NCBI RefSeq assembly: GCF_001984055.1
Contig: NZ_LYVO01000007.1
Location: 62,001 to 126,000, forward strand
Direction of reading: 5' to 3'
DNA: 64,000 bases
DNA from: Variovorax sp. KK3
Lineage (GTDB): Bacteria; Pseudomonadota; Gammaproteobacteria; Burkholderiales; Burkholderiaceae_C
Below the pieces are notes generated by a model, which saw only the letters and a list, made by a program, of their open reading frames with translations, was not told the DNA's origin and searched no databases. Position 1 is the first letter of the stretch. Every line of letters starts with the position of its first letter. Below are positions 1 through 64,000 of the stretch, piece by piece. A program made the translations under genes and the position numbers.

Positions 1-1991
<1,991 letters not shown>

Positions 1992-2046
1992 GGCCACACC
2001 CGCGGATCGCGACCGGCCAAACGCCCAGTCGTTGTATCGTGCGGGG

Positions 2047-2979
2047 ATGATCAGCCGGTCGGCATCCTCTCTGCCCCGCGCCTTGCGCGTGGGCTTGGCG
2101 TTGTGCCTTGCAGCCTGTGTTGCCTGTGTGGCCTGTTCAGTCGCAGCCCAGACAGCCGCACTTGACGCCGGCTCGGCGCCGGCCCTGCGCGAGCAGCACC
2201 AGAAGCTGGCCGGCCAGTTGGCAGCGAGCCCCCTGAAGCGGCCGATGCACCTGGAATCCACCGAAACCGACGGCGGCCTTCAAGGCGACGTCTACGCCGT
2301 GGTCGACCATCCCCTCGACGAGGTGCGCACGGCGCTGGCCAATGGCGGGCAGTGGTGCGAGATGCTGCTGCTGCACATCAACAACCGGCGCTGCCGCGTC
2401 AGCAAGCAAGGCCAGGGCGAGGTGCTGACGCTCAGCGTGGTGCAGCGCTACGACAAGCCGGTGGAGCAGGCTTTCGAGCTGCCCTTCGTGCATCGCATCA
2501 CCAGCAACGGCAACGACTACCTGTCGGTGCGGCTGTCGGCCGAGAGCGGCCCGCTGGGCACCAGCAACTACCGCGTCACGCTCGAGGCCATGCCGCTCGG
2601 CGAGCGCCAGAGCTTCCTGCATTTCGGCTACGCCTACGACCACAACATGATGGCGCGGCTGGCCACCAAGGCCTACCTCGCGACCTTCGGCAGCCACAAG
2701 ATGGGCTTTACCGTGGTCGGCAACAAGCCGAACGGCGACCCCGAATACATCCGCGGCGTGCGCGGGCTCATGGAGCGCAACGCGATGCGCTACTTCCTCA
2801 CTCTGGACGCCTACCTCGACGGCCTCGACGCGCCGCCGCAGGAGCGAGGCGACAAACGCCTGCATCGCTGGTTCGAGGAAGCCGAGCGCTATCCGAAACA
2901 GCTGCACGAGGTCGAACTCGCGACCTACCTCGAGCACAAGCGCGCCGATCGCAAACGCGACGGCGCGAAGTCCAATTAG
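2047..2979 (+). CDS. Exported protein with an SRPBCC-like domain, unknown function
   Basis: 310 residues. The ATG at 2047 is preferred over the in-frame upstream start because it places a typical signal sequence at the N-terminus: basic MISRSASSLPRALR, then a Leu/Ala/Cys-rich core, then AQ at the likely cleavage site. The mature part has a pattern resembling lipid-binding START/SRPBCC folds (VYAVVDHPLDEVRTAL followed by beta-rich segments), with a charged Lys/Arg/Glu C-terminus. It probably acts in the periplasm or at the membrane. I do not recognise a named family, and no neighbour suggests a pathway. Confidence 0.75.
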   Translation: MISRSASSLPRALRVGLALCLAACVACVACSVAAQTAALDAGSAPALREQHQKLAGQLAASPLKRPMHLESTETDGGLQGDVYAVVDHPLDEVRTALANGGQWCEMLLLHINNRRCRVSKQGQGEVLTLSVVQRYDKPVEQAFELPFVHRITSNGNDYLSVRLSAESGPLGTSNYRVTLEAMPLGERQSFLHFGYAYDHNMMARLATKAYLATFGSHKMGFTVVGNKPNGDPEYIRGVRGLMERNAMRYFLTLDAYLDGLDAPPQERGDKRLHRWFEEAERYPKQLHEVELATYLEHKRADRKRDGAKSN

Positions 2980-2991
2980 CCTGGTGGTCTG

Positions 2992-3468
2992 CTAGCCCTG
3001 GGCCTTGCGCCAAGCCTCGTAGAGGTCCTCGCCCTCGGGTCGCACGGGCAGGCTGGTGATTTTCATCTCGCGTTGCTCGACGGGCCTGGCGATCTCGACG
3101 TAGCCGCGTTCGGCCGACAGGTCGTAGGGCGCGCCGTCTTCGTTGGAATAGGCGTAGTAGACCTCCTTGACGCCCGCCAGGTACATGGCCGTGAGGCACA
3201 TCGGGCAGGGGTAGCCGCTCGCGTAGACCGTGCTGCCGCTCAGGTCGGTGCTGCCTTGCACGCGGCAGGCATCACGCACCGCCTGCATCTCGGCATGGGC
3301 CGAGGGGTCGCACAGTGCGTCGACCTCGTTGACGCTGCGGGCCAGCACCTTGCCGTCGCGCACCAGCACCGCGCCGAAGGGCCACGTCTTTCGATCGCGC
3401 ACGTTGCCCATGGCGAGGCCGATGGCGTCGAGCAGATACTTTTCGGTGGTGTCGTCGATGGTGGTCAT
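2992..3468 (-). CDS. Nucleoside/guanine deaminase-type zinc hydrolase
   Basis: 158 residues with the cytidine/deoxycytidylate deaminase fold. The zinc-binding HAE (about residues 58-60) and PCPMC (87-91) motifs are intact, so it should be catalytically competent. Length and motif spacing fit the small guanine or nucleoside deaminases. Its ATG overlaps the stop of the upstream permease gene (ATGA at 3465-3468), so the two are translated together. With UraD at 6.0 kb this suggests purine or related base salvage or breakdown. The exact base is not determinable from sequence alone. Confidence 0.88.
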   Translation of the reverse strand: MTTIDDTTEKYLLDAIGLAMGNVRDRKTWPFGAVLVRDGKVLARSVNEVDALCDPSAHAEMQAVRDACRVQGSTDLSGSTVYASGYPCPMCLTAMYLAGVKEVYYAYSNEDGAPYDLSAERGYVEIARPVEQREMKITSLPVRPEGEDLYEAWRKAQG

Positions 3469-4844
3469 GCCTTGATTCTCTTCGTGGTCGTTGCGGCCGT
3501 CGTGGTCGTGGTGGTCGTCGCGCTCTTCTTGCGGGCGATATACGCAATCACCAGCACGGCGGCCAGCAGCTCGATCGCCGCGACGATGTACAAGCCGGCG
3601 CTCACCTTGCCGGTGGCGGTCTTGATCAGGCCCATCACGTAGGGTGCGCCGAAGCCTGCCAGGTTCGAGATCGAGTTGATCAGCGCCACGCCGATCGCAG
3701 CCGCGCCGCCGGCCAGGTACATGTTGGGCAGCTGCCAGAACACCGGAATCGCGCTCATGGTGCCGACCAGCGCCAGCCCCATCGCGAGCAGCGGCACCAC
3801 GGGCGGCAGGCCGGGCACGGTGAGCGCCAGGGCCAGCAGCGCCATGCCGCTCGCGCCGCAGATCGCCGCGCCGCTGAAGTGCCAGCGCACCTCGCCATGG
3901 CGGTCCGAATGGCGGCCGTTGAGGATCATGCCGGCGGCGCCGAAGATGTAGGTGGCACCGGCGATCCAGCCGACCATCATCGGCGTGACGAAGCCGGTTT
4001 CCTTGATGACCGTGGGAATCCAGAAGGTCAGCGTCGAATTGGCGCACAGCAGGCAGAAGAAGATCGCGATCAGCAGCCACACCTTGGGGTTGGTGAAGAG
4101 CTGGCGCCAGTCGGTGCCGCGCTCGCCCTGGGCACGGGCGTCGCGCTCGAGTTCGTCGCGAACGATGCGCTTCTCGTCGCTGCTGAGCCAGTGCGCCTGT
4201 TCGGGCTTGTCGGTCATGTAGAAGTAGGCGACGACGCCGGCGAGCACCGACGGAATGCCTTCGATCACGAACAGCCACTGCCAGCCCGACCAGCCCTGCA
4301 CGCCGCCCATCGAACTCATGATCCAGCCGGCCAGCGGGCCGCCCAGCACGCCGGCGATGGCCGATGCCGACATGAAGGTGCCGAAGGCCTTGGCCCGGCG
4401 CTGCGACGGATACCAGTAGGTCAGGTACAGGATCACGCCGGGGTAGAAGCCGGCCTCGAAGGCACCCAGCAGAAAGCGCAGGATGTAGAACTGCGTCGGC
4501 GTGGTCACCCAGGCCTGCAGCATGCAGATGAGCCCCCAGCCGATGGTGATCCGCATCACCGTCTTCTTGGCGCCGATCTTCTGCAGCAGCATGTTGGAGG
4601 GCACCTCGAAGAAGAAGTAGCCCAGGAAGAAGATGCCGGCGCCCAGGCCGTACACCGCTTCGCTGAAGCGCAGGTCGTCCAGCATCTGCAGCTTGGCGAA
4701 TCCGATGTTGACGCGGTCGAGCCAGGCCAGCACCCACAAGGCGCCCAGGAAGGGCAGCAAGCGCCACGAGATCTTGCTGTAGGTCGCGTCGACCCGGTCG
4801 GGAGCGGCGGTGGCGCCGGGTAGCGCCGCGGAGGGTGTGCTCAT
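3465..4844 (-). CDS. MFS transporter, anion:cation symporter type
   Basis: 459 residues, 12 predicted membrane helices, with the family signature WLDRVNIGFAKLQM after helix 1 and GAFEAGFYPGVILYLTYWYP in helices 4-5, typical of the phthalate/tartrate-type ACS permeases. The start at 4844 (MSTPSAALPG) is preferred over the longer frame, which would run into the divergent LysR promoter. The C-terminus ends in an unusual threonine tract (residues about 440-455) encoded by a GT-rich repeat at 3483-3523. It is the first gene of a two-gene operon with the deaminase and probably imports the substrate that enzyme helps break down. Confidence 0.9.
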   Translation of the reverse strand: MSTPSAALPGATAAPDRVDATYSKISWRLLPFLGALWVLAWLDRVNIGFAKLQMLDDLRFSEAVYGLGAGIFFLGYFFFEVPSNMLLQKIGAKKTVMRITIGWGLICMLQAWVTTPTQFYILRFLLGAFEAGFYPGVILYLTYWYPSQRRAKAFGTFMSASAIAGVLGGPLAGWIMSSMGGVQGWSGWQWLFVIEGIPSVLAGVVAYFYMTDKPEQAHWLSSDEKRIVRDELERDARAQGERGTDWRQLFTNPKVWLLIAIFFCLLCANSTLTFWIPTVIKETGFVTPMMVGWIAGATYIFGAAGMILNGRHSDRHGEVRWHFSGAAICGASGMALLALALTVPGLPPVVPLLAMGLALVGTMSAIPVFWQLPNMYLAGGAAAIGVALINSISNLAGFGAPYVMGLIKTATGKVSAGLYIVAAIELLAAVLVIAYIARKKSATTTTTTTAATTTKRIKA

Positions 4845-4990
4845 GTCGATTCCTTTGTCTCTGGTGTCCGTCGTTGTGGAGAGCCCGCCATGCAGGGCTG
4901 CGCCAATGGTCTTCACTCCGGGCCCTGTGCGAAACTGGGCAGGCGCAATAGGGCGCATAGCAAAGTCGATATCCGGAGCCCCACCGCACC

Positions 4991-5929
4991 GTGTCCCGCG
5001 CCGACGACCCCTTCGAGACCTACCTGCTGCGCGTGCTGTGCGCGCTGATCGCGGAGCAGAGCGTGTCGCGCACCGCGATCCGGATGAACCAGTCGCAGCC
5101 CGCCATCAGCGCCGCGCTCAAGCGGCTGCGCGAAGTCTTCAACGACCCGCTGCTGGTGCGCGACAAGAACACCATGGTGCCGACCGCACGGGCACTGGCG
5201 GTGGCCGCGCAGGCCCAGGCCGCGCTCGGCCTGCTCGACGGCCTGCTGCGCAGCGGCGACGGCTTCGACCCCGCGACCACCGAGCGCAGCTTCACCGTCG
5301 CCATGCCCGACTACCTGGCGCCGCCCTTCCTGGCGCAGGTGGTGCGGGCCTTCCGCGCGCAGGCGCCCCACGCGCGCCTGGTGGCGCAGCCGCTCGGGCC
5401 GCAGTACGACTACGAGATGGCGCTGCAGGACGGCACCATCGACATCGTGATCGGCAACTGGCCCGAGCCGCCGGAGCACCTGCACATGTCGACGCTGCTC
5501 GAAGACGAGGTCGTCTGCATCATGGCGCACGACCATCCATTCGCGGTGCCCGGGCAACTGACCGTCGAGCGCTTTCTTCAGGCGCCGCACCTGGTGCCCA
5601 TGCCGTATTCGATCGCTCAGCGCGGCGTGGTCGAGTCCACGCTGGCCACGATGCGCGTGAGCCGCGACCGGCGCGTGCAGTGCCCGTACTTCGGCCTCGC
5701 GCCCAGCCTGCTGCCGGGCACCGACCTGATCATGACCACCAGCCGGCATTTCGCTGCCTACCATGCGCGGCAATTGCCGATCGCCATCGTGCCATCGCCG
5801 ATCGAGTTCGCGCGGATGCGCTTCTACCAGCTGTGGCATGCCTCGCAGCACCGGGCCGCCCCGCACGTGTGGCTGCGCGGGCTGCTGACGGCGGCGGCGC
5901 CGGTGCTGACGGATCTGCAGGCGGGCTGA
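4991..5929 (+). CDS. LysR family transcriptional regulator
   Basis: 312 residues starting at a GTG (4991). An N-terminal helix-turn-helix at about residues 15-70 (QSVSRTAIRMNQSQPAISAALKRL) is followed by the periplasmic-binding-like effector domain from about residue 95. It is divergent from the MFS-deaminase pair across 146 bases, the usual arrangement for a LysR activator of its neighbours. The inducer is unknown; a purine-type compound is an inference from the neighbouring deaminase and UraD. Confidence 0.92.
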   Translation: MSRADDPFETYLLRVLCALIAEQSVSRTAIRMNQSQPAISAALKRLREVFNDPLLVRDKNTMVPTARALAVAAQAQAALGLLDGLLRSGDGFDPATTERSFTVAMPDYLAPPFLAQVVRAFRAQAPHARLVAQPLGPQYDYEMALQDGTIDIVIGNWPEPPEHLHMSTLLEDEVVCIMAHDHPFAVPGQLTVERFLQAPHLVPMPYSIAQRGVVESTLATMRVSRDRRVQCPYFGLAPSLLPGTDLIMTTSRHFAAYHARQLPIAIVPSPIEFARMRFYQLWHASQHRAAPHVWLRGLLTAAAPVLTDLQAG

Positions 5930-5969
5930 GCCGGCCCTCGGCGCAAGGCGTGGGCCACGGACGCGGCCT

Positions 5970-5986
5970 GTTATGCGCCGTATAAC
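5970..5986. promoter_or_regulatory. Near-perfect 17-bp palindrome upstream of uraD
   Basis: GTTATGCGCCGTATAAC: seven of eight base pairs are symmetric around the central C. It lies 48 bases upstream of the uraD ATG in an otherwise irregular GC-rich spacer, a good position for an operator. No binding protein can be assigned; the LysR protein encoded just upstream is one candidate. Confidence 0.4.
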
Positions 5987-6033
5987 GGCACGCGCCTTTT
6001 GGATGCGGCAGCGCCTTCCTACACTGCCGCTCC

Positions 6034-6561
6034 ATGTCCACCGAACTCCACACCCTCGACCTGCGCGCCCTCAACGCGATGGACCGCGCCGCCTTCACCG
6101 CCGCCCTGGGCGAGACCTTCGAGCACTCGCCCTGGGTGGCCGAAGCCGCCTGGGCCGCGCGGCCGTTCGCCACCGTGCAGGCCCTGCACGACGCCATGAT
6201 GGCCGTGGTGCTCGACTGCGGCCGCAGCCGCCAGATCGAGTTTTTGCGCGGCCACCCCGAGCTCTCGGCCGCCGCGGTGCGTGCCAACAGCATGACCGCC
6301 GACTCGATGGACGAGCAGAAGAGCGCTGGCCTCGGCACCCTGTCCGCCAGCGAAGAAGACAGCCTCGCGCGCCTGAACAAGGCCTACCGCACGCGCCACG
6401 GCTTCCCCTTCATCGCCTGCGCGCGCCACTACACCAAGCCCGGCATCTTCGCGGAGCTGGCTTCCCGCGGTGCGCGCGAACCGGGGCAGGACCTGGGCGA
6501 GGCACTGCGGCAGATCGGGTTCATCAGCCGCATGCGGTTGGAGCGGCGGCTCGCTGCCTGA
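6034..6561 (+). CDS. uraD: OHCU decarboxylase (2-oxo-4-hydroxy-4-carboxy-5-ureidoimidazoline decarboxylase)
   Basis: 175 residues, the normal length for UraD. Family features visible are the N-terminal FEHSPWVAEAAW segment, an HPEL motif (His in GHPELS, about residue 74), an SMDEQKSAGL segment and the FPFIACAR strand followed by the short basic C-terminus. The enzyme converts OHCU to S-allantoin in urate catabolism. The other urate enzymes (urate oxidase or Hpx type, HIU hydrolase) are not in the window, so this gene works with genes elsewhere. It stands alone on the + strand, with a palindrome upstream. Confidence 0.88.
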   Translation: MSTELHTLDLRALNAMDRAAFTAALGETFEHSPWVAEAAWAARPFATVQALHDAMMAVVLDCGRSRQIEFLRGHPELSAAAVRANSMTADSMDEQKSAGLGTLSASEEDSLARLNKAYRTRHGFPFIACARHYTKPGIFAELASRGAREPGQDLGEALRQIGFISRMRLERRLAA

Positions 6562-6620
6562 GCGGCCGTGCTTCGGCGGCGAACGGGGCTTCGCGCACGA
6601 AATTTAAGGTTCGGTGAGGG

Positions 6621-6634
6621 ATTGCGTAAGCAAT
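6621..6634. promoter_or_regulatory. Short inverted repeat upstream of the hemerythrin gene
   Basis: ATTGC-GTAA-GCAAT, perfect 5-bp arms with a 4-base spacer, 93 bases before the hemerythrin ATG. The size and symmetry fit an operator for a dimeric regulator. It does not match the FNR consensus (TTGAT-N4-ATCAA) well enough to name one. Confidence 0.25.
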
Positions 6635-6726
6635 TCTTAGCGGCGCGCCGCGCCCGCGATTTCTAGACTTCTTTCCAGCAGGCAGCGCATGGTGCGCCGG
6701 CCGCACAAGCGAAAAGAAGTCCTCCC

Positions 6727-7440
6727 ATGAACATCGATCCCCGAGAAATGCGCCAGGTGGCGCAAGCCGTCGCGCCCCGCGTCGACCTCTACGCCGGCAT
6801 CCACAAGGCGCTGCGTGCGTTGATGGCCGACACCCTGCTGGAACTGGGCCGCGCGGATGCCGACGATGCGCTGGAACTGGCGCAAGCCACGCAGCGCGTG
6901 ATGCAACTGCTGGACTTCTGCCGTTCGCACCTGCAGCACGAAAACACGTTCGTCCACACCGCCATCGAGGCGCGCGCGCCGGGTGCGAGTGGACAGATCG
7001 CGCACGAGCACGGCCAGCACGAAGAAGAAATCGAGGCGCTGTGCGCGCAGGCCACGGCGCTGCTGAACGGCGACTCCGCGACGCGCGAGGCCGGCGCACT
7101 GGCCCTGTACCGCGGGCTGTCGCTATTCATCGCCCACAACTTCGAGCACATGCACGTGGAGGAAACCGCCCACAACGCCGTGCTGTGGGCGCGCTACACC
7201 GACGGGGAGCTCATGGACATCCACAACGCCCTGGTCGCGTCGATTCCGCCCGAGGAAATGATGTTCACGCTGCGCTGGCTGGTGCCCTTCATGAACCCGA
7301 CGGAGCGGGCCGCGATGATGGCCGAGATGCGCGCGCACGCCCCGGCGCCGGCCTTCGCCGCCGCGCTCGATGTGGTGCGGCCGCACCTGCGCGAGCGCGA
7401 ATGGGCCAAGCTCGCGGGCAGCCTGGGCCTGCCCGTCTAG
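6727..7440 (+). CDS. Hemerythrin-like domain protein
   Basis: 237 residues. The first 150 residues form a four-helix, His/Glu-rich region with candidate diiron ligands: His in the opening helix (YAGIHKALR), H-x3-E in SHLQHENTF, H-x3-H-x-E in AHEHGQHEEE, and H-x2-H-x3-E in FEHMHVEE. The remainder is helical without a known motif. Such proteins bind O2 or NO or store iron in the cytoplasm. Its last four bases overlap the end of the convergent PNPOx/GAF gene. Confidence 0.85.
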   Translation: MNIDPREMRQVAQAVAPRVDLYAGIHKALRALMADTLLELGRADADDALELAQATQRVMQLLDFCRSHLQHENTFVHTAIEARAPGASGQIAHEHGQHEEEIEALCAQATALLNGDSATREAGALALYRGLSLFIAHNFEHMHVEETAHNAVLWARYTDGELMDIHNALVASIPPEEMMFTLRWLVPFMNPTERAAMMAEMRAHAPAPAFAAALDVVRPHLREREWAKLAGSLGLPV

Positions 7441-8783
7441 GCGGCGATTTCTTCGAGCAGCACCGGCCGGTCGGTGCGCAGCTTGAAGCGCCCGCGACCC
7501 GTCTTCTCGATCCGGATGTCGGCGCAGTTTTCGGCGAGCCGGCGCTGCAGCAGCACCAGCCGCGCCTCGAGGTTGTCCGACAGGTCGGGCAGGCGCAGGG
7601 CCGGGTCCAGCCGCAGTTCGCGATTGGTGAACTCGTTGCGGCCCTGGCCCGTGTGCTCGCGCAGCAGCTTGCCCAGGATGGCGCCGGCCACGCCCTTGAT
7701 CAGGTAACGCTCGCCCACGAAGACGCTGTTGTTGGCGAGGTAGTGGCGCACGGCGAGCGGGGCGCCGCCGGCCACGGGTGCGATGCTTTGCGCCGCGTCT
7801 TCCGGCGCAGCGGGCTCGGCGGCGGCCTGCAGCAGGTCGAGCGTGGCGCCCAGGTGGGCCGCCACCGCGACCAGCGCGTCTTCGTCCTCGAAGCCGAAGC
7901 GCATGTCCTGCAGGCTTTCGACGAAGAGCACGCCCAGCAGCCGCCCGGCCGACACGATGGGCACCGCCAGCTGGCTGTGCGGCTCGGCCAGGCCGGGGTA
8001 GGGAATCTCGGTGTCCAGCACCAGGCCGGGCTGCAACTCGCGCAGGCTGCTGCGCACGGCGTGGCTGTACGAGGCCGCGTTGGTCATGTGGCTGATGCGC
8101 ACCGGCGTGCGCTCGCGCGCGGCCGTGCCGACGACGCCGTGGCCCATCTCGATCTCCGAGCCGACGCCGGAGGTGGCGTAGCCGCAGCTGGCCACGGTGT
8201 AGAGGCGCTGCGCCGCCGCATCGAGCATCAGCACCATGGCGTGCCGCACGCCCAGGTGGTCGCTCAAGGCCGCGAGCGTGGCCTGCAGCAGCTCGTCTGT
8301 GGCGGTGCACGCGGCCAGTCGCTCGGCCGAGCGCCGCACGCCGGCCAGCAGCGGCGGGCGTGCCGGCGCCTGCAGGCAATCGCCCTCCAAGGGCTCGACG
8401 TGCTCCACCTCGTACACGTCGGAGCCGAGCAGGCGGAACACGCCGGCCATGCCCGAATGCGATGCGATGCCCGCCAGCTGCGCCTTCATGCCCTCGAAGA
8501 GCGCGCCCTCGGTTTCGGTGCGCAGGTACCGGATCTGCAGGCGGTAGAAGGCCGCGGTGACGGGGTCCATCACCAGCACGGTGCCGTGCGGGTTGGCCAG
8601 GATGTTCTGGCGCGTCTTGTTGAAGAACTGGAACGACAGCGCGATGTGGCGCTCGTCCACGTAGTAGACCTGCGAGATGTAGGCCACGTTCGGCGTGCCG
8701 TCCGCGCTGCAGGTCGCCATCATGCCGGGGATCGCACCCTCGAAGCAGGCACGGATGGCGGGCAGGGCGGGGGCGGCGTTCAT
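7437..8783 (-). CDS. Three-part protein: PNPOx-like flavin domain, GAF domain, DNA-binding-like C-terminus
   Basis: 448 residues. Residues 1-130 look like a split-barrel flavin-reductase/PNPOx domain (GMMATCSADGTPNVAYIS). About 150-310 is a GAF domain (ALSDHLGVRHAMVLMLD through AVPIVSAGRLLGVLFVES). About 335-448 resembles a winged-helix output region, ending in a segment like those in response regulators (RYLIKGVAGAILGKLL). The build suggests a redox or ligand sensor that controls transcription. It is the second gene of a two-gene unit, with its ATG overlapping the stop of the upstream PNPOx gene (ATGA at 8780-8783). The DNA-binding assignment is the least certain part. Confidence 0.8.
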   Translation of the reverse strand: MNAAPALPAIRACFEGAIPGMMATCSADGTPNVAYISQVYYVDERHIALSFQFFNKTRQNILANPHGTVLVMDPVTAAFYRLQIRYLRTETEGALFEGMKAQLAGIASHSGMAGVFRLLGSDVYEVEHVEPLEGDCLQAPARPPLLAGVRRSAERLAACTATDELLQATLAALSDHLGVRHAMVLMLDAAAQRLYTVASCGYATSGVGSEIEMGHGVVGTAARERTPVRISHMTNAASYSHAVRSSLRELQPGLVLDTEIPYPGLAEPHSQLAVPIVSAGRLLGVLFVESLQDMRFGFEDEDALVAVAAHLGATLDLLQAAAEPAAPEDAAQSIAPVAGGAPLAVRHYLANNSVFVGERYLIKGVAGAILGKLLREHTGQGRNEFTNRELRLDPALRLPDLSDNLEARLVLLQRRLAENCADIRIEKTGRGRFKLRTDRPVLLEEIAA

Positions 8784-9271
8784 CGGGCCGGCAAGGGGCT
8801 GCCGGCGCGCGGCCCGGGCGTCTGGTCGAAGGCCTGCGAGGGCCGGAAGCTGACGGCCATCATGTCCTCGAGCGGGCAGGCGAGCATGGCGCGCACGAAC
8901 GGGGCGTCGAAGCCGACGCAGCCCACCTCGTGCTCCATCGATGCAAGGTAGCGGCGCAGCAACGGAAGATCGGCATCGCCCGCCGGGCGGAGCTGCGCCG
9001 CCTGCGCCTTGACCTGCACGGTGCGATGGCTCAGCGGCTCGCTGAACACCACCGCCACTTCGCCGGTGGCCGCCACGTCCTGCAGCAACTGGCGCGACTG
9101 CGTGCGCGACAGGTAGACCGTGACGTCGGCGCCATCGGGCGAGATGCTCGCACCCACGGCGCGCATGAGGCTGGGCCGGTTCGCAGCGCTGCGCGAGGCC
9201 ACGATGGCCGAGACGCCCTTGTCGATCATCGCGATGTGCTCGGGCGTGAGCAGCGGGGCTTGCACACTCAT
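8780..9271 (-). CDS. PNPOx-fold (pyridoxamine 5'-phosphate oxidase-like) protein
   Basis: 163 residues; the start at 9271 (MSVQAPLLTP) removes a long implausible N-terminal extension. It has the split-barrel pattern of general stress/flavin-binding proteins (SAIVASRSAANRPSLMRAVG, then a strand with VTVYLSRTQSRQLLQD and EVAVVFSEP). It probably binds FMN or haem, but no decisive ligand residues are recognisable. It is the promoter-proximal partner of the PNPOx-GAF protein, so the pair probably act together, one possibly sensing what the other handles. Confidence 0.8.
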   Translation of the reverse strand: MSVQAPLLTPEHIAMIDKGVSAIVASRSAANRPSLMRAVGASISPDGADVTVYLSRTQSRQLLQDVAATGEVAVVFSEPLSHRTVQVKAQAAQLRPAGDADLPLLRRYLASMEHEVGCVGFDAPFVRAMLACPLEDMMAVSFRPSQAFDQTPGPRAGSPLPAR

Positions 9272-9379
9272 GAAGAAAGGGGTAGAGACGGGCCTGGGAG
9301 GCAAGACCACATCGTAATTCGAAGTCGCCGAAAAGACGTGCACGCGCCGCGGCGGCATTGCTTTTGCTTCGGAGGAGAC

Positions 9380-10366
9380 ATGACCCACACCACCTTTACC
9401 CGCACCACGCGCCGCGGCGCGCTCCAAGCCCTGGCGGCCGGCGCCGCGGCCCTGGCCCTGCCAGCCCGCGCCGCCTGGCCCGACAAGCCCGTCAAGATCG
9501 TCGTGACTTTCGCGGCCGGCGGCTCCAGCGACATCCTGGCGCGGGTGCTGGCCGAGCAGCTCACGCGCAAGCTGGGCCAGCCGGTGGTGGTGGACAACAA
9601 GCCGGGCGCCGGCGGCACCATCGGCGGTGCGCAGGTGGCGGCGGCGCCGGCCGACGGCTACACGCTGATGCTGTCGAACACCACGCCGATCGCGCTCGGG
9701 CCCTTCGCGCTCGAGAAGCAGCCTTACGACCCGGTGGCCGCCTTCACCCACATCGCCTACCTGGGTTCGGCGCCGCTGGTGCTGATGGCGAGCAAGGAAT
9801 CCGGCATCAAGAGCTTCGCCGACCTGGAAGCCCGTGCACGCAAGGACGGCCGGCTCGACTTCGGCTCCGGCGGCCCGGGCTCCGTCGGCCACGTGCACGG
9901 CGAGCTGATCCGCAAGATCACCGGTGCCAATCTGGTGCACGTGCCGTACCGCGGCGGGGCGCCCATGACCACCGACCTGATCGCCAACGTGGTGCCGGTG
10001 GGCATCGACGTCATCACCGCCTACGTGCCCTTCTTCAAGAGCGGCCAGTTGGTGCCGCTGGCGGTGACCGGCAGCGCACGCTCGCCGCTGATGCCCGAGG
10101 TGCCGACGATGGTCGAGCTGGGGCAGCCCAAGCTGGTCTTCGAGAACTTCTTCGGCCTGAGCGGGCCGGCCAAGTTGCCCGCCGACCTGGTCGGCCGACT
10201 CAATGCCGCGAGCAACGAATCGCTGGCCTTGCCCGAGGTGCAGAAGAAGCTGGTCGAGCTGGGCATCGTCTCCAAGCCCGGCACGGCCGCGCAGTTCGAG
10301 GGCTTCGTGAAGGAGCAGGTCGGCGTGCTCGGTCCGACGGTGAAGGGCGCGGGCATCAAGCTTTGA
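9380..10366 (+). CDS. Bug/TctC-type solute receptor
   Basis: 328 residues; the ATG at 9380 follows a strong GGAGGAGA ribosome site. A twin-arginine-like leader (TRRGALQALAAGAAALALPARA) precedes the mature protein, which opens with WPDKPVKIVVTFAAGG and carries the Bug signature strands VVVDNKPGAGGTIGG and ADGYTLML. These periplasmic proteins bind carboxylates for tripartite tricarboxylate transport or signalling. No TctA/TctB membrane genes are nearby, which is common for the large Bug families of Burkholderiales. It is divergent from the PNPOx pair; the ligand is unknown. Confidence 0.92.
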   Translation: MTHTTFTRTTRRGALQALAAGAAALALPARAAWPDKPVKIVVTFAAGGSSDILARVLAEQLTRKLGQPVVVDNKPGAGGTIGGAQVAAAPADGYTLMLSNTTPIALGPFALEKQPYDPVAAFTHIAYLGSAPLVLMASKESGIKSFADLEARARKDGRLDFGSGGPGSVGHVHGELIRKITGANLVHVPYRGGAPMTTDLIANVVPVGIDVITAYVPFFKSGQLVPLAVTGSARSPLMPEVPTMVELGQPKLVFENFFGLSGPAKLPADLVGRLNAASNESLALPEVQKKLVELGIVSKPGTAAQFEGFVKEQVGVLGPTVKGAGIKL

Positions 10367-10375
10367 CGCGGGGCG

Positions 10376-10401
10376 GTGAGCGCGGCTGCGTCGCCGCTCA
10401 C
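10376..10401. terminator. Possible hairpin between the Bug gene and the TetR gene
   Basis: GTGAGCG (10376-10382) and CGCTCAC (10395-10401) are perfect 7-base complementary arms. They lie just after the receptor stop and 12 bases before the TetR start. There is no T-run, so an operator for the TetR protein is as likely as a terminator. Confidence 0.3.
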
Positions 10402-10413
10402 TAGAATTCCGCG

Positions 10414-11154
10414 ATGGCTACGAGCAAGGTCGACAAGAACAACGAAGCGCAACGACGAACCTCGCGTGGTGCGCGCGGTGAAACCCGGCTGACGCGGTCC
10501 CAGATCCTCACGGAGGCGCTTCGCCTGGTCGACGAAGCCGGCATGGCGGCGCTGAACATGCGAGAGCTCGCGCGGCGGCTCGGCGTGTTCCCCACCAGCA
10601 TCTACTGGTACGTTCCGAGTCGGAATGAACTCGTGTCCGGCATGGTGGAGCTGGCCTTGTCGGACGTGGCCACGGACCTTCGCAACGGCGCCTGGCAGAC
10701 ACGGCTGCGGACCGTGCTGCGCCGCTTTCGCCGGGCCCTGCAGGCGCATCCGCATCTGGCCCACGTGATCGGTGCCGAGATGGTCAGCAACAGCGCGCTC
10801 GATCTCCCGCTGCTCGAATATATCGTCTCGGCATTGGAAGATGCCGGCTTCAAGGGCGCCGGCCTGGTCACGGCGTACAACACCGTCATCGCCGCGATGT
10901 GCGGTTTCGTGACCCTGGAGCTCGCGCCGCCGCCACCCGAAGACACGGCGGCGTGGGCCGGCAGCCTGCAAGAGGAAATGGCCTCGATCTCCCCCGCCGA
11001 GTACCCGGCACTGTCGAGGAACCTGAAGAACCTGGAGAACCGCGCGTTCGTTCTGCGCTGGTCCAGCGGTACCGAAAAGCCCATGGACTCGAGCTTCGAC
11101 CTCTGGGTCGACGTCATGATCCAGGGGCTCGCGCTGAAGGGCGCCGGTTCGTAG
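10414..11154 (+). CDS. TetR family transcriptional regulator
   Basis: 246 residues. The helix-turn-helix lies at about residues 28-75 (RSQILTEALRLVDEAGMAALNMRELARRLGVFPTSIYWYVPSRNEL), after an unusually basic and polar N-terminal extension. The long helical effector domain is of the type seen in TetR proteins with extended C-termini. It ends 5 bases from the convergent acetoacetyl-CoA synthetase gene, so it may control that operon or the Bug gene; neither is proven. Confidence 0.9.
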   Translation: MATSKVDKNNEAQRRTSRGARGETRLTRSQILTEALRLVDEAGMAALNMRELARRLGVFPTSIYWYVPSRNELVSGMVELALSDVATDLRNGAWQTRLRTVLRRFRRALQAHPHLAHVIGAEMVSNSALDLPLLEYIVSALEDAGFKGAGLVTAYNTVIAAMCGFVTLELAPPPPEDTAAWAGSLQEEMASISPAEYPALSRNLKNLENRAFVLRWSSGTEKPMDSSFDLWVDVMIQGLALKGAGS

Positions 11155-11159
11155 CCGAC

Positions 11160-13133
11160 TCAGCGCGAAAGCCGCGCCGCATGCGCCATGAACGGCTCCA
11201 GGCTGTGCGGATTGGCCATGGTGTCGCGATCCACCACGTCGACCGCCGTCAGGCCCAGCAGCAGCTTGCGCACGGGCACTTCCATTTTCTTGCCCGTGAG
11301 CGTGCGCGGCACCTCCTCGATGGCGTGCACCTCGTCGGGCACGTGCCTGGCCGACGCCTGCTCGCGAATGGCTTGCCGCACGCGCTGAACAAGCGCCTCG
11401 TCGAGCGACCGGCCCGGCGCCGGCACGACGAACAGCAGAAGCAGCGAGGGCCGTCCCAGGTATTCCATGTCGACGAGCAGGGAGTCGGCCACCTCGGGCA
11501 AGCTTTCGACCACGCTGTAGATCTCGGCCGTGCCCATGCGGATGCCATGGCGATTGATGGTGGCATCCGAGCGCCCGTAAATGACGGCGCTCCCGCCCGG
11601 CGTGAAGCGGACCCAGTCGCCGTGCCGCCAGATGCCCGGGTACATGGCGAAATAGCTTTCGCGGTAGCGGGTGCCGTCGGCATCGTTCCAGAACTGCGTC
11701 GGCATGGATGGAATGGGGTGCGTCACGACCAGCTCGCCGGTCTCGCCGATCACACGCTGGCCGTTGTCGTCGAACGCATAGGCTGCCACGCCCAACTCCC
11801 TGCATTGCAGCTCGCCAGCGACCACCGGCAACGTGGGTGCGCACGCCACGAAGCCCGAAGCGATGTCCGTGCCCCCGCTGATCGATGCGAGCCAGACGTC
11901 GCTTTTGACGGCGTCGTACACCCAACGATAGGCATCGGGCGGCAGCGGCGAACCGGTGGAGTTGATGGCGCGCAGGCTTTGCAGCGCCGCGAACTCGCGC
12001 GGCCGCAGCCGGGCCTTCATGCACTGCACCAGGTAGGCGGCCCCGCAGCCGAACAAGGTCACGCGATGCGTGTCGACGAGGCGCCAGACCGATGTTGCGT
12101 CCGGCCAGGCCGGGTTGCCGTCGTACAGCACCAGCGTCGCGCCAACCAGCAGTCCGCCGACCTGCAGGTTCCAGACGATCCAGCCCGTGCCGCCGAGGAA
12201 CAGCAGCCGGTCTTGCGGCTGCAGGTCGTGCTGCAGGCCGAGCGTCTTCAGATGCGTGAGCACAATGCCGCCGTGGCTGTGGACGATGGCCTTGGGCAGC
12301 CCGGTGGTGCCCGACGAGTAGACGATCCACAACGGGTGGGAGAACGGCACGCGCTCGAAAACGAGCTCGGCTTCGTGGGCAGTCGCGTCGTCCCATGCCA
12401 GCACGTCGAGCGTTCCGCAGTCGATCGTGCCGGCCGCCGGGCCGCCGACGCAGATCACGGCCCGAAGGCCGAGAAGCGACCGCGCGATCTCCGCCATGAC
12501 GGCGCTGCGATCGTGCACGCGGCCGTTGTAGCTGTAGCTGTCCACCGTGAAGAGCACCTTGGGCTCGATCTGGCCGAAGCGCGCCAGCACGACGCCCGTG
12601 CCCATGTCGGGCGAGCAGCTGGACCAGATGGCGCCGAGGCTGGCGCACGCGAGGAACGCGACCACCGTCTCGGCCCGGTTCGGCATGCAGGACACGACCC
12701 GATCGCCCGGCCCCACGCCGAGTGCCCGCAGCGTATGCGCCAGCGCGCCGGCCTGCCGCCGCAGGTCCTGCCAGCTCACCTCTGTTGCGCCGTCGACTTC
12801 GTTGCAGACGACGAGCGCCGGCTCCGTCGAACTGGCGCGTGCGAACGCATGCTCGGCATAGTTGAGGCGCGTGTTGGGGTACCACTGGGCGCCAGGCATC
12901 TTGCGGTCGGCCAGAACGGGCGCTCGCGAGCCCTCGCTGCGCACTTCGAAGAAGTCCCACACCGCGTTCCAGAGCAGATCCGGCTGGTCCACGGACCATT
13001 GCCACAGGGCTTCGTAGCTGTCGAACGGGCGGGCGTGCCGCTTCGACAACCATTCGGTGAACGCCGTCAGCCAGGCACGTTGGATGCGCGCCTCGTCGGG
13101 CGCCCACAGAACTTCGGCATCTTCCACGGTCAT
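11160..13133 (-). CDS. Acetoacetate-CoA ligase (acetoacetyl-CoA synthetase)
   Basis: 657 residues, the normal length for this branch of the ANL superfamily. The N-terminal family segment (WYPNTRLNYAEH), the P-loop-like YSSGTTGLPKAIVHSHGG, the YGRSDATINRHGIRMGTAEIY hinge and the C-terminal catalytic-lysine region (TGKKMEVPVRKLL) are all present. It should activate acetoacetate or a related beta-keto acid to its CoA ester using ATP. It is the last gene of the minus-strand run from the MOSC gene, and its start overlaps the RidA stop (ATGA at 13130-13133). Next to a beta-transaminase, it could activate the keto acid that enzyme makes. Confidence 0.93.
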   Translation of the reverse strand: MTVEDAEVLWAPDEARIQRAWLTAFTEWLSKRHARPFDSYEALWQWSVDQPDLLWNAVWDFFEVRSEGSRAPVLADRKMPGAQWYPNTRLNYAEHAFARASSTEPALVVCNEVDGATEVSWQDLRRQAGALAHTLRALGVGPGDRVVSCMPNRAETVVAFLACASLGAIWSSCSPDMGTGVVLARFGQIEPKVLFTVDSYSYNGRVHDRSAVMAEIARSLLGLRAVICVGGPAAGTIDCGTLDVLAWDDATAHEAELVFERVPFSHPLWIVYSSGTTGLPKAIVHSHGGIVLTHLKTLGLQHDLQPQDRLLFLGGTGWIVWNLQVGGLLVGATLVLYDGNPAWPDATSVWRLVDTHRVTLFGCGAAYLVQCMKARLRPREFAALQSLRAINSTGSPLPPDAYRWVYDAVKSDVWLASISGGTDIASGFVACAPTLPVVAGELQCRELGVAAYAFDDNGQRVIGETGELVVTHPIPSMPTQFWNDADGTRYRESYFAMYPGIWRHGDWVRFTPGGSAVIYGRSDATINRHGIRMGTAEIYSVVESLPEVADSLLVDMEYLGRPSLLLLFVVPAPGRSLDEALVQRVRQAIREQASARHVPDEVHAIEEVPRTLTGKKMEVPVRKLLLGLTAVDVVDRDTMANPHSLEPFMAHAARLSR

Positions 13134-13531
13134 GGCGCGGCGCCTGCGATCACGGCCAGGGCCGAGATCTCGACCGCCATGCCCGGCGTGAGGAAGCCGA
13201 TGCCCGTGACGGTCGCGCTCGCGGGGTAGGGCGCCGCCAGGTGTCGCTTGCGCGCGTCGTTGACGGCCGCATAGCTGGTGGCGTCGCGCAGGTAGATGGT
13301 GAGCGACACCAAGTCCGACATGCTTCCGCCGGCCGCCTCGACGATCGTGCGGATGTTGCGGAAGATGACATCCGCCTGTGCGGCAGCGTCGGGCGGCGAT
13401 GTCGTGTCCTCTACGACACCCGACTGGCCGGCGATGGCCAGCAGCCGGCCCGGGGGCGCGAGGAGGCCGTTGGAGTAGGGCCCGATCGGGCGCTTGATGC
13501 CGGCCGGGTCGATGGCTTGTGCGTGGTTCAT
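13130..13531 (-). CDS. RidA/YjgF family protein
   Basis: 133 residues with the family pattern: GPYSNGLLA near the N-terminus, AQADVIFRNIRTIVEAAGGSMSDLVSLTIYL in the middle and a closing EISALAVI strand. RidA enzymes hydrolyse reactive enamines and imines. The segment that usually reads PxRSxV, holding the substrate-carboxylate arginine of true RidA, here reads PASATV, so this is probably a different Rid subgroup with another substrate. It sits between a receptor gene and acetoacetyl-CoA synthetase in one transcription unit. Confidence 0.88.
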   Translation of the reverse strand: MNHAQAIDPAGIKRPIGPYSNGLLAPPGRLLAIAGQSGVVEDTTSPPDAAAQADVIFRNIRTIVEAAGGSMSDLVSLTIYLRDATSYAAVNDARKRHLAAPYPASATVTGIGFLTPGMAVEISALAVIAGAAP

Positions 13532-13565
13532 GCGAGTCTGCTGCCTGGGGTGCGGTGGGCTCGAC

Positions 13566-14603
13566 TCAATCTTCCAGCACGATATTGGCCGTACGGGCGA
13601 GCGCCTGCCAGTTCTTGAGGTCGGCGTCCATGTAGCTGCGAAGGGCGGTGCCGGTGAGGTAGTGCGGCTCCGCGCCCGCGGCTGTCAGGTCTTTGCGGTA
13701 CTCGGGGCTCGCCGTGATGCCGGCCAGTTCGCGCTTGAGGCGATCGACGACGTCGGCGGGCAGCCGCGCCGGCCCGATGAGCACGAAGTACGAAGTCGGC
13801 GTGAGCTTGGGAAAGCCCGCTTCGGCAGTCGTGGGCACCTGGGGAAGCAGCGGATGGCGAGTCGCACCGGTCTGCGCCAGCGCATGGATGCGGCCCTCGC
13901 GGCCCACCACGCTGACGGCGGTCAGCGTGCCGAAGGCGATCTGGCCCGACATCAGGTCTTGCAGCAGCGGTGCGCCGCCGCGATAGGGAACGTGCGTCAT
14001 CGAGATGCCGGTCTGCGCTTCGAGCTCGGCCGTTCCCAAGTGCAGCGCCGAGCCGACGCCGGCGGAGCCGTAGTTGATGTCTTTGCCCTTGCTGCGCGCG
14101 TGGTCGACGAACTCGCCGAGCGTCCTGGCCGCGACGGCGTTGTTGGCGACGAAGACCAGCGGGTTGAGAGCGACGGTCGACACGTAGCTGAAGTCGGCTT
14201 GCAGCGACCAGGGGGACTTGCGCCGCATCGCGCTGCCGATGGTGAGGTCCGAGCTCTGCAGCATCAGGGTGTAGCCGTCCGGAGCCGCCCGCATCAGCTC
14301 GTGGGTGGCGATGAGCGTGGAGGCGCCGGGCTTGTTGTCGACGACGACCGGCTGCCCCAGGCTTGCCTGCAGCCGGTGGGCCACGGCGCGCGCGATGCCA
14401 TCGGCCCCGCCGCCCGCCGGGTAGCCCACGAGCAGCCGCACTGGGCGCACCGGGTAGCTCGGCGATGAATCCTGTGCGGACACCTGTGCGGACACCTGTG
14501 CGGACACCTGTGCGGACACCGGTGCCTGCGCGCCCAGCAGCAGGCTTGCCAACACCAGCACCAGGCGCCGGCGAGAAGGCGCGAATCGATCGTCAGACTG
14601 CAT
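13566..14603 (-). CDS. Bug/TctC-type solute receptor with a repeated signal-peptide end
   Basis: 345 residues. The signal peptide RRRLVLVLASLLLGAQAPVSAQ is followed by a VSAQ unit repeated in tandem, encoded by four identical 12-bp units. The mature protein has the Bug signatures PVRLLVGYPAGG, VVVDNKPGAS and PDGYTLML. It should capture a carboxylate in the periplasm. It lies between the 2Fe-2S reductase gene and RidA in the minus-strand operon, so its ligand is probably the substrate of that pathway. Confidence 0.92.
   Translation of the reverse strand: MQSDDRFAPSRRRLVLVLASLLLGAQAPVSAQVSAQVSAQVSAQDSSPSYPVRPVRLLVGYPAGGGADGIARAVAHRLQASLGQPVVVDNKPGASTLIATHELMRAAPDGYTLMLQSSDLTIGSAMRRKSPWSLQADFSYVSTVALNPLVFVANNAVAARTLGEFVDHARSKGKDINYGSAGVGSALHLGTAELEAQTGISMTHVPYRGGAPLLQDLMSGQIAFGTLTAVSVVGREGRIHALAQTGATRHPLLPQVPTTAEAGFPKLTPTSYFVLIGPARLPADVVDRLKRELAGITASPEYRKDLTAAGAEPHYLTGTALRSYMDADLKNWQALARTANIVLED
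14471..14518. repeat. Four exact 12-bp tandem repeats
   Basis: The unit CCTGTGCGGACA occurs four times without a mismatch, inside the receptor gene. Because 12 is a multiple of three, copy-number change keeps the frame and would only add or remove a VSAQ block at the signal-peptidase site. Confidence 0.9.
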
Positions 14604-14636
14604 GGAAATGCTCCAGTGAAATGAGAAGGGGGCGGA

Positions 14637-15599
14637 TCAAAGTTGCAGCACCAGCAGCGGGCTCTTGCTGCGTGAAACGCAGGCGCACATGAGTCGGCCC
14701 TCGGCGCGGTCTTCGTCCAGCAGGAAGTCGTCGCGATGATCGATCTCGCCCTGCTGCACCGTGACCAGGCAGGCGCCGCAGTTGCCGGCGCGGCAATCGG
14801 CACGGACGGCAGCCCCGGCCGCGAGCAGCGCATCAAGCAAGCTCTGGTGCGGCGGCACCCGCAGCGTCAGGCCGCTGACGTCGAGCCGGACCTCGAAGGC
14901 GCCTGCGTCCTCGGTCGCGGCCGCTTCGAACCGTTCGAAGTGCACGTACGACGGCGCATGGCCGGCGTCGGCCGCATGCCGGCGCATCGCGTCGATGAAG
15001 CCCGCGGGCCCGCAAACGTAGAAGTTCGAAATGCCCGGCGTTCGCATGGCGATGCCCGCGAGCCGGCGCTCGATGTCGTCGCGCGACAGCCCGAAATGCG
15101 TGTGCACCGCCACGCCCGGCAGCGCCTCCAGATCGGCCAGGAACGCGGCCTGCTCGGCGTCGTGGCAGAAGTAGTGCAGCACGGCGTCTGCGTGCTCGCG
15201 GGCAAGCCGCTCCGCCATGCAGAGCAGCGGCGTGATGCCGATCCCACCGGCAACCAGCACGTGCGCCCCGGCATGCGGGACGAGCGCGAAGGCATTGCGT
15301 GGAGGCTCGCATTCCACGATGCTGCCCGCTCGCACGTGGGCGTGCAGATGGGAGGAACCGCCCCGGCTTCGCGGGTGGAGCAGCACGCCGATGTCGTAGC
15401 TCGGCACCGCCCGCCCGGGTTCGGGCGCGTTGAGCAGCGAATAGGAACGCGCAACGACCGCGCCATCGCCGAGCGGCAGATGCAGCACGACGTGGGCACC
15501 CGGTTCGAATGACGGGAGCACGCCGCCCCCGGCGGGGCGCAGCACGTAGCGCATCACCCGCGTCGTCTCGCGCCGGACTTCGGTCACCACGAGCTTCAT
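14637..15599 (-). CDS. PDR/VanB-type ferredoxin reductase (FMN/NAD(P)H/2Fe-2S)
   Basis: 320 residues. The order is a flavin-binding barrel (RSYSLLNAPE at about residues 50-60), a nucleotide-binding domain (VLVAGGIGITPLL, about 115-127) and a C-terminal plant-type ferredoxin domain with DCRAGNCGACLV and a fourth cysteine in LMCACVS. This fits reductases that pass electrons from NAD(P)H to a partner oxygenase or molybdenum enzyme. Its start overlaps the stop of the MOSC gene (ATGA at 15596-15599). No Rieske oxygenase is adjacent, so the MOSC protein is the likely electron acceptor. Confidence 0.92.
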   Translation of the reverse strand: MKLVVTEVRRETTRVMRYVLRPAGGGVLPSFEPGAHVVLHLPLGDGAVVARSYSLLNAPEPGRAVPSYDIGVLLHPRSRGGSSHLHAHVRAGSIVECEPPRNAFALVPHAGAHVLVAGGIGITPLLCMAERLAREHADAVLHYFCHDAEQAAFLADLEALPGVAVHTHFGLSRDDIERRLAGIAMRTPGISNFYVCGPAGFIDAMRRHAADAGHAPSYVHFERFEAAATEDAGAFEVRLDVSGLTLRVPPHQSLLDALLAAGAAVRADCRAGNCGACLVTVQQGEIDHRDDFLLDEDRAEGRLMCACVSRSKSPLLVLQL

Positions 15600-16459
15600 G
15601 GCGACCCCCTTCGGGCATACACCGGGATGTCCAGGCCGTTCCAGCTCAGGTTGACGAATTCGTGGGTGTCGTGAATCGAGCCGTCGAAAACCTCCACGGC
15701 ATCGCCCGGCCGCACCGGTCCGCCCACGACCACGTCGATCATCACGCCCAGGTCCTGGTGGCCGAAGTTCTTGACGAGTGCTTGCGGAATGCCGGCATCC
15801 TTCGTGCCCGACGCCGGATCGATCATCGTGATCGCGCAGCGGCGCGTGGGCATGATGACGTGCCCCACGGCGCCACCCAGTCGCATGGACCGGCCCACCC
15901 AGCGCAGCTCGTCCCACGGCTCGACGCCGTCGATGTAGACGTTGGCGCGAAAGCGCCTCGGGTCCAGCGCGTCGCGCTTCATGCGCCCGGCCAGGTCGCG
16001 CACGGTGGCCAGGTTGATGACGGACACGGTCGAATGCAGCCCGGCGTCGACCATGGCCATGTCGGTGAAGATGTTGCGACGGCCGCGCACGAGCCGAGGC
16101 CGTCCCTGCGGCACCAGCTGCAAGTGGTCGATCACGAAGTCGATGAAGCCTTCCACGCTTTGCGGGTCGTCGAGTCGCACGGTCACCGCGCGCCCACCCG
16201 GGGCAGCGCAAGTCAACGAACCGGACGCTTCGTCCATGCGCAGGTTCAACCTCGATAGCCCGCTGTGCGCCAGCAGCGCGATGAATTCCATCTTCGCCCT
16301 GGGCTTGTAGGTGTTGTCGTCGTAGCGCCAGGTGCCGTCGGTGACGGCGAATTCGCGGTCGAGCGGAAAGCCCTGTCCAGGAACGAGCTCGACCGCGTCG
16401 AGCGACTCGCCCGAGAAGCCCTTGACGGGATAGCGAAACAGTGAGGCGATGGCGGACAA
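15596..16459 (-). CDS. MOSC domain protein, likely molybdenum-cofactor N-reducing enzyme
   Basis: 287 residues from a TTG start with an AGGA ribosome site just upstream. Residues 1-110 form the MOSC N-terminal beta-barrel (LFRYPVKGFSGESLDAVEL). The MOSC domain follows with RRCAITMIDPASG, where Cys208 sits at the position of the molybdenum-ligating cysteine of mARC/YcbX enzymes. These reduce N-hydroxylated compounds using electrons from a flavin/iron-sulphur partner. The overlapping reductase gene downstream supplies exactly such a partner, so the pair looks like a split two-protein version. Confidence 0.88.
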   Translation of the reverse strand: MSAIASLFRYPVKGFSGESLDAVELVPGQGFPLDREFAVTDGTWRYDDNTYKPRAKMEFIALLAHSGLSRLNLRMDEASGSLTCAAPGGRAVTVRLDDPQSVEGFIDFVIDHLQLVPQGRPRLVRGRRNIFTDMAMVDAGLHSTVSVINLATVRDLAGRMKRDALDPRRFRANVYIDGVEPWDELRWVGRSMRLGGAVGHVIMPTRRCAITMIDPASGTKDAGIPQALVKNFGHQDLGVMIDVVVGGPVRPGDAVEVFDGSIHDTHEFVNLSWNGLDIPVYARRGSP

Positions 16460-16553
16460 GTGCGATTCCTGCTGGCAGTACGTTGTCGATGCCCGCGATC
16501 GTCGTCGGCGCCGTCATCGCCATCTGTCATCGCAACGACAGTTGGCCGCCGGT

Positions 16554-17282
16554 TCATCCGACGTCGGGCCAACCGTTCGTGCCGATGGCACGCAGACGGG
16601 CGGTGTCGAGCACCGTGATGGCGCCGTACTCCGTCGCAATGACGCCGGCTGCGCGCAGGCGCGCCAATGCGCGGTTGCAGCGCTGCCTGGAGAATCCGGT
16701 GAGGCTCGCGAGTTCCTCCTGGGAGACATGCAGCGCGCGCGACGCACCCGGATTGAGGTCCGGATGGAACATGCCGGCCAGCGCCCGCGCCACCTGGTCG
16801 TCCACCGGCATCGTGGTCCGCGCCGAGAAGCTGCCGATGAACCACTGAAGCCGATGGTTGATGTTGCGCAGCAGGGCGGCGTTGAAGGGCAGGCTCTCTT
16901 GCAGCAGCCAGTCGAAGACATCTTGCGGCATGCAGCTCACGCGGCTCTCGCGCAGCGCGACGATGTCGCCGTGCCGGGGAAACCGGCCGAGCAGCGTGCC
17001 GTGGCCGAACCAGGCGTCGACGCCGAGGCTCGAGAGCGTGACCTCGCGGCCGTCGCGGTTGCAGAGCGACCACTTGAGCAAGCCCTCCAGCACCGAGTAG
17101 GCGTGCGTGGCGACCTCGCCGCCGCGGGCCAGGTACTGACCCGGCGCCAGGCGCCGCTCGGTCATGCGCGAGGCGACCCAGCGCCGTCGTTCGCCATCGA
17201 TGGCTCGATACCAGGCCGTCTGGTCCAGAAAGCCTTGCAGGCTCGTCGGGTTGCCGGGGGGAACTCGCTTCAAAGCTCGCAT
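16554..17282 (-). CDS. Crp/Fnr family transcriptional regulator
   Basis: 242 residues: a cyclic-nucleotide-binding-like barrel (about 25-150, LAPGQYLARGGEVATHAYSVLEG) and a helix-turn-helix (about 185-225, VSQEELASLTGFSRQRCNRALARL). No Fnr-type N-terminal cysteine cluster is visible. A good AGGAG lies upstream of the ATG. It heads the minus-strand genes (94 bases before the MOSC start) and is divergent from the beta-transaminase, so it probably controls one or both directions. Confidence 0.92.
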   Translation of the reverse strand: MRALKRVPPGNPTSLQGFLDQTAWYRAIDGERRRWVASRMTERRLAPGQYLARGGEVATHAYSVLEGLLKWSLCNRDGREVTLSSLGVDAWFGHGTLLGRFPRHGDIVALRESRVSCMPQDVFDWLLQESLPFNAALLRNINHRLQWFIGSFSARTTMPVDDQVARALAGMFHPDLNPGASRALHVSQEELASLTGFSRQRCNRALARLRAAGVIATEYGAITVLDTARLRAIGTNGWPDVG

Positions 17283-17321
17283 GTACCGCTCCTGATGCGC
17301 GAAATGGTGGCCTCCGGTTGA

Positions 17322-17358
17322 ATGTACGGTGTACAGTTAGTGCTTGTACAGCGTACAT
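17322..17358. promoter_or_regulatory. 37-bp compound palindrome (paired TGTAC..GTACA sites)
   Basis: TGTACGGTGTACA (17323-17335) and TGTACAGCGTACA (17345-17357) are each near-palindromes and also near-complements of each other; their centres are 22 bp apart, about two helical turns. The sites lie between the divergent Crp-type regulator and transaminase genes. The motif resembles operators of GntR- or TetR-type dimers more than Crp/Fnr sites. Confidence 0.65.
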
Positions 17359-17372
17359 CGAATGCGTATCAT
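17344..17372 (+). promoter_or_regulatory. Candidate sigma-70 promoter of the transaminase gene
   Basis: TTGTAC (17344-17349), a 17-base spacer and TATCAT (17367-17372). The -10 matches consensus at five of six positions, the -35 at three. The right-hand half of the compound palindrome covers the -35, so a bound protein would be expected to block or modulate initiation about 25 bases before the GTG start. Confidence 0.45.
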
Positions 17373-17404
17373 CCGGCCATCGCCGAACAACGTGGAGTCG
17401 TGCC

Positions 17405-18706
17405 GTGCATATCGAAGACGGGATCGACCGAGCCCTTGGCCAATGCATCGACGCGTATGTCGACCGCACGCCGGAAAGCCGAAAGCAGTTCGAGTTCGCA
17501 CAGCGTCACCTGCCTGCGGGAAACACGCGCTCCGTTCTGTTCTACGAGCCTTATCCCTTGGCGATGAATCGTGGAGAGGACGCGCTGCTCTGGGATCTCG
17601 ATGGCCATCGCTACGTGGATTTTCTGGGGGAGTACACCGCGGGCCTCTACGGGCACTCCAACGCCGTCATCCGTGCCGCGCTCCACCGCACCATCGATGC
17701 CGGCTTGAGTCTGACGGGGCACAACGAACTGGAAGGCCGCCTCGCCGCGCTCATCTGCAGCCGCATTGCGTCGCTCGAGCGCATTCGCTTCACCAACTCG
17801 GGTACAGAAGCCAATCTTCTGGCGGTGGCGGTTGCAAAGGCGTTCACGCGACGGTCGATGGTCATGGTCTTCGAGGGCGGCTACCACGGCGGCGTGCTCA
17901 CCTTTGCGCAGGGGCCGGCGACGATCAACGTTCCGCACGATTTCCTGCTGGCCCGCTACAACGACATCGACAGTGTCGACCGTCTGTTCGAGCGCCATGG
18001 CACGGAGATCGCCGTCGTGCTGGTCGAGCCCATGCAGGGGGCCGCCGGCTGCATCCCGGGCGATCCGGCGTACCTCGAACACTTGCGCCAGCGAAGCAGC
18101 GAACACGGCGCGCTGCTGGCCTTCGACGAGGTGATGACCTCGCGGCTGGCACCTGGCGCACGCCAGGATCAGATATCGGTTCGGCCCGATCTGACCACCC
18201 TGGGCAAGTACATCGGCGGCGGCATGTCGTGTGGCGCCTTCGGGGGGCGCAGCGACATCATGGACCTGTTCGATCCGCGCAGGAAAGATGCGCTCCCGCA
18301 CGCGGGAACCTTCAACAACAACGTGATGAGCATGGCCGCCGGCATCGCCGGGCTGGAACAGGTGTTCACGCCGGACGCCTGTATCGATCTGAACGCCAAG
18401 GGCGATGCGTTGCGCGATCGCCTCAACGGCATCTGCGCGCAGAGGCGGCTGCCGTTCCAGTTCAGCGGGCTGGGGTCGACCATGAACTTCCATCCGACCG
18501 GCAATGCGATCAGGTCGACCGCGGATCTTCGGAGTTGCGACACCCGGTTTCGCGATCTCTTCTTCTTCTCGATGCTCGAACAGGGCATCTATGTCGCGCG
18601 CCGCGGCTTCGTGGTGCTTTCGCTGCCGACCACGCTGGCCGACATCGACCGGTTTGCCGAGGCTTTCGACAACTTCGCCGACAAGTGCGGGCCGCTGCTG
18701 GGCTGA
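17405..18706 (+). CDS. Beta-amino acid aminotransferase (class III, VpAT-like)
   Basis: 433 residues from a GTG at 17405 with GGAG seven bases upstream; the longer frame would run through the operator. The protein closely resembles the beta-phenylalanine aminotransferase of Variovorax paradoxus in length and throughout: NTRSVLFY, EYTAGLYGHS, FTNSGTEAN, YHGGVL, DEVMTSRLAP, TTLGKYIGGG with PLP lysine K268, and RRGFVVLSLP. The two arginines used by that enzyme for the substrate carboxylate (its R41 and R398) correspond to R42 and R400. It should convert beta-amino acids to beta-keto acids. Glutamate-1-semialdehyde aminomutase is the alternative annotation but fits less well. Confidence 0.88.
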   Translation: MHIEDGIDRALGQCIDAYVDRTPESRKQFEFAQRHLPAGNTRSVLFYEPYPLAMNRGEDALLWDLDGHRYVDFLGEYTAGLYGHSNAVIRAALHRTIDAGLSLTGHNELEGRLAALICSRIASLERIRFTNSGTEANLLAVAVAKAFTRRSMVMVFEGGYHGGVLTFAQGPATINVPHDFLLARYNDIDSVDRLFERHGTEIAVVLVEPMQGAAGCIPGDPAYLEHLRQRSSEHGALLAFDEVMTSRLAPGARQDQISVRPDLTTLGKYIGGGMSCGAFGGRSDIMDLFDPRRKDALPHAGTFNNNVMSMAAGIAGLEQVFTPDACIDLNAKGDALRDRLNGICAQRRLPFQFSGLGSTMNFHPTGNAIRSTADLRSCDTRFRDLFFFSMLEQGIYVARRGFVVLSLPTTLADIDRFAEAFDNFADKCGPLLG

Positions 18707-18727
18707 ACGCCGAGACCCGCGCGGGGA

Positions 18728-19615
18728 TCACGCGAGTGTGAGCAGCGGCAGGTCTCGCTCGCGCGCCAGCGCGTCTAACTCGGCGCGTGTGCGGGTGTGC
18801 AACCACGCGGCGATGGCGTCGCGCGTGGAAGGCGCCATCATGTCCTGCGTGCCCAGCCCGGCGGCGTCGCACAGGCGCGCGGCAAAGTGCGGCTCGAGCG
18901 CCGCCACCGCCACCCGGCCGTCGGCGCAGGGATAAACGCGGTAGCCCGCATGGGCCCCGCCCACGGCGCCGTGGACTTGCGTCAGCCCCCATTGCCGCGG
19001 CAGGGCCAGCCAGTCGGCAGCTGCATTGAGCGCGACTTCGAGGTAGACGCCGGCGCCCGTGCCGGCGCCGGTGCGCTTGTGAAGCACCGCCTGTAGCACG
19101 GCTTCGGTGGCCAGCAGCGCCCCGCCCATGTCGGCGAACAATGTCGGCGGCAGTTCGGTGCCGTTGACCAGGCCATATTCGGCCAGGTAGGTCAGGTCAT
19201 GTCCTGGCTCCTCGGCGCGTGCGCCGGGCGCGCCGACGATGGCGACTTGCGACAGTGCCGGGTGGCGTTCATGAAGCGGCTCCCAGCCCAGGCCCAGCTT
19301 GGCCAGCGCCGAAGGCCGGAAGGAAGTCAGCAGCACGTCGGTCTGTGCCAGCGCACGGTGCAGTTGCTCGCGGTCTTCCTCCGTCTTCAGATCGGCGGTG
19401 TGGACCTCCACGCCCTCATGCAGGGCGGCGTAGGCGTCGCGGTTGTAGTGCGCCATCGGGTCGCCGGCCGGCGGCTCGAACTTCAGGCAGTGCGCGCCCA
19501 TCGTGCGGCAGCGCAACAAGGCCGCCGGGCCGGGCAGGTTGAGCGCGAGGCTCAGCACGCGCACGCCGGCCAGGGGCGCGAAGGCGAACGTGGTTTCGGT
19601 GGAAGCAGGGGGCAT
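18728..19615 (-). CDS. CaiB/BaiF (alpha-methylacyl-CoA racemase-like) family protein
   Basis: 295 residues from the ATG at 19615 (MPPASTETTF). The N-terminal GVRVLSLALNLPGPAALL and the racemase-like GHDLTYLAEYG, holding the family's catalytic aspartate, are present. It is about 60-100 residues shorter than typical family members, and the C-terminal region is compressed. Members transfer or racemise CoA esters in fatty-acid or bile-acid type pathways. It is divergent from the SDR gene at 19727, which is also CoA-ester related. It could be a reduced but active form; the substrate is unknown. Confidence 0.82.
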   Translation of the reverse strand: MPPASTETTFAFAPLAGVRVLSLALNLPGPAALLRCRTMGAHCLKFEPPAGDPMAHYNRDAYAALHEGVEVHTADLKTEEDREQLHRALAQTDVLLTSFRPSALAKLGLGWEPLHERHPALSQVAIVGAPGARAEEPGHDLTYLAEYGLVNGTELPPTLFADMGGALLATEAVLQAVLHKRTGAGTGAGVYLEVALNAAADWLALPRQWGLTQVHGAVGGAHAGYRVYPCADGRVAVAALEPHFAARLCDAAGLGTQDMMAPSTRDAIAAWLHTRTRAELDALARERDLPLLTLA

Positions 19616-19726
19616 CGGGCGTCTCCTCGGTCGCAACGGACTGTCACCTTGGGAGCTTACCGGCTCGGGCTGCCCGTTCTACGATGCGCTTGCATCCGTT
19701 CCCCAACCCGACCCAAGGAGACATCC

Positions 19727-20629
19727 ATGTATCAGAGCGACCTGATGGCCGGCCGGCGCATCCTCGTGACCGGCGGCGGCACCGGCCTGGGCAAGGCGAT
19801 GGCCGAGCGCTTCCTCGGCCTGGGCGCGGACGTCGCGATCTGCGGCCGCCGCCAGCCGGTGGTGGAAGAGACCGCTGCGCAATGGCGCGAGCAATTTCCC
19901 GGCCGGCGCATCGACGCCTTCGGCGTCGACATCCGCGACGCGCAGAGCGTGGAACAGATGATCGATGCGCTGTGGCAGGGCGGCGGGCTGACCGGCCTGA
20001 TCAACAACGCCGCCGGCAACTTCGTCGCGCCGACCGAGAGCCTGTCGTCGCGCGCCTTCGATGCCATCGCCAACATCGTCTTTCACGGCAGCTTCTACGT
20101 GACGCAGGCGGTGGGCAAGCGCTGGATCGCCGAGGCCAAGGCCGGCCAGTGGAAGGCCGGCGACCCCTACCGCAGCGTGATGAGCATCATCGTCACCTGG
20201 GTCGACAACGGCGGCCCCTACGTCGTGCCCTCGGCCATGAGCAAGGCCGGCGTCGAAGTGATGACCCGGTCGCTGGCCATCGAATGGGCGCGCTACGGCA
20301 TCCGGCTCAACGCCATCGGGCCGGGCGAGATCCCGACCGAGGGCATGAGCAAGCGCCTCAACCCCGGCGAGGAACCCGGTGCCCGCAGCAAGGCGAGCAA
20401 CCCGATGGCGCGCACCGGCGAGATGAGCGAACTGCAGAACCTGGCCGCGTTCTTGATGGCGCCGGGCCAGTGCGACTGGCTGACGGGGCAGAGCATCATG
20501 ATGGACGGCGGTCAGGCGCTGGCGACGGGGGGCAACTTTTATGAGTTGCGGGAGTGGAGCGATGCGCAGTGGGTGGAGGCGAGGGAGCGGATCGAGGCGC
20601 AGAACAGGAAGGATAAGGAGCAGAGGTGA
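19727..20629 (+). CDS. SDR family oxidoreductase, 2,4-dienoyl-CoA reductase-like
   Basis: 300 residues from an ATG with a strong AAGGAG. The Rossmann motif TGGGTGLGKAMA (about 17-28), NNAAGN (about 91-96) and a C-terminal MDGGQAL are typical of SDR enzymes. The usual YxxxK motif is replaced by SAMSK, as in the dienoyl-CoA reductase branch, where the catalytic tyrosine lies elsewhere. It has a long acidic-basic C-terminal tail. The likely role is NADPH-dependent reduction of an unsaturated acyl-CoA, in keeping with the divergent CaiB-family gene. Confidence 0.87.
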   Translation: MYQSDLMAGRRILVTGGGTGLGKAMAERFLGLGADVAICGRRQPVVEETAAQWREQFPGRRIDAFGVDIRDAQSVEQMIDALWQGGGLTGLINNAAGNFVAPTESLSSRAFDAIANIVFHGSFYVTQAVGKRWIAEAKAGQWKAGDPYRSVMSIIVTWVDNGGPYVVPSAMSKAGVEVMTRSLAIEWARYGIRLNAIGPGEIPTEGMSKRLNPGEEPGARSKASNPMARTGEMSELQNLAAFLMAPGQCDWLTGQSIMMDGGQALATGGNFYELREWSDAQWVEARERIEAQNRKDKEQR

Positions 20630-21296
20630 AGCGCAAGGGAGGGGCGCCGTTCGTCTCGCATCTGATTCGTCTTGATGTTTAGAGGCTTCCATCAGAGTTA
20701 TCGGCGTTCGAACGCAGCTCGGCGCGCTCGTGGCAGCTTGCGTTGAATTCTGATTATTTCTGCTTTTTGACGCGACTAGGTTTTGGGGGCGGCTAAGGTC
20801 ACGGCCCCAGAGTTCGCAAGAGCAGAAAAATTGAGAAAGTTCTATGCGAGGCAGGCCGCATCTGCCTCGGATTCAGGCATATCCACGCCTGATGAGCGTG
20901 TCGACGCTTGGTGTCGCCCGTCGTCAGATGAATGCAGAGTCGCATCCAACTCGAGCGTGATCAATGCATCAGCGATGCAGCGTTCGAACGATGCCGGCTT
21001 GCGTTCGTGGCGTGATGCCTTCGCGCGTCTCCCGCGTTCAAATGAAGAGTTCTTGCCACGGGTCGAAGGACCGCTCAAAGCGTTCTTCCCTTACCGCAGA
21101 TTGATCCTTGGCCACGGAGAACTGATAGCCCTATCGAACGGACACGACGGCGTCTGCCTACGGCAATTTGCAACCGCTTTGGCGTCGGAGCATCCGCGTC
21201 ATTGATGCGCAAAAAAATTTACTCCCGATTTCGAGTTGAAAAGCCAACGTGTAGGCAAGCGAGGTCTCTTAATTAAAAATTCTTTCAAGTAAATTC
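20630..21296. other. AT-richer intergenic region before the type I secretion locus
   Basis: 667 bases without a convincing intact gene. Base composition is visibly lower in GC than the flanks, with T-runs around 20745-20775, an A-run at 21211-21217 and an AATTAAAAATTC tract at 21270-21281. A weak open frame (20783-21205, TTG start) is described separately. No clear sigma-70 pair, repeat or tRNA was recognised. Confidence 0.6.
20783..21205 (+). pseudogene. Weak open frame, possibly a remnant of a LuxR-type regulator N-terminus
   Basis: 140 codons from a TTG without a good ribosome site. The first half has no family character. The segment LKAFFPYRRLILGHGELIAL resembles the sensory-domain strand found in LuxR/EpsA-like regulators of Burkholderiales, but the rest of that domain and the helix-turn-helix are missing. 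It may be a decayed regulator of the downstream RTX genes or a chance frame. Confidence 0.3.
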
Positions 21297-21632
21297 ATGA
21301 TTGAAATATTTTTATTGCTAATCGGCGCTGCACTAGGTTTCTTCGGTTCACTAATGGCTGAAGGGGATGTTGCCGTCACATTGATGCGATGCGCTGCATA
21401 CGCTTTAGTGGGATTTTCTGGGGCCATTTTTTTCCTTTCTTCAGCGATCAAAAATGCTGTGCGCAAACTTCCAGAGAGCGAGCGCGGCGTGATGGGCTTG
21501 CTAAATGTGGCCCTCAACGGCGAAGCAGACCGACTTAAATTGTTCATTGCATGCGTTCTGATTTGCTTTCTTTTTGTCGTAGCGGGCGTCGGTGTTGGCG
21601 CTCTGTTTTTTGTGTTTGTTGCTTCTAGGTAA
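21297..21632 (+). CDS. Small membrane protein, unknown function
   Basis: 111 residues with three predicted membrane segments: about 3-20 (IFLLLIGAALGFFGSLMA), about 30-50 (RCAAYALVGFSGAIFFL) and about 83-108 (LFIACVLICFLFVVAGVGVG). A charged cytoplasmic-type loop lies between the last two. Codon use is AT-richer than in the chromosomal neighbours. It ends three bases before the RTX ATG, so the two are almost certainly co-transcribed. A role in protection from, or export of, the RTX protein is possible from position only. Confidence 0.7.
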   Translation: MIEIFLLLIGAALGFFGSLMAEGDVAVTLMRCAAYALVGFSGAIFFLSSAIKNAVRKLPESERGVMGLLNVALNGEADRLKLFIACVLICFLFVVAGVGVGALFFVFVASR

Positions 21633-21635
21633 AGT

Positions 21636-24600
21636 ATGAGTGGTGTTTCGCCTTATGAGTTAGCTGGATCTCTTTCGAATCTCTCGGGTGCTGTGCGCGA
21701 TTTTGCAAACAATGGAGTACTTCCGAACCTCGGAACAGCCGACGCTGCTGCAACTACGCTTGGGGCTGCACTTACAACCAGTCAAGCGACTTTGGCCTCG
21801 CTTGGCCTTTCAAGGGCTGCATTCAACTTGGGTGCAGCAGGAATCGCAGCCAATGCGCTTGCACTTGATATCGCCGAGAAGCAGACAGCACACGCTGAGG
21901 CCATCGGCGACTCATCCGGATATTGGGCGGGAGTCTTTGGTCAAGTTTCTGCTATAGGCGGAATTGTGGCTGGCGTGCCATTTTTGCCGCCCAACGTTAG
22001 AGCATTAGGTCTGGCCTTAAATCTTGGTGGCGCGCTCGCGAAGGAAGTCATTTCTAATCGAGAAGCCATCTGCAACGCCATTGGCGAGGTATTCGATGAT
22101 CTCGCTCGCGAGTTGGGCAAGCTGATGGATGATCAGCCAGGAATGGGAGGAGATCCGTTCACTGGGATGCCTTGGCCCGGAATCGATCTTCAGGTCGATC
22201 AGTTGTTCGATACGGCTCGTGCCTGGCGCCAACCCGTAGACCCTCTGATGTTGGACCTCGACGGCGACGGCCTCGAGTTGAAGCGCGCCGATGGCTCCAT
22301 CCTCTTCGACCACAACGCCGACACCATCCGCACCGGCACGGGCTGGATTGGCTCCGACGACGGCATCCTCGTTCGCGACCTAAACGGCAACGGTGCCATC
22401 GATTCCGGCCGCGAGCTCTTCGGCATCGATACCGTCAAGGCCGATGGCAGCGACGCCGTCAACGGCTTCGATGCCTTGGCCGACCTCGACTCCAACGCCG
22501 ACGGTCAGTTGACTGCCGCCGACTTGGCTTGGGGCGAAGTCAAGGTCTGGCGTGACCTGGATCAGGATGGTGTGTCCGACGCGGGCGAGGTTGTCGGCCT
22601 CGATGCCTTGGGCATTACCCGCATCGGTGTGGCCGGCAGTGCCGCGAACACCACTGGCGGCACCCAAGCCGGTTCCACCGTCAACGGCAACCTCATCGCC
22701 CAGAGCGCCAGCTTCACCCACACCGTGGATGGTGTGTCGGTGAGTCGCACCGTCGGCGCCATCGATCTCGAATCGAATCCGTTCTATCGCGAGTTCATGG
22801 GTGTTGTGCCGCTGACCGAGCAAGCCCGGTCCCTGCCCGACATGCAAGGCTCCGGCCGAGCCCGCGACCTGGCCGAAGCCGCCAGCCTGAGCGCTTCGCT
22901 CGGCATCAGCCTTGCCGCCTTCAGCACCGCCACCACCCGAGACGCCCAACGTACCCTGCTTGATCCGCTCCTGACCGAGTGGTCGCAAAGCTCCGACTTC
23001 TGGCAGAGCCTGGAAACCACCCTGGACGGCAACGTCAAGATCAGCGGCCTGCCCGCAGGCATGACCGAAGCCCAGTACCGTAACCTCGTCGGCGTGCTCG
23101 AAGTGTTCAACGGCGAGCGCTTGTACAGCACAGGTGCACAGGGCACTGCCATGACGGCAGGCACGACCCGCACGGACAGTACTGATGCAGCAACCCTGGT
23201 CACACGCGCCGGCTACGGCCTCGCCCCACCAGCGGCCCAGTTGGCCCTGCTGCAGCAAAGCTACGACGCCCTGAAGGAAAGCATCTACGGCGCGCTGGTC
23301 GTTCAAACCCGCCTCAAGCCCTACCTCGACACCATCTTGCTCACGATCGACGAGCACGGCCTCCGCTTCGACACCGCCGCACTGGCCGGCCTGCTCGACC
23401 AGCGCAAGGCAGCGGACGAACGCAATGCCATCCTCGACCTGGCCGAACTCAATCGGTATGCCCAGCCCACCCTGCAGGCCGTGGGCTTCGTCGGCCTGGA
23501 CACTCTGCGCGGCTGGGTCGAGGCCTTGCCTTCCGACTCGACGCTGCGCGGCGAACTGACCACCCTGGACGTATTCACCGCTTCATCCACCAGCGGCACC
23601 GGTGCATCGGACATCTATCTGGGCAACGCCGGCAACAACAGCTTCAGCGGCGGTGCAGGCGACGACCACATGACGGGCGGTGCCGGCGGCGACAGCCTGG
23701 ACGGTGGTGCGGGCGACGACACGCTGCTGGGCGGGGACGGTGACGACGGCCTCTATGGCCAGTCGGGTGCCGACGTGCTCCTCGGCGGCGCAGGCGACGA
23801 CCAGCTCTTCGGCGGCGGCGCCTACGGTGGCGGCGACTGGTTCGGTGACGACGACACGCTCGACGGCGGCGCGGGCAATGACTGGCTCACCGGCGGCTTC
23901 GGCAGCGACACATACCTGTTCGGCCGCGGCGACGGCCGCGACACCATCAACAACGACGCCGACGGCTGGAACGGCTATGCCGACGCCGATCCGAACAAGC
24001 TGGACGTGCTGCGCTTCAAGGAGGGCGTTCGCCCCGAGGACGTGCGCGCCACGCGCAACGGCGACAACCTGGTGCTGAAGATCGACGGCACGGCCGACGA
24101 GGTCACGGTCCACGGCTACTTCACCGGCGACGGCATCAGCGCGCGCGGCTGGGCTATCGACCGCATCGAGTTCACGGACGGCACCGCCTGGACACTCTCG
24201 GACATGAATACAAGGGTACTGCAAGCGACCGATGGCAAGGACGCCATCACCGGCTACGCCAGCGACGATACGCTTGCCGGCCTCGCAGGCAACGACACCT
24301 TGCAGGGCCGTGGCGGCAACGACGTGCTGCAAGGCGGCGAGGGCGACGACAGCCTGTACGGCGAAGAAGGCATCGACCTGCTGGACGGCGGTGCAGGCAG
24401 CGACAGCCTGGACGGTGGTGCCGGCAACGACACGATCGTCGGCGGCGATGGCGAGGACATGTTGTTCGGCCAGGGCGGCGCCGACGTGCTGCGGGGTGGC
24501 GCGGGCAACGACAGCCTCTTCGGCAGTGGCTACTACGGTGGCGGCGATTGGTTCGGCGATCACGACACGCTCGACGGCGGCACCGGCAACGACTGGCTCA

Positions 24601-25655
24601 CCGGCGGCTTCGGCAGCGACACGTACCTGTTCGGCCGGGGCGACGGTCAGGACGTCATCAACAACGACTCCGACCGCTGGAACGGTTATGCCGACGCCGA
24701 TCCGAACAAGCAGGACGTGCTGCGCTTCAAGGAAGGCATTCTGGCCAGCGACGTGCGGGCGAGCCGCAACGGAGAAGACCTGGTGCTCAAGATCGACGGC
24801 ACCAACGATCAGGTCACGATCCAGAACTACTTCGTCGGAGAAGGTGTCGCAGCGCGCGGCTGGGCAGTCGATCAGATCCAGTTCGCCGACGGCACGACCT
24901 GGAAGCTGGAGGACGTCAAGACCCGGGTGCTGCAGGGGACCGACGGCAACGACGCCCTGGCTGGTTTCGCAAGCGACGACACGCTCATGGGCCTCGCAGG
25001 CAACGACACCCTGCAGGGCCGTGGCGGCAACGACGTGCTGCAGGGCGGTGAAGGCGACGACAGCCTGCACGGCGAAGAAGGCATCGACCTACTGGACGGC
25101 GGTGCGGGCAGCGACAGCCTGGACGGCGGTGCCGGCAACGACACCCTCCACAGCGATGCAGGCAACGATCTTCTGCAGGGCGGGAGCGGCGACGACACCC
25201 TGCGCGGCGGCTCAGGCAACGACCTCCTGGCCGGCGGCCGCTACGACACCTGGAACGGCATCTACGACGGCTCGGGCAACGACACCTACGAATTCCACCG
25301 CGGCGACGGCCAGGACCGCATCGTCGATATCGACCCCACGCCCGGCAACACCGACGTGGTGAAGTTCGGCCCCGACATCGATGCCGACGATCTCTGGTTC
25401 CGCCAGGCCGGCAACGACCTGGAGGTGAGCATCATCGGCACCGACGACAAGCTCACGATCGACAACTGGTACGCCGGCCGCGCCCACCAGGTCGAGCAGT
25501 TCAAGGTCTCGGACAGCGCGGCGCTGCTCTACAACCAGGTCGATGCCCTGGTCGCGGCGATGGCTGCGTTTGCGCCGCCCGCTTCGAGCCAGATCTCGCT
25601 GCCGCCCGACTACCAGACGGCGTTGAACCCGGTGATTGCGGCCAACTGGAAGTAA
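21636..25655 (+). CDS. RTX calcium-binding protein, type I secretion substrate
   Basis: 1339 residues. The N-terminal 190 are Ala/Leu-rich and helical. About 200-330 contain DxDxDG calcium loops (LDLDGDGLEL, DLNGNGAIDSG, DLDSNADG, DLDQDGVSDAG). About 340-650 show no known domain. From about 660 to 1220 come arrays of GGxGxDxLxG nonapeptides, interspersed with haemolysin-associated modules (LRFKEG...VLKIDG...FTDGTAW). A 237-residue block occurs twice. The C-terminus carries a third such module and an Ala/Leu-rich secretion-signal-like end. There is no classical signal peptide, as expected for export by the HlyB/HlyD pair downstream. Enzymatic activity, if any, is not evident. Confidence 0.92.
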   Translation: MSGVSPYELAGSLSNLSGAVRDFANNGVLPNLGTADAAATTLGAALTTSQATLASLGLSRAAFNLGAAGIAANALALDIAEKQTAHAEAIGDSSGYWAGVFGQVSAIGGIVAGVPFLPPNVRALGLALNLGGALAKEVISNREAICNAIGEVFDDLARELGKLMDDQPGMGGDPFTGMPWPGIDLQVDQLFDTARAWRQPVDPLMLDLDGDGLELKRADGSILFDHNADTIRTGTGWIGSDDGILVRDLNGNGAIDSGRELFGIDTVKADGSDAVNGFDALADLDSNADGQLTAADLAWGEVKVWRDLDQDGVSDAGEVVGLDALGITRIGVAGSAANTTGGTQAGSTVNGNLIAQSASFTHTVDGVSVSRTVGAIDLESNPFYREFMGVVPLTEQARSLPDMQGSGRARDLAEAASLSASLGISLAAFSTATTRDAQRTLLDPLLTEWSQSSDFWQSLETTLDGNVKISGLPAGMTEAQYRNLVGVLEVFNGERLYSTGAQGTAMTAGTTRTDSTDAATLVTRAGYGLAPPAAQLALLQQSYDALKESIYGALVVQTRLKPYLDTILLTIDEHGLRFDTAALAGLLDQRKAADERNAILDLAELNRYAQPTLQAVGFVGLDTLRGWVEALPSDSTLRGELTTLDVFTASSTSGTGASDIYLGNAGNNSFSGGAGDDHMTGGAGGDSLDGGAGDDTLLGGDGDDGLYGQSGADVLLGGAGDDQLFGGGAYGGGDWFGDDDTLDGGAGNDWLTGGFGSDTYLFGRGDGRDTINNDADGWNGYADADPNKLDVLRFKEGVRPEDVRATRNGDNLVLKIDGTADEVTVHGYFTGDGISARGWAIDRIEFTDGTAWTLSDMNTRVLQATDGKDAITGYASDDTLAGLAGNDTLQGRGGNDVLQGGEGDDSLYGEEGIDLLDGGAGSDSLDGGAGNDTIVGGDGEDMLFGQGGADVLRGGAGNDSLFGSGYYGGGDWFGDHDTLDGGTGNDWLTGGFGSDTYLFGRGDGQDVINNDSDRWNGYADADPNKQDVLRFKEGILASDVRASRNGEDLVLKIDGTNDQVTIQNYFVGEGVAARGWAVDQIQFADGTTWKLEDVKTRVLQGTDGNDALAGFASDDTLMGLAGNDTLQGRGGNDVLQGGEGDDSLHGEEGIDLLDGGAGSDSLDGGAGNDTLHSDAGNDLLQGGSGDDTLRGGSGNDLLAGGRYDTWNGIYDGSGNDTYEFHRGDGQDRIVDIDPTPGNTDVVKFGPDIDADDLWFRQAGNDLEVSIIGTDDKLTIDNWYAGRAHQVEQFKVSDSAALLYNQVDALVAAMAAFAPPASSQISLPPDYQTALNPVIAANWK
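23691..25146 (+). repeat. 711-bp direct repeat inside the RTX gene (two copies plus a partial third)
   Basis: Copy 1 is 23691-24401 and copy 2 is 24402-25112; homology continues into the start of a third unit to about 25146. Three independent anchor sequences (GACAGCCTGGACGG, TACGGTGGCGGCGA and AACGACACC) each recur at exactly 711 bases, which keeps the frame (237 codons). Each unit holds RTX nonapeptides plus one haemolysin-associated module. Confidence 0.85.
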
Positions 25656-25674
25656 GCCCGCCCCAGGGTTGAAC

Positions 25675-25724
25675 CGCCCCCTCGCGTTGCCCAGAAGTCA
25701 GGTCTGGCCGCAACGCCGGGGGCG
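25675..25724. terminator. Inverted repeat between the RTX gene and its exporter genes
   Basis: The left arm 25675-25689 (CGCCCCCTCGCGTTG) pairs with the right arm 25711-25724 (CAACGCCGGGGGCG): 6 bp next to the loop and 7 bp at the base, with a small internal bulge. There is no T-run. It starts 20 bases after the RTX stop and ends 31 bases before the HlyB-like start, so it could attenuate transcription into the exporter genes or protect the RTX mRNA end. Confidence 0.4.
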
Positions 25725-25754
25725 TCGCAGCGCAATGAAAAGAAACACAGACTG

Positions 25755-27959
25755 ATGGCAGACGACCACACCGACAGTGCCGATCGGCGCCTAATGATCG
25801 TCGAGCCCCCGCCCACGGCAACCAGCGAGCCCCCCGTAGCCGCCAAACCAGACACCGGCCTGGCCTGCCTCGTGATGGTGGCCCGCCTGCACGGTGTGGC
25901 AGCCGACCCTCATCAACTGGCCCATGAGTTCGCTAAAGCCGGGAGCGAGTTCGGCGTCACCGACATCCTGCTCGCAGCGAAGCGACTCGAACTGAAGGCC
26001 AAGGCGGTCAAGATCGACATCGCGCGCTTGTGCAAGACGCCGTTGCCCGCCATCGCGGTCGGCATGGACGCCGCAGGCAAGCCCCGCTTCTTCGTCCTGG
26101 CACGACTCGACGGCGACCGGCTCCTGGTGCAAGACCCGGCAACGGGCCGGCCGGAAGCATGGAGCCTGGCTCAACTGCAATCGCGCTGGACCGGCGACGT
26201 GATCCTCGTCACGTCCCGCGCCTCGATCGCCGGTGAGCTGGCGAGGTTCGATTTCACCTGGTTCGTCCCGGCGATCGTGAAGTACCGCAAGCTCCTGGGT
26301 CAGGCGCTGTTGGTGAGCTTCGTCTTGCAGATTCTTGCCCTCGTCACGCCCCTGTTCTTTCAGGTGGTGATGGACAAGGTGCTCGTCCATCGCGGCTTCA
26401 CCACCTTGGATGTGATCGCCGTGGGGCTGACGGTGGTCGTGCTGTTCGAGGTGTCGCTCACGGCATTGCGCAGCTACGTGTTCGCCCACACCACGAGCCG
26501 CATCGACGTGGAACTGGGCGCGCGGCTCTTTCGGCATTTGCTCAGCCTGCCACTGAACTACTTCCAGGCGCGGCGCGTCGGTGACTCCGTGGCCCGGGTG
26601 CGCGAACTCGAAAACATCCGTGCCTTCTTGACCGGCAACGCCATCACGCTGGTGCTGGACCTGTTGTTCGCAGTGGTGTTCATCGCCGTCATGCTGTACT
26701 ACAGCGGCTGGCTGACGCTGATCGTCGCGCTGTCGCTGCCGTGTTACGTCATCCTGTCGCTGGCGTTCACCCCCGTGCTGCGCGCCCGGCTGCACGAGAA
26801 ATTCGACCGCGGCGCAGAGAACCAGGCCTTTCTGGTGGAAACCGTCAGCGGCATCGACACCGTCAAGGCGATGGCCGTGGAGCCGCACTGGACGCGGACC
26901 TGGGACAACCAGTTGGCAGCGTACGTGTCGTCGAGCTTCAGAACCGTCACCCTCGGCACGCTGGCCAACGGCGGCGTGAGCCTGATCTCCAGGCTGGTGA
27001 CCGTGGGCACGATGTACGTCGGTGCCCGTTTGGTGATCGACGGTCGATTGTCGGTAGGGCAGCTGATCGCCTTCAACATGCTCGCGGGGCAGGTGGCGCA
27101 GCCGATGATGCGACTGGCGCAGTTGTGGACCGACTTTCAGCAGACAGGCATCTCCGTTCAGCGCCTGGGCGACATCCTGAATACCCGGACCGAGGTGACG
27201 GGCGCCAAGAGCGCTTTGCCGCCGCTGGTCGGCCGCATCACGCTGGACGGCGTGATGTTCCGCTATCGCCCCGATGGTCCCGAGGTGCTCAAGGGCATCG
27301 ACCTGGACATCCGCCCCGGCGAGGTGGTCGGCATCGTGGGGCGCTCCGGCTCGGGCAAGAGCACGCTGACCAAGCTGCTTCAGCGGCTGCATGTCCCGCA
27401 AAGCGGCCGGGTGCTGGTGGACGGCGCCGACCTGGCTTTGGCTGAGGTCAGCTCGCTGCGCAGGCAGATGGGCGTGGTGCTGCAGGAGAACGTGCTGTTC
27501 AACCGATCGATCCGGGACAACATTGCGCTGGCCGAGCCCGGCGCGCCGTTGGCGGCTGTAATTCGCGCGGCCAGGCTAGCCGGTGCGCACGACTTCATTC
27601 TGGAGCTGCCCGAAGGCTACGACACCCTGGTGGGCGAGCATGGCTCGACGCTGTCGGGCGGGCAACGGCAGCGTATCGCCATCGCGCGCGCACTCATGGC
27701 CAACCCGCGCATCCTGATCCTGGACGAGGCGACGAGTGCGCTCGACTACGAGAGCGAGCGCATCGTTCAGAACAACATGAAGGCCATCTGCCAGGGCCGA
27801 ACGGTGATCGTCATCGCGCACCGGCTCTCGGCGGTGCGGCATGCCGACCGCATCGTGGTGATGGACCGCGGTCGGATCGCGGAAAGCGGCAGCCATGAGG
27901 AACTGCTGAGACACGAGGCCGGCCACTACGCGCGGCTTCATCGCCTGCAGCAAGGGTGA
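25755..27959 (+). CDS. Type I secretion ABC transporter, HlyB-like
   Basis: 734 residues. The N-terminal 140 residues are a C39 peptidase-like domain in which the catalytic cysteine position reads DTGLACL (Thr for Cys) and the histidine is absent, so it is a non-cleaving domain as in HlyB. Membrane helices cover about 170-430. The ATPase follows, with Walker A GRSGSGKS, signature LSGGQRQR, Walker B ILILDEATSALD and H-loop IVIAHRLS. It should drive ATP-dependent export of the RTX protein. Its last four bases overlap the start of the HlyD-like gene. Confidence 0.95.
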   Translation: MADDHTDSADRRLMIVEPPPTATSEPPVAAKPDTGLACLVMVARLHGVAADPHQLAHEFAKAGSEFGVTDILLAAKRLELKAKAVKIDIARLCKTPLPAIAVGMDAAGKPRFFVLARLDGDRLLVQDPATGRPEAWSLAQLQSRWTGDVILVTSRASIAGELARFDFTWFVPAIVKYRKLLGQALLVSFVLQILALVTPLFFQVVMDKVLVHRGFTTLDVIAVGLTVVVLFEVSLTALRSYVFAHTTSRIDVELGARLFRHLLSLPLNYFQARRVGDSVARVRELENIRAFLTGNAITLVLDLLFAVVFIAVMLYYSGWLTLIVALSLPCYVILSLAFTPVLRARLHEKFDRGAENQAFLVETVSGIDTVKAMAVEPHWTRTWDNQLAAYVSSSFRTVTLGTLANGGVSLISRLVTVGTMYVGARLVIDGRLSVGQLIAFNMLAGQVAQPMMRLAQLWTDFQQTGISVQRLGDILNTRTEVTGAKSALPPLVGRITLDGVMFRYRPDGPEVLKGIDLDIRPGEVVGIVGRSGSGKSTLTKLLQRLHVPQSGRVLVDGADLALAEVSSLRRQMGVVLQENVLFNRSIRDNIALAEPGAPLAAVIRAARLAGAHDFILELPEGYDTLVGEHGSTLSGGQRQRIAIARALMANPRILILDEATSALDYESERIVQNNMKAICQGRTVIVIAHRLSAVRHADRIVVMDRGRIAESGSHEELLRHEAGHYARLHRLQQG

Positions 27960-29395
27960 GTGTGACCATAAACGCGAAGCCGGAGCTTCGGGCCGCCGGG
28001 GATCTGTGGCGCCGCTACACGCAGGCGTTCGCCCAGGCATGGCATCGGCAGGCACAGATGGAACCTGTGGAGCGCCTGCCGCATGAGGCGCAATTCCTGC
28101 CCGCCGCACTCTCGCTGCAAGAGAGCCCGGTGTCACCTGCGCCACGCGTCGCCTTGTGGATGCTGCTGTTGTTGGCGCTGTCGGCCCTGCTCTGGTCGGT
28201 GTGGGGTCATATCGACGTGGTGGCGACCGCGCAAGGCAAGGTGGTCCCCAACGACCGTACCAAGACGATCCAGGCGTTCGAGACAGCCACCGTGAAGCAC
28301 ATCCTCGTCAGCGACGGGCAGCCGATCCAGGCCGGTGATGTGCTGGTCGAGCTCGACGCCACCAACGCACAAGCCGACAGGGACCGCGTGCAGGGCGATC
28401 TGTCCGCGGTGCGCCTGAAGGTCGCACGCGCGCAGTCGTTGCTGACGATGATCGACAAGGGCGCGGGGCTCGTGCTGGCTCGCCCGGAGCAGGTGACCGA
28501 CCAACAGTTCATCGGCGCGCAGCGCCTGCTGGCCGGACAACTGAGCGAATACCGCGCCAGGCTGGGACGCATTGACGCCGACGTGGCACGGCGCGAGGCG
28601 GAACTGCGTTCGACGTTGGCACTGGTGCGCAAGCTGGAACAGACCGTGCCGATCGCCCAGCAACGCGCCAGGGACTTCAAGCATCTGGTTGAACAGAACT
28701 TTGTCTCCAGGCACGGCTATCTGGAGCGGGAGCAGGCGCGCATCGAACAGGAGGCGGACCTGGCCAACCAGAGCAGCCGCCTCATGGAAATCGAAGCCGC
28801 GTTGCGTGAAGCGAGGGGCCAGCGCCATGAGCTGACGGCGGAAACCCGCCGCATCGCGCTCGACAGCATCACCGACGGGCAGCAGAAAGGCGCGGCACTC
28901 GAACAGGAGCTTCTGAAAGCCGATATGCACAGCAAGCTGATGCGATTGACTTCACCCGTCGATGGCACCGTGCAGCAGTTGGCCGTGCACACGGTCGGCG
29001 GCGTGGTCACTCCGGCACAGCCGCTGATGGCGATCGTGCCGCGCGACAACCCGCTGGAGGTCGAAGCGTTCATCGAGAACAAGGACATCGGATTCGTCAA
29101 GCCCGGCCAGGAGGCGGAGATCAAGGTCGAAACCTTCCAGTACACCAAGTACGGCACGATCCACGCGACGGTGAGCTCGGTTTCGCACGACGCGATCAAC
29201 GACGAGAAACGCGGGTTGATCTATTCGACCCGGGTGAAGTTGGCCAGGTCCGCCGTGCTCGTCGATGGCACGGAAGTCAGGCTCAGCCCCGGCATGGCGG
29301 TGTCCGTCGAAGTCAAGACGGGCAAGCGGCGCGTGATCGAGTATTTTCTGTCGCCCTTGATTCAGCACGCCGGAGAGAGCCTGCGAGAGCGTTGA
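27956..29395 (+). CDS. Type I secretion membrane-fusion protein, HlyD-like
   Basis: 479 residues from a GTG overlapping the HlyB stop (GTGA). There is a cytoplasmic N-terminus of about 60 residues, one membrane helix (about 62-82, ALWMLLLLALSALLWSVWGHI), a biotinyl-lipoyl half (GKVVPNDRTKTIQAFE), a long coiled coil (about 140-300) and the second half with SPVDGTVQQLAVHTVGGVV. It should bridge the ABC transporter to an outer-membrane TolC-type channel. No such channel gene is in this locus, so one encoded elsewhere must be used. Confidence 0.95.
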   Translation: MSVTINAKPELRAAGDLWRRYTQAFAQAWHRQAQMEPVERLPHEAQFLPAALSLQESPVSPAPRVALWMLLLLALSALLWSVWGHIDVVATAQGKVVPNDRTKTIQAFETATVKHILVSDGQPIQAGDVLVELDATNAQADRDRVQGDLSAVRLKVARAQSLLTMIDKGAGLVLARPEQVTDQQFIGAQRLLAGQLSEYRARLGRIDADVARREAELRSTLALVRKLEQTVPIAQQRARDFKHLVEQNFVSRHGYLEREQARIEQEADLANQSSRLMEIEAALREARGQRHELTAETRRIALDSITDGQQKGAALEQELLKADMHSKLMRLTSPVDGTVQQLAVHTVGGVVTPAQPLMAIVPRDNPLEVEAFIENKDIGFVKPGQEAEIKVETFQYTKYGTIHATVSSVSHDAINDEKRGLIYSTRVKLARSAVLVDGTEVRLSPGMAVSVEVKTGKRRVIEYFLSPLIQHAGESLRER

Positions 29396-29406
29396 TTCAA
29401 AACGCT
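29388..29406. terminator. Small hairpin between convergent genes
   Basis: AGCGTT (29388-29393) and AACGCT (29401-29406) are perfect 6-base arms with a 7-base loop, spanning the end of the HlyD-like gene and the end of the convergent DUF488 gene. It may be a weak bidirectional terminator; there is no clear T-run. Confidence 0.3.
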
Positions 29407-29803
29407 AATCCACGATCTCCGCCCCGCGCTCCTTCAGCAGCGCACGCAAAAACGATCGATGGCACTTCGCCTCGTCCTCGCAATAGCAACCCATTGAAAA
29501 ATCGCTCTGCTGCGACAGCGCGGCGAGCAGGTCCAGGCTGCGGCTGGCGTCGGGCTCGGCCATCTCCGACTTGAACTTGCGGCCGAAGGCGGCCCATTCC
29601 GCGGGCTTGCCGGAGGCCACGGCGGCCTGGGCCTGTTTCATGGTGTCGACCGAGGGTGCGAGGTTGGGGTACCACACGTCGTACCAGTTCTGCGAGGCGA
29701 ACTCGCTCTTGGGCACGCCGCGCGGCGGGCGGCGCACCGTGCCGATGCGCAGGCCCTCGCCGGGGGCGCGCTCGCTGCCGAGGCGGACGATTCGGATGGC
29801 CAT
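29405..29803 (-). CDS. DUF488 family protein
   Basis: 132 residues from the ATG at 29803, preceded by a very strong AGGAGGAG; the upstream in-frame start is rejected for that reason. The family pattern is present: RIGTVRRPPRGVPKSEFASQ near the start, YDVWYPNLAPS in the middle and the C-terminal GCYCEDEAKCHRSFLRALL with its Cys/His cluster. The biochemical role of DUF488 proteins is not established. It is divergent from the crotonase gene across about 100 bases. Confidence 0.9.
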   Translation of the reverse strand: MAIRIVRLGSERAPGEGLRIGTVRRPPRGVPKSEFASQNWYDVWYPNLAPSVDTMKQAQAAVASGKPAEWAAFGRKFKSEMAEPDASRSLDLLAALSQQSDFSMGCYCEDEAKCHRSFLRALLKERGAEIVD

Positions 29804-29904
29804 GGACTGTCTCCTCCTGGATGGCGTCGCTGTTGACTGCGCGACAGCCGCGATCATCGCCGAGCCGCGATACTCGTGGCGCCCTGAACGGAGACACACG
29901 CGCC

Positions 29905-30759
29905 ATGAATGAACGCATCGAAGCGATCCGCCACCCCGACGGCGTGGTCGAACTGCATCTTGCCCGCGCCGACAAGATGAACGCGCTCGATCCCGCGATG
30001 TTCGATGCGCTGATCGAGGCCGGCGAAGCGCTCTGCGGCGACGTGCGTGTCCGCGCCGTGGTGATCGCCGGCCGTGGCAAGGCCTTCTGCGCGGGCCTCG
30101 ACATGCAGTCCTTCGAGCGCATGGAGCAAGGGGCAGGTCCGGGGCCGGGGCCGGGCTCGGACTCGCCTAGTGCGCTGCTCGGCAAGCAGGCATCGGCCGA
30201 CCTGGTCGAGCGCACGCATGGCCTCTCGAACGCGGCGCAGCGGGTGGCCACCGTGTGGCGCGACGTGCCGGTGCCGATCATCGCCGCGGTGCACGGCGTG
30301 GCCTTCGGTGGGGGGCTGCAGGTGGCGCTGGGTGCCGACATCCGGCTGGTTGCGCCGGACGCGCGGCTGTCGGTCATGGAGATCAAATGGGGCCTGGTGC
30401 CCGACATGGCCGGCATGGTGCTGATGCGCGAGCTGGCGCGTGCGGACGTGGTGCGCGAGCTGTGCTTCACCGGGCGCATCTTCTCGGGTGAAGAGGCGGT
30501 GGCGCTGGGCCTGGCGACGCGCGTGTCGGCCGATCCGCTGGCCGACGCGCTGGCCATGGCCCACGACATCGCGCAGAAAAGTCCCGACGCGATTCGTGCC
30601 GGCAAGCGCTTGCTGAATGCGGCGATGGGGCACAGCGCCGCCGAGCTGCTGCTGGCCGAATCGGTGGAGCAGAAGGCGCTGATCGGCAGCGCCAACCAGG
30701 CCGAGGCGGTGCGGGCGAACCTGGAGCGGCGTGCGCCGCGCTTCGATCTGCAACCCTGA
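29905..30759 (+). CDS. Enoyl-CoA hydratase/isomerase (crotonase family)
   Basis: 284 residues. Crotonase features: the oxyanion-hole segments FCAGLDMQSF (about 61-70) and GVAFGGGLQVALGADIRL (about 132-149), and MEIKWGLVPDMAG at the catalytic region. A Gly-Pro repeat insertion (GAGPGPGPGS, about 76-85), encoded by a GGGGCC-type microsatellite, lies in the flexible loop after the first oxyanion segment and makes the protein slightly longer than usual. It probably acts on an acyl-CoA; the substrate is not set by the neighbours. Confidence 0.92.
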   Translation: MNERIEAIRHPDGVVELHLARADKMNALDPAMFDALIEAGEALCGDVRVRAVVIAGRGKAFCAGLDMQSFERMEQGAGPGPGPGSDSPSALLGKQASADLVERTHGLSNAAQRVATVWRDVPVPIIAAVHGVAFGGGLQVALGADIRLVAPDARLSVMEIKWGLVPDMAGMVLMRELARADVVRELCFTGRIFSGEEAVALGLATRVSADPLADALAMAHDIAQKSPDAIRAGKRLLNAAMGHSAAELLLAESVEQKALIGSANQAEAVRANLERRAPRFDLQP

Positions 30760-30775
30760 GGCGCCGGCGCGATGC

Positions 30776-31126
30776 CTACGCAGTGCCGCCGGTGCCGCCG
30801 GTGTGGCCGAATGCAGTGACGATCTGCAACACCTGCACCCCGCTGGGCAGCTCGATCAGGAACTCGGGATCGCGCGCCAGGTGATGGATGCGGCGCGGGT
30901 CCGGGCCAGCGAAGCGCGACATCGCCTCGACGCTTTCCCAGTACGAGATGGTGACGAACTCGCTGTCGGTTTCGCGGTCTTCGCGCAGCAGTTGCACGCC
31001 CAGCGCTTTTTCTTCGAGCGGGCGGATGCCTTCTTCGTACAGGTAGGCCGCATAGGCGTCGGCCTTGTCCCGGGTGGTGCGGCCGCGCCAGATGCGGGCG
31101 ATGGTGGGCTTCGAAGCGTGGGTCAT
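30776..31126 (-). CDS. Antibiotic biosynthesis monooxygenase (ABM)-like dimeric barrel protein
   Basis: 116 residues from the ATG at 31126 (MTHASKPTIARIWRG). The pattern of an opening beta strand with IARIWRGRT, a helix (ADAYAAYLYEE), a strand with SEFVTISYWESVEAM and a following Phe-Ala-Gly segment fits the ferredoxin-like alpha/beta barrel of ABM and heme-degrading monooxygenases. Catalytic residues are not conserved enough to name a reaction. It ends in a short His-Thr-Gly-rich tail (GHTGGTGGTA). Confidence 0.78.
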   Translation of the reverse strand: MTHASKPTIARIWRGRTTRDKADAYAAYLYEEGIRPLEEKALGVQLLREDRETDSEFVTISYWESVEAMSRFAGPDPRRIHHLARDPEFLIELPSGVQVLQIVTAFGHTGGTGGTA

Positions 31127-31215
31127 GCGGATCCTTTGCAGAGAATGAATGACGCGAGGCCCGGATTGTCGCGGCATACTCTGCGCGATCTCAACCTGCC
31201 TGAATTCCACGTCGA

Positions 31216-32124
31216 ATGGACAAAGAAGTCGAACCCGCGGTGCTCGCGGTCATCAATGAAAAGCGCCTGTCCGGCGAAAAGCGTACGCCGGTCGACATCA
31301 TCGCCAAGATGGGCGTGCCCGACGCCCGCGACAAAGCCTCCGATCAGGCCTGGATCGCGACCGGCGACAACGTGATCGCCACGGTCTGGGCCGAACTCGT
31401 GAGCATCGGCGCCGGCGGCCGGTGGTTCTTCATCGAATCGCTCGACACGCAGCGTCGCATCGGCGGCGGCGACCGCAGCGCGCTGCAGATCCAGCGGGCC
31501 AAGGACCGGCTGGGCCTGCTCAAGCGGTCGCTCGACGCGGGGCAGGGCGTCAGGGCGGTGCTGCAGACCAACCGCGTGGCGATCCGCGAGGCCGAAAGCG
31601 ACAAGGCGGCCCGGGTGTCGACCCGCGTGCCGGACGACGAGGAATGGCATGTCGCGCAGTGGGAGCCCGCGCGCAAGTTCGCGGTGCTGGTGCGCGGCGC
31701 GCGCGGCTGGCTGCCGGGCGACGAGGACATGCAAGCCGCGCGGACGCGGGCGAACATCCCCTCCGACGCGCCGGAGGCCGGGCCTGGCGGGGCATCGGCC
31801 GACGATCCGCAGGCGGCCGCGATGGGCTACCTGGCCAGCCACTTCGCGAGCTATGGCTACAAGGCAGAGGACGTGTCAGCGCAGAAGCTCGGCTACGACA
31901 TCGAGGTGTCGGACAAGAAGGGCAAGGTGCTGCTGCAACTCGCCGTGAAGGGCACCGCGACGGGCAAGACCGGCTTCAGGCTCTCGGCCGAGGAACGCGC
32001 CGTCGCGGCGAAGGGCGACCCCTGGCGCCTGGCGGTGGTCACCGACGCCTTCGGGCCGGCGACGCAGCACAAGCTGTACCGGTCGTCCGAGATGGACAAG
32101 GCGCCGGGCCTCGAGCCCTTCTGA
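31216..32124 (+). CDS. DUF3883-like domain protein, unknown function
   Basis: 302 residues. Residues 1-160 have no recognised domain, except a winged-helix-like start (INEKRLSGEKRTPVDIIAKMGV). The C-terminal 110 residues resemble DUF3883 and related nuclease-fold domains: MGYLASHFASYGYKAEDVSAQ, GYDIEVSDKKGKVLLQLAVKGT, then a strand with WRLAVVTDAF. The conserved D...QLxVKG arrangement is reminiscent of the restriction-endonuclease core (D...ExK, with Gln in place of Glu). It stands alone, with no methyltransferase or helicase next to it. Confidence 0.7.
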   Translation: MDKEVEPAVLAVINEKRLSGEKRTPVDIIAKMGVPDARDKASDQAWIATGDNVIATVWAELVSIGAGGRWFFIESLDTQRRIGGGDRSALQIQRAKDRLGLLKRSLDAGQGVRAVLQTNRVAIREAESDKAARVSTRVPDDEEWHVAQWEPARKFAVLVRGARGWLPGDEDMQAARTRANIPSDAPEAGPGGASADDPQAAAMGYLASHFASYGYKAEDVSAQKLGYDIEVSDKKGKVLLQLAVKGTATGKTGFRLSAEERAVAAKGDPWRLAVVTDAFGPATQHKLYRSSEMDKAPGLEPF

Positions 32125-32217
32125 CCGCTGACAGCTACCTGCCCTGATCGGCCGTCGCAGCGACGCATTGCGCGGCTGCATCGCGCGGCAGCATCACCGC
32201 GCTGCGCCGCACCTGTT

Positions 32218-32817
32218 TCAGGCGGCCGCGGCAGGCGCATCGCCGCCCGCGCGGCTGCCGCTCAGCATCCGGCTGAACAGCCGGGCGGTCTTCGCATCGC
32301 AGGCCATGCCGTGGTCCAGGTGCACGTTCATGGCGAAGCCGTCGAAAGCCATCAGCACCACGCCCGCGATGATGCTTCCCTGCGCCGGCGGCACGTCGAG
32401 GCATTCGCCGATCCACTGCGCGACGCGCCCCTGGAACAGCTCGCGCAGGTGCGGGCTGTAGCTGTCGCTGACGCTGCTGGTCGACAGCGCTTGCATGATG
32501 TTCTTGGCGAAGCCGTTGGTTTCGCGCGGCAGGTCGCGCCATAGCGCCGTCAACAGCCGCTCGAGCCGTGCCTCGGGCGATGCGATGCGCTTGAGCGAGC
32601 GCTCCAGCTTCTCGAGCCGCTCGGTGAGCCAGGGCTCGTAGAGCGTGTACAGAACCTCCAGCTTCGACCCGAAATACACGTACACGTTGGCCGTCGAAAT
32701 ACCGGCTTCGCGCGCGATCGCCGGAATCGACGTGTCGATGTAGCCCTGTTCCGAGAACAGGCGAAAAGCCGCGTCGAGGATGGCCGTTCGGACGTCTTCT
32801 TTCTTTCGTTGTGACAT
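32218..32817 (-). CDS. TetR family regulator, probable repressor of the pyridine-type operon
   Basis: 199 residues; start at 32817 (MSQRKKEDVRTAILDAAF). The helix-turn-helix spans about residues 8-54 (FRLFSEQGYIDTSIPAIAREAGISTANVYVYFGSKLEVLY). The C-terminal domain is helical and ends in a short Ala tract. It is divergent from the NicX-like gene across 141 bases that hold a promoter and an inverted repeat, so control of the 12-gene run is likely. The inducer is probably an aromatic N-heterocycle, by inference. Confidence 0.92.
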   Translation of the reverse strand: MSQRKKEDVRTAILDAAFRLFSEQGYIDTSIPAIAREAGISTANVYVYFGSKLEVLYTLYEPWLTERLEKLERSLKRIASPEARLERLLTALWRDLPRETNGFAKNIMQALSTSSVSDSYSPHLRELFQGRVAQWIGECLDVPPAQGSIIAGVVLMAFDGFAMNVHLDHGMACDAKTARLFSRMLSGSRAGGDAPAAAA

Positions 32818-32866
32818 GTTGGTGCCGATCGTGTTCCGGGGTGGTGCGCCGCATTCTCTCAAAACT

Positions 32867-32877
32867 GAATGGTATTC
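32867..32877. promoter_or_regulatory. Candidate operator GAAT-GGT-ATTC
   Basis: A perfect inverted repeat with 4-base arms and a 3-base centre, five bases upstream of the -35 of the promoter below and 50 bases from the divergent TetR start. Its size and place fit a TetR operator. Confidence 0.45.
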
Positions 32878-32881
32878 GCTA

Positions 32882-32910
32882 TTGACACGCGAGAGCTTGA
32901 CTTCTAAATT
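32882..32910 (+). promoter_or_regulatory. Strong sigma-70 promoter for the NicX/molybdenum hydroxylase operon
   Basis: A perfect TTGACA (32882-32887), an ideal 17-base spacer and TAAATT (32905-32910, four of six consensus). Initiation would fall near 32917, about 40 bases before the first ATG. It is the best promoter seen in the window and directly follows the candidate operator. Confidence 0.65.
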
Positions 32911-32958
32911 TGTTGGAACGCTTCACGAACCTTCGACGACTCGTTCAGGAACCCCACG

Positions 32959-34038
32959 ATGATGCAAGCTGCCATCCGCACGCAAGAGCTCAACCCGGCG
33001 ATGCTCATGTCGCTCTTTCGCAAGCAGTTCGAGCTGTGCCGCGTCACGCCGGGCCAGACCGTGGCGATCGTCAGCGACCTGGGCACGCGGCGCGAATACA
33101 TCCAGGCCGCCTTCGCCGCGGCGAAGGACATCGGCTTCGACATCTACGAGATGTGCGTCAACGCGATTCCCGGCTGGACCAGCGTCGGCGTGCCGACCAT
33201 CGGCAAGTGCAAGGGCACGCTCGAGGCGCTGATGGCGGTCGACATGGTGCTGATCTTCCACGTGCCGCTGTTCTCCAAATGGCTGCGCGACGTGCAGGCC
33301 AAGGGCGTGCGCGTGCAGATGATCATCGACGCGCCGGACGACCTGTACCAGCTGCAGTCGCCTCCGGGCTTGAAGGAAGCCGTCCTCCATGCCACCGCGC
33401 TCTACAAGAAGACGCGCGAGGCGCGCGTCACGAGCAAGGCCGGCACCGACCTCACGTACCGCTGCGGCGAATACCCGGTGATGAGCCAGTACGGCATGGC
33501 CGACGAGCCCGGCCGCTTCGACCACTGGGGCGTGGGCCTGCTGCACACTTTTCCGAACGAAGGCAGCGCGCAGGGCAGGGTGGTGATTGCGCCCGGCGAC
33601 GTCATCATCCTTCCGTACTGCCGCTACGTGCAGGACGCGATCGAGATCGAGGTGCGCGAGGGCCACATCACGAGCATCGAGGGTGGCCTCGACGCGGCCC
33701 TCATGCGCGAATGGCTGGCCGAGGGCGAGGAACATGCGGGCGACCGCGACCCGTATGCGCTGTCGCACCTGGGCTGGGGCCTCAATCCGCAATGCCGCTG
33801 GGATTCGCTGGCGCTTTACGGCGACGCACCCGAGCGCAGCCGCGCCGCGGCGCGCAGCTTCCCCGGCAACTTCCTCTTCAGCACCGGCCCGAACACGCAA
33901 GGCGGCGGCAAGCGCACCACGCGCGGCCACTACGACGTGCCGATGCGCGGCTGCACCATCGCGCTCGACGGCAACGTGGTCATCAAGGACGGCCGCGTGG
34001 TCGACCCCGAGATGATCGTCAAGCGCGTGGCCCGCTGA
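32959..34038 (+). CDS. 2,5-dihydroxypyridine 5,6-dioxygenase-like protein (NicX family)
   Basis: 359 residues, the length of NicX/Hpo enzymes, which resemble M29 aminopeptidases in fold. NicX binds iron through His265, His318 and Asp320; here H270 (SHLGWGLNP) and H324/D326 (RGHYDVPM) keep the spacing and the His-x-Asp pattern. The enzyme opens the ring of 2,5-dihydroxypyridine to N-formylmaleamate. It is the first gene of a 12-gene run with a molybdenum ring hydroxylase and a formamidase-like hydrolase, which supports a pyridine-ring substrate. A related ring could be the true target. Confidence 0.82.
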   Translation: MMQAAIRTQELNPAMLMSLFRKQFELCRVTPGQTVAIVSDLGTRREYIQAAFAAAKDIGFDIYEMCVNAIPGWTSVGVPTIGKCKGTLEALMAVDMVLIFHVPLFSKWLRDVQAKGVRVQMIIDAPDDLYQLQSPPGLKEAVLHATALYKKTREARVTSKAGTDLTYRCGEYPVMSQYGMADEPGRFDHWGVGLLHTFPNEGSAQGRVVIAPGDVIILPYCRYVQDAIEIEVREGHITSIEGGLDAALMREWLAEGEEHAGDRDPYALSHLGWGLNPQCRWDSLALYGDAPERSRAAARSFPGNFLFSTGPNTQGGGKRTTRGHYDVPMRGCTIALDGNVVIKDGRVVDPEMIVKRVAR

Positions 34039-34073
34039 GGCGCTGCATCGACGCACGACAAGAAAGACACCCC

Positions 34074-34553
34074 ATGCTGATCGAAGGCCAATTCCCCATC
34101 GCCGCATCGCGCGAGGCGCTGATGGTCCACCTGTTCGACGCGGGCCTGATGGCCTCGTGCCTGCCCGGCTGCGAGAAGCTCGAAGCCATCGATGCCGACA
34201 GCTACCGCGCCGTCGTCGTCATTTCGATGGCGGGCATCAAGGCCCGCTTCAACCTCCAGGTCGCCATCACCCGACGCGATGAGCACAACGTCTGGGCCGT
34301 GACGCGCGGCGACGAAGGCGGCAAGGCGAGCAACCTGCAGGCCGACAGCCAGGTCAACCTCGAAGACGCGGCCGAGGGCACGCAGGTGCGCTACCGCTCC
34401 GAGGTGTCGGTGACGGGCCGGCTCGGCCGCTTCGCGCTCGGCATGATGAAGAAGAAGGCGCAGAGCATGGGCGACGAGTTCGCCGTCAACCTGCAGCGCA
34501 AGCTCGAACAGGTCGGTGCCGCGGCCGCCGCGCCCGCGCACGAAGGGCATTGA
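34074..34553 (+). CDS. CoxG/SRPBCC family protein
   Basis: 159 residues. The CoxG pattern is present: the opening FPIAASREALMVHLFDAGLMASCLPGCEKLE, the central strands YRAVVVISMAGIKARFNLQV and the closing helix with GRFALGMMKKKAQSMGDEFAVNLQRKL. CoxG-type proteins accompany molybdenum hydroxylases and are thought to help membrane attachment or maturation; in some clusters an SRPBCC protein is counted as a subunit. It lies directly before the three hydroxylase subunit genes, with two bases between its stop and the next ATG. Confidence 0.9.
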   Translation: MLIEGQFPIAASREALMVHLFDAGLMASCLPGCEKLEAIDADSYRAVVVISMAGIKARFNLQVAITRRDEHNVWAVTRGDEGGKASNLQADSQVNLEDAAEGTQVRYRSEVSVTGRLGRFALGMMKKKAQSMGDEFAVNLQRKLEQVGAAAAAPAHEGH

Positions 34554-34555
34554 AC

Positions 34556-35419
34556 ATGCCGACCCTGCAGGGGCTCTATCGCCCGAAGACCGTCGACGAG
34601 GCCACGGCCTTGCTGGCGCAGGATGCCGAGGCCAAGCCGCTGGCCGGCGGCGCGACGCTGGTCGCGATGCTCAATGCGCGGGTCATCGAGCCTGCCGCGC
34701 TCATCAGCCTGGCGGACATCGACGAGATCAAGGGCATTTCGGTACTCGCCGATGGCCGCGTGCGCATCGGCGCCTTCACGCGGCATCGCGACACCGCCGC
34801 GTGCACGCTGGCGCTGGGTGCGGCCGGCGTGGTGCCGCATGCCGCCTCGCAGATCGCGAACGCGACGGTGCGCAACATGGGCACCATCGGCGGGTCGATC
34901 TCGTTCGCCGATCCGGGGCTCGACTATCCGCCGGCGCTCGTCGCCGCGGGCGCGGTCATCGAGATCGCGTCCGTCGACGGACGGCGCACCGTGCCCGCGG
35001 CCGAGTTCTTCGTCGACTGGTACCTGACCGCGCTCGAACCCGGCGAAATGGTCACGGCCGTGCTGCTGCCGCCGCCGGACCACGGCGTGGGCATCTACGT
35101 CAAGCATGCGCGCGTGGCCGGGGACTACGCCACCGCCTCGGTCGCGGCCTGCCTGCACGACGATGGGCGCATTGCCATCGCGGTGGGCGCGTGCGGCCCC
35201 ACCCCCTTGTCCGACGCCGAGGCCGATACGCTGCTGTCGTCCGACCGCAGCGATGCGGCCATCGCGCGCGCGGCCAAGATGCTGGAGCAGCGCGCCGACC
35301 CGCTCGACGACGTGCGCGGCAGTGCCGACTACCGGCGCCTGTTGATTCCCCGCCTGCTGTCGCGCGCGGTGCGTGCGGTGGAGGCCTCGTCGGCAACATC
35401 GCAGCGGAGCATGGCATGA
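34556..35419 (+). CDS. Molybdenum hydroxylase FAD subunit (xanthine dehydrogenase family subunit M)
   Basis: 287 residues; the ATG at 34556 is preferred to the TTG at 34550. FAD-binding motifs of the CoxM/CutM type are visible: PLAGGATLVAMLNAR (about 29-43) and NATVRNMGTIGGSISFADPG (about 102-121). It passes electrons from the iron-sulphur subunit to an acceptor. The stop overlaps the ATG of the small subunit (ATGA at 35416-35419). Gene order is medium, small, large, the CO-dehydrogenase-like arrangement. Confidence 0.93.
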   Translation: MPTLQGLYRPKTVDEATALLAQDAEAKPLAGGATLVAMLNARVIEPAALISLADIDEIKGISVLADGRVRIGAFTRHRDTAACTLALGAAGVVPHAASQIANATVRNMGTIGGSISFADPGLDYPPALVAAGAVIEIASVDGRRTVPAAEFFVDWYLTALEPGEMVTAVLLPPPDHGVGIYVKHARVAGDYATASVAACLHDDGRIAIAVGACGPTPLSDAEADTLLSSDRSDAAIARAAKMLEQRADPLDDVRGSADYRRLLIPRLLSRAVRAVEASSATSQRSMA

Positions 35420-35910
35420 GCAGCGCGACGACCCTCGTCACGCTCGACGTGAACGGCAACGAAGCCCAGGTCCCGGCCGCGCTTCACGACACGATGCTCA
35501 CCGTGCTGCGCGACGGCCTGCAATTGACCGCTGCCAAGCGAGGCTGCAACCAGGGCGTGTGCGGCGCCTGCACCATCAGCATCGACGGCGTGCCGATGCG
35601 CGCCTGCCTGAGCCTGGCCCATGCCTGCGAGCATGCCGAGGTGCGCACGCTCGAAGGCTTGCAGGGTGGTCGCGAGATGCGCGCCCTGCAGGCGGCTTTC
35701 GCCCGATCGGGCGCGTTTCAGTGCGGCTTCTGCACCGCCGGCATGCTGGTCGCTGCGCACGCGCTGCTGCAACGCGACCCCGCGCCCGACGAGCAGGCGG
35801 TGCGCAAGGCGCTCTCCGGCAACCTGTGCCGCTGCACCGGCTACGTCAAGATCATCGAGGCGGTGCAACACGCCGCGCGGTCGCTGCAGCCCGAAGGAGT
35901 CGCATCGTGA
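35416..35910 (+). CDS. Molybdenum hydroxylase 2Fe-2S subunit
   Basis: 164 residues, the normal length for the small subunit. Both clusters are intact: the plant-type cluster by C44, C49, C52 and C64 (RGCNQGVCGACTI and MRACL), and the second, helical-domain cluster by C103, C106, C138 and C140 (QCGFCTAGM and GNLCRCTGY). It relays electrons from the molybdenum site to FAD. It overlaps the genes on both sides by four bases. Confidence 0.96.
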   Translation: MSSATTLVTLDVNGNEAQVPAALHDTMLTVLRDGLQLTAAKRGCNQGVCGACTISIDGVPMRACLSLAHACEHAEVRTLEGLQGGREMRALQAAFARSGAFQCGFCTAGMLVAAHALLQRDPAPDEQAVRKALSGNLCRCTGYVKIIEAVQHAARSLQPEGVAS

Positions 35911-38300
35911 GCGGCACCGTCATGCAGCCGCCGCGTGCGCGCGAGGCCGCCGAGGAAGACGAGTTCCGCGGCGCCGTCGGCCAGGCCATCCCGCAGCTCG
36001 AAGCCGACGAGAAGCTCACCGGCTCCGCGCAATACATCGCCGACATCTACCGCCCCGGCATGCTCTTCGGGGCGATCCTGCAGAGCCCCGTGGCGCATGC
36101 GCGCATCCGCGGCTACGACCTCGCCGAGGCGCTGGCTCTGCCGGGCGTGCGCGCCATCGTCACGGGCGACGACTTGAACGATGCCCACAAGATGGGCGCC
36201 TTCATCAAGGACGAGCCGGCCTTCGCGAAGGGCAAGGTGCGCTACGTCGGCGAAATCGTCGCCGCCGTGGCCGCCGACACCGAGGCCATCGCGCGCCAAG
36301 CCACGCGGCTGATCCGCGTCGACTACGAAGAGCTGCCCGCGGTGCTCGACCCCGAGCAGGCGCTGGCGCCCGGTGCTGCGCTGGTGCACGACGATGCGGC
36401 CTCCTACGTGTCGGTGTTCGACTCCGGCACCGACGGCAACCTGTGCTCGCGCACCTCCTTCCGCGCCGGCGATGCCGACGCGGCATGGGCCGATTGCGAC
36501 GTCGTCGTCGAGGGCCACTACCAGACCCAGGCCCAGGCCCACCTGTCTCTGGAGCCCTGCGGTGCGCTCGCCGAGGTCGATGCGGCCGGCCGCGTCACGC
36601 TGTGGTCGGCCAACCAGTCGGTGTTTCGCGTGCAGGCCAGCGTCTGCGAATCGCTGGGCCTGCCGATGACGCGGCTGCGCTCGCTCACCCCGCGCATCGG
36701 CGCCGGCTTCGGCAACAAGATGGAAGCGCACGTGCAGCCGGCGGTGGTGCTGCTGGCGCTCAAGGCGCGCCGGCCCGTCAAGCTCATCCTGAGCCGCGAG
36801 GAAGACTTCGAGACGGTGCGCGCGCGCCACCCGGCCACCATCCGCATCAAGACCGGCGCGAAGCGCGACGGCACGCTGGTCGCGCGCGAGGTCGAGCTGC
36901 TGCTCGACGGCGGCGCCTACGGCGACGACAGCCCCGGCGTGCTGGGCTATGCGCTGCTGATGAACTGCGGGCCCTACCGCATTCCGCACGTCCATGCCCA
37001 TGGCCGCGTGGCCTACACCAACAAGCTGCGCTTCGGCGCCTTCCGCGGCTTCGGCGTGCCGCAAATGACTTTCGCGTCCGAGACGCAGCTGGACGAGATC
37101 GCGCGTCGCTTGTCGATGGACCCGATCGCCTTGCGCCGCCGGAACATGCTGATGGGCGACGACCCGTGGTTCGGTGGCCAGCCCATTCTTTCGAACGGCC
37201 TCGCGGAATGCGTGGACCTGGTCGACAAGGCATCGGGCTGGGCCGCAAGGGCGACGGCAAGCGCGTCGCAGCCCGGCCGCCGCCGCGGTTTCGGCGTGGC
37301 CCTCACCGCCCACATCAGCGGCCTGCTGGCTTCGGGCGCCATCGTGCGCATGCTCGAAGACGGCACCGTGCTGCTCAACACCGGCGCGGTCGACATCGGG
37401 CAGGGCTCCAACACCGTGCTCACGCAGATGTGCGCGGAGGCGCTCAAGCTGCCGGTGGAGCGCGTGGCCATCGCCAGCCCCGACACCGACGGCTCGCCCT
37501 ACAACTGGGGCACCACCGCCAGCCGCGTCACCTACGTGGCCGGCCGCTCGGTGGTCGGCGCGGCGGCCGAGGTGGAAGGCAAGCTCAAGGAGCATGCGAG
37601 CCAGATGCTCGAATGCGCGGTGGACGATCTCGAACTGCTGCCCGGCGGCAAGGTCGCGATCAAGGGCGTGTCGCAGCGCGCGGTGAGCTTTGCCGAGATA
37701 TCCGGCCGCGCCCACTGGGCCGCCGGAGGCCCGATCATCGGCACGCACAGCTGGGTGTTCGACCAGAAGACCATCGACCCGAAGCGCGCCGTCGCGCAGG
37801 GGCTGCCGTTCCCGCAGATCGGCATCTATTCGTTCAACGCGATGGTGGTGGAGGTCGAGGTCGACGATGCCACGGGCAAGGTGCGCGTGGTCAACGCATG
37901 GTCGGCCTGCGACATAGGCCGCGCCATCAACCCGACCCTGGCCACGGGCCAGATCGAAGGCGCCTTCGTGCAGGGCATGGGCTACGCGCTCACCGAAGAA
38001 ATGGTGTGGGACGGCCCGCGGCTCGCCAACCCGAGTCTGATGGACTACAAGATCCCGACCATGGCCGAGCTGCCAGAGAGCCTGCGTGCCTACATCGTCG
38101 AATCGAACGAGCCCAGCGGGCCCTTCGGCGCGAAGAGCGTAGGCGAGATCGGCATCAACGGCGTCGCCGCGGCCATCGCCAACGCGGTGGCCGATGCGAC
38201 CGGCGTGCAGTTGCACCAGTTGCCGCTGACGGCCGAGCGCGTGCTGCGCGGCTTGTTGGCGCAGGAGCAAGAGCAAGCGAAGGCGGAGGCCGCATCGTGA
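35907..38300 (+). CDS. Molybdenum hydroxylase large (molybdopterin) subunit
   Basis: 797 residues from a GTG overlapping the small-subunit stop. Motifs: LTGSAQYIADI at the start of the a/b hammerhead domain, GAGFGNKMEAHVQPAVVLLALKARRPVKLILSREE split over the cofactor-binding domain, GAFRGFGVPQ, GQGSNTVLTQM, and GPFGAKSVGEIGING, in which Glu747 is the catalytic base of the family. It should hydroxylate an N-heterocyclic ring next to nitrogen or a related carbon. Hydroxylating a 3-hydroxypyridine-type ring would yield the substrate of the NicX-like enzyme; this link is inference. No XdhC/MobA-type maturation gene is adjacent. Confidence 0.94.
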   Translation: MSGTVMQPPRAREAAEEDEFRGAVGQAIPQLEADEKLTGSAQYIADIYRPGMLFGAILQSPVAHARIRGYDLAEALALPGVRAIVTGDDLNDAHKMGAFIKDEPAFAKGKVRYVGEIVAAVAADTEAIARQATRLIRVDYEELPAVLDPEQALAPGAALVHDDAASYVSVFDSGTDGNLCSRTSFRAGDADAAWADCDVVVEGHYQTQAQAHLSLEPCGALAEVDAAGRVTLWSANQSVFRVQASVCESLGLPMTRLRSLTPRIGAGFGNKMEAHVQPAVVLLALKARRPVKLILSREEDFETVRARHPATIRIKTGAKRDGTLVAREVELLLDGGAYGDDSPGVLGYALLMNCGPYRIPHVHAHGRVAYTNKLRFGAFRGFGVPQMTFASETQLDEIARRLSMDPIALRRRNMLMGDDPWFGGQPILSNGLAECVDLVDKASGWAARATASASQPGRRRGFGVALTAHISGLLASGAIVRMLEDGTVLLNTGAVDIGQGSNTVLTQMCAEALKLPVERVAIASPDTDGSPYNWGTTASRVTYVAGRSVVGAAAEVEGKLKEHASQMLECAVDDLELLPGGKVAIKGVSQRAVSFAEISGRAHWAAGGPIIGTHSWVFDQKTIDPKRAVAQGLPFPQIGIYSFNAMVVEVEVDDATGKVRVVNAWSACDIGRAINPTLATGQIEGAFVQGMGYALTEEMVWDGPRLANPSLMDYKIPTMAELPESLRAYIVESNEPSGPFGAKSVGEIGINGVAAAIANAVADATGVQLHQLPLTAERVLRGLLAQEQEQAKAEAAS

Positions 38301-39139
38301 AGCTCGAACTCTATCCCCCGCAGGAGCCGCTGTCGCCGCTGGGCCAGGCCTACCAGGCGCGCATCATGGCGCTGGGCGAGGGCGTACAAGGCCATGAAGC
38401 CGCCTATGGCGACGATCCCTACCAGTCGCTGGCCGTGTTCCCTGCGATCGATCCGAGCGGCGACGTGCTGGTCTTCTTGCACGGCGGCGGCTGGACCAGC
38501 GGCTACAAGGAGTGGATGTACTTTATGGCGCCCGCACTCACTGCGGCGGGCGTGACGCTGGTCAGCGCAGGCTACCGGCTGGCACCGGGTCATGTGTTCC
38601 CCGCGGGCTTCGAAGACGCAGCCGATGCGGTCGCCTGGGTGTATCGCCACATCGAAGCGCATGGCGGCGACCCGCAACGCATCTTCGTCGGCGGCCATTC
38701 GGCAGGCGGCCACTACGCGGCACTGCTCGCGGTGTCCTCGGCCTGGCGGCAGGCGAGGGCGCTGCCGTCGGATGTGCTGCGCGGCTGCCTGCCGGTGTCA
38801 GGCGTGTATCGCTTCGGCGAAGGCAGCGGGCTCAACGTGCGGCCGCGCTTCCTGGGCATCGGCGACGAAGCGCAGGTCGACGCCGCGGCTTCACCGATGC
38901 AGCGCATCGAGCGCGCAGCCTGCCCGCCGTTCCTGATCACCCACGGCACCCGCGACTTTCCGCACCTGATCACGCAGGCGCAGCAAATGCAGGCGGCGCT
39001 GCTGGCCGCCGGCGTTCCCGTGCAAGCCCACGTGCTCGAAGGCGCAGACCACTTCGATGCGAGCGTCGCCTGTGGCGACCCGTCCTCGGAATGGCCGGCA
39101 CTCGCAGCAGCGTGGATGCACCGCATCCGCAAGCCCTGA
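38297..39139 (+). CDS. Alpha/beta hydrolase, formamidase-like
   Basis: 280 residues from a GTG overlapping the large-subunit stop. The HGGGW motif (62-66) matches the HGGxW oxyanion signature of kynurenine formamidases; the nucleophile is S135 in GGHSAGGH, and the acid and histidine are in THGTRDFPH and GADHFDA. In a pathway with a NicX-like enzyme, the expected next step is removal of formate from N-formylmaleamate, so a formamidase-type hydrolase here is a good fit. Carboxylesterase activity remains possible. Confidence 0.85.
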   Translation: MKLELYPPQEPLSPLGQAYQARIMALGEGVQGHEAAYGDDPYQSLAVFPAIDPSGDVLVFLHGGGWTSGYKEWMYFMAPALTAAGVTLVSAGYRLAPGHVFPAGFEDAADAVAWVYRHIEAHGGDPQRIFVGGHSAGGHYAALLAVSSAWRQARALPSDVLRGCLPVSGVYRFGEGSGLNVRPRFLGIGDEAQVDAAASPMQRIERAACPPFLITHGTRDFPHLITQAQQMQAALLAAGVPVQAHVLEGADHFDASVACGDPSSEWPALAAAWMHRIRKP

Positions 39140-39179
39140 GCCGGCGCACCGAACCCACCTCGTCAACAGGAGAACCAAG

Positions 39180-40388
39180 ATGCAGAGCCCCACTTCGAAT
39201 CGCAGGCTGGTCGTGAGCGCCATGGCCTCGATCGCCGCCCTGGCCTTCATGGCGGCGGCGCCCGCCGCGCGTGCGCAGGCCGACAAGCCGGTGCGCATCG
39301 GCTTCTCGATGGCGCGAACCGGCATGCTGGCCAACGCCACGCCTTCGCAGTCGAACACCTACGAGCTGTGGAAGGAGCAGGTCAACGCGCGCGGCGGGCT
39401 CGACGTGGGCGGGCAGAAGCGCCGGGTGGAGTTCGTCACCTACGACGACCAGTCGAAGCCGGAGCAGGCCGTGCGCATCTACGAGAAGCTGATCACCGAC
39501 GACAAGGTCGACCTGCTGCTCGCGCCCTGGGGCACGCCCTTCCAGATCGCCATCGCGCCGGTGCTGGAGAAATTTAAGTTCCCGATGGTCGGCAACACCG
39601 CGGCCTCGGTCGCGCTGCGGCAGGTGAAGCCGGGCTACATCTGGTTCCCGACCTCGGCCATTCCCGACCGCATCGGTGTGGAACTCACGGCGATGCTGAA
39701 GGCCAACAACGTCAAGACGGCCGTGGTGCTGGCCAACGTGCTGCCTTTCACCAAGGAGATCAAGAACTACCTCGAGCCCGAGCTCAAGAAGGCCGGCATC
39801 GAGATCAAGCTCTCCACCGAGTACCCGCCGGACATCAAGGACATGACCTCGATCCTCACGCAGGTGAAGCAGGCCAACCCCGATGCGGTGCTGGCGCTGG
39901 CCTACCCGGGCGATTCGGTGCTCTATGCCAAGCAGGCCAAGGAGCTGGGGCTGGCGAGCCCGGTGCAGTTCATCGCCATCGGCCCGAGCGATGCCTTCTT
40001 CGCGAAGGCCGTGGGCACCTCGGCCGCAGAAGACGTGATCACCATCGCCCACTGGTCGCCGCGGCCCGAATGGAAAGGCTCGCAGGCCTTCCACGACGCC
40101 TACGTGAAGAAGTTCGGCGAAGACCCCGACTACCTGAACTCCGCGCTGGCGTGGATGTCGCTCGAGATCCTGGAGACGGCGGTCGCCAAGAATGGGCTCG
40201 ACAAGCCGAAGATCCGCGAGACCATCAGCAAGGACACCTTCGAGACCATCAACGGCAAGGTCAAGTTCGAAGGCGTGCAGAACTCGATCACGCCCACCGC
40301 CTTCGTGCAGACGCAGAAAGGCAAGCTGCAGATCATCTGGCCGCAGTCGATCGCGACCGGCAAGTACGCGCCCAAGAAGTCCTGGTAG
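39180..40388 (+). CDS. Liv-type ABC transporter substrate-binding protein
   Basis: 402 residues: signal peptide to about residue 33 (MASIAALAFMAAAPAARAQA), then the type I periplasmic-binding fold (VRIGFSMARTGMLANATPSQ, VEFVTYDDQSKPEQAVRIYEKLI, VDLLLAPWGTP). This family imports amino acids, amides, urea and also aromatic acids. Its place inside the hydroxylase operon makes the pathway substrate or a related carboxylated ring the likely ligand rather than leucine. Confidence 0.93.
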   Translation: MQSPTSNRRLVVSAMASIAALAFMAAAPAARAQADKPVRIGFSMARTGMLANATPSQSNTYELWKEQVNARGGLDVGGQKRRVEFVTYDDQSKPEQAVRIYEKLITDDKVDLLLAPWGTPFQIAIAPVLEKFKFPMVGNTAASVALRQVKPGYIWFPTSAIPDRIGVELTAMLKANNVKTAVVLANVLPFTKEIKNYLEPELKKAGIEIKLSTEYPPDIKDMTSILTQVKQANPDAVLALAYPGDSVLYAKQAKELGLASPVQFIAIGPSDAFFAKAVGTSAAEDVITIAHWSPRPEWKGSQAFHDAYVKKFGEDPDYLNSALAWMSLEILETAVAKNGLDKPKIRETISKDTFETINGKVKFEGVQNSITPTAFVQTQKGKLQIIWPQSIATGKYAPKKSW

Positions 40389-40391
40389 CGC

Positions 40392-41291
40392 ATGCCTATC
40401 GTCGACGTGCTCACGTCGGGGCAGCTGCTTTTCGCTGCCCTGGTCACGGGGTCGGTCTACGCGCTGGTCGCGCTCGGGCTCAACCTGGTCTACGGCACGA
40501 TGCGCATGCTCAACGTGGCGCACGGCGACCTGGTCATGCTGGGCGCCTACGCGGCCTACTGGGCCTTCAGTATCGCCGGCATCTCGCCGCTGCTCGCCGC
40601 GCCCGTGGTGGCCGGCCTGGGCGCGCTGCTCGGCTGGGCGCTGTACCGCGGGCTCTTTCGCCGGCTGCTCGCGGTGGCGCCTGCCGATGCGGGCCGCATG
40701 GAGGGCAACTCGCTGCTGCTCTTCTTCGGGCTGTCGATCATCCTGCAGAACGCGGCGGCCATGCTCTTCACGCCGAACAACCGCGCCATCCAATATCTCG
40801 ACGAGGTCTGGCGCGTCGGCAACGTCGCAATGACGGGTAACCGCATCGCCACCTTGCTGCTGGCCGGCACCACCTGCATCGGCATCGCGCTGTTCCTGGC
40901 GCGCAGCACGGCCGGCCTGGCGATGCGCGCGGTGATCGAGCGGCGCGAGGCGGCCTACATCGTCGGCGTCGACGTCGACCGCGTGCAGTGGGGCAGCTTC
41001 GCGCTGGGCTTCGCCAGTGCCGCGCTGGCCGGCGTGCTGATGTCGATGCTCGAACAGTTCTCGCCGTTCTCGGGCTTCCCGTTCACCATCGCGGGCTTCA
41101 TCGTGATCATCCTCGGCGGCCTGGGCAACGTGATGGCCGGGCTGGTGGCGGCGTTGCTGCTCGGCGTGATCGAAACCTACGGCGTCGCCCTGACGTCGGC
41201 CAACCTCCGCTCCGTGCTGCTCTATGGATGCTTCGTCGCCGCGCTCCTCCTCTTTCCCAACGGCCTCCTTGCCCGCACGGCCCGCCGTTGA
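40392..41291 (+). CDS. Liv-type ABC transporter permease (LivH-like)
   Basis: 299 residues with eight or so membrane helices. Typical LivH segments are GLNLVYGTMRMLNVAHGDLVMLGAY split near residues 30-54 and GFASAALAGVLMSM, followed by the late IILGGLGNVMAGLVAALLLGV. It starts three bases after the binding-protein stop and forms the membrane channel with the next gene. Confidence 0.95.
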   Translation: MPIVDVLTSGQLLFAALVTGSVYALVALGLNLVYGTMRMLNVAHGDLVMLGAYAAYWAFSIAGISPLLAAPVVAGLGALLGWALYRGLFRRLLAVAPADAGRMEGNSLLLFFGLSIILQNAAAMLFTPNNRAIQYLDEVWRVGNVAMTGNRIATLLLAGTTCIGIALFLARSTAGLAMRAVIERREAAYIVGVDVDRVQWGSFALGFASAALAGVLMSMLEQFSPFSGFPFTIAGFIVIILGGLGNVMAGLVAALLLGVIETYGVALTSANLRSVLLYGCFVAALLLFPNGLLARTARR

Positions 41292-41292
41292 C

Positions 41293-42237
41293 ATGAAGCT
41301 CCCACGCAGCGAGCGCGCCTGGCTGTCCGTGCTGGCCGCCGGCGTGGTGGCGCTCGCGGCGCTGCCTTTCGTGGCCAACGACTACCTGGTCGGCACCGGG
41401 CTCACGCTGCTGATGTGGCTCGCGCTCACGCAGAGCTGGTGCGTGCTGTCGAAGATGACGGGCTACGTGTCGCTCGGCCACGTGGTGTTCTACGGCCTGG
41501 GCGCCTACCTGATGGTGGTGACCTGGCAGCAGCTGCCCTTCGTGCTGGTCATCCTTTTCGCCGGTGGGCTGGCCGCAGCCTTCGCGGCGCTGGTCGGGCT
41601 GCCGGTGCTGCGCGTCAAGGGGCCGTACTTCGTGATCCTCACCTTCGGCCTGGCCGAGCTGGTGAAGTTCAGCATCATGGCGGGCGAGGCCGCCAGCGGC
41701 ACCGCGAGCCGCATCCTCTTCGGCACGCCCGACCTGGTGGTCGTGTACTTCCTGATGTTCGCGCTGGCATTGCTGGCCACCGGGCTGCTCACCTGGGTCA
41801 GCCGCTCGCGCTTCGGCCACGGCCTGCGCTCGCTGCGCGAGAACGAAGAGGCGGCCGAGACGCTGGGCGTGCCGGTGGTGCGCTTCAAGCTGCTGGCCTT
41901 CGTGCTGTCGGCCGCCATTCCGGGCATGGTCGGTGCGGTGATGGCCTTGCGCTCCACCTACTTCGTGGTGGGCGGCGTGTTCGATCCGATGATCTCCATC
42001 ACCGTGATCGCGATGGCCATCCTCGGCGGTGGCGACAACGCGAAGGGGCCGCTGCTCGGCGTGGTGTTCCTGTTCGCCATCCAGGAGCTGCTGTGGGCGC
42101 ATGCGCCGCTGCTCTACATGATCATCCTCGGCGCGATCCTCATCACCTTCGTGCTGGTGCTGCCGAACGGGCTGGTGGGGCTGCCCGAGGCCTGGGCACG
42201 ACGGCGCACGGCGCGTGCGTCGGGAGATCGAGCATGA
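41293..42237 (+). CDS. Liv-type ABC transporter permease (LivM-like)
   Basis: 314 residues, multiple helices. LivM segments visible are GYVSLGHVVFYGLGAYL (about 56-72), RVKGPYFVILTFGLAEL, and the cytoplasmic coupling loop SRFGHGLRSLRENEEAAETLGV with VTVIAMAILGGGDNAKGPLLG near the end. It begins directly after the first permease and its stop overlaps the ATG of the ATPase gene. Confidence 0.95.
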   Translation: MKLPRSERAWLSVLAAGVVALAALPFVANDYLVGTGLTLLMWLALTQSWCVLSKMTGYVSLGHVVFYGLGAYLMVVTWQQLPFVLVILFAGGLAAAFAALVGLPVLRVKGPYFVILTFGLAELVKFSIMAGEAASGTASRILFGTPDLVVVYFLMFALALLATGLLTWVSRSRFGHGLRSLRENEEAAETLGVPVVRFKLLAFVLSAAIPGMVGAVMALRSTYFVVGGVFDPMISITVIAMAILGGGDNAKGPLLGVVFLFAIQELLWAHAPLLYMIILGAILITFVLVLPNGLVGLPEAWARRRTARASGDRA

Positions 42238-42965
42238 GTCCCTTGCTGGCCGTGCGCGGCCTGGGCAAGCGCTTCGGCGGGCTCACGGCGCTGCACGGCG
42301 TCTCGTTCGAGGTGCCGGCCGGGCACATCGTCGGGGTGATGGGCGCCAACGGGGCCGGCAAGACCACGCTGTTCAGCCTGATCGCCGGCAACACGCGGCC
42401 CAGCGAGGGCCGCATCGACTTCGACGGCACGCCCATCGTCGGCCTGCGGCCGGACCAGATCTGCCGGCTGGGCGTGGCGCGCACTTTCCAGATCGTCAAG
42501 CCCTTTCCGTCGCTCACGGTGCTGGAGAACCTGCGCACCGGTGCGATGTTCGGGCATGCGCAGTTGCATCGGCGCCAGGATGCCGACGCCGCGTCGATGC
42601 AGGTGCTCGACGAGGTCGGCCTGGCCGACGTGGCGCACCGGGCCGCGTCGTCGCTCACGCTGTCGGGGCAGAAGCGGCTGGAGATCGCGCGCTGCGTGGC
42701 CACCGGCGCGCGGCTGCTGCTGCTCGACGAAGTGATGGCGGGGCTCACGCCGACGGAGGTCGGGCAGATGCTCCAGACGCTGCGGCGCATGCAGGCTGCG
42801 CGCGGGCTCACGCTGCTGGTCATCGAGCACGTGATGCGGGCGCTGATGGAGTTGTGCGGGCGAATCGTGGTGTTGCACCACGGGGAGCTGATCGCGGAAG
42901 GGACGCCGGCGGAGATCGGGGAGAACGAGAAGGTGCTGTCGGTCTACTTCGGAGCGCATGCATGA
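42234..42965 (+). CDS. Liv-type ABC transporter ATPase (LivG-like)
   Basis: 243 residues. Walker A GANGAGKTT (about 38-46), the LivG segment GVARTFQIVKPFPSLTV, a signature reading LSGQKRLEIAR (normally LSGGQ-like with an insertion-free SYGQQR in LivG) and Walker B LLLLDEVMAGLTP with H-loop IEHVM. It starts by ATGA overlap with the permease and its stop overlaps the next ATPase. The slightly unusual signature is common in this branch and should not prevent activity. Confidence 0.95.
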   Translation: MSPLLAVRGLGKRFGGLTALHGVSFEVPAGHIVGVMGANGAGKTTLFSLIAGNTRPSEGRIDFDGTPIVGLRPDQICRLGVARTFQIVKPFPSLTVLENLRTGAMFGHAQLHRRQDADAASMQVLDEVGLADVAHRAASSLTLSGQKRLEIARCVATGARLLLLDEVMAGLTPTEVGQMLQTLRRMQAARGLTLLVIEHVMRALMELCGRIVVLHHGELIAEGTPAEIGENEKVLSVYFGAHA

Positions 42966-43678
42966 CCCCCGCCATGCTCGAAATCGATTCGCTCGTCACC
43001 GGCTACGGCCAGACAAGGGTCGTGCACGGCCTCACGATGCAGGTCCGCGAGGGCGGCGTCACCGCGCTGCTCGGCGCCAACGGCGCCGGCAAGACCACGC
43101 TGATGAAAACGCTCTGCGGCCTGCTTCCCGTGCAATCCGGCGCGCTGCGCTTTCTCGGTGAAGACATCGCCAAGGTCGCCGCCAACCGCCGCGTGCTCTC
43201 GGGCCTAGTACTGGTGCCCGAGGGCCGCATGGTCTTCCCCTCGCTCACGGTGCACGAGAACCTGCGCCTGGGCGGCATCAACGACCGCGCACGGCCGCGC
43301 TGGCGGCAGAACGTCGACCGGGTGTTCGACATCTTCCCGCGCCTGCGCGAGCGCAGTGCGCAGCAGGCGGTGACGCTGTCGGGCGGCGAGCAGCAGATGC
43401 TGGCCGTCGGACGCGGCCTCATGGCCGAGCCCAAGCTGATGCTGCTCGACGAGCCCACGCTGGGCTTGGCCCCGGTGATGGCGCTCGAGATCTTCGCGCT
43501 CGTGCGCCGGCTGGCCGCGGACGGGCTCACGCTGCTGCTGGCCGAGCAGGATGTGCAGCGCACGCTCGACGTCGCGACCCATGCCTACGTCGTCGAGAAC
43601 GGCCGCATCGCCGCCGAAGGCCCGGCCGCGGACATCGCCGGCGATCCGCGCATCCGGCAGGCTTACCTAGGACTTTGA
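42962..43678 (+). CDS. Liv-type ABC transporter ATPase (LivF-like)
   Basis: 238 residues. Walker A GANGAGKTT (about 37-45), the LivF-specific VPEGRMVFPSLTVHENL, signature LSGGEQQMLAVGR and Walker B LMLLDEPTLGLAP. It completes a full five-gene importer (binding protein, two permeases, two ATPases) within the operon. The second hydrolase follows after two bases. Confidence 0.95.
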   Translation: MTPAMLEIDSLVTGYGQTRVVHGLTMQVREGGVTALLGANGAGKTTLMKTLCGLLPVQSGALRFLGEDIAKVAANRRVLSGLVLVPEGRMVFPSLTVHENLRLGGINDRARPRWRQNVDRVFDIFPRLRERSAQQAVTLSGGEQQMLAVGRGLMAEPKLMLLDEPTLGLAPVMALEIFALVRRLAADGLTLLLAEQDVQRTLDVATHAYVVENGRIAAEGPAADIAGDPRIRQAYLGL

Positions 43679-43680
43679 CC

Positions 43681-44535
43681 ATGACCCCCACCACCCATCG
43701 CACCTATCGCATTCCCGGCACGCCCGCATTGGCCGTCGACCTGGCAGCCGACGTGGCGCCCGGCCCGCTCGCGCTCTTCATGCACGGCATCGGCGGCAAC
43801 CGCGGCAACTGGCGCGCGCAGCTGCCGGTGTTCGCGCCGCACTTCTCGTGCGTGGCCTGGGATGCACGCGGCTACGGCGGCAGCGATGACTACGACGGCC
43901 CGCTCGCCTTCGACGACTTCGTGGGCGACGTGCTGCGCGTGCTCGACCACTTCGGCGTGCAGCGCGCGCACCTGGTCGGCCTGTCGATGGGCGGCCGCAT
44001 CGCGATGCGCACGGCGCTGCTGCACCCCGAGCGCATCGCCACGCTCACGCTGCTCGACACGCACGAAGGCTTCGAAGCCTTCACGCCGCAACAGCGCCAG
44101 GCTTTCGTCGACAGCCGGCGCGCGCCGCTGCTGGCGGGCCAGGCGCCGGCCGACATCGCCGATGCCGTGGCGCGCTCGCTGGTCGGCCCGAAGGCCACGC
44201 CTGCGCAGTTGCAGCAGCTGGTCGACAGCATCGCCGCGCTGCACAAGGATTCGTACATCAAGTCGCTGCAGGCCACGGTAGAACAGGTCACGCTGGGCGA
44301 CATCTCGCAGATCGGCGCGCCGGCCCACTTCGTCGTCGGCGCCGACGACCGCCTGACGCCGCCCGCCATGCATCACGAGATGGCTGCCAAGCTCGGCGGC
44401 GCACCGGTCAGCGTGCTGCCCGATGCGGGGCACCTCAGCAACATCGAGAACGCCGAGGCCTTCAACCGGGTGGCGCTCGACTGGCTTCTGCCGCGTGCCG
44501 GCCTGGGCGACGTGCCCACCCGCTGGCCGCTGTAG
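43681..44535 (+). CDS. Alpha/beta hydrolase, enol-lactonase/deformylase-like
   Basis: 284 residues from the ATG at 43681, two bases after the LivF-like stop. The oxyanion segment MHGIGGNRGNW, nucleophile GLSMGGR (Ser at about 103), acid VVGADDRLTP and histidine DAGHLSNIE are intact. The overall pattern resembles 3-oxoadipate enol-lactonases and the N-formylmaleamate deformylase NicD. As the last gene of the run, it is the second candidate for the deformylation step; which hydrolase does what cannot be told from sequence. Confidence 0.88.
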   Translation: MTPTTHRTYRIPGTPALAVDLAADVAPGPLALFMHGIGGNRGNWRAQLPVFAPHFSCVAWDARGYGGSDDYDGPLAFDDFVGDVLRVLDHFGVQRAHLVGLSMGGRIAMRTALLHPERIATLTLLDTHEGFEAFTPQQRQAFVDSRRAPLLAGQAPADIADAVARSLVGPKATPAQLQQLVDSIAALHKDSYIKSLQATVEQVTLGDISQIGAPAHFVVGADDRLTPPAMHHEMAAKLGGAPVSVLPDAGHLSNIENAEAFNRVALDWLLPRAGLGDVPTRWPL

Positions 44536-44538
44536 TCG

Positions 44539-45458
44539 CTACGACGCCGCGGTGCCCGTGCGCGGCAGCAGGGCCGGCACCAGCGGCCGGTCGAGCCGGT
44601 CGCGCCACCAGCGCAGCGCACGGCCTTCGCTGCCGGTCTTCCAGGCGAGCCAGAAGGTCTCGGGCGCGCGCGGCTCCTCGGTGGCCAGCTCCACCAGCGA
44701 GCCGCGCGCCAGCTCGCCAGCGATGCAGGCGCGCGGCAGGTGGCCATGGCCCAGGCCCTCGACCTGGCAGGCGATCTTGGCGGCCATGCTGGGCACGGCG
44801 ATGCGCGGCTGCCCGGCCAGCAGGCCCACGGTGCGGTCCGAGGAGGTGCGCGCGCTGTCGCCGACCACGATGGCGTTGCAGTGGATCAGGTCGCCGCGCT
44901 GCAAGGGCTGGTCGAGCCGGGTGAGGGGATGGGTGGGCGCGACGCAGAAGGCGAAGTCCAGGCTGCCCACGTTCACCGCCTGGTAGCCGCCGCCGGCCGG
45001 CCCCTCGCCGGCGGCGATCACGATGCGGCGCGGCCTTCGCGCAGCGCCTCCCAGGTGCCGGTGAGCGCCTCGCAGCCGATGCGCAGGCGCGTGCCGCAGC
45101 GCAGGTCTTCGAAGGCGCGGATGTCGCCGATCAGCGCCTGGGTGGGAATCAGCGAGTCGTGCACCAGCCGCAGCTCCGACTCGTAGCCGGTGGCGATCTG
45201 CCGCATGCGCGATTCGAGGTCGCGGGCCGCGGTGAGCAGCCAGCGGCCCTCCTTGAGCATTTCGTCGCCCGCCGACGTGAGCGTGACGCGCGGGCCGTTG
45301 CGCTCGAAGAGCTGCATGCCGAGCTGCTCCTCGAGCTTGCCCACCGCGTACGAGATGGTCGAAGGCACCTTGTTGAGCCGCACGGCGGCCGCGGCGAACG
45401 ACCCGTGGCGGGCGATGGCATCCACGAGTTCGATGGCTTCGAGGGAAAGCTTGAGCAT
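44539..45458 (-). pseudogene. LysR family regulator, interrupted by a frameshift near 45025
   Basis: The first 141 residues or so (start ATG at 45458, MLKLSLEAIELVDAIARHGS) form a normal LysR helix-turn-helix and the opening of the effector domain, then the frame stops at 45018. The missing part of the effector domain continues in another frame from about 45026 down to 44539 (IVIAAGEGPAGGGYQAVNVG onward, ending GTAAS). A single missing base in the GGCCGCGCCGCATCG stretch (minus strand; expected GCC GAC ATC or similar) explains it. It is divergent from the YcaC-like operon, which it probably once controlled. A sequencing error is possible. Confidence 0.82.
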
Positions 45459-45704
45459 GCGTTGCTCCGAAAAAGGTCGGCGTGAGCGATGTTCGAAAAA
45501 TTCGATCGTCGACGCCTAAAAGTTTCGCCAACGACCGGGCTCGGCTTCGACATGATTGCGTCCATGCCGAGGGGAAATATTCAACAAGATCCCCGACGCA
45601 GATTGTGAATTCAATCGAATTCGAACGGAAGCAGAAGGCCATCCATTTCACACGGCCCGCTTCTTCCGCCCTTCAACGCCATGTCATCGACCCAGGAGCC
45701 TCTC

Positions 45705-46358
45705 ATGACCGTCAAAGCCACCCCCACCGCCGGCGCCAAGCTGCTCACGCCCACCGACCACACGCTGGTGATGATCGACTTCCAGTCGCAGATGGCCTTC
45801 GCCACGCACTCGATCGACGCAGTGACCCTGCGCAACAACGCCGCGCTGGTGGCACAGGCGGCCGCGGGCTTCAAGGTGTCGACCATCCTGACCACCGTCG
45901 CCGAAAAAAGCTTCTCGGGCCCGATGTTCGGCGAGATCACCGACGCCTTCCCGGGCCAGAAGCTGCTCGACCGCACGTCGATGAACACCTGGGAAGACGC
46001 GGCCGTCATCGACGAAGTCAACCGCATCGGCAAGCCGCGCATCGTGCTGTCGGGCCTGTGGACCAGCGTGTGCATCGTCGGCCCGGCGCTGTCGGCGCTG
46101 GACCAGGGCTTCGAGGTCTACGTGATCGCCGACGCTTGCGGCGACGTGTCGGCCGAAGCGCACAACCGCGCGATGGACCGCATGGTGCAGGCCGGCGCAC
46201 GCCCCATGACCTCGCTGCAATACCTCCTGGAGCTGCAGCGCGACTGGGCCCGCGGCGACACCTACGACCTCACCACCGGCATCGCGAAGAAGGTGGGCGG
46301 CGCGTACGGCCTTGGCATCACCTACGCCAAGAGCATGTTCAACGCCCACGAAGGCTGA
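45705..46358 (+). CDS. Isochorismatase-family cysteine hydrolase, YcaC-like
   Basis: 217 residues; the ATG at 45705 has an AGGAG seven bases upstream and is preferred over the ATG at 45681. The catalytic triad of the family is visible: D25 (VMIDFQSQM), K68 (VAEKSF) and C123 (GLWTSVCIVG). The C-terminal extension (ARGDTYDLTTGIAKKVGGAYG) is typical of the YcaC group. Substrates of this group are not well defined; maleamate or another amide is conceivable given the neighbouring pathway. It starts an operon with XapX, an amidohydrolase, DoxX and an MFS protein. Confidence 0.88.
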   Translation: MTVKATPTAGAKLLTPTDHTLVMIDFQSQMAFATHSIDAVTLRNNAALVAQAAAGFKVSTILTTVAEKSFSGPMFGEITDAFPGQKLLDRTSMNTWEDAAVIDEVNRIGKPRIVLSGLWTSVCIVGPALSALDQGFEVYVIADACGDVSAEAHNRAMDRMVQAGARPMTSLQYLLELQRDWARGDTYDLTTGIAKKVGGAYGLGITYAKSMFNAHEG

Positions 46359-46381
46359 TCGTCGAGTCGAAGGCGCCGACC

Positions 46382-46669
46382 ATGAAGCCCTACCTCGTCT
46401 CCCTTGCGCTGGGCCTGCTGGTCGGCGTGATCTACGCGCTCTTCCAGGTGCGCTCGCCGGCGCCGCCGGTGATCGCGCTGGTCGGCCTGCTGGGCATCCT
46501 GCTCGGAGAGCAGATTCCACCGCTGGTCAGGCACGTGTTCCACCGCGACACGGTGAGCACGTCCTGGCTGCATCACCAAGTCAAGCCGCATGTGTTCGGC
46601 GAGCTGCCGAAGTGCGCGCAGCCGTCGAATGCATCGGCCACCCCTTCATCCGGAGACCGAAGCGCATGA
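46382..46669 (+). CDS. XapX domain membrane protein
   Basis: 95 residues. The XapX pattern covers residues 1-50: two short hydrophobic helices (YLVSLALGLLVGVIYALF and APPVIALVGLLGILLGEQ) separated by RSPAP, then PPLVRHVFH. The polar C-terminal 45 residues are variable. Function of XapX proteins is unknown, though they regularly accompany YcaC-like hydrolases. Its stop overlaps the ATG of the amidohydrolase. Confidence 0.85.
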   Translation: MKPYLVSLALGLLVGVIYALFQVRSPAPPVIALVGLLGILLGEQIPPLVRHVFHRDTVSTSWLHHQVKPHVFGELPKCAQPSNASATPSSGDRSA

Positions 46670-48669
46670 CATCATCTTCCGACCCCGGGCGCCGCCGCTT
46701 CCTCGGCGCGATCGGCGCCACCCTGGCCGCACCCGGCTTCGCGCAAATCCCCAACACGAGCCCATCCGCCATGTCCGACACCCAGACGCCCGACCTGATC
46801 CTGCGCAACGGCCGCATCACGACGCTGGACCGTGCCAATCCCATCGCCAGCGCGGTGGCCATCCGCGGCGGCCGCTTCACGCACGTGGGCCGCGACGAGG
46901 ACGTGCTGCCGCTGGCCGGCAGCGCCACCCGCGTCATCGACCTGAAGGGCCGGCCGGTGCTGCCGGGCCTGATCGACAGCCACCTCCACATCATCCGCGG
47001 CGGCCTCAACCACAACCTGGAGCTTCGGTGGGACGGCGTGAAGAGCCTCGCCGACGCGATGGCGATGCTGAAGCGCCAGGTGGACGTCACGCCCGCACCG
47101 CAGTGGGTGCGCGTGGTGGGCGGCTTCACCGAACACCAGTTCGCCGAAAAGCGCCTGCCCACGCTCGACGAGATCAACGCGGTCGCGCCCGACACGCCGG
47201 TGTTCATCCTGCACCTGTACGACCGCGCGCTGCTCAACGGCGCCGCGCTGCGCGCCGTCGGCTACACCAAGGACACGCCACAGCCGCCCGGCGGCGAGAT
47301 CACGCGCGATGCCGCCGGCAACCCCACGGGGCTGCTGCTGGCCAAGCCGAACGCGGCCATCCTCTACGCGACGCTCGCCAAGGGCCCGAAGCTGCCGATC
47401 GAGTACCAGGTCAATTCCACCCGCCACTTCATGCGCGAGCTCAACCGCCTGGGCGTGACAGGCGCCATCGACGCGGGCGGCGGCTTCCAGAACTACCCCG
47501 AGGACTACCAGGTCATCCAGCAGCTCGCCGATGCCGGCCAGCTCACCATCCGCCTGGCCTACAACCTGTTCACGCAGAAGGCCAAGCAGGAGAAGCAGGA
47601 CTTCCTCAACTGGACTTCCACGTCGAAGTACAAGCAGGGCGACGACTACTTCCGCCACAACGGTGCCGGCGAGATGCTGGTGTTCTCGGCCGCCGACTTC
47701 GAGGACTTCCGCCAGCCGCGGCCCGACATGGGCCCCGAGATGGAAGGCGAACTCGAGGAAGTCGTGCGCGTGCTGGCGCAGAACCGCTGGCCCTGGCGCA
47801 TGCACGCCACCTACGACGAGACCATCACGCGCTCGCTCGACGTCTTCGAGAAGGTGAACCGCGACACACCGCTCGCGGGCCTGAACTGGTTCTTCGACCA
47901 TGCCGAGACCATTTCGGACAAGTCGATCGACCGCATCGCCGCGCTGGGCGGCGGCGTGGCCGTGCAGCACCGCATGGCCTATCAGGGCGAGTACTTCGTC
48001 GAGCGCTACGGCGCCGCCGCAGCCGAGGCCACGCCGCCGGTCAAGCGCATGCTGGAGAAGGGCCTGAAGGTCGCTGCGGGCACCGATGCGACCCGCGTCG
48101 CGTCGTACAACCCGTGGGTGTCGCTGTCGTGGCTGGTCACGGGCCGCACGGTGGGCGGGCTCCAGCTGACCCCGCAGCGCAACTGCCTCGACCGCGAGAC
48201 GGCGCTTCGGCTCTGGACCGAGAACGCGACCTGGTTCTCCAACGAGGAAGGCAAGAAGGGCCGCATCGCGGCCGGCCAGCTGGCCGACCTGGTCGTGCCC
48301 GACCGCGACTACTTCGCCTGCCCTGAATCGGAAATAGCCGACACGAGCGCGCTCTTCACCATGGTCGGCGGCAAGGTGGTCTGGGCGGCCGGCGACCTGG
48401 CGGCGCACGACGAGGGCTCGGTGCCGCCCGCCATGCCGGACTGGTCGCCGGTGCGCCGCTACGGCGGCTACGGCGCCTGGGGCCGCAGTGCGAACAGTGA
48501 AGGCGCGCCGCTGCAGAAGGCGATGCGCCAGGCCGCCATGTCCTGCAGTTGCGCCAGCAGCTGCGGCGTGCATGGGCACGCGCATGCGTCTGCCTGGGGC
48601 AGCAAGCTGCCGGTGTCGGACCTCAAGAGCTTCTGGGGCGCGCTCGGCTGCGCCTGCTGGGCGGTATGA
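46666..48669 (+). CDS. Amidohydrolase (YtcJ-like) with a twin-arginine leader and Cys/His-rich tail
   Basis: 667 residues. The leader PGRRRFLGAIGATLAAPGFAQ suggests folded export by Tat. The metal-dependent amidohydrolase fold follows: DLILRNGRITTLDRANP, the LPGLIDSHLHI metal motif (about 101-111), a central RMHATYDET, FDHAE, and GTDATRVASYNPW near residue 470. The last 50 residues carry several Cys and His (SCSCASSCGVHGHAHAS and CACWAV), an unusual tail. It overlaps genes on both sides by four bases. The substrate is unknown; an N-acyl or cyclic amide is likely for this family. Confidence 0.88.
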   Translation: MTSSSDPGRRRFLGAIGATLAAPGFAQIPNTSPSAMSDTQTPDLILRNGRITTLDRANPIASAVAIRGGRFTHVGRDEDVLPLAGSATRVIDLKGRPVLPGLIDSHLHIIRGGLNHNLELRWDGVKSLADAMAMLKRQVDVTPAPQWVRVVGGFTEHQFAEKRLPTLDEINAVAPDTPVFILHLYDRALLNGAALRAVGYTKDTPQPPGGEITRDAAGNPTGLLLAKPNAAILYATLAKGPKLPIEYQVNSTRHFMRELNRLGVTGAIDAGGGFQNYPEDYQVIQQLADAGQLTIRLAYNLFTQKAKQEKQDFLNWTSTSKYKQGDDYFRHNGAGEMLVFSAADFEDFRQPRPDMGPEMEGELEEVVRVLAQNRWPWRMHATYDETITRSLDVFEKVNRDTPLAGLNWFFDHAETISDKSIDRIAALGGGVAVQHRMAYQGEYFVERYGAAAAEATPPVKRMLEKGLKVAAGTDATRVASYNPWVSLSWLVTGRTVGGLQLTPQRNCLDRETALRLWTENATWFSNEEGKKGRIAAGQLADLVVPDRDYFACPESEIADTSALFTMVGGKVVWAAGDLAAHDEGSVPPAMPDWSPVRRYGGYGAWGRSANSEGAPLQKAMRQAAMSCSCASSCGVHGHAHASAWGSKLPVSDLKSFWGALGCACWAV

Positions 48670-49070
48670 CGATGCGCTGGACCACTTCTCCCGCGCTGCG
48701 CTGGATCGCCTTGCTGCTGCTGTGCGCGGCCTACCTGCAGGGTGGGCTGCAGAAAGCGTTCGACTTCCCCGGGGCGATCGCCGAGATGAACCATTTCGGA
48801 CTCTCGCCCGCGGCCCCGATGGCCATCGCGGTGATCGTGCTCGAGCTGGGCGCCGCGGCGCTCATCCTGGCCGGCCGCCTGCGCTGGCTCGGCGCCTCGG
48901 CGCTCGGGCTCTTCACGTTGCTGGCCACTTTCGTGGCGCTGCGCTTCTGGGAGATGCCTGCGGGGCAAGCGCGCTTCATGGCGGCGAACGCCTTCTTCGA
49001 ACATCTCGGCCTGGTCGGCGGCTTCATGCTCGTCGCCTGGCAGGACCTGCGGGAGCGCGCTCATGTCTGA
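48666..49070 (+). CDS. DoxX family membrane protein
   Basis: 134 residues with four membrane helices; the typical DoxX features are the opening ALRWIALLLLCAAYLQGGLQKAFDFPGAIAEM (in shorter blocks) and VLELGAAALILAGRLRWLGASAL. Members are linked to membrane redox or thiol metabolism. Its ATG overlaps the amidohydrolase stop, and its last eight bases overlap the MFS start. Confidence 0.88.
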   Translation: MTMRWTTSPALRWIALLLLCAAYLQGGLQKAFDFPGAIAEMNHFGLSPAAPMAIAVIVLELGAAALILAGRLRWLGASALGLFTLLATFVALRFWEMPAGQARFMAANAFFEHLGLVGGFMLVAWQDLRERAHV

Positions 49071-50661
49071 TGTCCAGTCCGCCGCGAAAGCGGCTCCCGC
49101 GGCGGGCGCCTTCGCGCCGCTGCGCCAGCCGGTCTTCGCCGTGCTCTGGGCGGCCACGGTGCTCGGCAACATCGGCAGCTTCATGCGCGACGTGGCGAGC
49201 GCCTGGCTGGTGACCGACCTGTCGGCCAGCCCCACGGCCGTGGCGCTGATCCAGACGGCGGCCACCTTGCCGGTGTTCCTGCTCGCGATTCCGGCCGGGG
49301 TGCTGTCGGACATCCTCGACCGGCGCCGCTTCCTGATCTTCGTGCAGCTGGTGCTGGCGGCGGTGAGCGGCACGCTGCTGGCGCTGTCGTACAGCGGCGC
49401 GCTGACGGTCGAGTACCTGATCGCGCTGACCTTCGTCGGCGGCATCGGCGCGGCGCTGATGGGGCCGACCTGGCAATCGATCGTGCCCGAGCTGGTGCCG
49501 CGCTCGGACCTCAAGGGCGCGGTGGCGCTCAACTCGCTGGGCATCAACATCGCGCGCTCCATCGGGCCGGCGGCCGGCGGCTTGATCCTCGCGAGCTTCG
49601 GCGCAGCGGCCACCTACGGTCTGGACGTGCTGAGTTACGCCTTCGTCATCGCCGCGCTGCTGTGGTGGAAGCGCCCGCCCGCCACCGACACGGCGCTGTC
49701 GGAGAACTTCCTCGGTGCCTTCCGCGCCGGCCTGCGCTACACCCGATCGAGCCGCGAGCTGCACCGGGTGCTGCTGCGTGCCGCCGTGTTCTTCGTGTTC
49801 GCCAGCTCGGTGTGGGCGCTGCTGCCGCTGGTGGCGAAGCAGATGCTCGGCGGCGGCGCCGGCTTCTACGGCGTGCTGTTGGGCGCGGTGGGGGCGGGCG
49901 CCATCGGCGGCGCGCTGGTCATGCCGCGGCTGCGCGCCCGGCTCGATGCCGACGGCATGCTGCTGCTGGCGGCGTTGCTGGCCGCCGGCGTGATGGGCAG
50001 CCTGGTCTTCGCGCCGCCGCGGTGGCTGGCCGTGGCGCTGCTGCTGTTGCTGGGCCTGGGTTGGATCGTGGCGCTGACCACGCTCAACAGCGTGGCGCAG
50101 GCTATCCTGCCGAACTGGGTGCGCGGCCGCGGGCTGGCCGTGTACCTGACGGTGTTCAACGGTGCCATGGCCGCGGGCAGCCTGGGCTGGGGCCTGGTCG
50201 CGCAGGCCATCGGCGTGCCGGGCACGCTGGTGGCGGGCGCGGTCGGCCTGGTGCTGACGGGGCTGCTGTTCCATCGCGTCAAGCTGCCGAAGGGCGAGGC
50301 CGACCTGCAGCCTTCCAACCACTGGCCCGAGCCGCTGCTCACCGAGCCCGTGGCGCACGACCGTGGCCCGGTGATGGTGCAGGTCGAATACCGCGTCCGG
50401 AAGGAGGACCATGCGGCCTTCCTCGAAGTGATGAAGCGCCTGTCGCTCGAGCGCCGCCGCGATGGCGCCTATGCCTGGGGTCTGCAGGAGCACACCGGCG
50501 ACGCGGAGCGGGTGATGGAGTGGTTCCTGGTCGAGAGCTGGGCCGAGCACCTGCGCCAGCACCACCGGGTGTCGCATGCCGATGCCGACCTGCAGGCCGA
50601 GGCGCTGCGTTTCCACCAGGGGGAGGACAGGCCGGAGGCACACCACTTCCTGGCGCTCTGA
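49063..50661 (+). CDS. MFS_3 family exporter with a C-terminal ABM-like domain
   Basis: 532 residues. The N-terminal 410 residues form the 12-helix EntS-like exporter fold (LGNIGSFMRDVASAWLVTDLS, IPAGVLSDILDRRRFL, GPTWQSIVPELVPRSDL). The final 110 residues are soluble with a dimeric alpha/beta-barrel pattern (VMVQVEYRVRKEDHAAFLEVMKRL, VMEWFLVESWAEHLRQHHRV), an arrangement known in this family. It is the last gene of the YcaC-XapX-amidohydrolase-DoxX unit and may export a product. Confidence 0.9.
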   Translation: MSDVQSAAKAAPAAGAFAPLRQPVFAVLWAATVLGNIGSFMRDVASAWLVTDLSASPTAVALIQTAATLPVFLLAIPAGVLSDILDRRRFLIFVQLVLAAVSGTLLALSYSGALTVEYLIALTFVGGIGAALMGPTWQSIVPELVPRSDLKGAVALNSLGINIARSIGPAAGGLILASFGAAATYGLDVLSYAFVIAALLWWKRPPATDTALSENFLGAFRAGLRYTRSSRELHRVLLRAAVFFVFASSVWALLPLVAKQMLGGGAGFYGVLLGAVGAGAIGGALVMPRLRARLDADGMLLLAALLAAGVMGSLVFAPPRWLAVALLLLLGLGWIVALTTLNSVAQAILPNWVRGRGLAVYLTVFNGAMAAGSLGWGLVAQAIGVPGTLVAGAVGLVLTGLLFHRVKLPKGEADLQPSNHWPEPLLTEPVAHDRGPVMVQVEYRVRKEDHAAFLEVMKRLSLERRRDGAYAWGLQEHTGDAERVMEWFLVESWAEHLRQHHRVSHADADLQAEALRFHQGEDRPEAHHFLAL

Positions 50662-50820
50662 GGCGGGCTTCGCCGGGGGCATCCCCTCGGCGAAGTAGCC
50701 CGTGCCGCCCCGAGGTACTAGGTCGAATTGCCGAGGGAAACTGGCCGGAAGACACGTTGGCACAGGCAGTGACCTGGGTAACATCCTGATGTCAACTTTC
50801 GGCTGACATCCGATCCTGTG

Positions 50821-51858
50821 ATGTCTGCTCAGCGAGGGAGTCAGGTGTCTGTGTTGCGGCTCACAAGGACTACTGCCAGGGTGCTTCTGCTGTGCGCCGC
50901 GAGCATGCTCGCGGCACCGGCCGCCTGGGCGCAATCCGGCGGCAGCGGCAACGTGGCGGCCCAGATTCCGTGGGCCCAAAGCCCCACCATCGTCGGCATC
51001 GTCGAGGGTGGCGCCACCCTCATCCGCCAGACCACGCGCCACACGCTGGCCGAGGGCGTGGCCCTGAACGAGCAGGACATCATCGAAACCGCACCGGGCG
51101 CGTTCGTGCAGATCGAGCTGCCCGGCGGCACGCTGGTCGGCGTCGGCGAATCGACGCGGCTGATGCTGCGGCCGCGCGTCGGCAAGGGGTTGGCGCCCAC
51201 GCCCATCTACCTGCTGCAAGGCTGGCTCAAGACCGGCAGCGGCGCGTCCTTCTCGTATTCCAGCCCGGCCTACGAACTGGCGGCACAGGCCGCCAGCACG
51301 GTGGCCTACACCGCAGGTTCGCAGTACGAGGTGTTCGTCGAGAGCGGCACCGCGCGGCTCGCGCTGCGCGACGGCGGCCAGACCGTGTCGCAACTGGCGG
51401 CGGGCGACTTCGCCCAGCGGCGCGAAGGTGCATCGCCCACCGTCGCCCGGCGCGCGCCACCCGAGTTCCTGGCCAAGGTGCCGCGCCAGTTCCGCGACCG
51501 GCTGCCCGCGCGCGGCGAACAGTTCGCCAAGCGCCCCGTGGCGCCCAAGCCGTTGGGAGAGATCTCCTACGCCGACGTGTCGGCCTGGCTGCGCACCGAG
51601 CCGGGGCTGCGCCTGTCGCTGCTGCCGCTGTGGAAGTCGCGCGCCGCCGCCGACCCGGCCTTCCGCGCCGCGGCCAAGGCCGAACTGCCGCGCCATCCCG
51701 AATGGGAGCAGTTCGCCGACCCCGAGGGCTATGCGCGCCGCATGGCCGAAGAAGCCGAGCGCCGCCGCGCACGAGAGGCTGCGCGCCAGGCCGCCCGCCA
51801 GGCGGCCCGGGCCGCGGCCGAGGCCAGCGGCAGCAGCACCGCATCGGGAAAACCATAG
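50821..51858 (+). CDS. FecR-domain exported protein
   Basis: 345 residues. A signal peptide (VLLLCAASMLAAPAAWAQS) is followed by a FecR-type beta domain at about 65-215 (VGIVEGGATLIR, IIETAPGAFVQIELPGGTLVGVGEST, AYTAGSQYEVFVESGTARLAL). The C-terminal 60 residues are helical and Arg/Ala/Glu-rich, perhaps envelope-associated. No sigma factor or TonB receptor is nearby, so this is not a FecIR system. It precedes a haem-type sensor and a Ser/Thr kinase on the same strand. A GTG at 50818 is an alternative start. Confidence 0.85.
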   Translation: MSAQRGSQVSVLRLTRTTARVLLLCAASMLAAPAAWAQSGGSGNVAAQIPWAQSPTIVGIVEGGATLIRQTTRHTLAEGVALNEQDIIETAPGAFVQIELPGGTLVGVGESTRLMLRPRVGKGLAPTPIYLLQGWLKTGSGASFSYSSPAYELAAQAASTVAYTAGSQYEVFVESGTARLALRDGGQTVSQLAAGDFAQRREGASPTVARRAPPEFLAKVPRQFRDRLPARGEQFAKRPVAPKPLGEISYADVSAWLRTEPGLRLSLLPLWKSRAAADPAFRAAAKAELPRHPEWEQFADPEGYARRMAEEAERRRAREAARQAARQAARAAAEASGSSTASGKP

Positions 51859-51921
51859 TGAACCGTCGCGCTGCCTTCCGCAACCCAGCGACGTGAAGCC
51901 ACCCTTGGACTGGAGAAGCAC

Positions 51922-52794
51922 ATGCGCCTGTTGTTCAAGTTCAACCTGATCTTCCTGGTCGTCTTCGTCCTGGGGGTGCTCGGCGCCGGCAAGGTGTCGC
52001 ACGACCTGCTGCAGAAGAACGCCAAGGAGGAAGTGCTCAACCATGCCCGCCTGACCATGGAAAAAGCCGTGGCGGTGCGCAGCTACACCAACGACCAGAT
52101 CCGCCCGCTGCTCGAAACGCAGATGAAGTACACCTTCCTGCCGCAGACCGTGCCGGCCTATTCGGCCACCGAGGTGCTGGCCACGCTGTCGAAGAGCTTC
52201 CCCGACTACAGCTACAAGGAAGCCACGCTCAACCCCACCAACCCGCGCGACCGCGCGGTCGACTGGGAGGCCGACATCGTCAACCGCTTCCGCACCCAGG
52301 CCGAGTCGAAGGAATTCGTCGGCGAGCGCGAGTCGGGCACCGGCCGCTCGCTCTACGTCGCGCGGCCGCTGCGCATCACCAACGCCGCCTGCCTGGCCTG
52401 CCACAGCACCGTGGAGGCGGCGCCGCGCACGCTGATCGACAAGTACGGCCCGGCCAACGGCTTCGGCTGGCAGCTCAACGAGGTGATCGGCGCCCAGGTG
52501 GTGTCGGTGCCCATGGCCGTGCCGCTGGCGCGCGCCGAGCAGGTCTTCAAGGTGTTCATGGCGTCCCTGGTCGGCATCTTCGTGGCCATCGGCATCGTGC
52601 TGAACGTGATGCTCTACCTGCTGGTGATCCGGCCGGTGACCGCATTGTCGAAGCTCGCCAACCGCGTGAGCCTGGGCGAAATGGATGCGCCGGAATTCCC
52701 GTCGCGCGGCCGCGACGAGATCGGCACCCTGTCGCAGTCCTTCGCGCGCATGCGCCACAGCCTCGACCACGCGATCAAAATGCTCGACGCTTGA
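51922..52794 (+). CDS. DUF3365 sensor with a CxxCH haem motif and HAMP domain
   Basis: 290 residues: a first membrane helix (about 5-24), a periplasmic DUF3365/Tll0287-like domain with the haem-c motif CLACH (about 156-160), a second helix (about 210-232, MASLVGIFVAIGIVLNVMLYLL) and a HAMP domain to the end (RPVTALSKLANRVSLGEMD). There is no output domain after HAMP, so it must signal to another protein; the cytosolic kinase encoded 29 bases downstream is the obvious candidate. It may sense redox state or gas ligands through the haem. Confidence 0.87.
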   Translation: MRLLFKFNLIFLVVFVLGVLGAGKVSHDLLQKNAKEEVLNHARLTMEKAVAVRSYTNDQIRPLLETQMKYTFLPQTVPAYSATEVLATLSKSFPDYSYKEATLNPTNPRDRAVDWEADIVNRFRTQAESKEFVGERESGTGRSLYVARPLRITNAACLACHSTVEAAPRTLIDKYGPANGFGWQLNEVIGAQVVSVPMAVPLARAEQVFKVFMASLVGIFVAIGIVLNVMLYLLVIRPVTALSKLANRVSLGEMDAPEFPSRGRDEIGTLSQSFARMRHSLDHAIKMLDA

Positions 52795-52823
52795 GCTGCT
52801 GACGCGCGAGGTTCCCCCCACCC

Positions 52824-54380
<1,557 letters not shown>

Positions 54381-54393
54381 ACCCGGACCGATC

Positions 54394-55869
54394 GTGATCG
54401 CGCTGCGTGTCACGCGCCGTCCCGGCGGCACCGAACCCGACGACGAGGCACTGCCGATGCCGCCCGAGGGGCTGACCATCGGCCGCTCCGACGACTGCGG
54501 GCTGGTACTGGCCGACCCGCTGCGCCTGGTGTCGCGCCAGCATGCGCAGGTCGTGATGGCGGGCGAGGGCGCGCAGCTTCGCTGCATCAGCAGCACGTCG
54601 CCGCTGTGGGTGAACGGCCAGCAGCTCGACCCGGGCGGCGAGCGCGCGTTGCAGCTGGGCGACCGCCTGCGCATCGGCGGCTTCGAGCTGGCCGTCGAAC
54701 CGCTGGTCACGACCACGTCTGCCCAGCGCTCGCGGCTGGACCGCTGGTTCGACCTGGACGATGCGCCCGACGTGCTCGCCGATGGCTCGGCGCTGCCCGC
54801 GTTGGCCCTGACGCGCGAGGCGGAGACCGGCGGGGCGATCGTGTCGTGGCAGCAGAGTCCGCACCTGGTGCGCACCGGTGCGCCGCCGGTGGCGCCGCGT
54901 GGGGCTGCGAAGCCTCGACCTCAAGACCAAGCGCTGCGCAGTGGCGCGCACGTCGATTCGTTGCCCACGGAGCCCACGCCGCTGGAGCCCCAGGCGCTGA
55001 TGCCGCCGGCTGCATCGCCTGCGCCGCCTTTGCAGCCCGCGATGCCGGCGTCCGCGCATCGGCCGTTGGCCGCCGACGATTTTTCGCCGGCGCCTACGCC
55101 TGCGGCGGCACTGGCACCGCTGCACGCGCCTGCTCCTGCGCCTGTACCTGCGCCCGCGCTCACGCCAACGCCAACGCCAACGCCAGCCCCAACGCTACGC
55201 ACTGCAGAAGCCGCATCCGAACTCCGCGAACTCGCCGCCGCCTTCGCACGCGGAGCCGGGCTGAATCCCGAAGCCGCGACCCTCACGCCGGCCTGGATGG
55301 AACACATCGGCGCGCTGCTGCGGGCCAGTGCCGAAGGCACGCTGGCGCTGCTGCAGAGCCGCGCCATCGCCAAGCGCCAGATGCGCGCCGAGGGCACGCA
55401 CATCACGCCGCGGCAGAACAACCCTCTCAAGTTTTCGCCCGACGCGACCGAGGCGCTCACGCGCATGCTGCAGCGCGGCGGCAGCCCCGGTTTTCTCGAC
55501 CCCATCGCGGCATTGCACGATGCGCACCATGACCTGCTGGTGCACCAGGTGGCGATGGTGGCCGGCATGCGCGCCGCCGTGTTCGAGCTGTTCTCGCGCC
55601 TCGGACCCGAAGCCGCCGAAACCGGCGAGGGGCCGGCGCAGGGCCTGTCGCGCGTGCCCGTGCTGCGCGCCGCGGCCCTGTGGCAGCGCCACCGCATGCA
55701 GCATGCCAAGCTGCTCGAACATCTGGACGACGACTTCCAGACCATCTTCGGCCGTGAGTTCCTGCGTGCCTACGAGGCCCAGTCGCGCGCCGACACCCCG
55801 TCCGAATCTCGTGCCGAACCCCGCGCCGAATCCGCGCCGAAGGAGCCGCCATGGCCGAACGCGCACTGA
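54394..55869 (+). CDS. tagH: FHA domain protein, TagH/Fha1-like (type VI secretion-associated)
   Basis: 491 residues from a GTG at 54394. An FHA domain (about 25-100: LTIGRSDDCGLVLADPLRLVSRQHAQV in blocks, with LWVNGQ) binds phosphothreonine. A long Ala/Pro linker (about 180-270, including four ACGCCA repeats at DNA level) leads to the C-terminal domain characteristic of type VI FHA proteins: LLRASAEGTLALLQSRAIAKRQMR, ITPRQNNPLKFSPDATEAL and FLDPIAALHDAHHDLLVHQ. In type VI systems such proteins recruit phosphorylated partners. It overlaps the phosphatase gene by 19 bases. Confidence 0.9.
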   Translation: MIALRVTRRPGGTEPDDEALPMPPEGLTIGRSDDCGLVLADPLRLVSRQHAQVVMAGEGAQLRCISSTSPLWVNGQQLDPGGERALQLGDRLRIGGFELAVEPLVTTTSAQRSRLDRWFDLDDAPDVLADGSALPALALTREAETGGAIVSWQQSPHLVRTGAPPVAPRGAAKPRPQDQALRSGAHVDSLPTEPTPLEPQALMPPAASPAPPLQPAMPASAHRPLAADDFSPAPTPAAALAPLHAPAPAPVPAPALTPTPTPTPAPTLRTAEAASELRELAAAFARGAGLNPEAATLTPAWMEHIGALLRASAEGTLALLQSRAIAKRQMRAEGTHITPRQNNPLKFSPDATEALTRMLQRGGSPGFLDPIAALHDAHHDLLVHQVAMVAGMRAAVFELFSRLGPEAAETGEGPAQGLSRVPVLRAAALWQRHRMQHAKLLEHLDDDFQTIFGREFLRAYEAQSRADTPSESRAEPRAESAPKEPPWPNAH

Positions 55870-56591
55870 GCGTCACGCTCGCCTCGCTGTCGCAGACCGG
55901 GCGCCGCGACTGCAACGAAGATGCCTTCGGCTACTGGGAAGGCGCAGGCTCGCTGGTGGCCGTGCTGTGCGACGGCGCCGGCGGCCACGGCGGCGGCCAG
56001 ACGGCGTCGCGTGCCGCGGTGACGCACGTGCTCGAAGCCTTCGCGCTGCATCCGGAAGTCAGCATGGGCGCGCTGCGCTGGCTGGTGCAGGGCGCCAACG
56101 GTGCGGTGGTGGCGCAGCAGGTGGCCGGCACCTTCACGGCCGACATGCGCACCACCATCGTGGTGGTGGTGCTCGACCTCTACAGCGGCGCGGCGCTCTG
56201 GGCGCACGTCGGCGACTCGCGCCTCTACTGCTGGCGCGGTTCGAAGCTGCTCGCACGCACGCGCGACCAGAGCCTGGAACAGCGCCTGCGCGACGCCGGC
56301 CTCGACACCACCGCGGCCCGCGCGGGGCAGCTGACCTCGGCGCTGGGCTCGCCCGAGGGCTTCGACGTCGAGGTGCTCGACGAGCCGCAACTGCTCGCGT
56401 CGGGCGATGCGCTGCTGCTGTGCAGCGACGGCTTGTGGTCGGCTTTCGACGACGGCGCGATGACGCGCAGCGTGGCCGCCTGCAGCGGTGCCAGGCCCTG
56501 GCTCGACCGGCTCGAGGCGGGCGTGCGCAAGGTCGACCGCGGGGATCAGGACAACTATTCGGCGCTGGCGATCTGGTGTTCGGGCGGGTGA
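55851..56591 (+). CDS. PP2C-family serine/threonine phosphatase
   Basis: 246 residues with the metal-binding and core motifs of bacterial PP2C enzymes: RDCNEDAFGYW (about 19-29), CDGAGGHGGGQTAS (about 41-54), VGDSRLYCWR, LLLCSDGLWSAF and a closing DNYSALAIW. It should reverse the phosphorylation made by the adjacent kinase. The start lies inside the FHA gene end, implying translational coupling. Confidence 0.94.
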   Translation: MAERALSVTLASLSQTGRRDCNEDAFGYWEGAGSLVAVLCDGAGGHGGGQTASRAAVTHVLEAFALHPEVSMGALRWLVQGANGAVVAQQVAGTFTADMRTTIVVVVLDLYSGAALWAHVGDSRLYCWRGSKLLARTRDQSLEQRLRDAGLDTTAARAGQLTSALGSPEGFDVEVLDEPQLLASGDALLLCSDGLWSAFDDGAMTRSVAACSGARPWLDRLEAGVRKVDRGDQDNYSALAIWCSGG

Positions 56592-56610
56592 GCGCGCCTG
56601 GCGCCAGCCT

Positions 56611-58044
56611 TCAAAGCCGGAGGACGCGCCCCGGATTCAAGATGTTCTTCGGATCGATCGCGCGCTTGATGGCACGCATCATCTCCAGCGCCGCGGCGGG
56701 CTTGTGCTTTTCGAGTTCGTCGACCTTGAGCGCACCGATCCCGTGCTCGGCCGAAAAGGAGCCGCCGAACTTCTCGACGGCGTCGTACACCAGCGTGTTG
56801 ATGCGCTGTTCGTGGTCGGCGAGGAAGGACCTGTCGTCTCCGCCCTCGGGCGCCTGCACGTTGTAGTGCAGGTTGCCGTCGCCCAGGTGGCCGAAGTTGA
56901 CGAGGCGCACGCCGGGCACTTCGCGCTGCAGCAGCGCATCGGTCTCGGCCACGAAGGCGGGTATGCGCGAGACGGCGATCGAGATGTCGTGCTTGATGTT
57001 GAGGCCCTCTTCGGCCTGCGCGAGCGGAATGCTCTCGCGCGCGTGCCAAAGCTGGTGCGACTGCGACAGGTTCTCGGCCACGACGGCGTCGCTGACACAG
57101 CCATCGTCGAAGGCCGCCTCCAGGAGCGCTTCGAAGCGGCTGCGGGCGTGGTCCTCGGACTCGCTGTCGGAGTTCTCCAGCAGTACGCAGTAGGGCACAT
57201 CCTCGTTCTCGACGAATGGCACGCGAAGCTGAGGCATGTGCCTGCCGACCAGCGACAACGCGAACCGGCCCATCACTTCGAAGCCGGTGAGCGCGGCGCC
57301 CAAGCGCTGGTGCGCCATGCCGAGCAAGGTGACGGCATGCTGCAGCGACGGCACGGCGGCCCAGGCCGTGAGCGTGGCGGCGGGCAGGGGATAGAGCTTC
57401 ATGGTGGCTGCCGTGATGATGCCCAGCGTGCCTTCGCTGCCGATCATCAGGTCGCGCAGGTCGTAGCCGGTGTTGTCCTTGCGCAGGCCGGTGGTGCCTT
57501 CCCAGATTTCGCCGTGCGGCGTGACCACTTCGAGCCCCAGGCAGAGGTCGCGGGCGTTGCCGTAGCGAACCACCTGCGTGCCGCCCGCGTTGGTGGCCAG
57601 GTTGCCGCCGATCGTGCAGCTGCCTTCGGCGGCCAGGCTCAGCGGAAACAGGAAGCCGGCCTGTTCGGCGGTCTGCTGCAGCACCTGCAGCACGCAGCCG
57701 GCTTCGACCGTGACGGTGAGGTTGGCCTGGTCGATGCCGCGCACGGCGTTCATGCGCTGCAGGCTCAGCACGATCTCGCGGCCACTGTCGTCGGGCACGC
57801 CGCCGACCGCCATGCTGGTGTTGCCGCCCTGCGGCACGATCGGCGTGCCGGCCGCGGCGCAGGCCTTGACCACGGCCGCGACTTCGGCGGTGCTGGCCGG
57901 GCGCACCACGGCGAGCGCCTTGCCGCGCACGCGCCGGCGCCAGTCCTGCTCCCAGGCACTCAGGTCGCCCTCGGTCAACACATGGTTGGCGCCGACGATG
58001 CGGCGCAGCGCATCGAGGAGTCCAGGCGTCTCGTCATCGTTCAT
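56611..58044 (-). CDS. FAD-binding oxidase, GlcD/D-2-hydroxyacid dehydrogenase type
   Basis: 477 residues from the ATG at 58044. The FAD domain shows VRPASTAEVAAVVKACAAAG, PQGGNTSMAVGGVPD and CTIGGNLATNAGGTQVVRYG. The C-terminal substrate half has NFGHLGDGNLHYNVQAP and the closing FSAEHGIGALK with DPKNILNPGRVL. It should oxidise a D-2-hydroxy acid (glycolate, lactate or 2-hydroxyglutarate type). It is divergent from a LysR gene across 86 bases, which probably controls it. It lacks the GlcE/GlcF partners, favouring a single-subunit dehydrogenase. Confidence 0.92.
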   Translation of the reverse strand: MNDDETPGLLDALRRIVGANHVLTEGDLSAWEQDWRRRVRGKALAVVRPASTAEVAAVVKACAAAGTPIVPQGGNTSMAVGGVPDDSGREIVLSLQRMNAVRGIDQANLTVTVEAGCVLQVLQQTAEQAGFLFPLSLAAEGSCTIGGNLATNAGGTQVVRYGNARDLCLGLEVVTPHGEIWEGTTGLRKDNTGYDLRDLMIGSEGTLGIITAATMKLYPLPAATLTAWAAVPSLQHAVTLLGMAHQRLGAALTGFEVMGRFALSLVGRHMPQLRVPFVENEDVPYCVLLENSDSESEDHARSRFEALLEAAFDDGCVSDAVVAENLSQSHQLWHARESIPLAQAEEGLNIKHDISIAVSRIPAFVAETDALLQREVPGVRLVNFGHLGDGNLHYNVQAPEGGDDRSFLADHEQRINTLVYDAVEKFGGSFSAEHGIGALKVDELEKHKPAAALEMMRAIKRAIDPKNILNPGRVLRL

Positions 58045-58130
58045 TTGCAGCGGGTCCACACAGTGGAGATGGAAGAACGCGAGCGTATGCGCAGCGCCTC
58101 CAAAGAACAATCTGGATAATTCGATCGCTT

Positions 58131-59072
58131 ATGCCGGTTTTTCCGAACAACGTCAGCCTGCGCCAGCTGCGGGCGTTCAGCGAGGTCGCAGCCGCGGGCT
58201 CTTTCGCGGCCGCGGCTCGCAAGCTGTTCATCACGCAGTCCGCCTTGTCCGAATCCATCAAGCAGCTCGAAGGCGCGCTCGGCGTCCGCCTGCTCGACCG
58301 CACGACGCGCACCGTCGGCTTGACGCAGGCCGGCCAGATCTTTCTCGAGGACGTGAAGCTGGCCCTGGGCTCGCTGGAACAGGGGCGACGGCGCATGGCC
58401 GACCTCCAGTCGCTGAACGCCGGCGAGGTCTGCATCGCCGCGGCACCCTCGGTCCTCGCCAACATCGTGATGCCCTGCCTGCCGGCGCTCGCCGGCAAAT
58501 TCCCCGCGCTGCGCGTGACGCTGCGCGAAGAGGGCGGGGCGCAGGTCGTGCGCTGCGTGCGCGAAGGCGAAGCCGACATCGGTGTGGGCGGCTGGCATCC
58601 CGACGCGGCGAACGTGTCGACCCAGCCGCTGCTCGACGACTCGATGGGCCTGGTCGCCCTGCCTGACGAGCCACTGCTGCGCAAGAAGAAGCTCGCCATC
58701 GCCGACCTGTCGTCGGCCAAGATCGTCGGGCTGACGTCGGACACCGCGATCGCCCAACTGATTCTGCGCAGCGAGGACGTGCCGCCCAACGTGCTCGCAC
58801 CCGCATTGCGGGTATCGAACCCGGCGCTGATGCAGCAAGCGATCCGCCTGGGGCTGGGCGTGGCGGTGGTGCCCGCCCTCATCGCCCATCATCCCGAGTA
58901 CGCGAAGCTCGGCTTCCGGGTCTTCACCACGCCGAGAATCGCCCGGCGCATCTGCATTTTTCAGAGTTCACGGCGCTCGCTGTCCATCGCGGCCGCGCTG
59001 GTGCTCGATGCCGTCGTGCGGCGGGCTGCGGTGGTGGCCCGGTTCTCGGGGATCGAGCTGGCCGACGGGTGA
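58131..59072 (+). CDS. LysR family transcriptional regulator
   Basis: 313 residues. Helix-turn-helix at about 8-65 (VSLRQLRAFSEVAAAGSFAAAARKLFITQSALSESIKQLE in blocks), then the effector-binding domain (VCIAAAPSVLANIVMPCLPALAGKFPALRV). It is divergent from the FAD oxidase and convergent with the next LysR, from which only 16 bases separate it. Its likely target is the oxidase promoter in the short shared spacer. Confidence 0.92.
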   Translation: MPVFPNNVSLRQLRAFSEVAAAGSFAAAARKLFITQSALSESIKQLEGALGVRLLDRTTRTVGLTQAGQIFLEDVKLALGSLEQGRRRMADLQSLNAGEVCIAAAPSVLANIVMPCLPALAGKFPALRVTLREEGGAQVVRCVREGEADIGVGGWHPDAANVSTQPLLDDSMGLVALPDEPLLRKKKLAIADLSSAKIVGLTSDTAIAQLILRSEDVPPNVLAPALRVSNPALMQQAIRLGLGVAVVPALIAHHPEYAKLGFRVFTTPRIARRICIFQSSRRSLSIAAALVLDAVVRRAAVVARFSGIELADG

Positions 59073-59088
59073 GGCGATCCGAGCGGGG

Positions 59089-60048
59089 TCACCGCGCCTG
59101 GATCTGCGCCCACAGCGCCTCGGCCATCGGCGTCTGGCCTGACGTGGCGCGGAACACGTAGATCTCCAACGGCATTCGCCACGCGGCGTTCCCGTCGCGG
59201 TCGCCTGCCGCTTCTTCGATCGGGTCCGCTGCGACCAGCCGCCCGTCGGCCAACTCGGCGCTGACCAGAATCTCCGGCAGCCAGGCCAGGCCGCGTCCAG
59301 ACAACGCGAGGTTCTTGAGCAGGCCGGTGTGATGCGAGGTGACCACCGGCTTGAAGCGCATCGGGTCGGCGACATGGCGCATGCGCACCTGCATCATCTG
59401 GCCGAGCCACGATTCTTCGCTGTAGGCCAGCATGGCTGTCGGTGGGCCATCGACGTCGCGGATGGGGTGCAGGGCCGCGCCCGATGGGTCGGGCGCGGAC
59501 ACCGGCAGGAGGCGGTCCGAGCCCACGCTGGCGAACTCGAAGTCGGGTGCCGCCAGACGCGTCGGTACGGCGGGGTGCCCGTAGCACAACAGGAACTGCA
59601 CGCGGCGGTGCAGCATCAGTTCTTCGCATGCCCGGAAGCTGTCGGACACCATGTGGATGGGCCCGAGCTGCGACGAGGTCTGCTGCTCCATGCGCTGCAG
59701 CCAGCCCGGAAAGAAAGCCAGCGACAGCACGTGCGTGGCGGCGAAACGCAGGCTCCGCGCCGCCTGCTCGTGCACCTCGCTGGCGCGGGTGCGTGCCTGC
59801 GAAAGGCGCAGCACGACGTCGCGTGCGGACGCCAGCATGACCTCGCCGGCCGGCGTGACCGAGGCCGGGTGTTGCGAGCGGTCGATCAGCTCGACGCCGG
59901 CCCATTCCTCGAGCGAGCGGATGTGGCGGCTGAACGCGGGCTGGGCGATGTTGCGCGCCTGCGCCGCACGCGAGAAGTTGCCGCTCTCCGAGAGGGCCAG
60001 GAAGTCCTCGAGCCATTCGAGGTCGAGCGGTCGGTTGACGGGGCCCAT
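59089..60048 (-). CDS. LysR family transcriptional regulator
   Basis: 319 residues from the ATG at 60048. Helix-turn-helix at about 10-67 (LEWLEDFLALSESGNFSRAAQARNIAQPAFSRHIRSLEEW in blocks). The effector domain follows (RSLRFAATHVLSLAFFPGWL, GRGLAWLPEILV). It is divergent from the DapA-family gene across 156 bases, so it probably regulates the aldolase, Bug receptor and SDR unit. Confidence 0.92.
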   Translation of the reverse strand: MGPVNRPLDLEWLEDFLALSESGNFSRAAQARNIAQPAFSRHIRSLEEWAGVELIDRSQHPASVTPAGEVMLASARDVVLRLSQARTRASEVHEQAARSLRFAATHVLSLAFFPGWLQRMEQQTSSQLGPIHMVSDSFRACEELMLHRRVQFLLCYGHPAVPTRLAAPDFEFASVGSDRLLPVSAPDPSGAALHPIRDVDGPPTAMLAYSEESWLGQMMQVRMRHVADPMRFKPVVTSHHTGLLKNLALSGRGLAWLPEILVSAELADGRLVAADPIEEAAGDRDGNAAWRMPLEIYVFRATSGQTPMAEALWAQIQAR

Positions 60049-60204
60049 GGTGTTCAGCTGCTTTCGTGTCGGCCCGGCATGGCTTCGACGGATCGAATAG
60101 TTCCATGCGATTCGGGTATTGGACCCGTTCGGGCCCGCTCCGGATGATCGGGCCATCCCAAGCGGATCCCAAGCACCAACCCAACTTACCCAGGAGCCAA
60201 GACC

Positions 60205-61137
60205 ATGCCGACCATCGCAAATTATCGTGGGATTATTCCCGCCATCGCCTGCCCCTTCACCGCCGAAGGCGCGATCGACGAGCCCTCGCTGCGCCACCTG
60301 GCCTCGTGGCTCGGCAGCCACAAGGGCGTGGTCGCCATCATGACCAACGGCCATACGGGCGAGGTGTTCTCGCTCACGCCGCTGGAGCGGGCGGAGGTCA
60401 CGCGCATCGTCGCGGACGAACTCAAGGGCAAGCTGCCGGTCATCTCGTCGATCGTCTGCGAAGGGCTGGCCGAGGCCGCCGACCACGCCCGCCTGGCCAA
60501 GGAAGCCGGCGCAGCGGCGCTCGACGTGATGCCGCCGCACCACTGGCTGCGCTTCGGCTTCCATGCCGACCATGCGCTCGCCTATTTCGAGAACATCTGG
60601 AAGGCTTCGCAGCTCGACCTGGTCTGCCACGTGTACCCCGCGTACAGCAAGGCGTCGTATTCCTCGGCCTTGCTCGCCGACCTGGCCCGGCTGCCCTACG
60701 TGCAGGCCTTCAAGGTGGGCCAACGCGAGATGAGCAAGTACGCCCGGGACCTCAAGGCGATTCGCGATGCGGACGCCAGCAAGGCCATCCTGACCTGCCA
60801 CGACGAATACCTGCTCGCCTCGATGGTGCAGGGCGTGGACGGTGCCCTGGTCGGCTTCGCGAGCTTCATTCCCCAACTCATCATCGACCTGTATGCGGCG
60901 GTGAAGAAGGGCGACCTGAACGAAGCCATGCGCATCCAGGGCATCATCACGCCGCTGAAGGAAGCCGTGTACGGCGCCGGCGAGCCCACCGGCGAAGCGC
61001 ACGCCCGCATGAAGACGGCCATGAAGTGCGCGGGCGTGATCGCCAACGACTTCGTGCGTGCACCCACGCATCGGCCGTCGGCGCAGGAAGAGGCGGAGAT
61101 CCAGCGCGCGGTCGATGCGGCTGGCCTGGTTCGCTGA
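60205..61137 (+). CDS. DapA (dihydrodipicolinate synthase) family aldolase
   Basis: 310 residues with an AGGAG upstream. The family Schiff-base lysine is K170 (QAFKVGQ), and a tyrosine near 144-147 (HVYPAYS) matches the usual catalytic position. The substrate loop, GTTGE in true DapA, reads GHTGE here (49-53), and the KEATG stretch after the lysine is changed, so it is a catabolic aldolase or hydratase-aldolase rather than the lysine-pathway enzyme. It is followed by a Bug receptor and an SDR, suggesting uptake and breakdown of a sugar acid or keto acid. Confidence 0.88.
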   Translation: MPTIANYRGIIPAIACPFTAEGAIDEPSLRHLASWLGSHKGVVAIMTNGHTGEVFSLTPLERAEVTRIVADELKGKLPVISSIVCEGLAEAADHARLAKEAGAAALDVMPPHHWLRFGFHADHALAYFENIWKASQLDLVCHVYPAYSKASYSSALLADLARLPYVQAFKVGQREMSKYARDLKAIRDADASKAILTCHDEYLLASMVQGVDGALVGFASFIPQLIIDLYAAVKKGDLNEAMRIQGIITPLKEAVYGAGEPTGEAHARMKTAMKCAGVIANDFVRAPTHRPSAQEEAEIQRAVDAAGLVR

Positions 61138-61159
61138 GCGACCGCATCCGGAGACAAGC

Positions 61160-62176
61160 ATGCAGAACAACACCAAAGCCAAACCAGAGACCAGGGCCGC
61201 GCGCCGCCAATCGATCCGGCTCGGCCTCGCGCTGATCGCATCGGCCGGCATGCTGCTGGCGCCTGCGACCTCGGCCTGGGCCCAGGCCTATCCGTCCAAG
61301 CCGGTGAAGATCGTCATCCCATTCCCGCCGGGGGGCACGCTCGACACGGTGGGCCGTTTGCTGGCACAGAAGCTCAGCGACCAGACGGGGCAACAGTTCA
61401 TCGTCGAGAACCGGGCCGGCGGCAACGGCGTGATCGGCGGCGACGTGGTCGCGCGTGCGCCGGCCGACGGCTACACGCTGCTGTTCAACGCATCGACCTT
61501 CGTCACCGCCCCGATGACGATGAAGTCCGTGCCCTACAGCGTGGTCAAGGACTTCACGCCGGTCGCACTGGTCGCCAAGGCGCCCTTGTCGGTGGCCATC
61601 AACAAGAAGCTGCCGGTCACCGACGTGAAGTCGCTGATGGCCTATGCCAAGGCCAACCCCGGCAAGATGACCTTCGCGGTCGGCTCGGTCGGATCGGCCG
61701 GGCATCTGTCGACGGAACTGCTCAAGCGCGAGGGCCAGCTCGACTACCTGATCGTGCCGTACAAGGGCACCGCGCCAGCGTTCCAGGACTTGATCGGCGG
61801 GTCGATCGACGGCTTCATCGACCCGATCCTGGGCTCGCTGCAGTACCACAAGAGCGGCATGCTGCGGGTGGTGGCCGTCACCTCGGCCAACCGGGCGCCC
61901 AACCTGCCCGACGTGCCGACCGTCGCCGAGACGGTGCCCGGCTTCGAGTTCTACAGCTGGTACGGTTTGTGGGGCCCGGCCAAGCTGCCCGCGGATGTGA
62001 CGAGCAAGCTCAATGCCGAGGTCAACAAGGCGCTGGCGACCGACATGAAGGCGAAGCTCGTGGAACAGGGCCTTCTGCTGACGCCCGGCAGCTCGGCCGA
62101 CTTCGCGAAGTTCCAGCAGGAGGACATGGCGCGCTCGCAAAAGATCATCACCGAAGGCAACATCCGTGTGGAGTGA
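61160..62176 (+). CDS. Bug/TctC-type solute receptor
   Basis: 338 residues. The signal peptide runs to about residue 42 (RLGLALIASAGMLLAPATSAWAQ). Mature protein: YPSKPVKIVIPFPPGGTLDTVGR, FIVENRAGGNGVIGGDVVARAPADGYTLLF (in blocks) and VPYKGTAPAFQDLIGGSIDGFID. It sits 22 bases after the DapA-family gene and 6 bases before the SDR gene, so it likely binds the substrate of this small pathway. Confidence 0.93.
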   Translation: MQNNTKAKPETRAARRQSIRLGLALIASAGMLLAPATSAWAQAYPSKPVKIVIPFPPGGTLDTVGRLLAQKLSDQTGQQFIVENRAGGNGVIGGDVVARAPADGYTLLFNASTFVTAPMTMKSVPYSVVKDFTPVALVAKAPLSVAINKKLPVTDVKSLMAYAKANPGKMTFAVGSVGSAGHLSTELLKREGQLDYLIVPYKGTAPAFQDLIGGSIDGFIDPILGSLQYHKSGMLRVVAVTSANRAPNLPDVPTVAETVPGFEFYSWYGLWGPAKLPADVTSKLNAEVNKALATDMKAKLVEQGLLLTPGSSADFAKFQQEDMARSQKIITEGNIRVE

Positions 62177-62182
62177 CGAGGC

Positions 62183-62884
62183 ATGAGCGATCCCGTTTCG
62201 CAACGTGTGGTCGTGACCGGCAGCAGCGCGGGCATCGGCCGCGCCATCGCCGCGTCGCTGCTGGACGCGGGCTGGCGCGTGACCGGGCTGGATGTGTCCG
62301 CGCCGTCGATCGACCATCCGGCCTTCGAGCACCTGCGTGTCGACCTGACCGACGGCGCCGACATCGGCCGGGTGCTGCCGCGACTGCTCGATGCCCAGGC
62401 GCTCGTGCATGCCGCCGGCGTGCTGCGTGTGGGCGCGCTGGGCGCGCTCGATGCGGCTGGCGGCGAGCTGATGTGGCGGCTGCACGTCGATGCCGCCACG
62501 CGGCTGGCCGATGCGATGGTGCCTGCGATGGCATCGCGCGGCCAGGGCCGCGTGGTGTTCATCGGCAGCCGCGTCGCGCAGGGCATGCCGGGGCGCGGCC
62601 AGTACGCGGCCACGAAGGCGGCGCTGCAGGCCTTGTCGCGAAGCTGGGCCGCGGAGGTCGCGTCGCAGGGCGTCACCATCAACGTGGTGTCGCCCGCCGC
62701 CACGCAGACCGCCATGCTGCAAGACCCGGCCCGCGCAGGCAGCGCGCCGCGCCTGCCGCCAATAGGCCGGCTGATCCAGCCCGAGGAGATCGCGGCGCTG
62801 GTGGGCTATCTGCTGTCGACGCAGGCGGCGGCCATCACGGGGCAGGACATCGCCATCTGCGGCGGATCTTCGTTGCCCCGTTGA
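62183..62884 (+). CDS. SDR family oxidoreductase
   Basis: 233 residues. TGSSAGIGRAIA cofactor motif (about 12-23), HAAGVL in place of NNAG, the serine in FIGSR (about 130), and the intact YAATK catalytic motif (Y-x3-K, about 146-150). It probably oxidises or reduces a hydroxy or keto group in the pathway begun by the aldolase upstream. It ends one base from the convergent hydrolase gene. Confidence 0.9.
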   Translation: MSDPVSQRVVVTGSSAGIGRAIAASLLDAGWRVTGLDVSAPSIDHPAFEHLRVDLTDGADIGRVLPRLLDAQALVHAAGVLRVGALGALDAAGGELMWRLHVDAATRLADAMVPAMASRGQGRVVFIGSRVAQGMPGRGQYAATKAALQALSRSWAAEVASQGVTINVVSPAATQTAMLQDPARAGSAPRLPPIGRLIQPEEIAALVGYLLSTQAAAITGQDIAICGGSSLPR

Positions 62885-62885
62885 G

Positions 62886-63905
62886 TCAGGCGCGGATGGG
62901 CAGGGCGCTCGCCAGAAAGCTGTCCAGCTCCGCCGCCCACAAGCCCGCCAGGCCGACCGTGCCATGGCCGCGCGTGCCGTCGCTGCCCCGAACGACGTGC
63001 AGGCGCGCATTCGGCAGGCGCGCCATCGCGTTCGCCGCGATCATCGTTTCCGGTGGATTCCTCTCGTCGTCGTCGGAGTTGATGGCCAGCACCGGTGCGC
63101 GGATGCGATGGAGCTGTGCCGACGGGTCGTAGCTGCGCGCGGCCTGGAACTGGTAGAGCAGGTCGTTCGCATCGAAGGGCACGGTCGCCTCGCGGCGCGC
63201 CGCCAGCCATCGATCGGCCTCCCCGCGCGTGGGCGCCGCCTTCTGCAGGGCGAGGGTGCCGCCGTTGGTCGCGAGGTCGAAAAACTCCCGTGCGGCACGG
63301 GCGCTTCGAGGCTGCATGTCGTAGTGGCCGTCCCTCCAGTCGGGGTCGTTGCGGATCGCATCGATCACCAGCCGCCGCAGCAGCCAGTTGCGCCCCGACA
63401 TGGGCGCTGGCAAGGACGCCAAGGGCACCAGGGCATCCATGAACGAGGGATATCGAACGCCCCAGGTCCACGTGAGCATGCCGCCCATCGACACGCCGAG
63501 CACCAGGCGCAGCCGTTCGATGCCCAGCACTTCGATCAGTAGGCGGTGGTGGGCGTCGACGATGTCGTCGTAGTCGTACGCGGGGAAGGCCGCGCGCAGC
63601 CCGTCCGATGGCTTGGCGCTGCCGCCGTGGCCGATCGCATCCGGCAGCACGATACGGTGGCGCGCGGCATCGAGGGCTTGCCCGGGTCCGAAGAGCGCGC
63701 CGGCGAAGTCGTCGTTCAGCAGGGTGCGCCCTTCGCTGCCGGTGCCGTGCAGCACGAGTACCGGTGCACCCTCGGGATTGCCGAGCGCGGTCACGCGCAT
63801 GCGCAGCCGCGGCATCACTTCGCCCGTGTGGAAGCGGAAGTCGCGCAGCGCGAGGTCGTGCGTCTGCGGTTCGAGCCAGTCGATGGCACTGGTGGATGTC
63901 ACCAT
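62886..63905 (-). CDS. Alpha/beta hydrolase of the MetX (homoserine acetyltransferase) fold
   Basis: 339 residues. VLVLHGTGSEGRTLLN oxyanion region, the nucleophile in GVSMGGMLTWTWGVRYP (about 139-155), which is typical of the MetX-like group, acid in AINSDDDERNP and histidine in GTRGHGTV near the C-terminus. There is no clear signal peptide. Its substrate is unknown; many homologues are annotated as esterases or acyltransferases. It is convergent with the SDR gene. Confidence 0.87.
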   Translation of the reverse strand: MVTSTSAIDWLEPQTHDLALRDFRFHTGEVMPRLRMRVTALGNPEGAPVLVLHGTGSEGRTLLNDDFAGALFGPGQALDAARHRIVLPDAIGHGGSAKPSDGLRAAFPAYDYDDIVDAHHRLLIEVLGIERLRLVLGVSMGGMLTWTWGVRYPSFMDALVPLASLPAPMSGRNWLLRRLVIDAIRNDPDWRDGHYDMQPRSARAAREFFDLATNGGTLALQKAAPTRGEADRWLAARREATVPFDANDLLYQFQAARSYDPSAQLHRIRAPVLAINSDDDERNPPETMIAANAMARLPNARLHVVRGSDGTRGHGTVGLAGLWAAELDSFLASALPIRA

Positions 63906-63915
63906 CGCTGCACCT

Positions 63916-64000
63916 TCACGATGCTGCCGGCCCGTGAAGGCGAAAACTGCCCGGCTGCAGGATCGATCGGTCCACGCGGTCGATGTCGGTGCGGCCGCAG
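63916..64000 (-). CDS. C-terminal fragment of a gene entering from the right edge
   Basis: A minus-strand frame is open from the window edge to a stop at 63916-63918, giving 27 residues that include GRTDIDRVDRSILQPGSFRL. The tail would fit an FMN-dependent hydroxy-acid dehydrogenase C-terminus, but this is too short to be sure. The ATG of the hydrolase lies just downstream. Confidence 0.35.
   Translation of the reverse strand, partial: CGRTDIDRVDRSILQPGSFRLHGPAAS

Follow-up and report, generated by a model that had tools for sequence, protein, structure and literature searches.

A predicted N-heteroaromatic catabolism operon of Variovorax sp. KK3 that combines a NicX-like dioxygenase, a molybdenum hydroxylase and a Liv-type importer

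The 64-kb stretch of the Variovorax sp. KK3 genome analyzed here (hereafter, the window) contains an operon that is common, in nearly the same gene order, to soil and marine relatives, and the predicted functions of its products make a role in N-heteroaromatic catabolism well supported. We estimate at roughly 60% the probability that this operon is controlled by a TetR family regulator and serves the breakdown of a hydroxylated N-heteroaromatic compound, most likely of the 3-hydroxypyridine type, through import, hydroxylation, ring opening and hydrolysis that would not depend on NicD, NicF and MaiA. An initial, sequence-only reading had proposed uptake and ring opening of a pyridine-type N-heterocycle via 2,5-dihydroxypyridine; the general assignment holds up well, whereas this intermediate is not established, given the Gln at position 177 of the dioxygenase.

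Operon organization and predicted regulation

The list of open reading frames contains twelve consecutive plus-strand genes, from 32959 or 32962 to 44535, that encode the NicX-like dioxygenase, a CoxG protein, the FAD, 2Fe-2S and molybdopterin subunits of a hydroxylase, an alpha/beta hydrolase, a Liv importer and a second hydrolase. The genes are as tightly spaced as originally described, being separated by 1 to 40 bases (gaps of 35, 2, 40, 3, 1 and 2 bases) or overlapping by four bases (five cases); the molybdopterin subunit gene overlaps its neighbor by four bases if it starts at GTG 35907 and follows a gap of 11 bases if it starts at ATG 35922. Pfam models matched above the gathering cut-offs in the operon and the adjacent regulator are TetR_N, COXG, FAD_binding_5/CO_deh_flav_C, Fer2_2, Ald_Xan_dh_C/MoCoBD_1/MoCoBD_2, Abhydrolase_3/BD-FAE, Peripla_BP_6 and Abhydrolase_1. 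Two neighbors were rejected as operon members: a LysR gene, the first piece of which has one short match (50 residues, L014) and the second none across 59 related loci, and a YcaC-like isochorismatase gene (45705-46358), with no matches in the same 59 loci.

Position 32867, at which the initial reading began the operon, is not the start of a gene but the first base of a palindrome, GAATGGTATTC (32867..32877, no strand), that adjoins a sigma70-type promoter, TTGACA-N17-TAAATT, read off the sequence (32882..32910, plus strand). The palindrome is the sole GAATnnnATTC in the window and is unchanged in all seven aligned intergenic regions; in 18 of 58 loci, a site of this type precedes the NicX-like gene by no more than about 260 bases, against a background of 0.027 per kb. 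Promoter-like sites fitting a looser pattern occur in 15 of the 58 loci, a raw count with no background rate. The divergent gene (32218..32817, minus strand) encodes a TetR family regulator (TetR_N, E 1.6e-15); its start, the ATG of MSQRKKEDV, was chosen from relatives, the reading frame being open to TTG 32862. Of the 56 relative loci for which 0.9 kb or more of upstream sequence is available, 42 have a TetR gene (identity of 30% or higher) no more than 12 kb away, and the palindrome is the probable operator of this regulator.

The NicX-like dioxygenase

The first gene (32962..34038, plus strand; 358 amino acids, or 359 if translation starts at ATG 32959) encodes a NicX superfamily Fe(II) dioxygenase that matched no Pfam or NCBIfam model and aligns over residues 12-351 of 358 with 2,5-dihydroxypyridine 5,6-dioxygenase (7cn3; E 7.4e-66). 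Its iron ligands are H269, S307, H323 and D325; the three initially named, H270, H324 and D326, are correct for the longer form and align with H265, H318 and D320 of NicX, S302 being retained as well. The supporting R293 of NicX is also present in the alignment. Across 101 homologs, H265, H318 and D320 are invariant, and S302 and R293 are each found in 100.

In the tree, the window protein belongs to a separate clade of 64 members (support 1.0) that appears as a sister branch of the known NicX; the tree is midpoint-rooted and consists mostly of genomes picked for carrying the clade. Residue 177 of NicX forms hydrogen bonds with N1/O1 of 2,5-dihydroxypyridine, according to section 9 of PMC7910607. 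This position is Gln in 62 of the 64 clade members, the other two having an in-frame stop and a Ser; the KT2440 NicX branch has Glu in 21 of 25 sequences and Gln in four, and a third group has Val, Gly or Ile in 11 of 12 and Gln in one. KT2440 NicX and the sequences at least 71% identical to a second copy in the KK3 genome, 14 in total, all carry Glu177. Because Gln also occurs in four of the 25 KT2440-branch sequences, among them one annotated as 2,5-dihydroxypyridine dioxygenase (L111), Gln177 is not a clean clade marker and, by itself, cannot rule out 2,5-dihydroxypyridine as the substrate. Of the substrate-contacting pair E177 and H189, the window protein thus has the histidine, which is missing in three of the 64 clade members, and a Gln in place of the glutamate. 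PMC7910607 reports no activity of NicX on other substrates, so that we infer a different ring from gene context and one residue. In public records, members of the superfamily are labeled either 2,5-dihydroxypyridine 5,6-dioxygenase or leucyl aminopeptidase.

The CoxG protein and the molybdenum hydroxylase

The four following genes, all on the plus strand, encode a CoxG/SRPBCC protein (34074..34553; COXG, E 4.7e-18) and three subunits that have the cofactor domains and motifs of the xanthine oxidase family: an FAD subunit (34556..35419; FAD_binding_5, E 2.7e-44, and CO_deh_flav_C), a subunit with two [2Fe-2S] clusters (35416..35910; Fer2_2, E 1.5e-29; motifs CNQGVCGAC, CGFC and CRCTG) and the molybdopterin subunit (35922..38300, with the possible GTG start noted above; MoCoBD_1/2, E ~1e-78). 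CoxG is probably the membrane anchor of the hydroxylase, the role that has been proposed for it elsewhere, in 3-hydroxypyridine dehydrogenase (PMC11962113). Among solved structures, the molybdopterin subunit is closest to 4-hydroxybenzoyl-CoA reductase (1rm6), followed by quinoline 2-oxidoreductase (1t3q). Six contexts of paralogous molybdopterin subunits, inspected by eye, include three with hydantoinase-type and two with isochorismatase-type genes, which supports the N-heteroaromatic assignment.

Matches to this subunit at E <=1e-180 were found in 30 of 45 genomes. In 17 of the 45, the NicX-like gene has no adjoining molybdenum hydroxylase, indicating that the pairing is not obligatory; 15 of these lack the subunit genome-wide at E 1e-180, and two, both Defluviicoccus, have a copy of 55-57% identity elsewhere.

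The hydrolases and the importer

The first alpha/beta hydrolase (38297..39139, plus strand; Abhydrolase_3, E 1.7e-28) contains the motifs HGGGW and GHSAG. It had been described as formamidase-like, with an HGGxW motif; the motif is indeed present, but the closest sequences are esterases of the HSL/BD-FAE type, and none of the best 60 of 206 PDB matches is named formamidase. This protein probably acts on the product of ring fission. It is encoded within 12 kb, on either strand, in 36 of the 43 long loci and is better conserved than the second hydrolase, which varies: a copy with at least 60% identity is present in the stored flanks of six of 59 loci. The latter (43681..44535, plus strand; Abhydrolase_1, E 1.7e-30) is PcaD-like, scoring 133.8 bits with the PcaD model, below the cut-off of 255.85, and is predicted to be accessory. 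Near other NicX family genes, a homolog of the second hydrolase or a NicD hydrolase is found in 12 of 19 contexts.

Between the two hydrolase genes, the plus strand encodes a complete Liv-type (HAAT) importer, namely a periplasmic substrate-binding protein (39180..40388; Peripla_BP_6, E 5.1e-56), two permeases, LivH-type (40392..41291) and LivM-type (41293..42237), and two ATPases, LivG-type (42234..42965; Walker A GANGAGKT) and LivF-type (42962..43678; Walker A and LSGGE). The permeases and ATPases were assigned from their sequences, from the ATPase motifs just given and from their position, which is conserved in relatives. The importer had been considered a dedicated addition; it is part of the operon, but it is not established as an unusual one, four or five Liv genes being present in five of 19 other NicX family contexts.

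Conservation among relatives

The search for the same gene order in other genomes that had been suggested at the outset yielded the complete, ordered series CoxG-FAD-FeS-Mo-hydrolase-SBP-LivHMGF in 22 of the 43 loci that extend 9.5 kb or more downstream; beyond these 22, the stored flank of four loci (L037, L038, L044 and L058) ends inside the Liv genes. The order was found from Variovorax to Ruegeria, in Burkholderiales, Rhodobacterales and other alphaproteobacterial genomes. Presence was scored irrespective of strand within 12 kb and order on the plus strand, with identity thresholds set after an earlier look at the results. The 45 genomes were chosen from among the sources of the 59 loci; the 14 loci left out lie mostly on short contigs. 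The identity cut-offs for the genome match lists (NicX, NicD, NicF, MaiA and the molybdopterin subunit) were set by us. An attempt to deduce the substrate from recurring additional genes failed: besides a gentisate dioxygenase-like cupin, discussed below, and a CUT2-type importer in four loci, most of the 45 clusters listed seemed to be mere shadows of operon genes, read antisense or out of frame.

Predicted pathway and alternatives

Under the preferred scheme, the compound would be taken up by the Liv importer, and the CoxG-linked Mo/FAD/2Fe-2S hydroxylase would place a water-derived oxygen beside the ring nitrogen, para to the hydroxyl already present. The Fe(II) dioxygenase would then open the ring at the bond that joins the hydroxylated carbon to the one adjacent to nitrogen, and the HGGGW hydrolase would cleave the resulting N-acyl product. 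The ring may well be other than plain 2,5-dihydroxypyridine, and its product would not require the canonical NicD, NicF and MaiA. Further candidate substrates, neither adopted nor dismissed, are trigonelline, vitamin B6, 2,3,6-trihydroxypyridine and pyrimidine.

The route in line with the initial reading, which we regard as rather unlikely, would lead from 3-hydroxypyridine or a related compound through 2,5-dihydroxypyridine and N-formylmaleamate to maleamate, in a variant of the 3hpd system that draws its amidase and isomerase from other parts of the genome. The KK3 genome could supply both: contig C14 carries a distinct, canonical NicX-NicD-NicF-MaiA cluster (L062), and at least 26 of the 45 genomes encode a NicF-like protein with 50% identity or more. 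This route also fits the hydroxylase with a separate CoxG, as in the four-component HpdA (mentioned in PMC11962113), and the Gln177 sequences on the KT2440 branch. However, none of the twelve operon genes encodes NicD, NicF, an amidase or a maleate isomerase, and the PEP-utilizing protein said to accompany 3hpd is absent from the operon. Presence tests across the clade weaken the case for assigning the operon to the maleamate-route clusters, the resemblance noted in the initial reading: neither NicD nor a canonical NicX (71% or more identity to the C14 copy) is found in 33 of the 45 genomes, no MaiA reaches 60% identity in 32, and 18, among the matches listed, lack both NicF (at least 50%) and MaiA (at least 60%). 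Canonical NicX co-occurs with the clade in 12 of the 45 genomes (split at contig ends in one and with an internal stop in another), which argues against redundancy of the two enzymes. The maleamate route is therefore not established.

It is improbable that the dioxygenase cleaves a carboxylated or trihydroxylated ring, such as an aza-analog of gentisate, which would account for both Gln177 and the gentisate dioxygenase-like cupins encoded near the NicX-like gene in seven of the 59 loci, four of them in one subfamily (63-78% identity to L035). All seven loci lack this type of molybdenum hydroxylase, and the cupins could point to homocyclic substrates, which would count against the preferred scheme; matches to such cupins are absent from the window and from every locus with the full operon, and their adjacency may merely flag islands of aromatic catabolism. 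A chance neighborhood of an amino acid importer and an unrelated oxidoreductase set is very improbable, even though Liv importers are common and accompany the NicX-like gene without the molybdenum hydroxylase in L053, L054 and L057, because the gene order recurs in different bacterial orders, from Variovorax to Ruegeria, with four-base overlaps, a single promoter-like site and a conserved palindrome.

If the N-heteroaromatic scheme outlined above is correct, a widespread and apparently uncharacterized pathway of soil and marine proteobacteria becomes accessible to testing, with importer, hydroxylase, ring-opening enzyme, hydrolase and a readable operator-like site united in one operon. Residue 177 would offer a direct handle on substrate recognition in the NicX family, and caution would be due with automatic names in this superfamily. 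More tentatively, and with doubts outweighing confidence, the superfamily may comprise at least three substrate classes that are marked by clade and largely by residue 177; the Gln clade, with the window protein among its members, would then open some other N-heteroaromatic ring, in a self-contained pathway that bypasses maleamate and is widespread in soil and marine bacteria.

Comparison with known systems

The nic cluster consists of NicAB, NicC, NicX, NicD, NicF and NicE. The window resembles it in combining a molybdenum hydroxylase, NicX-type ring opening and an alpha/beta hydrolase, and differs in the lack of NicD, NicF and the isomerase and in the replacement of NicA/NicB by a three-subunit hydroxylase with CoxG; the absence of a NicC-type flavin monooxygenase, already noted from the sequence, was confirmed among the twelve genes. 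The C14 cluster shares with the window a paralogous ring-opening dioxygenase (39% identity), which has E177 and is accompanied by NicD, NicF, MaiA, amidohydrolase and Rieske oxygenase genes, partly named by eye. KT2440 NicX (7cn3, PMC7910607) belongs to the same superfamily (about 37% identity) and shares the four iron ligands, H189 and R293, but has Glu rather than Gln at position 177, falls in another clade and has other gene partners. Different ring-opening enzymes serve in the breakdown of mimosine (PydA) and 4-hydroxypyridine (KpiC), according to PMC7356986.

By analogy, the closest precedent appears to be the four-component 3-hydroxypyridine dehydrogenase HpdA. In the 3hpd system, HpdA reportedly feeds 2,5-dihydroxypyridine to a dioxygenase, and the cluster is said to include a PEP-utilizing protein and a pyruvate phosphate dikinase (PPDK). 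The window has neither of these nor the downstream maleamate genes, and its Liv importer lies inside the operon. Loci and window, 1.95 Mb together, contain a single PEP-utilizer signature (in L052, where the NicX-like gene is about 8 kb away); none of 20 fetched contexts has one, and the KK3 genome has two PEP-utilizer matches, on other contigs. The best plasmid-borne relatives of the molybdopterin subunit are 38% identical; the five contexts viewed, on plasmids of Ensifer, Shinella, Caballeronia, Diaphorobacter and Arthrobacter, are not 3hpd-like and were set aside as other systems. The likeness to HpdA of Ensifer adhaerens HP1 (Wang et al. 2020, AEM 86:e01313-20, cited in PMC11962113) is one of architecture only: a four-component hydroxylase with a separate SRPBCC/CoxG homolog.

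Organization and conservation of the operon

The twelve genes of the operon lie on the forward strand (32959/32962 to 44535), separated by small gaps or 4-base overlaps, as the sequence-only reading had described, in a window inside contig C7 of the 7.19-Mb genome. Ten proteins (the TetR regulator, a YcaC-like neighbor and eight of the twelve encoded by the operon) were scanned with Pfam and NCBIfam models and four were compared with PDB sequences; the two permeases and two ATPases were assigned by sequence, motifs and position. Downstream, a LysR-type regulator gene on the reverse strand (44539-45458), with its halves in two reading frames, is either broken or affected by a sequence error. 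It is adjoined by a divergent gene for a YcaC-like isochorismatase-family hydrolase (45705-46358), for which the 59 relative loci gave no counterpart near the operon.

These 59 loci were identified by a scan of genome contigs, the nearest being from Variovorax. Among the 43 loci with at least 9.5 kb downstream, the genes for CoxG, the FAD, FeS and Mo subunits, hydrolase 1, SBP and LivHMGF are all present (ten genes), in this order, in 22. Individually, the Mo subunit is encoded at 29 of these loci, hydrolase 1 at 36 and LivHMGF at 26. Hydrolase 2 (at least 60% identity) is found inside the stored flanks of 6 of the 59 loci and further downstream at L008 (via L101) but not at L010 (via L100), and is thus an accessory gene. 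The clade of the NicX-like protein is represented in 8 of 101 genomes of the genus and, with this genome counted, in 3 of 250 sampled from the order, making the operon a patchy trait.

The Mo, FAD and FeS subunits contain the usual motifs, and the closest relatives of the hydroxylase among PDB sequences are 4-hydroxybenzoyl-CoA reductase and quinoline 2-oxidoreductase. Of 45 genomes that carry the clade of the NicX-like protein, 17 have no Mo enzyme encoded next to this protein, so the hydroxylase is part of most but not all versions of the operon; 15 of these lack it genome-wide (E 1e-180) and two Defluviicoccus genomes encode a 55-57% identical enzyme elsewhere, for a total of 30 of 45 genomes with the enzyme. 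The seven Pusillimonas-type loci (L017, L020, L023, L027, L028, L030, L032) have no Mo set beside the NicX-like gene, with hydrolase 1 nearby in six and Liv genes in three, and the three Defluviicoccus loci encode the dioxygenase and Liv proteins only. A CUT2-type importer is encoded at L032, L033, L052 and L061. Four loci without the Mo type of the operon encode, beside or near the NicX-like gene, a distinct subfamily of gentisate-dioxygenase-like cupins (L035 11105-12142, L048 11101-12135, L052 14427-15401, L061 14491-15465).

The NicX-like dioxygenase and residue 177

No Pfam or NCBIfam model recognizes the NicX-like protein; in the PDB sequence search, its residues 12-351 align with P. putida NicX (7cn3, E 7.4e-66), and H265, S302, H318, D320, R293 and H189 of NicX are all kept. 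The iron-ligand numbering of the sequence-only reading is correct given the 359-aa start. In NicX, Glu177 touches N1 and O1 of 2,5-dihydroxypyridine, and its replacement by Ala leaves 2.7% of activity (PMC7910607).

In a tree of 101 NicX-family sequences, the NicX-like protein belongs to a 64-member clade (support 1.0) with Gln177 in 62 members, an in-frame stop in one (L025) and Ser in one, from a haloarchaeal plasmid (L114). On the KT2440 branch (25 sequences, support 0.975), 21 members have Glu and four have Gln (L076, L111, L123 and L124, the last having also lost S302 and H189); Glu177 is invariant among KT2440 NicX and the sequences with at least 71% identity to the copy on contig C14 of the same genome (14 in total). 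In a third group of 12, residue 177 is Gln in one and Val, Gly or Ile in 11, all with a PcaD-like hydrolase nearby (L035 6439, L048 3157, L130-L133, L135-L139). Position 105 is His throughout the third group and does not separate the other two, Phe prevailing in both (63 of 64 and 19 of 25). Residue 177 thus tracks the tree branches well, though not cleanly: Gln also occurs on the KT2440 branch and in the third group, having arisen or persisted more than once.

The L025 gene (Ruegeria lacuscaerulensis, 10001-11074), with its stop aligned with residue 177, is either a pseudogene or a sequencing error. Tandem pairs of Gln177-clade genes occur at L026 (1165 and 2284) and L031 (3028 and 4213), with 55-58% and 76% identity to the window copy. 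At the L124 locus (G022:C17), a NicX-family gene is grouped with genes for a Mo hydroxylase of three subunits and with Liv genes in an operon-like set, of different subfamilies.

A conserved palindrome

The palindrome GAATGGTATTC begins exactly at 32867, where the operon had been taken to start, with the divergent TetR gene on one side and a promoter-like site (TTGACA-N17-TAAATT) on the other; it is the only GAATnnnATTC occurrence in the 64-kb window. Of 58 loci, 18 have such a palindrome upstream of the NicX-like gene, with about 0.4 expected from a background of 0.027 per kb; these include 12 of 12 in L003-L014 and some alphaproteobacterial loci (e.g. L022, L025). A TetR gene is near the NicX-like gene in 42 of 56 relative loci, and the palindrome is most simply interpreted as the TetR operator.

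The maleamate route

The same genome has a second pyridine-type pathway, a canonical NicX-NicD-NicF-MaiA cluster (L062 8669-17489, G000:C14) that also encodes Rieske oxygenase subunits, a ferredoxin reductase and an amidohydrolase, possibly a decarboxylase; its NicX is 55% identical to KT2440 NicX. NicD (E 1e-30 or better) is encoded in 12 of the 45 genomes, the same 12 that have a canonical NicX (at least 71% identity to the C14 copy; contig ends divide one of these genes and an internal stop interrupts another), and MaiA (at least 60%) in 13. Among the matches listed, NicF-like proteins (at least 50%) are found in 26 genomes, and 18 have neither these nor MaiA at those cut-offs. Several alphaproteobacteria encode a 51-64% NicF relative next to a racemase-like protein, about 28% identical to MaiA; this pair could serve the same end, and the maleamate route is therefore possible, though not required by the data. 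For the operon, this route is doubtful.

Comparison with known systems

Collectively, the operon is real and conserved, and its assignment to the uptake and ring opening of an N-heterocycle, a sound pathway class, stands. The 2,5-dihydroxypyridine intermediate and maleamate route of the sequence-only reading are not established. No title or abstract opening describing the operon was found in the literature on 2,5-dihydroxypyridine, NicX-like enzymes and HpdA, in which subscription literature was poorly covered.

The 3-hydroxypyridine cluster of E. adhaerens HP1 reportedly needs a PEP-utilizing protein and PPDK, whereas neither was found in the operon. The 3-hydroxypyridine dehydrogenase of HP1 is described as a four-component enzyme with a CoxG homologue as the proposed anchor (PMC11962113), and the combination of a CoxG homologue with the hydroxylase is common to both systems.
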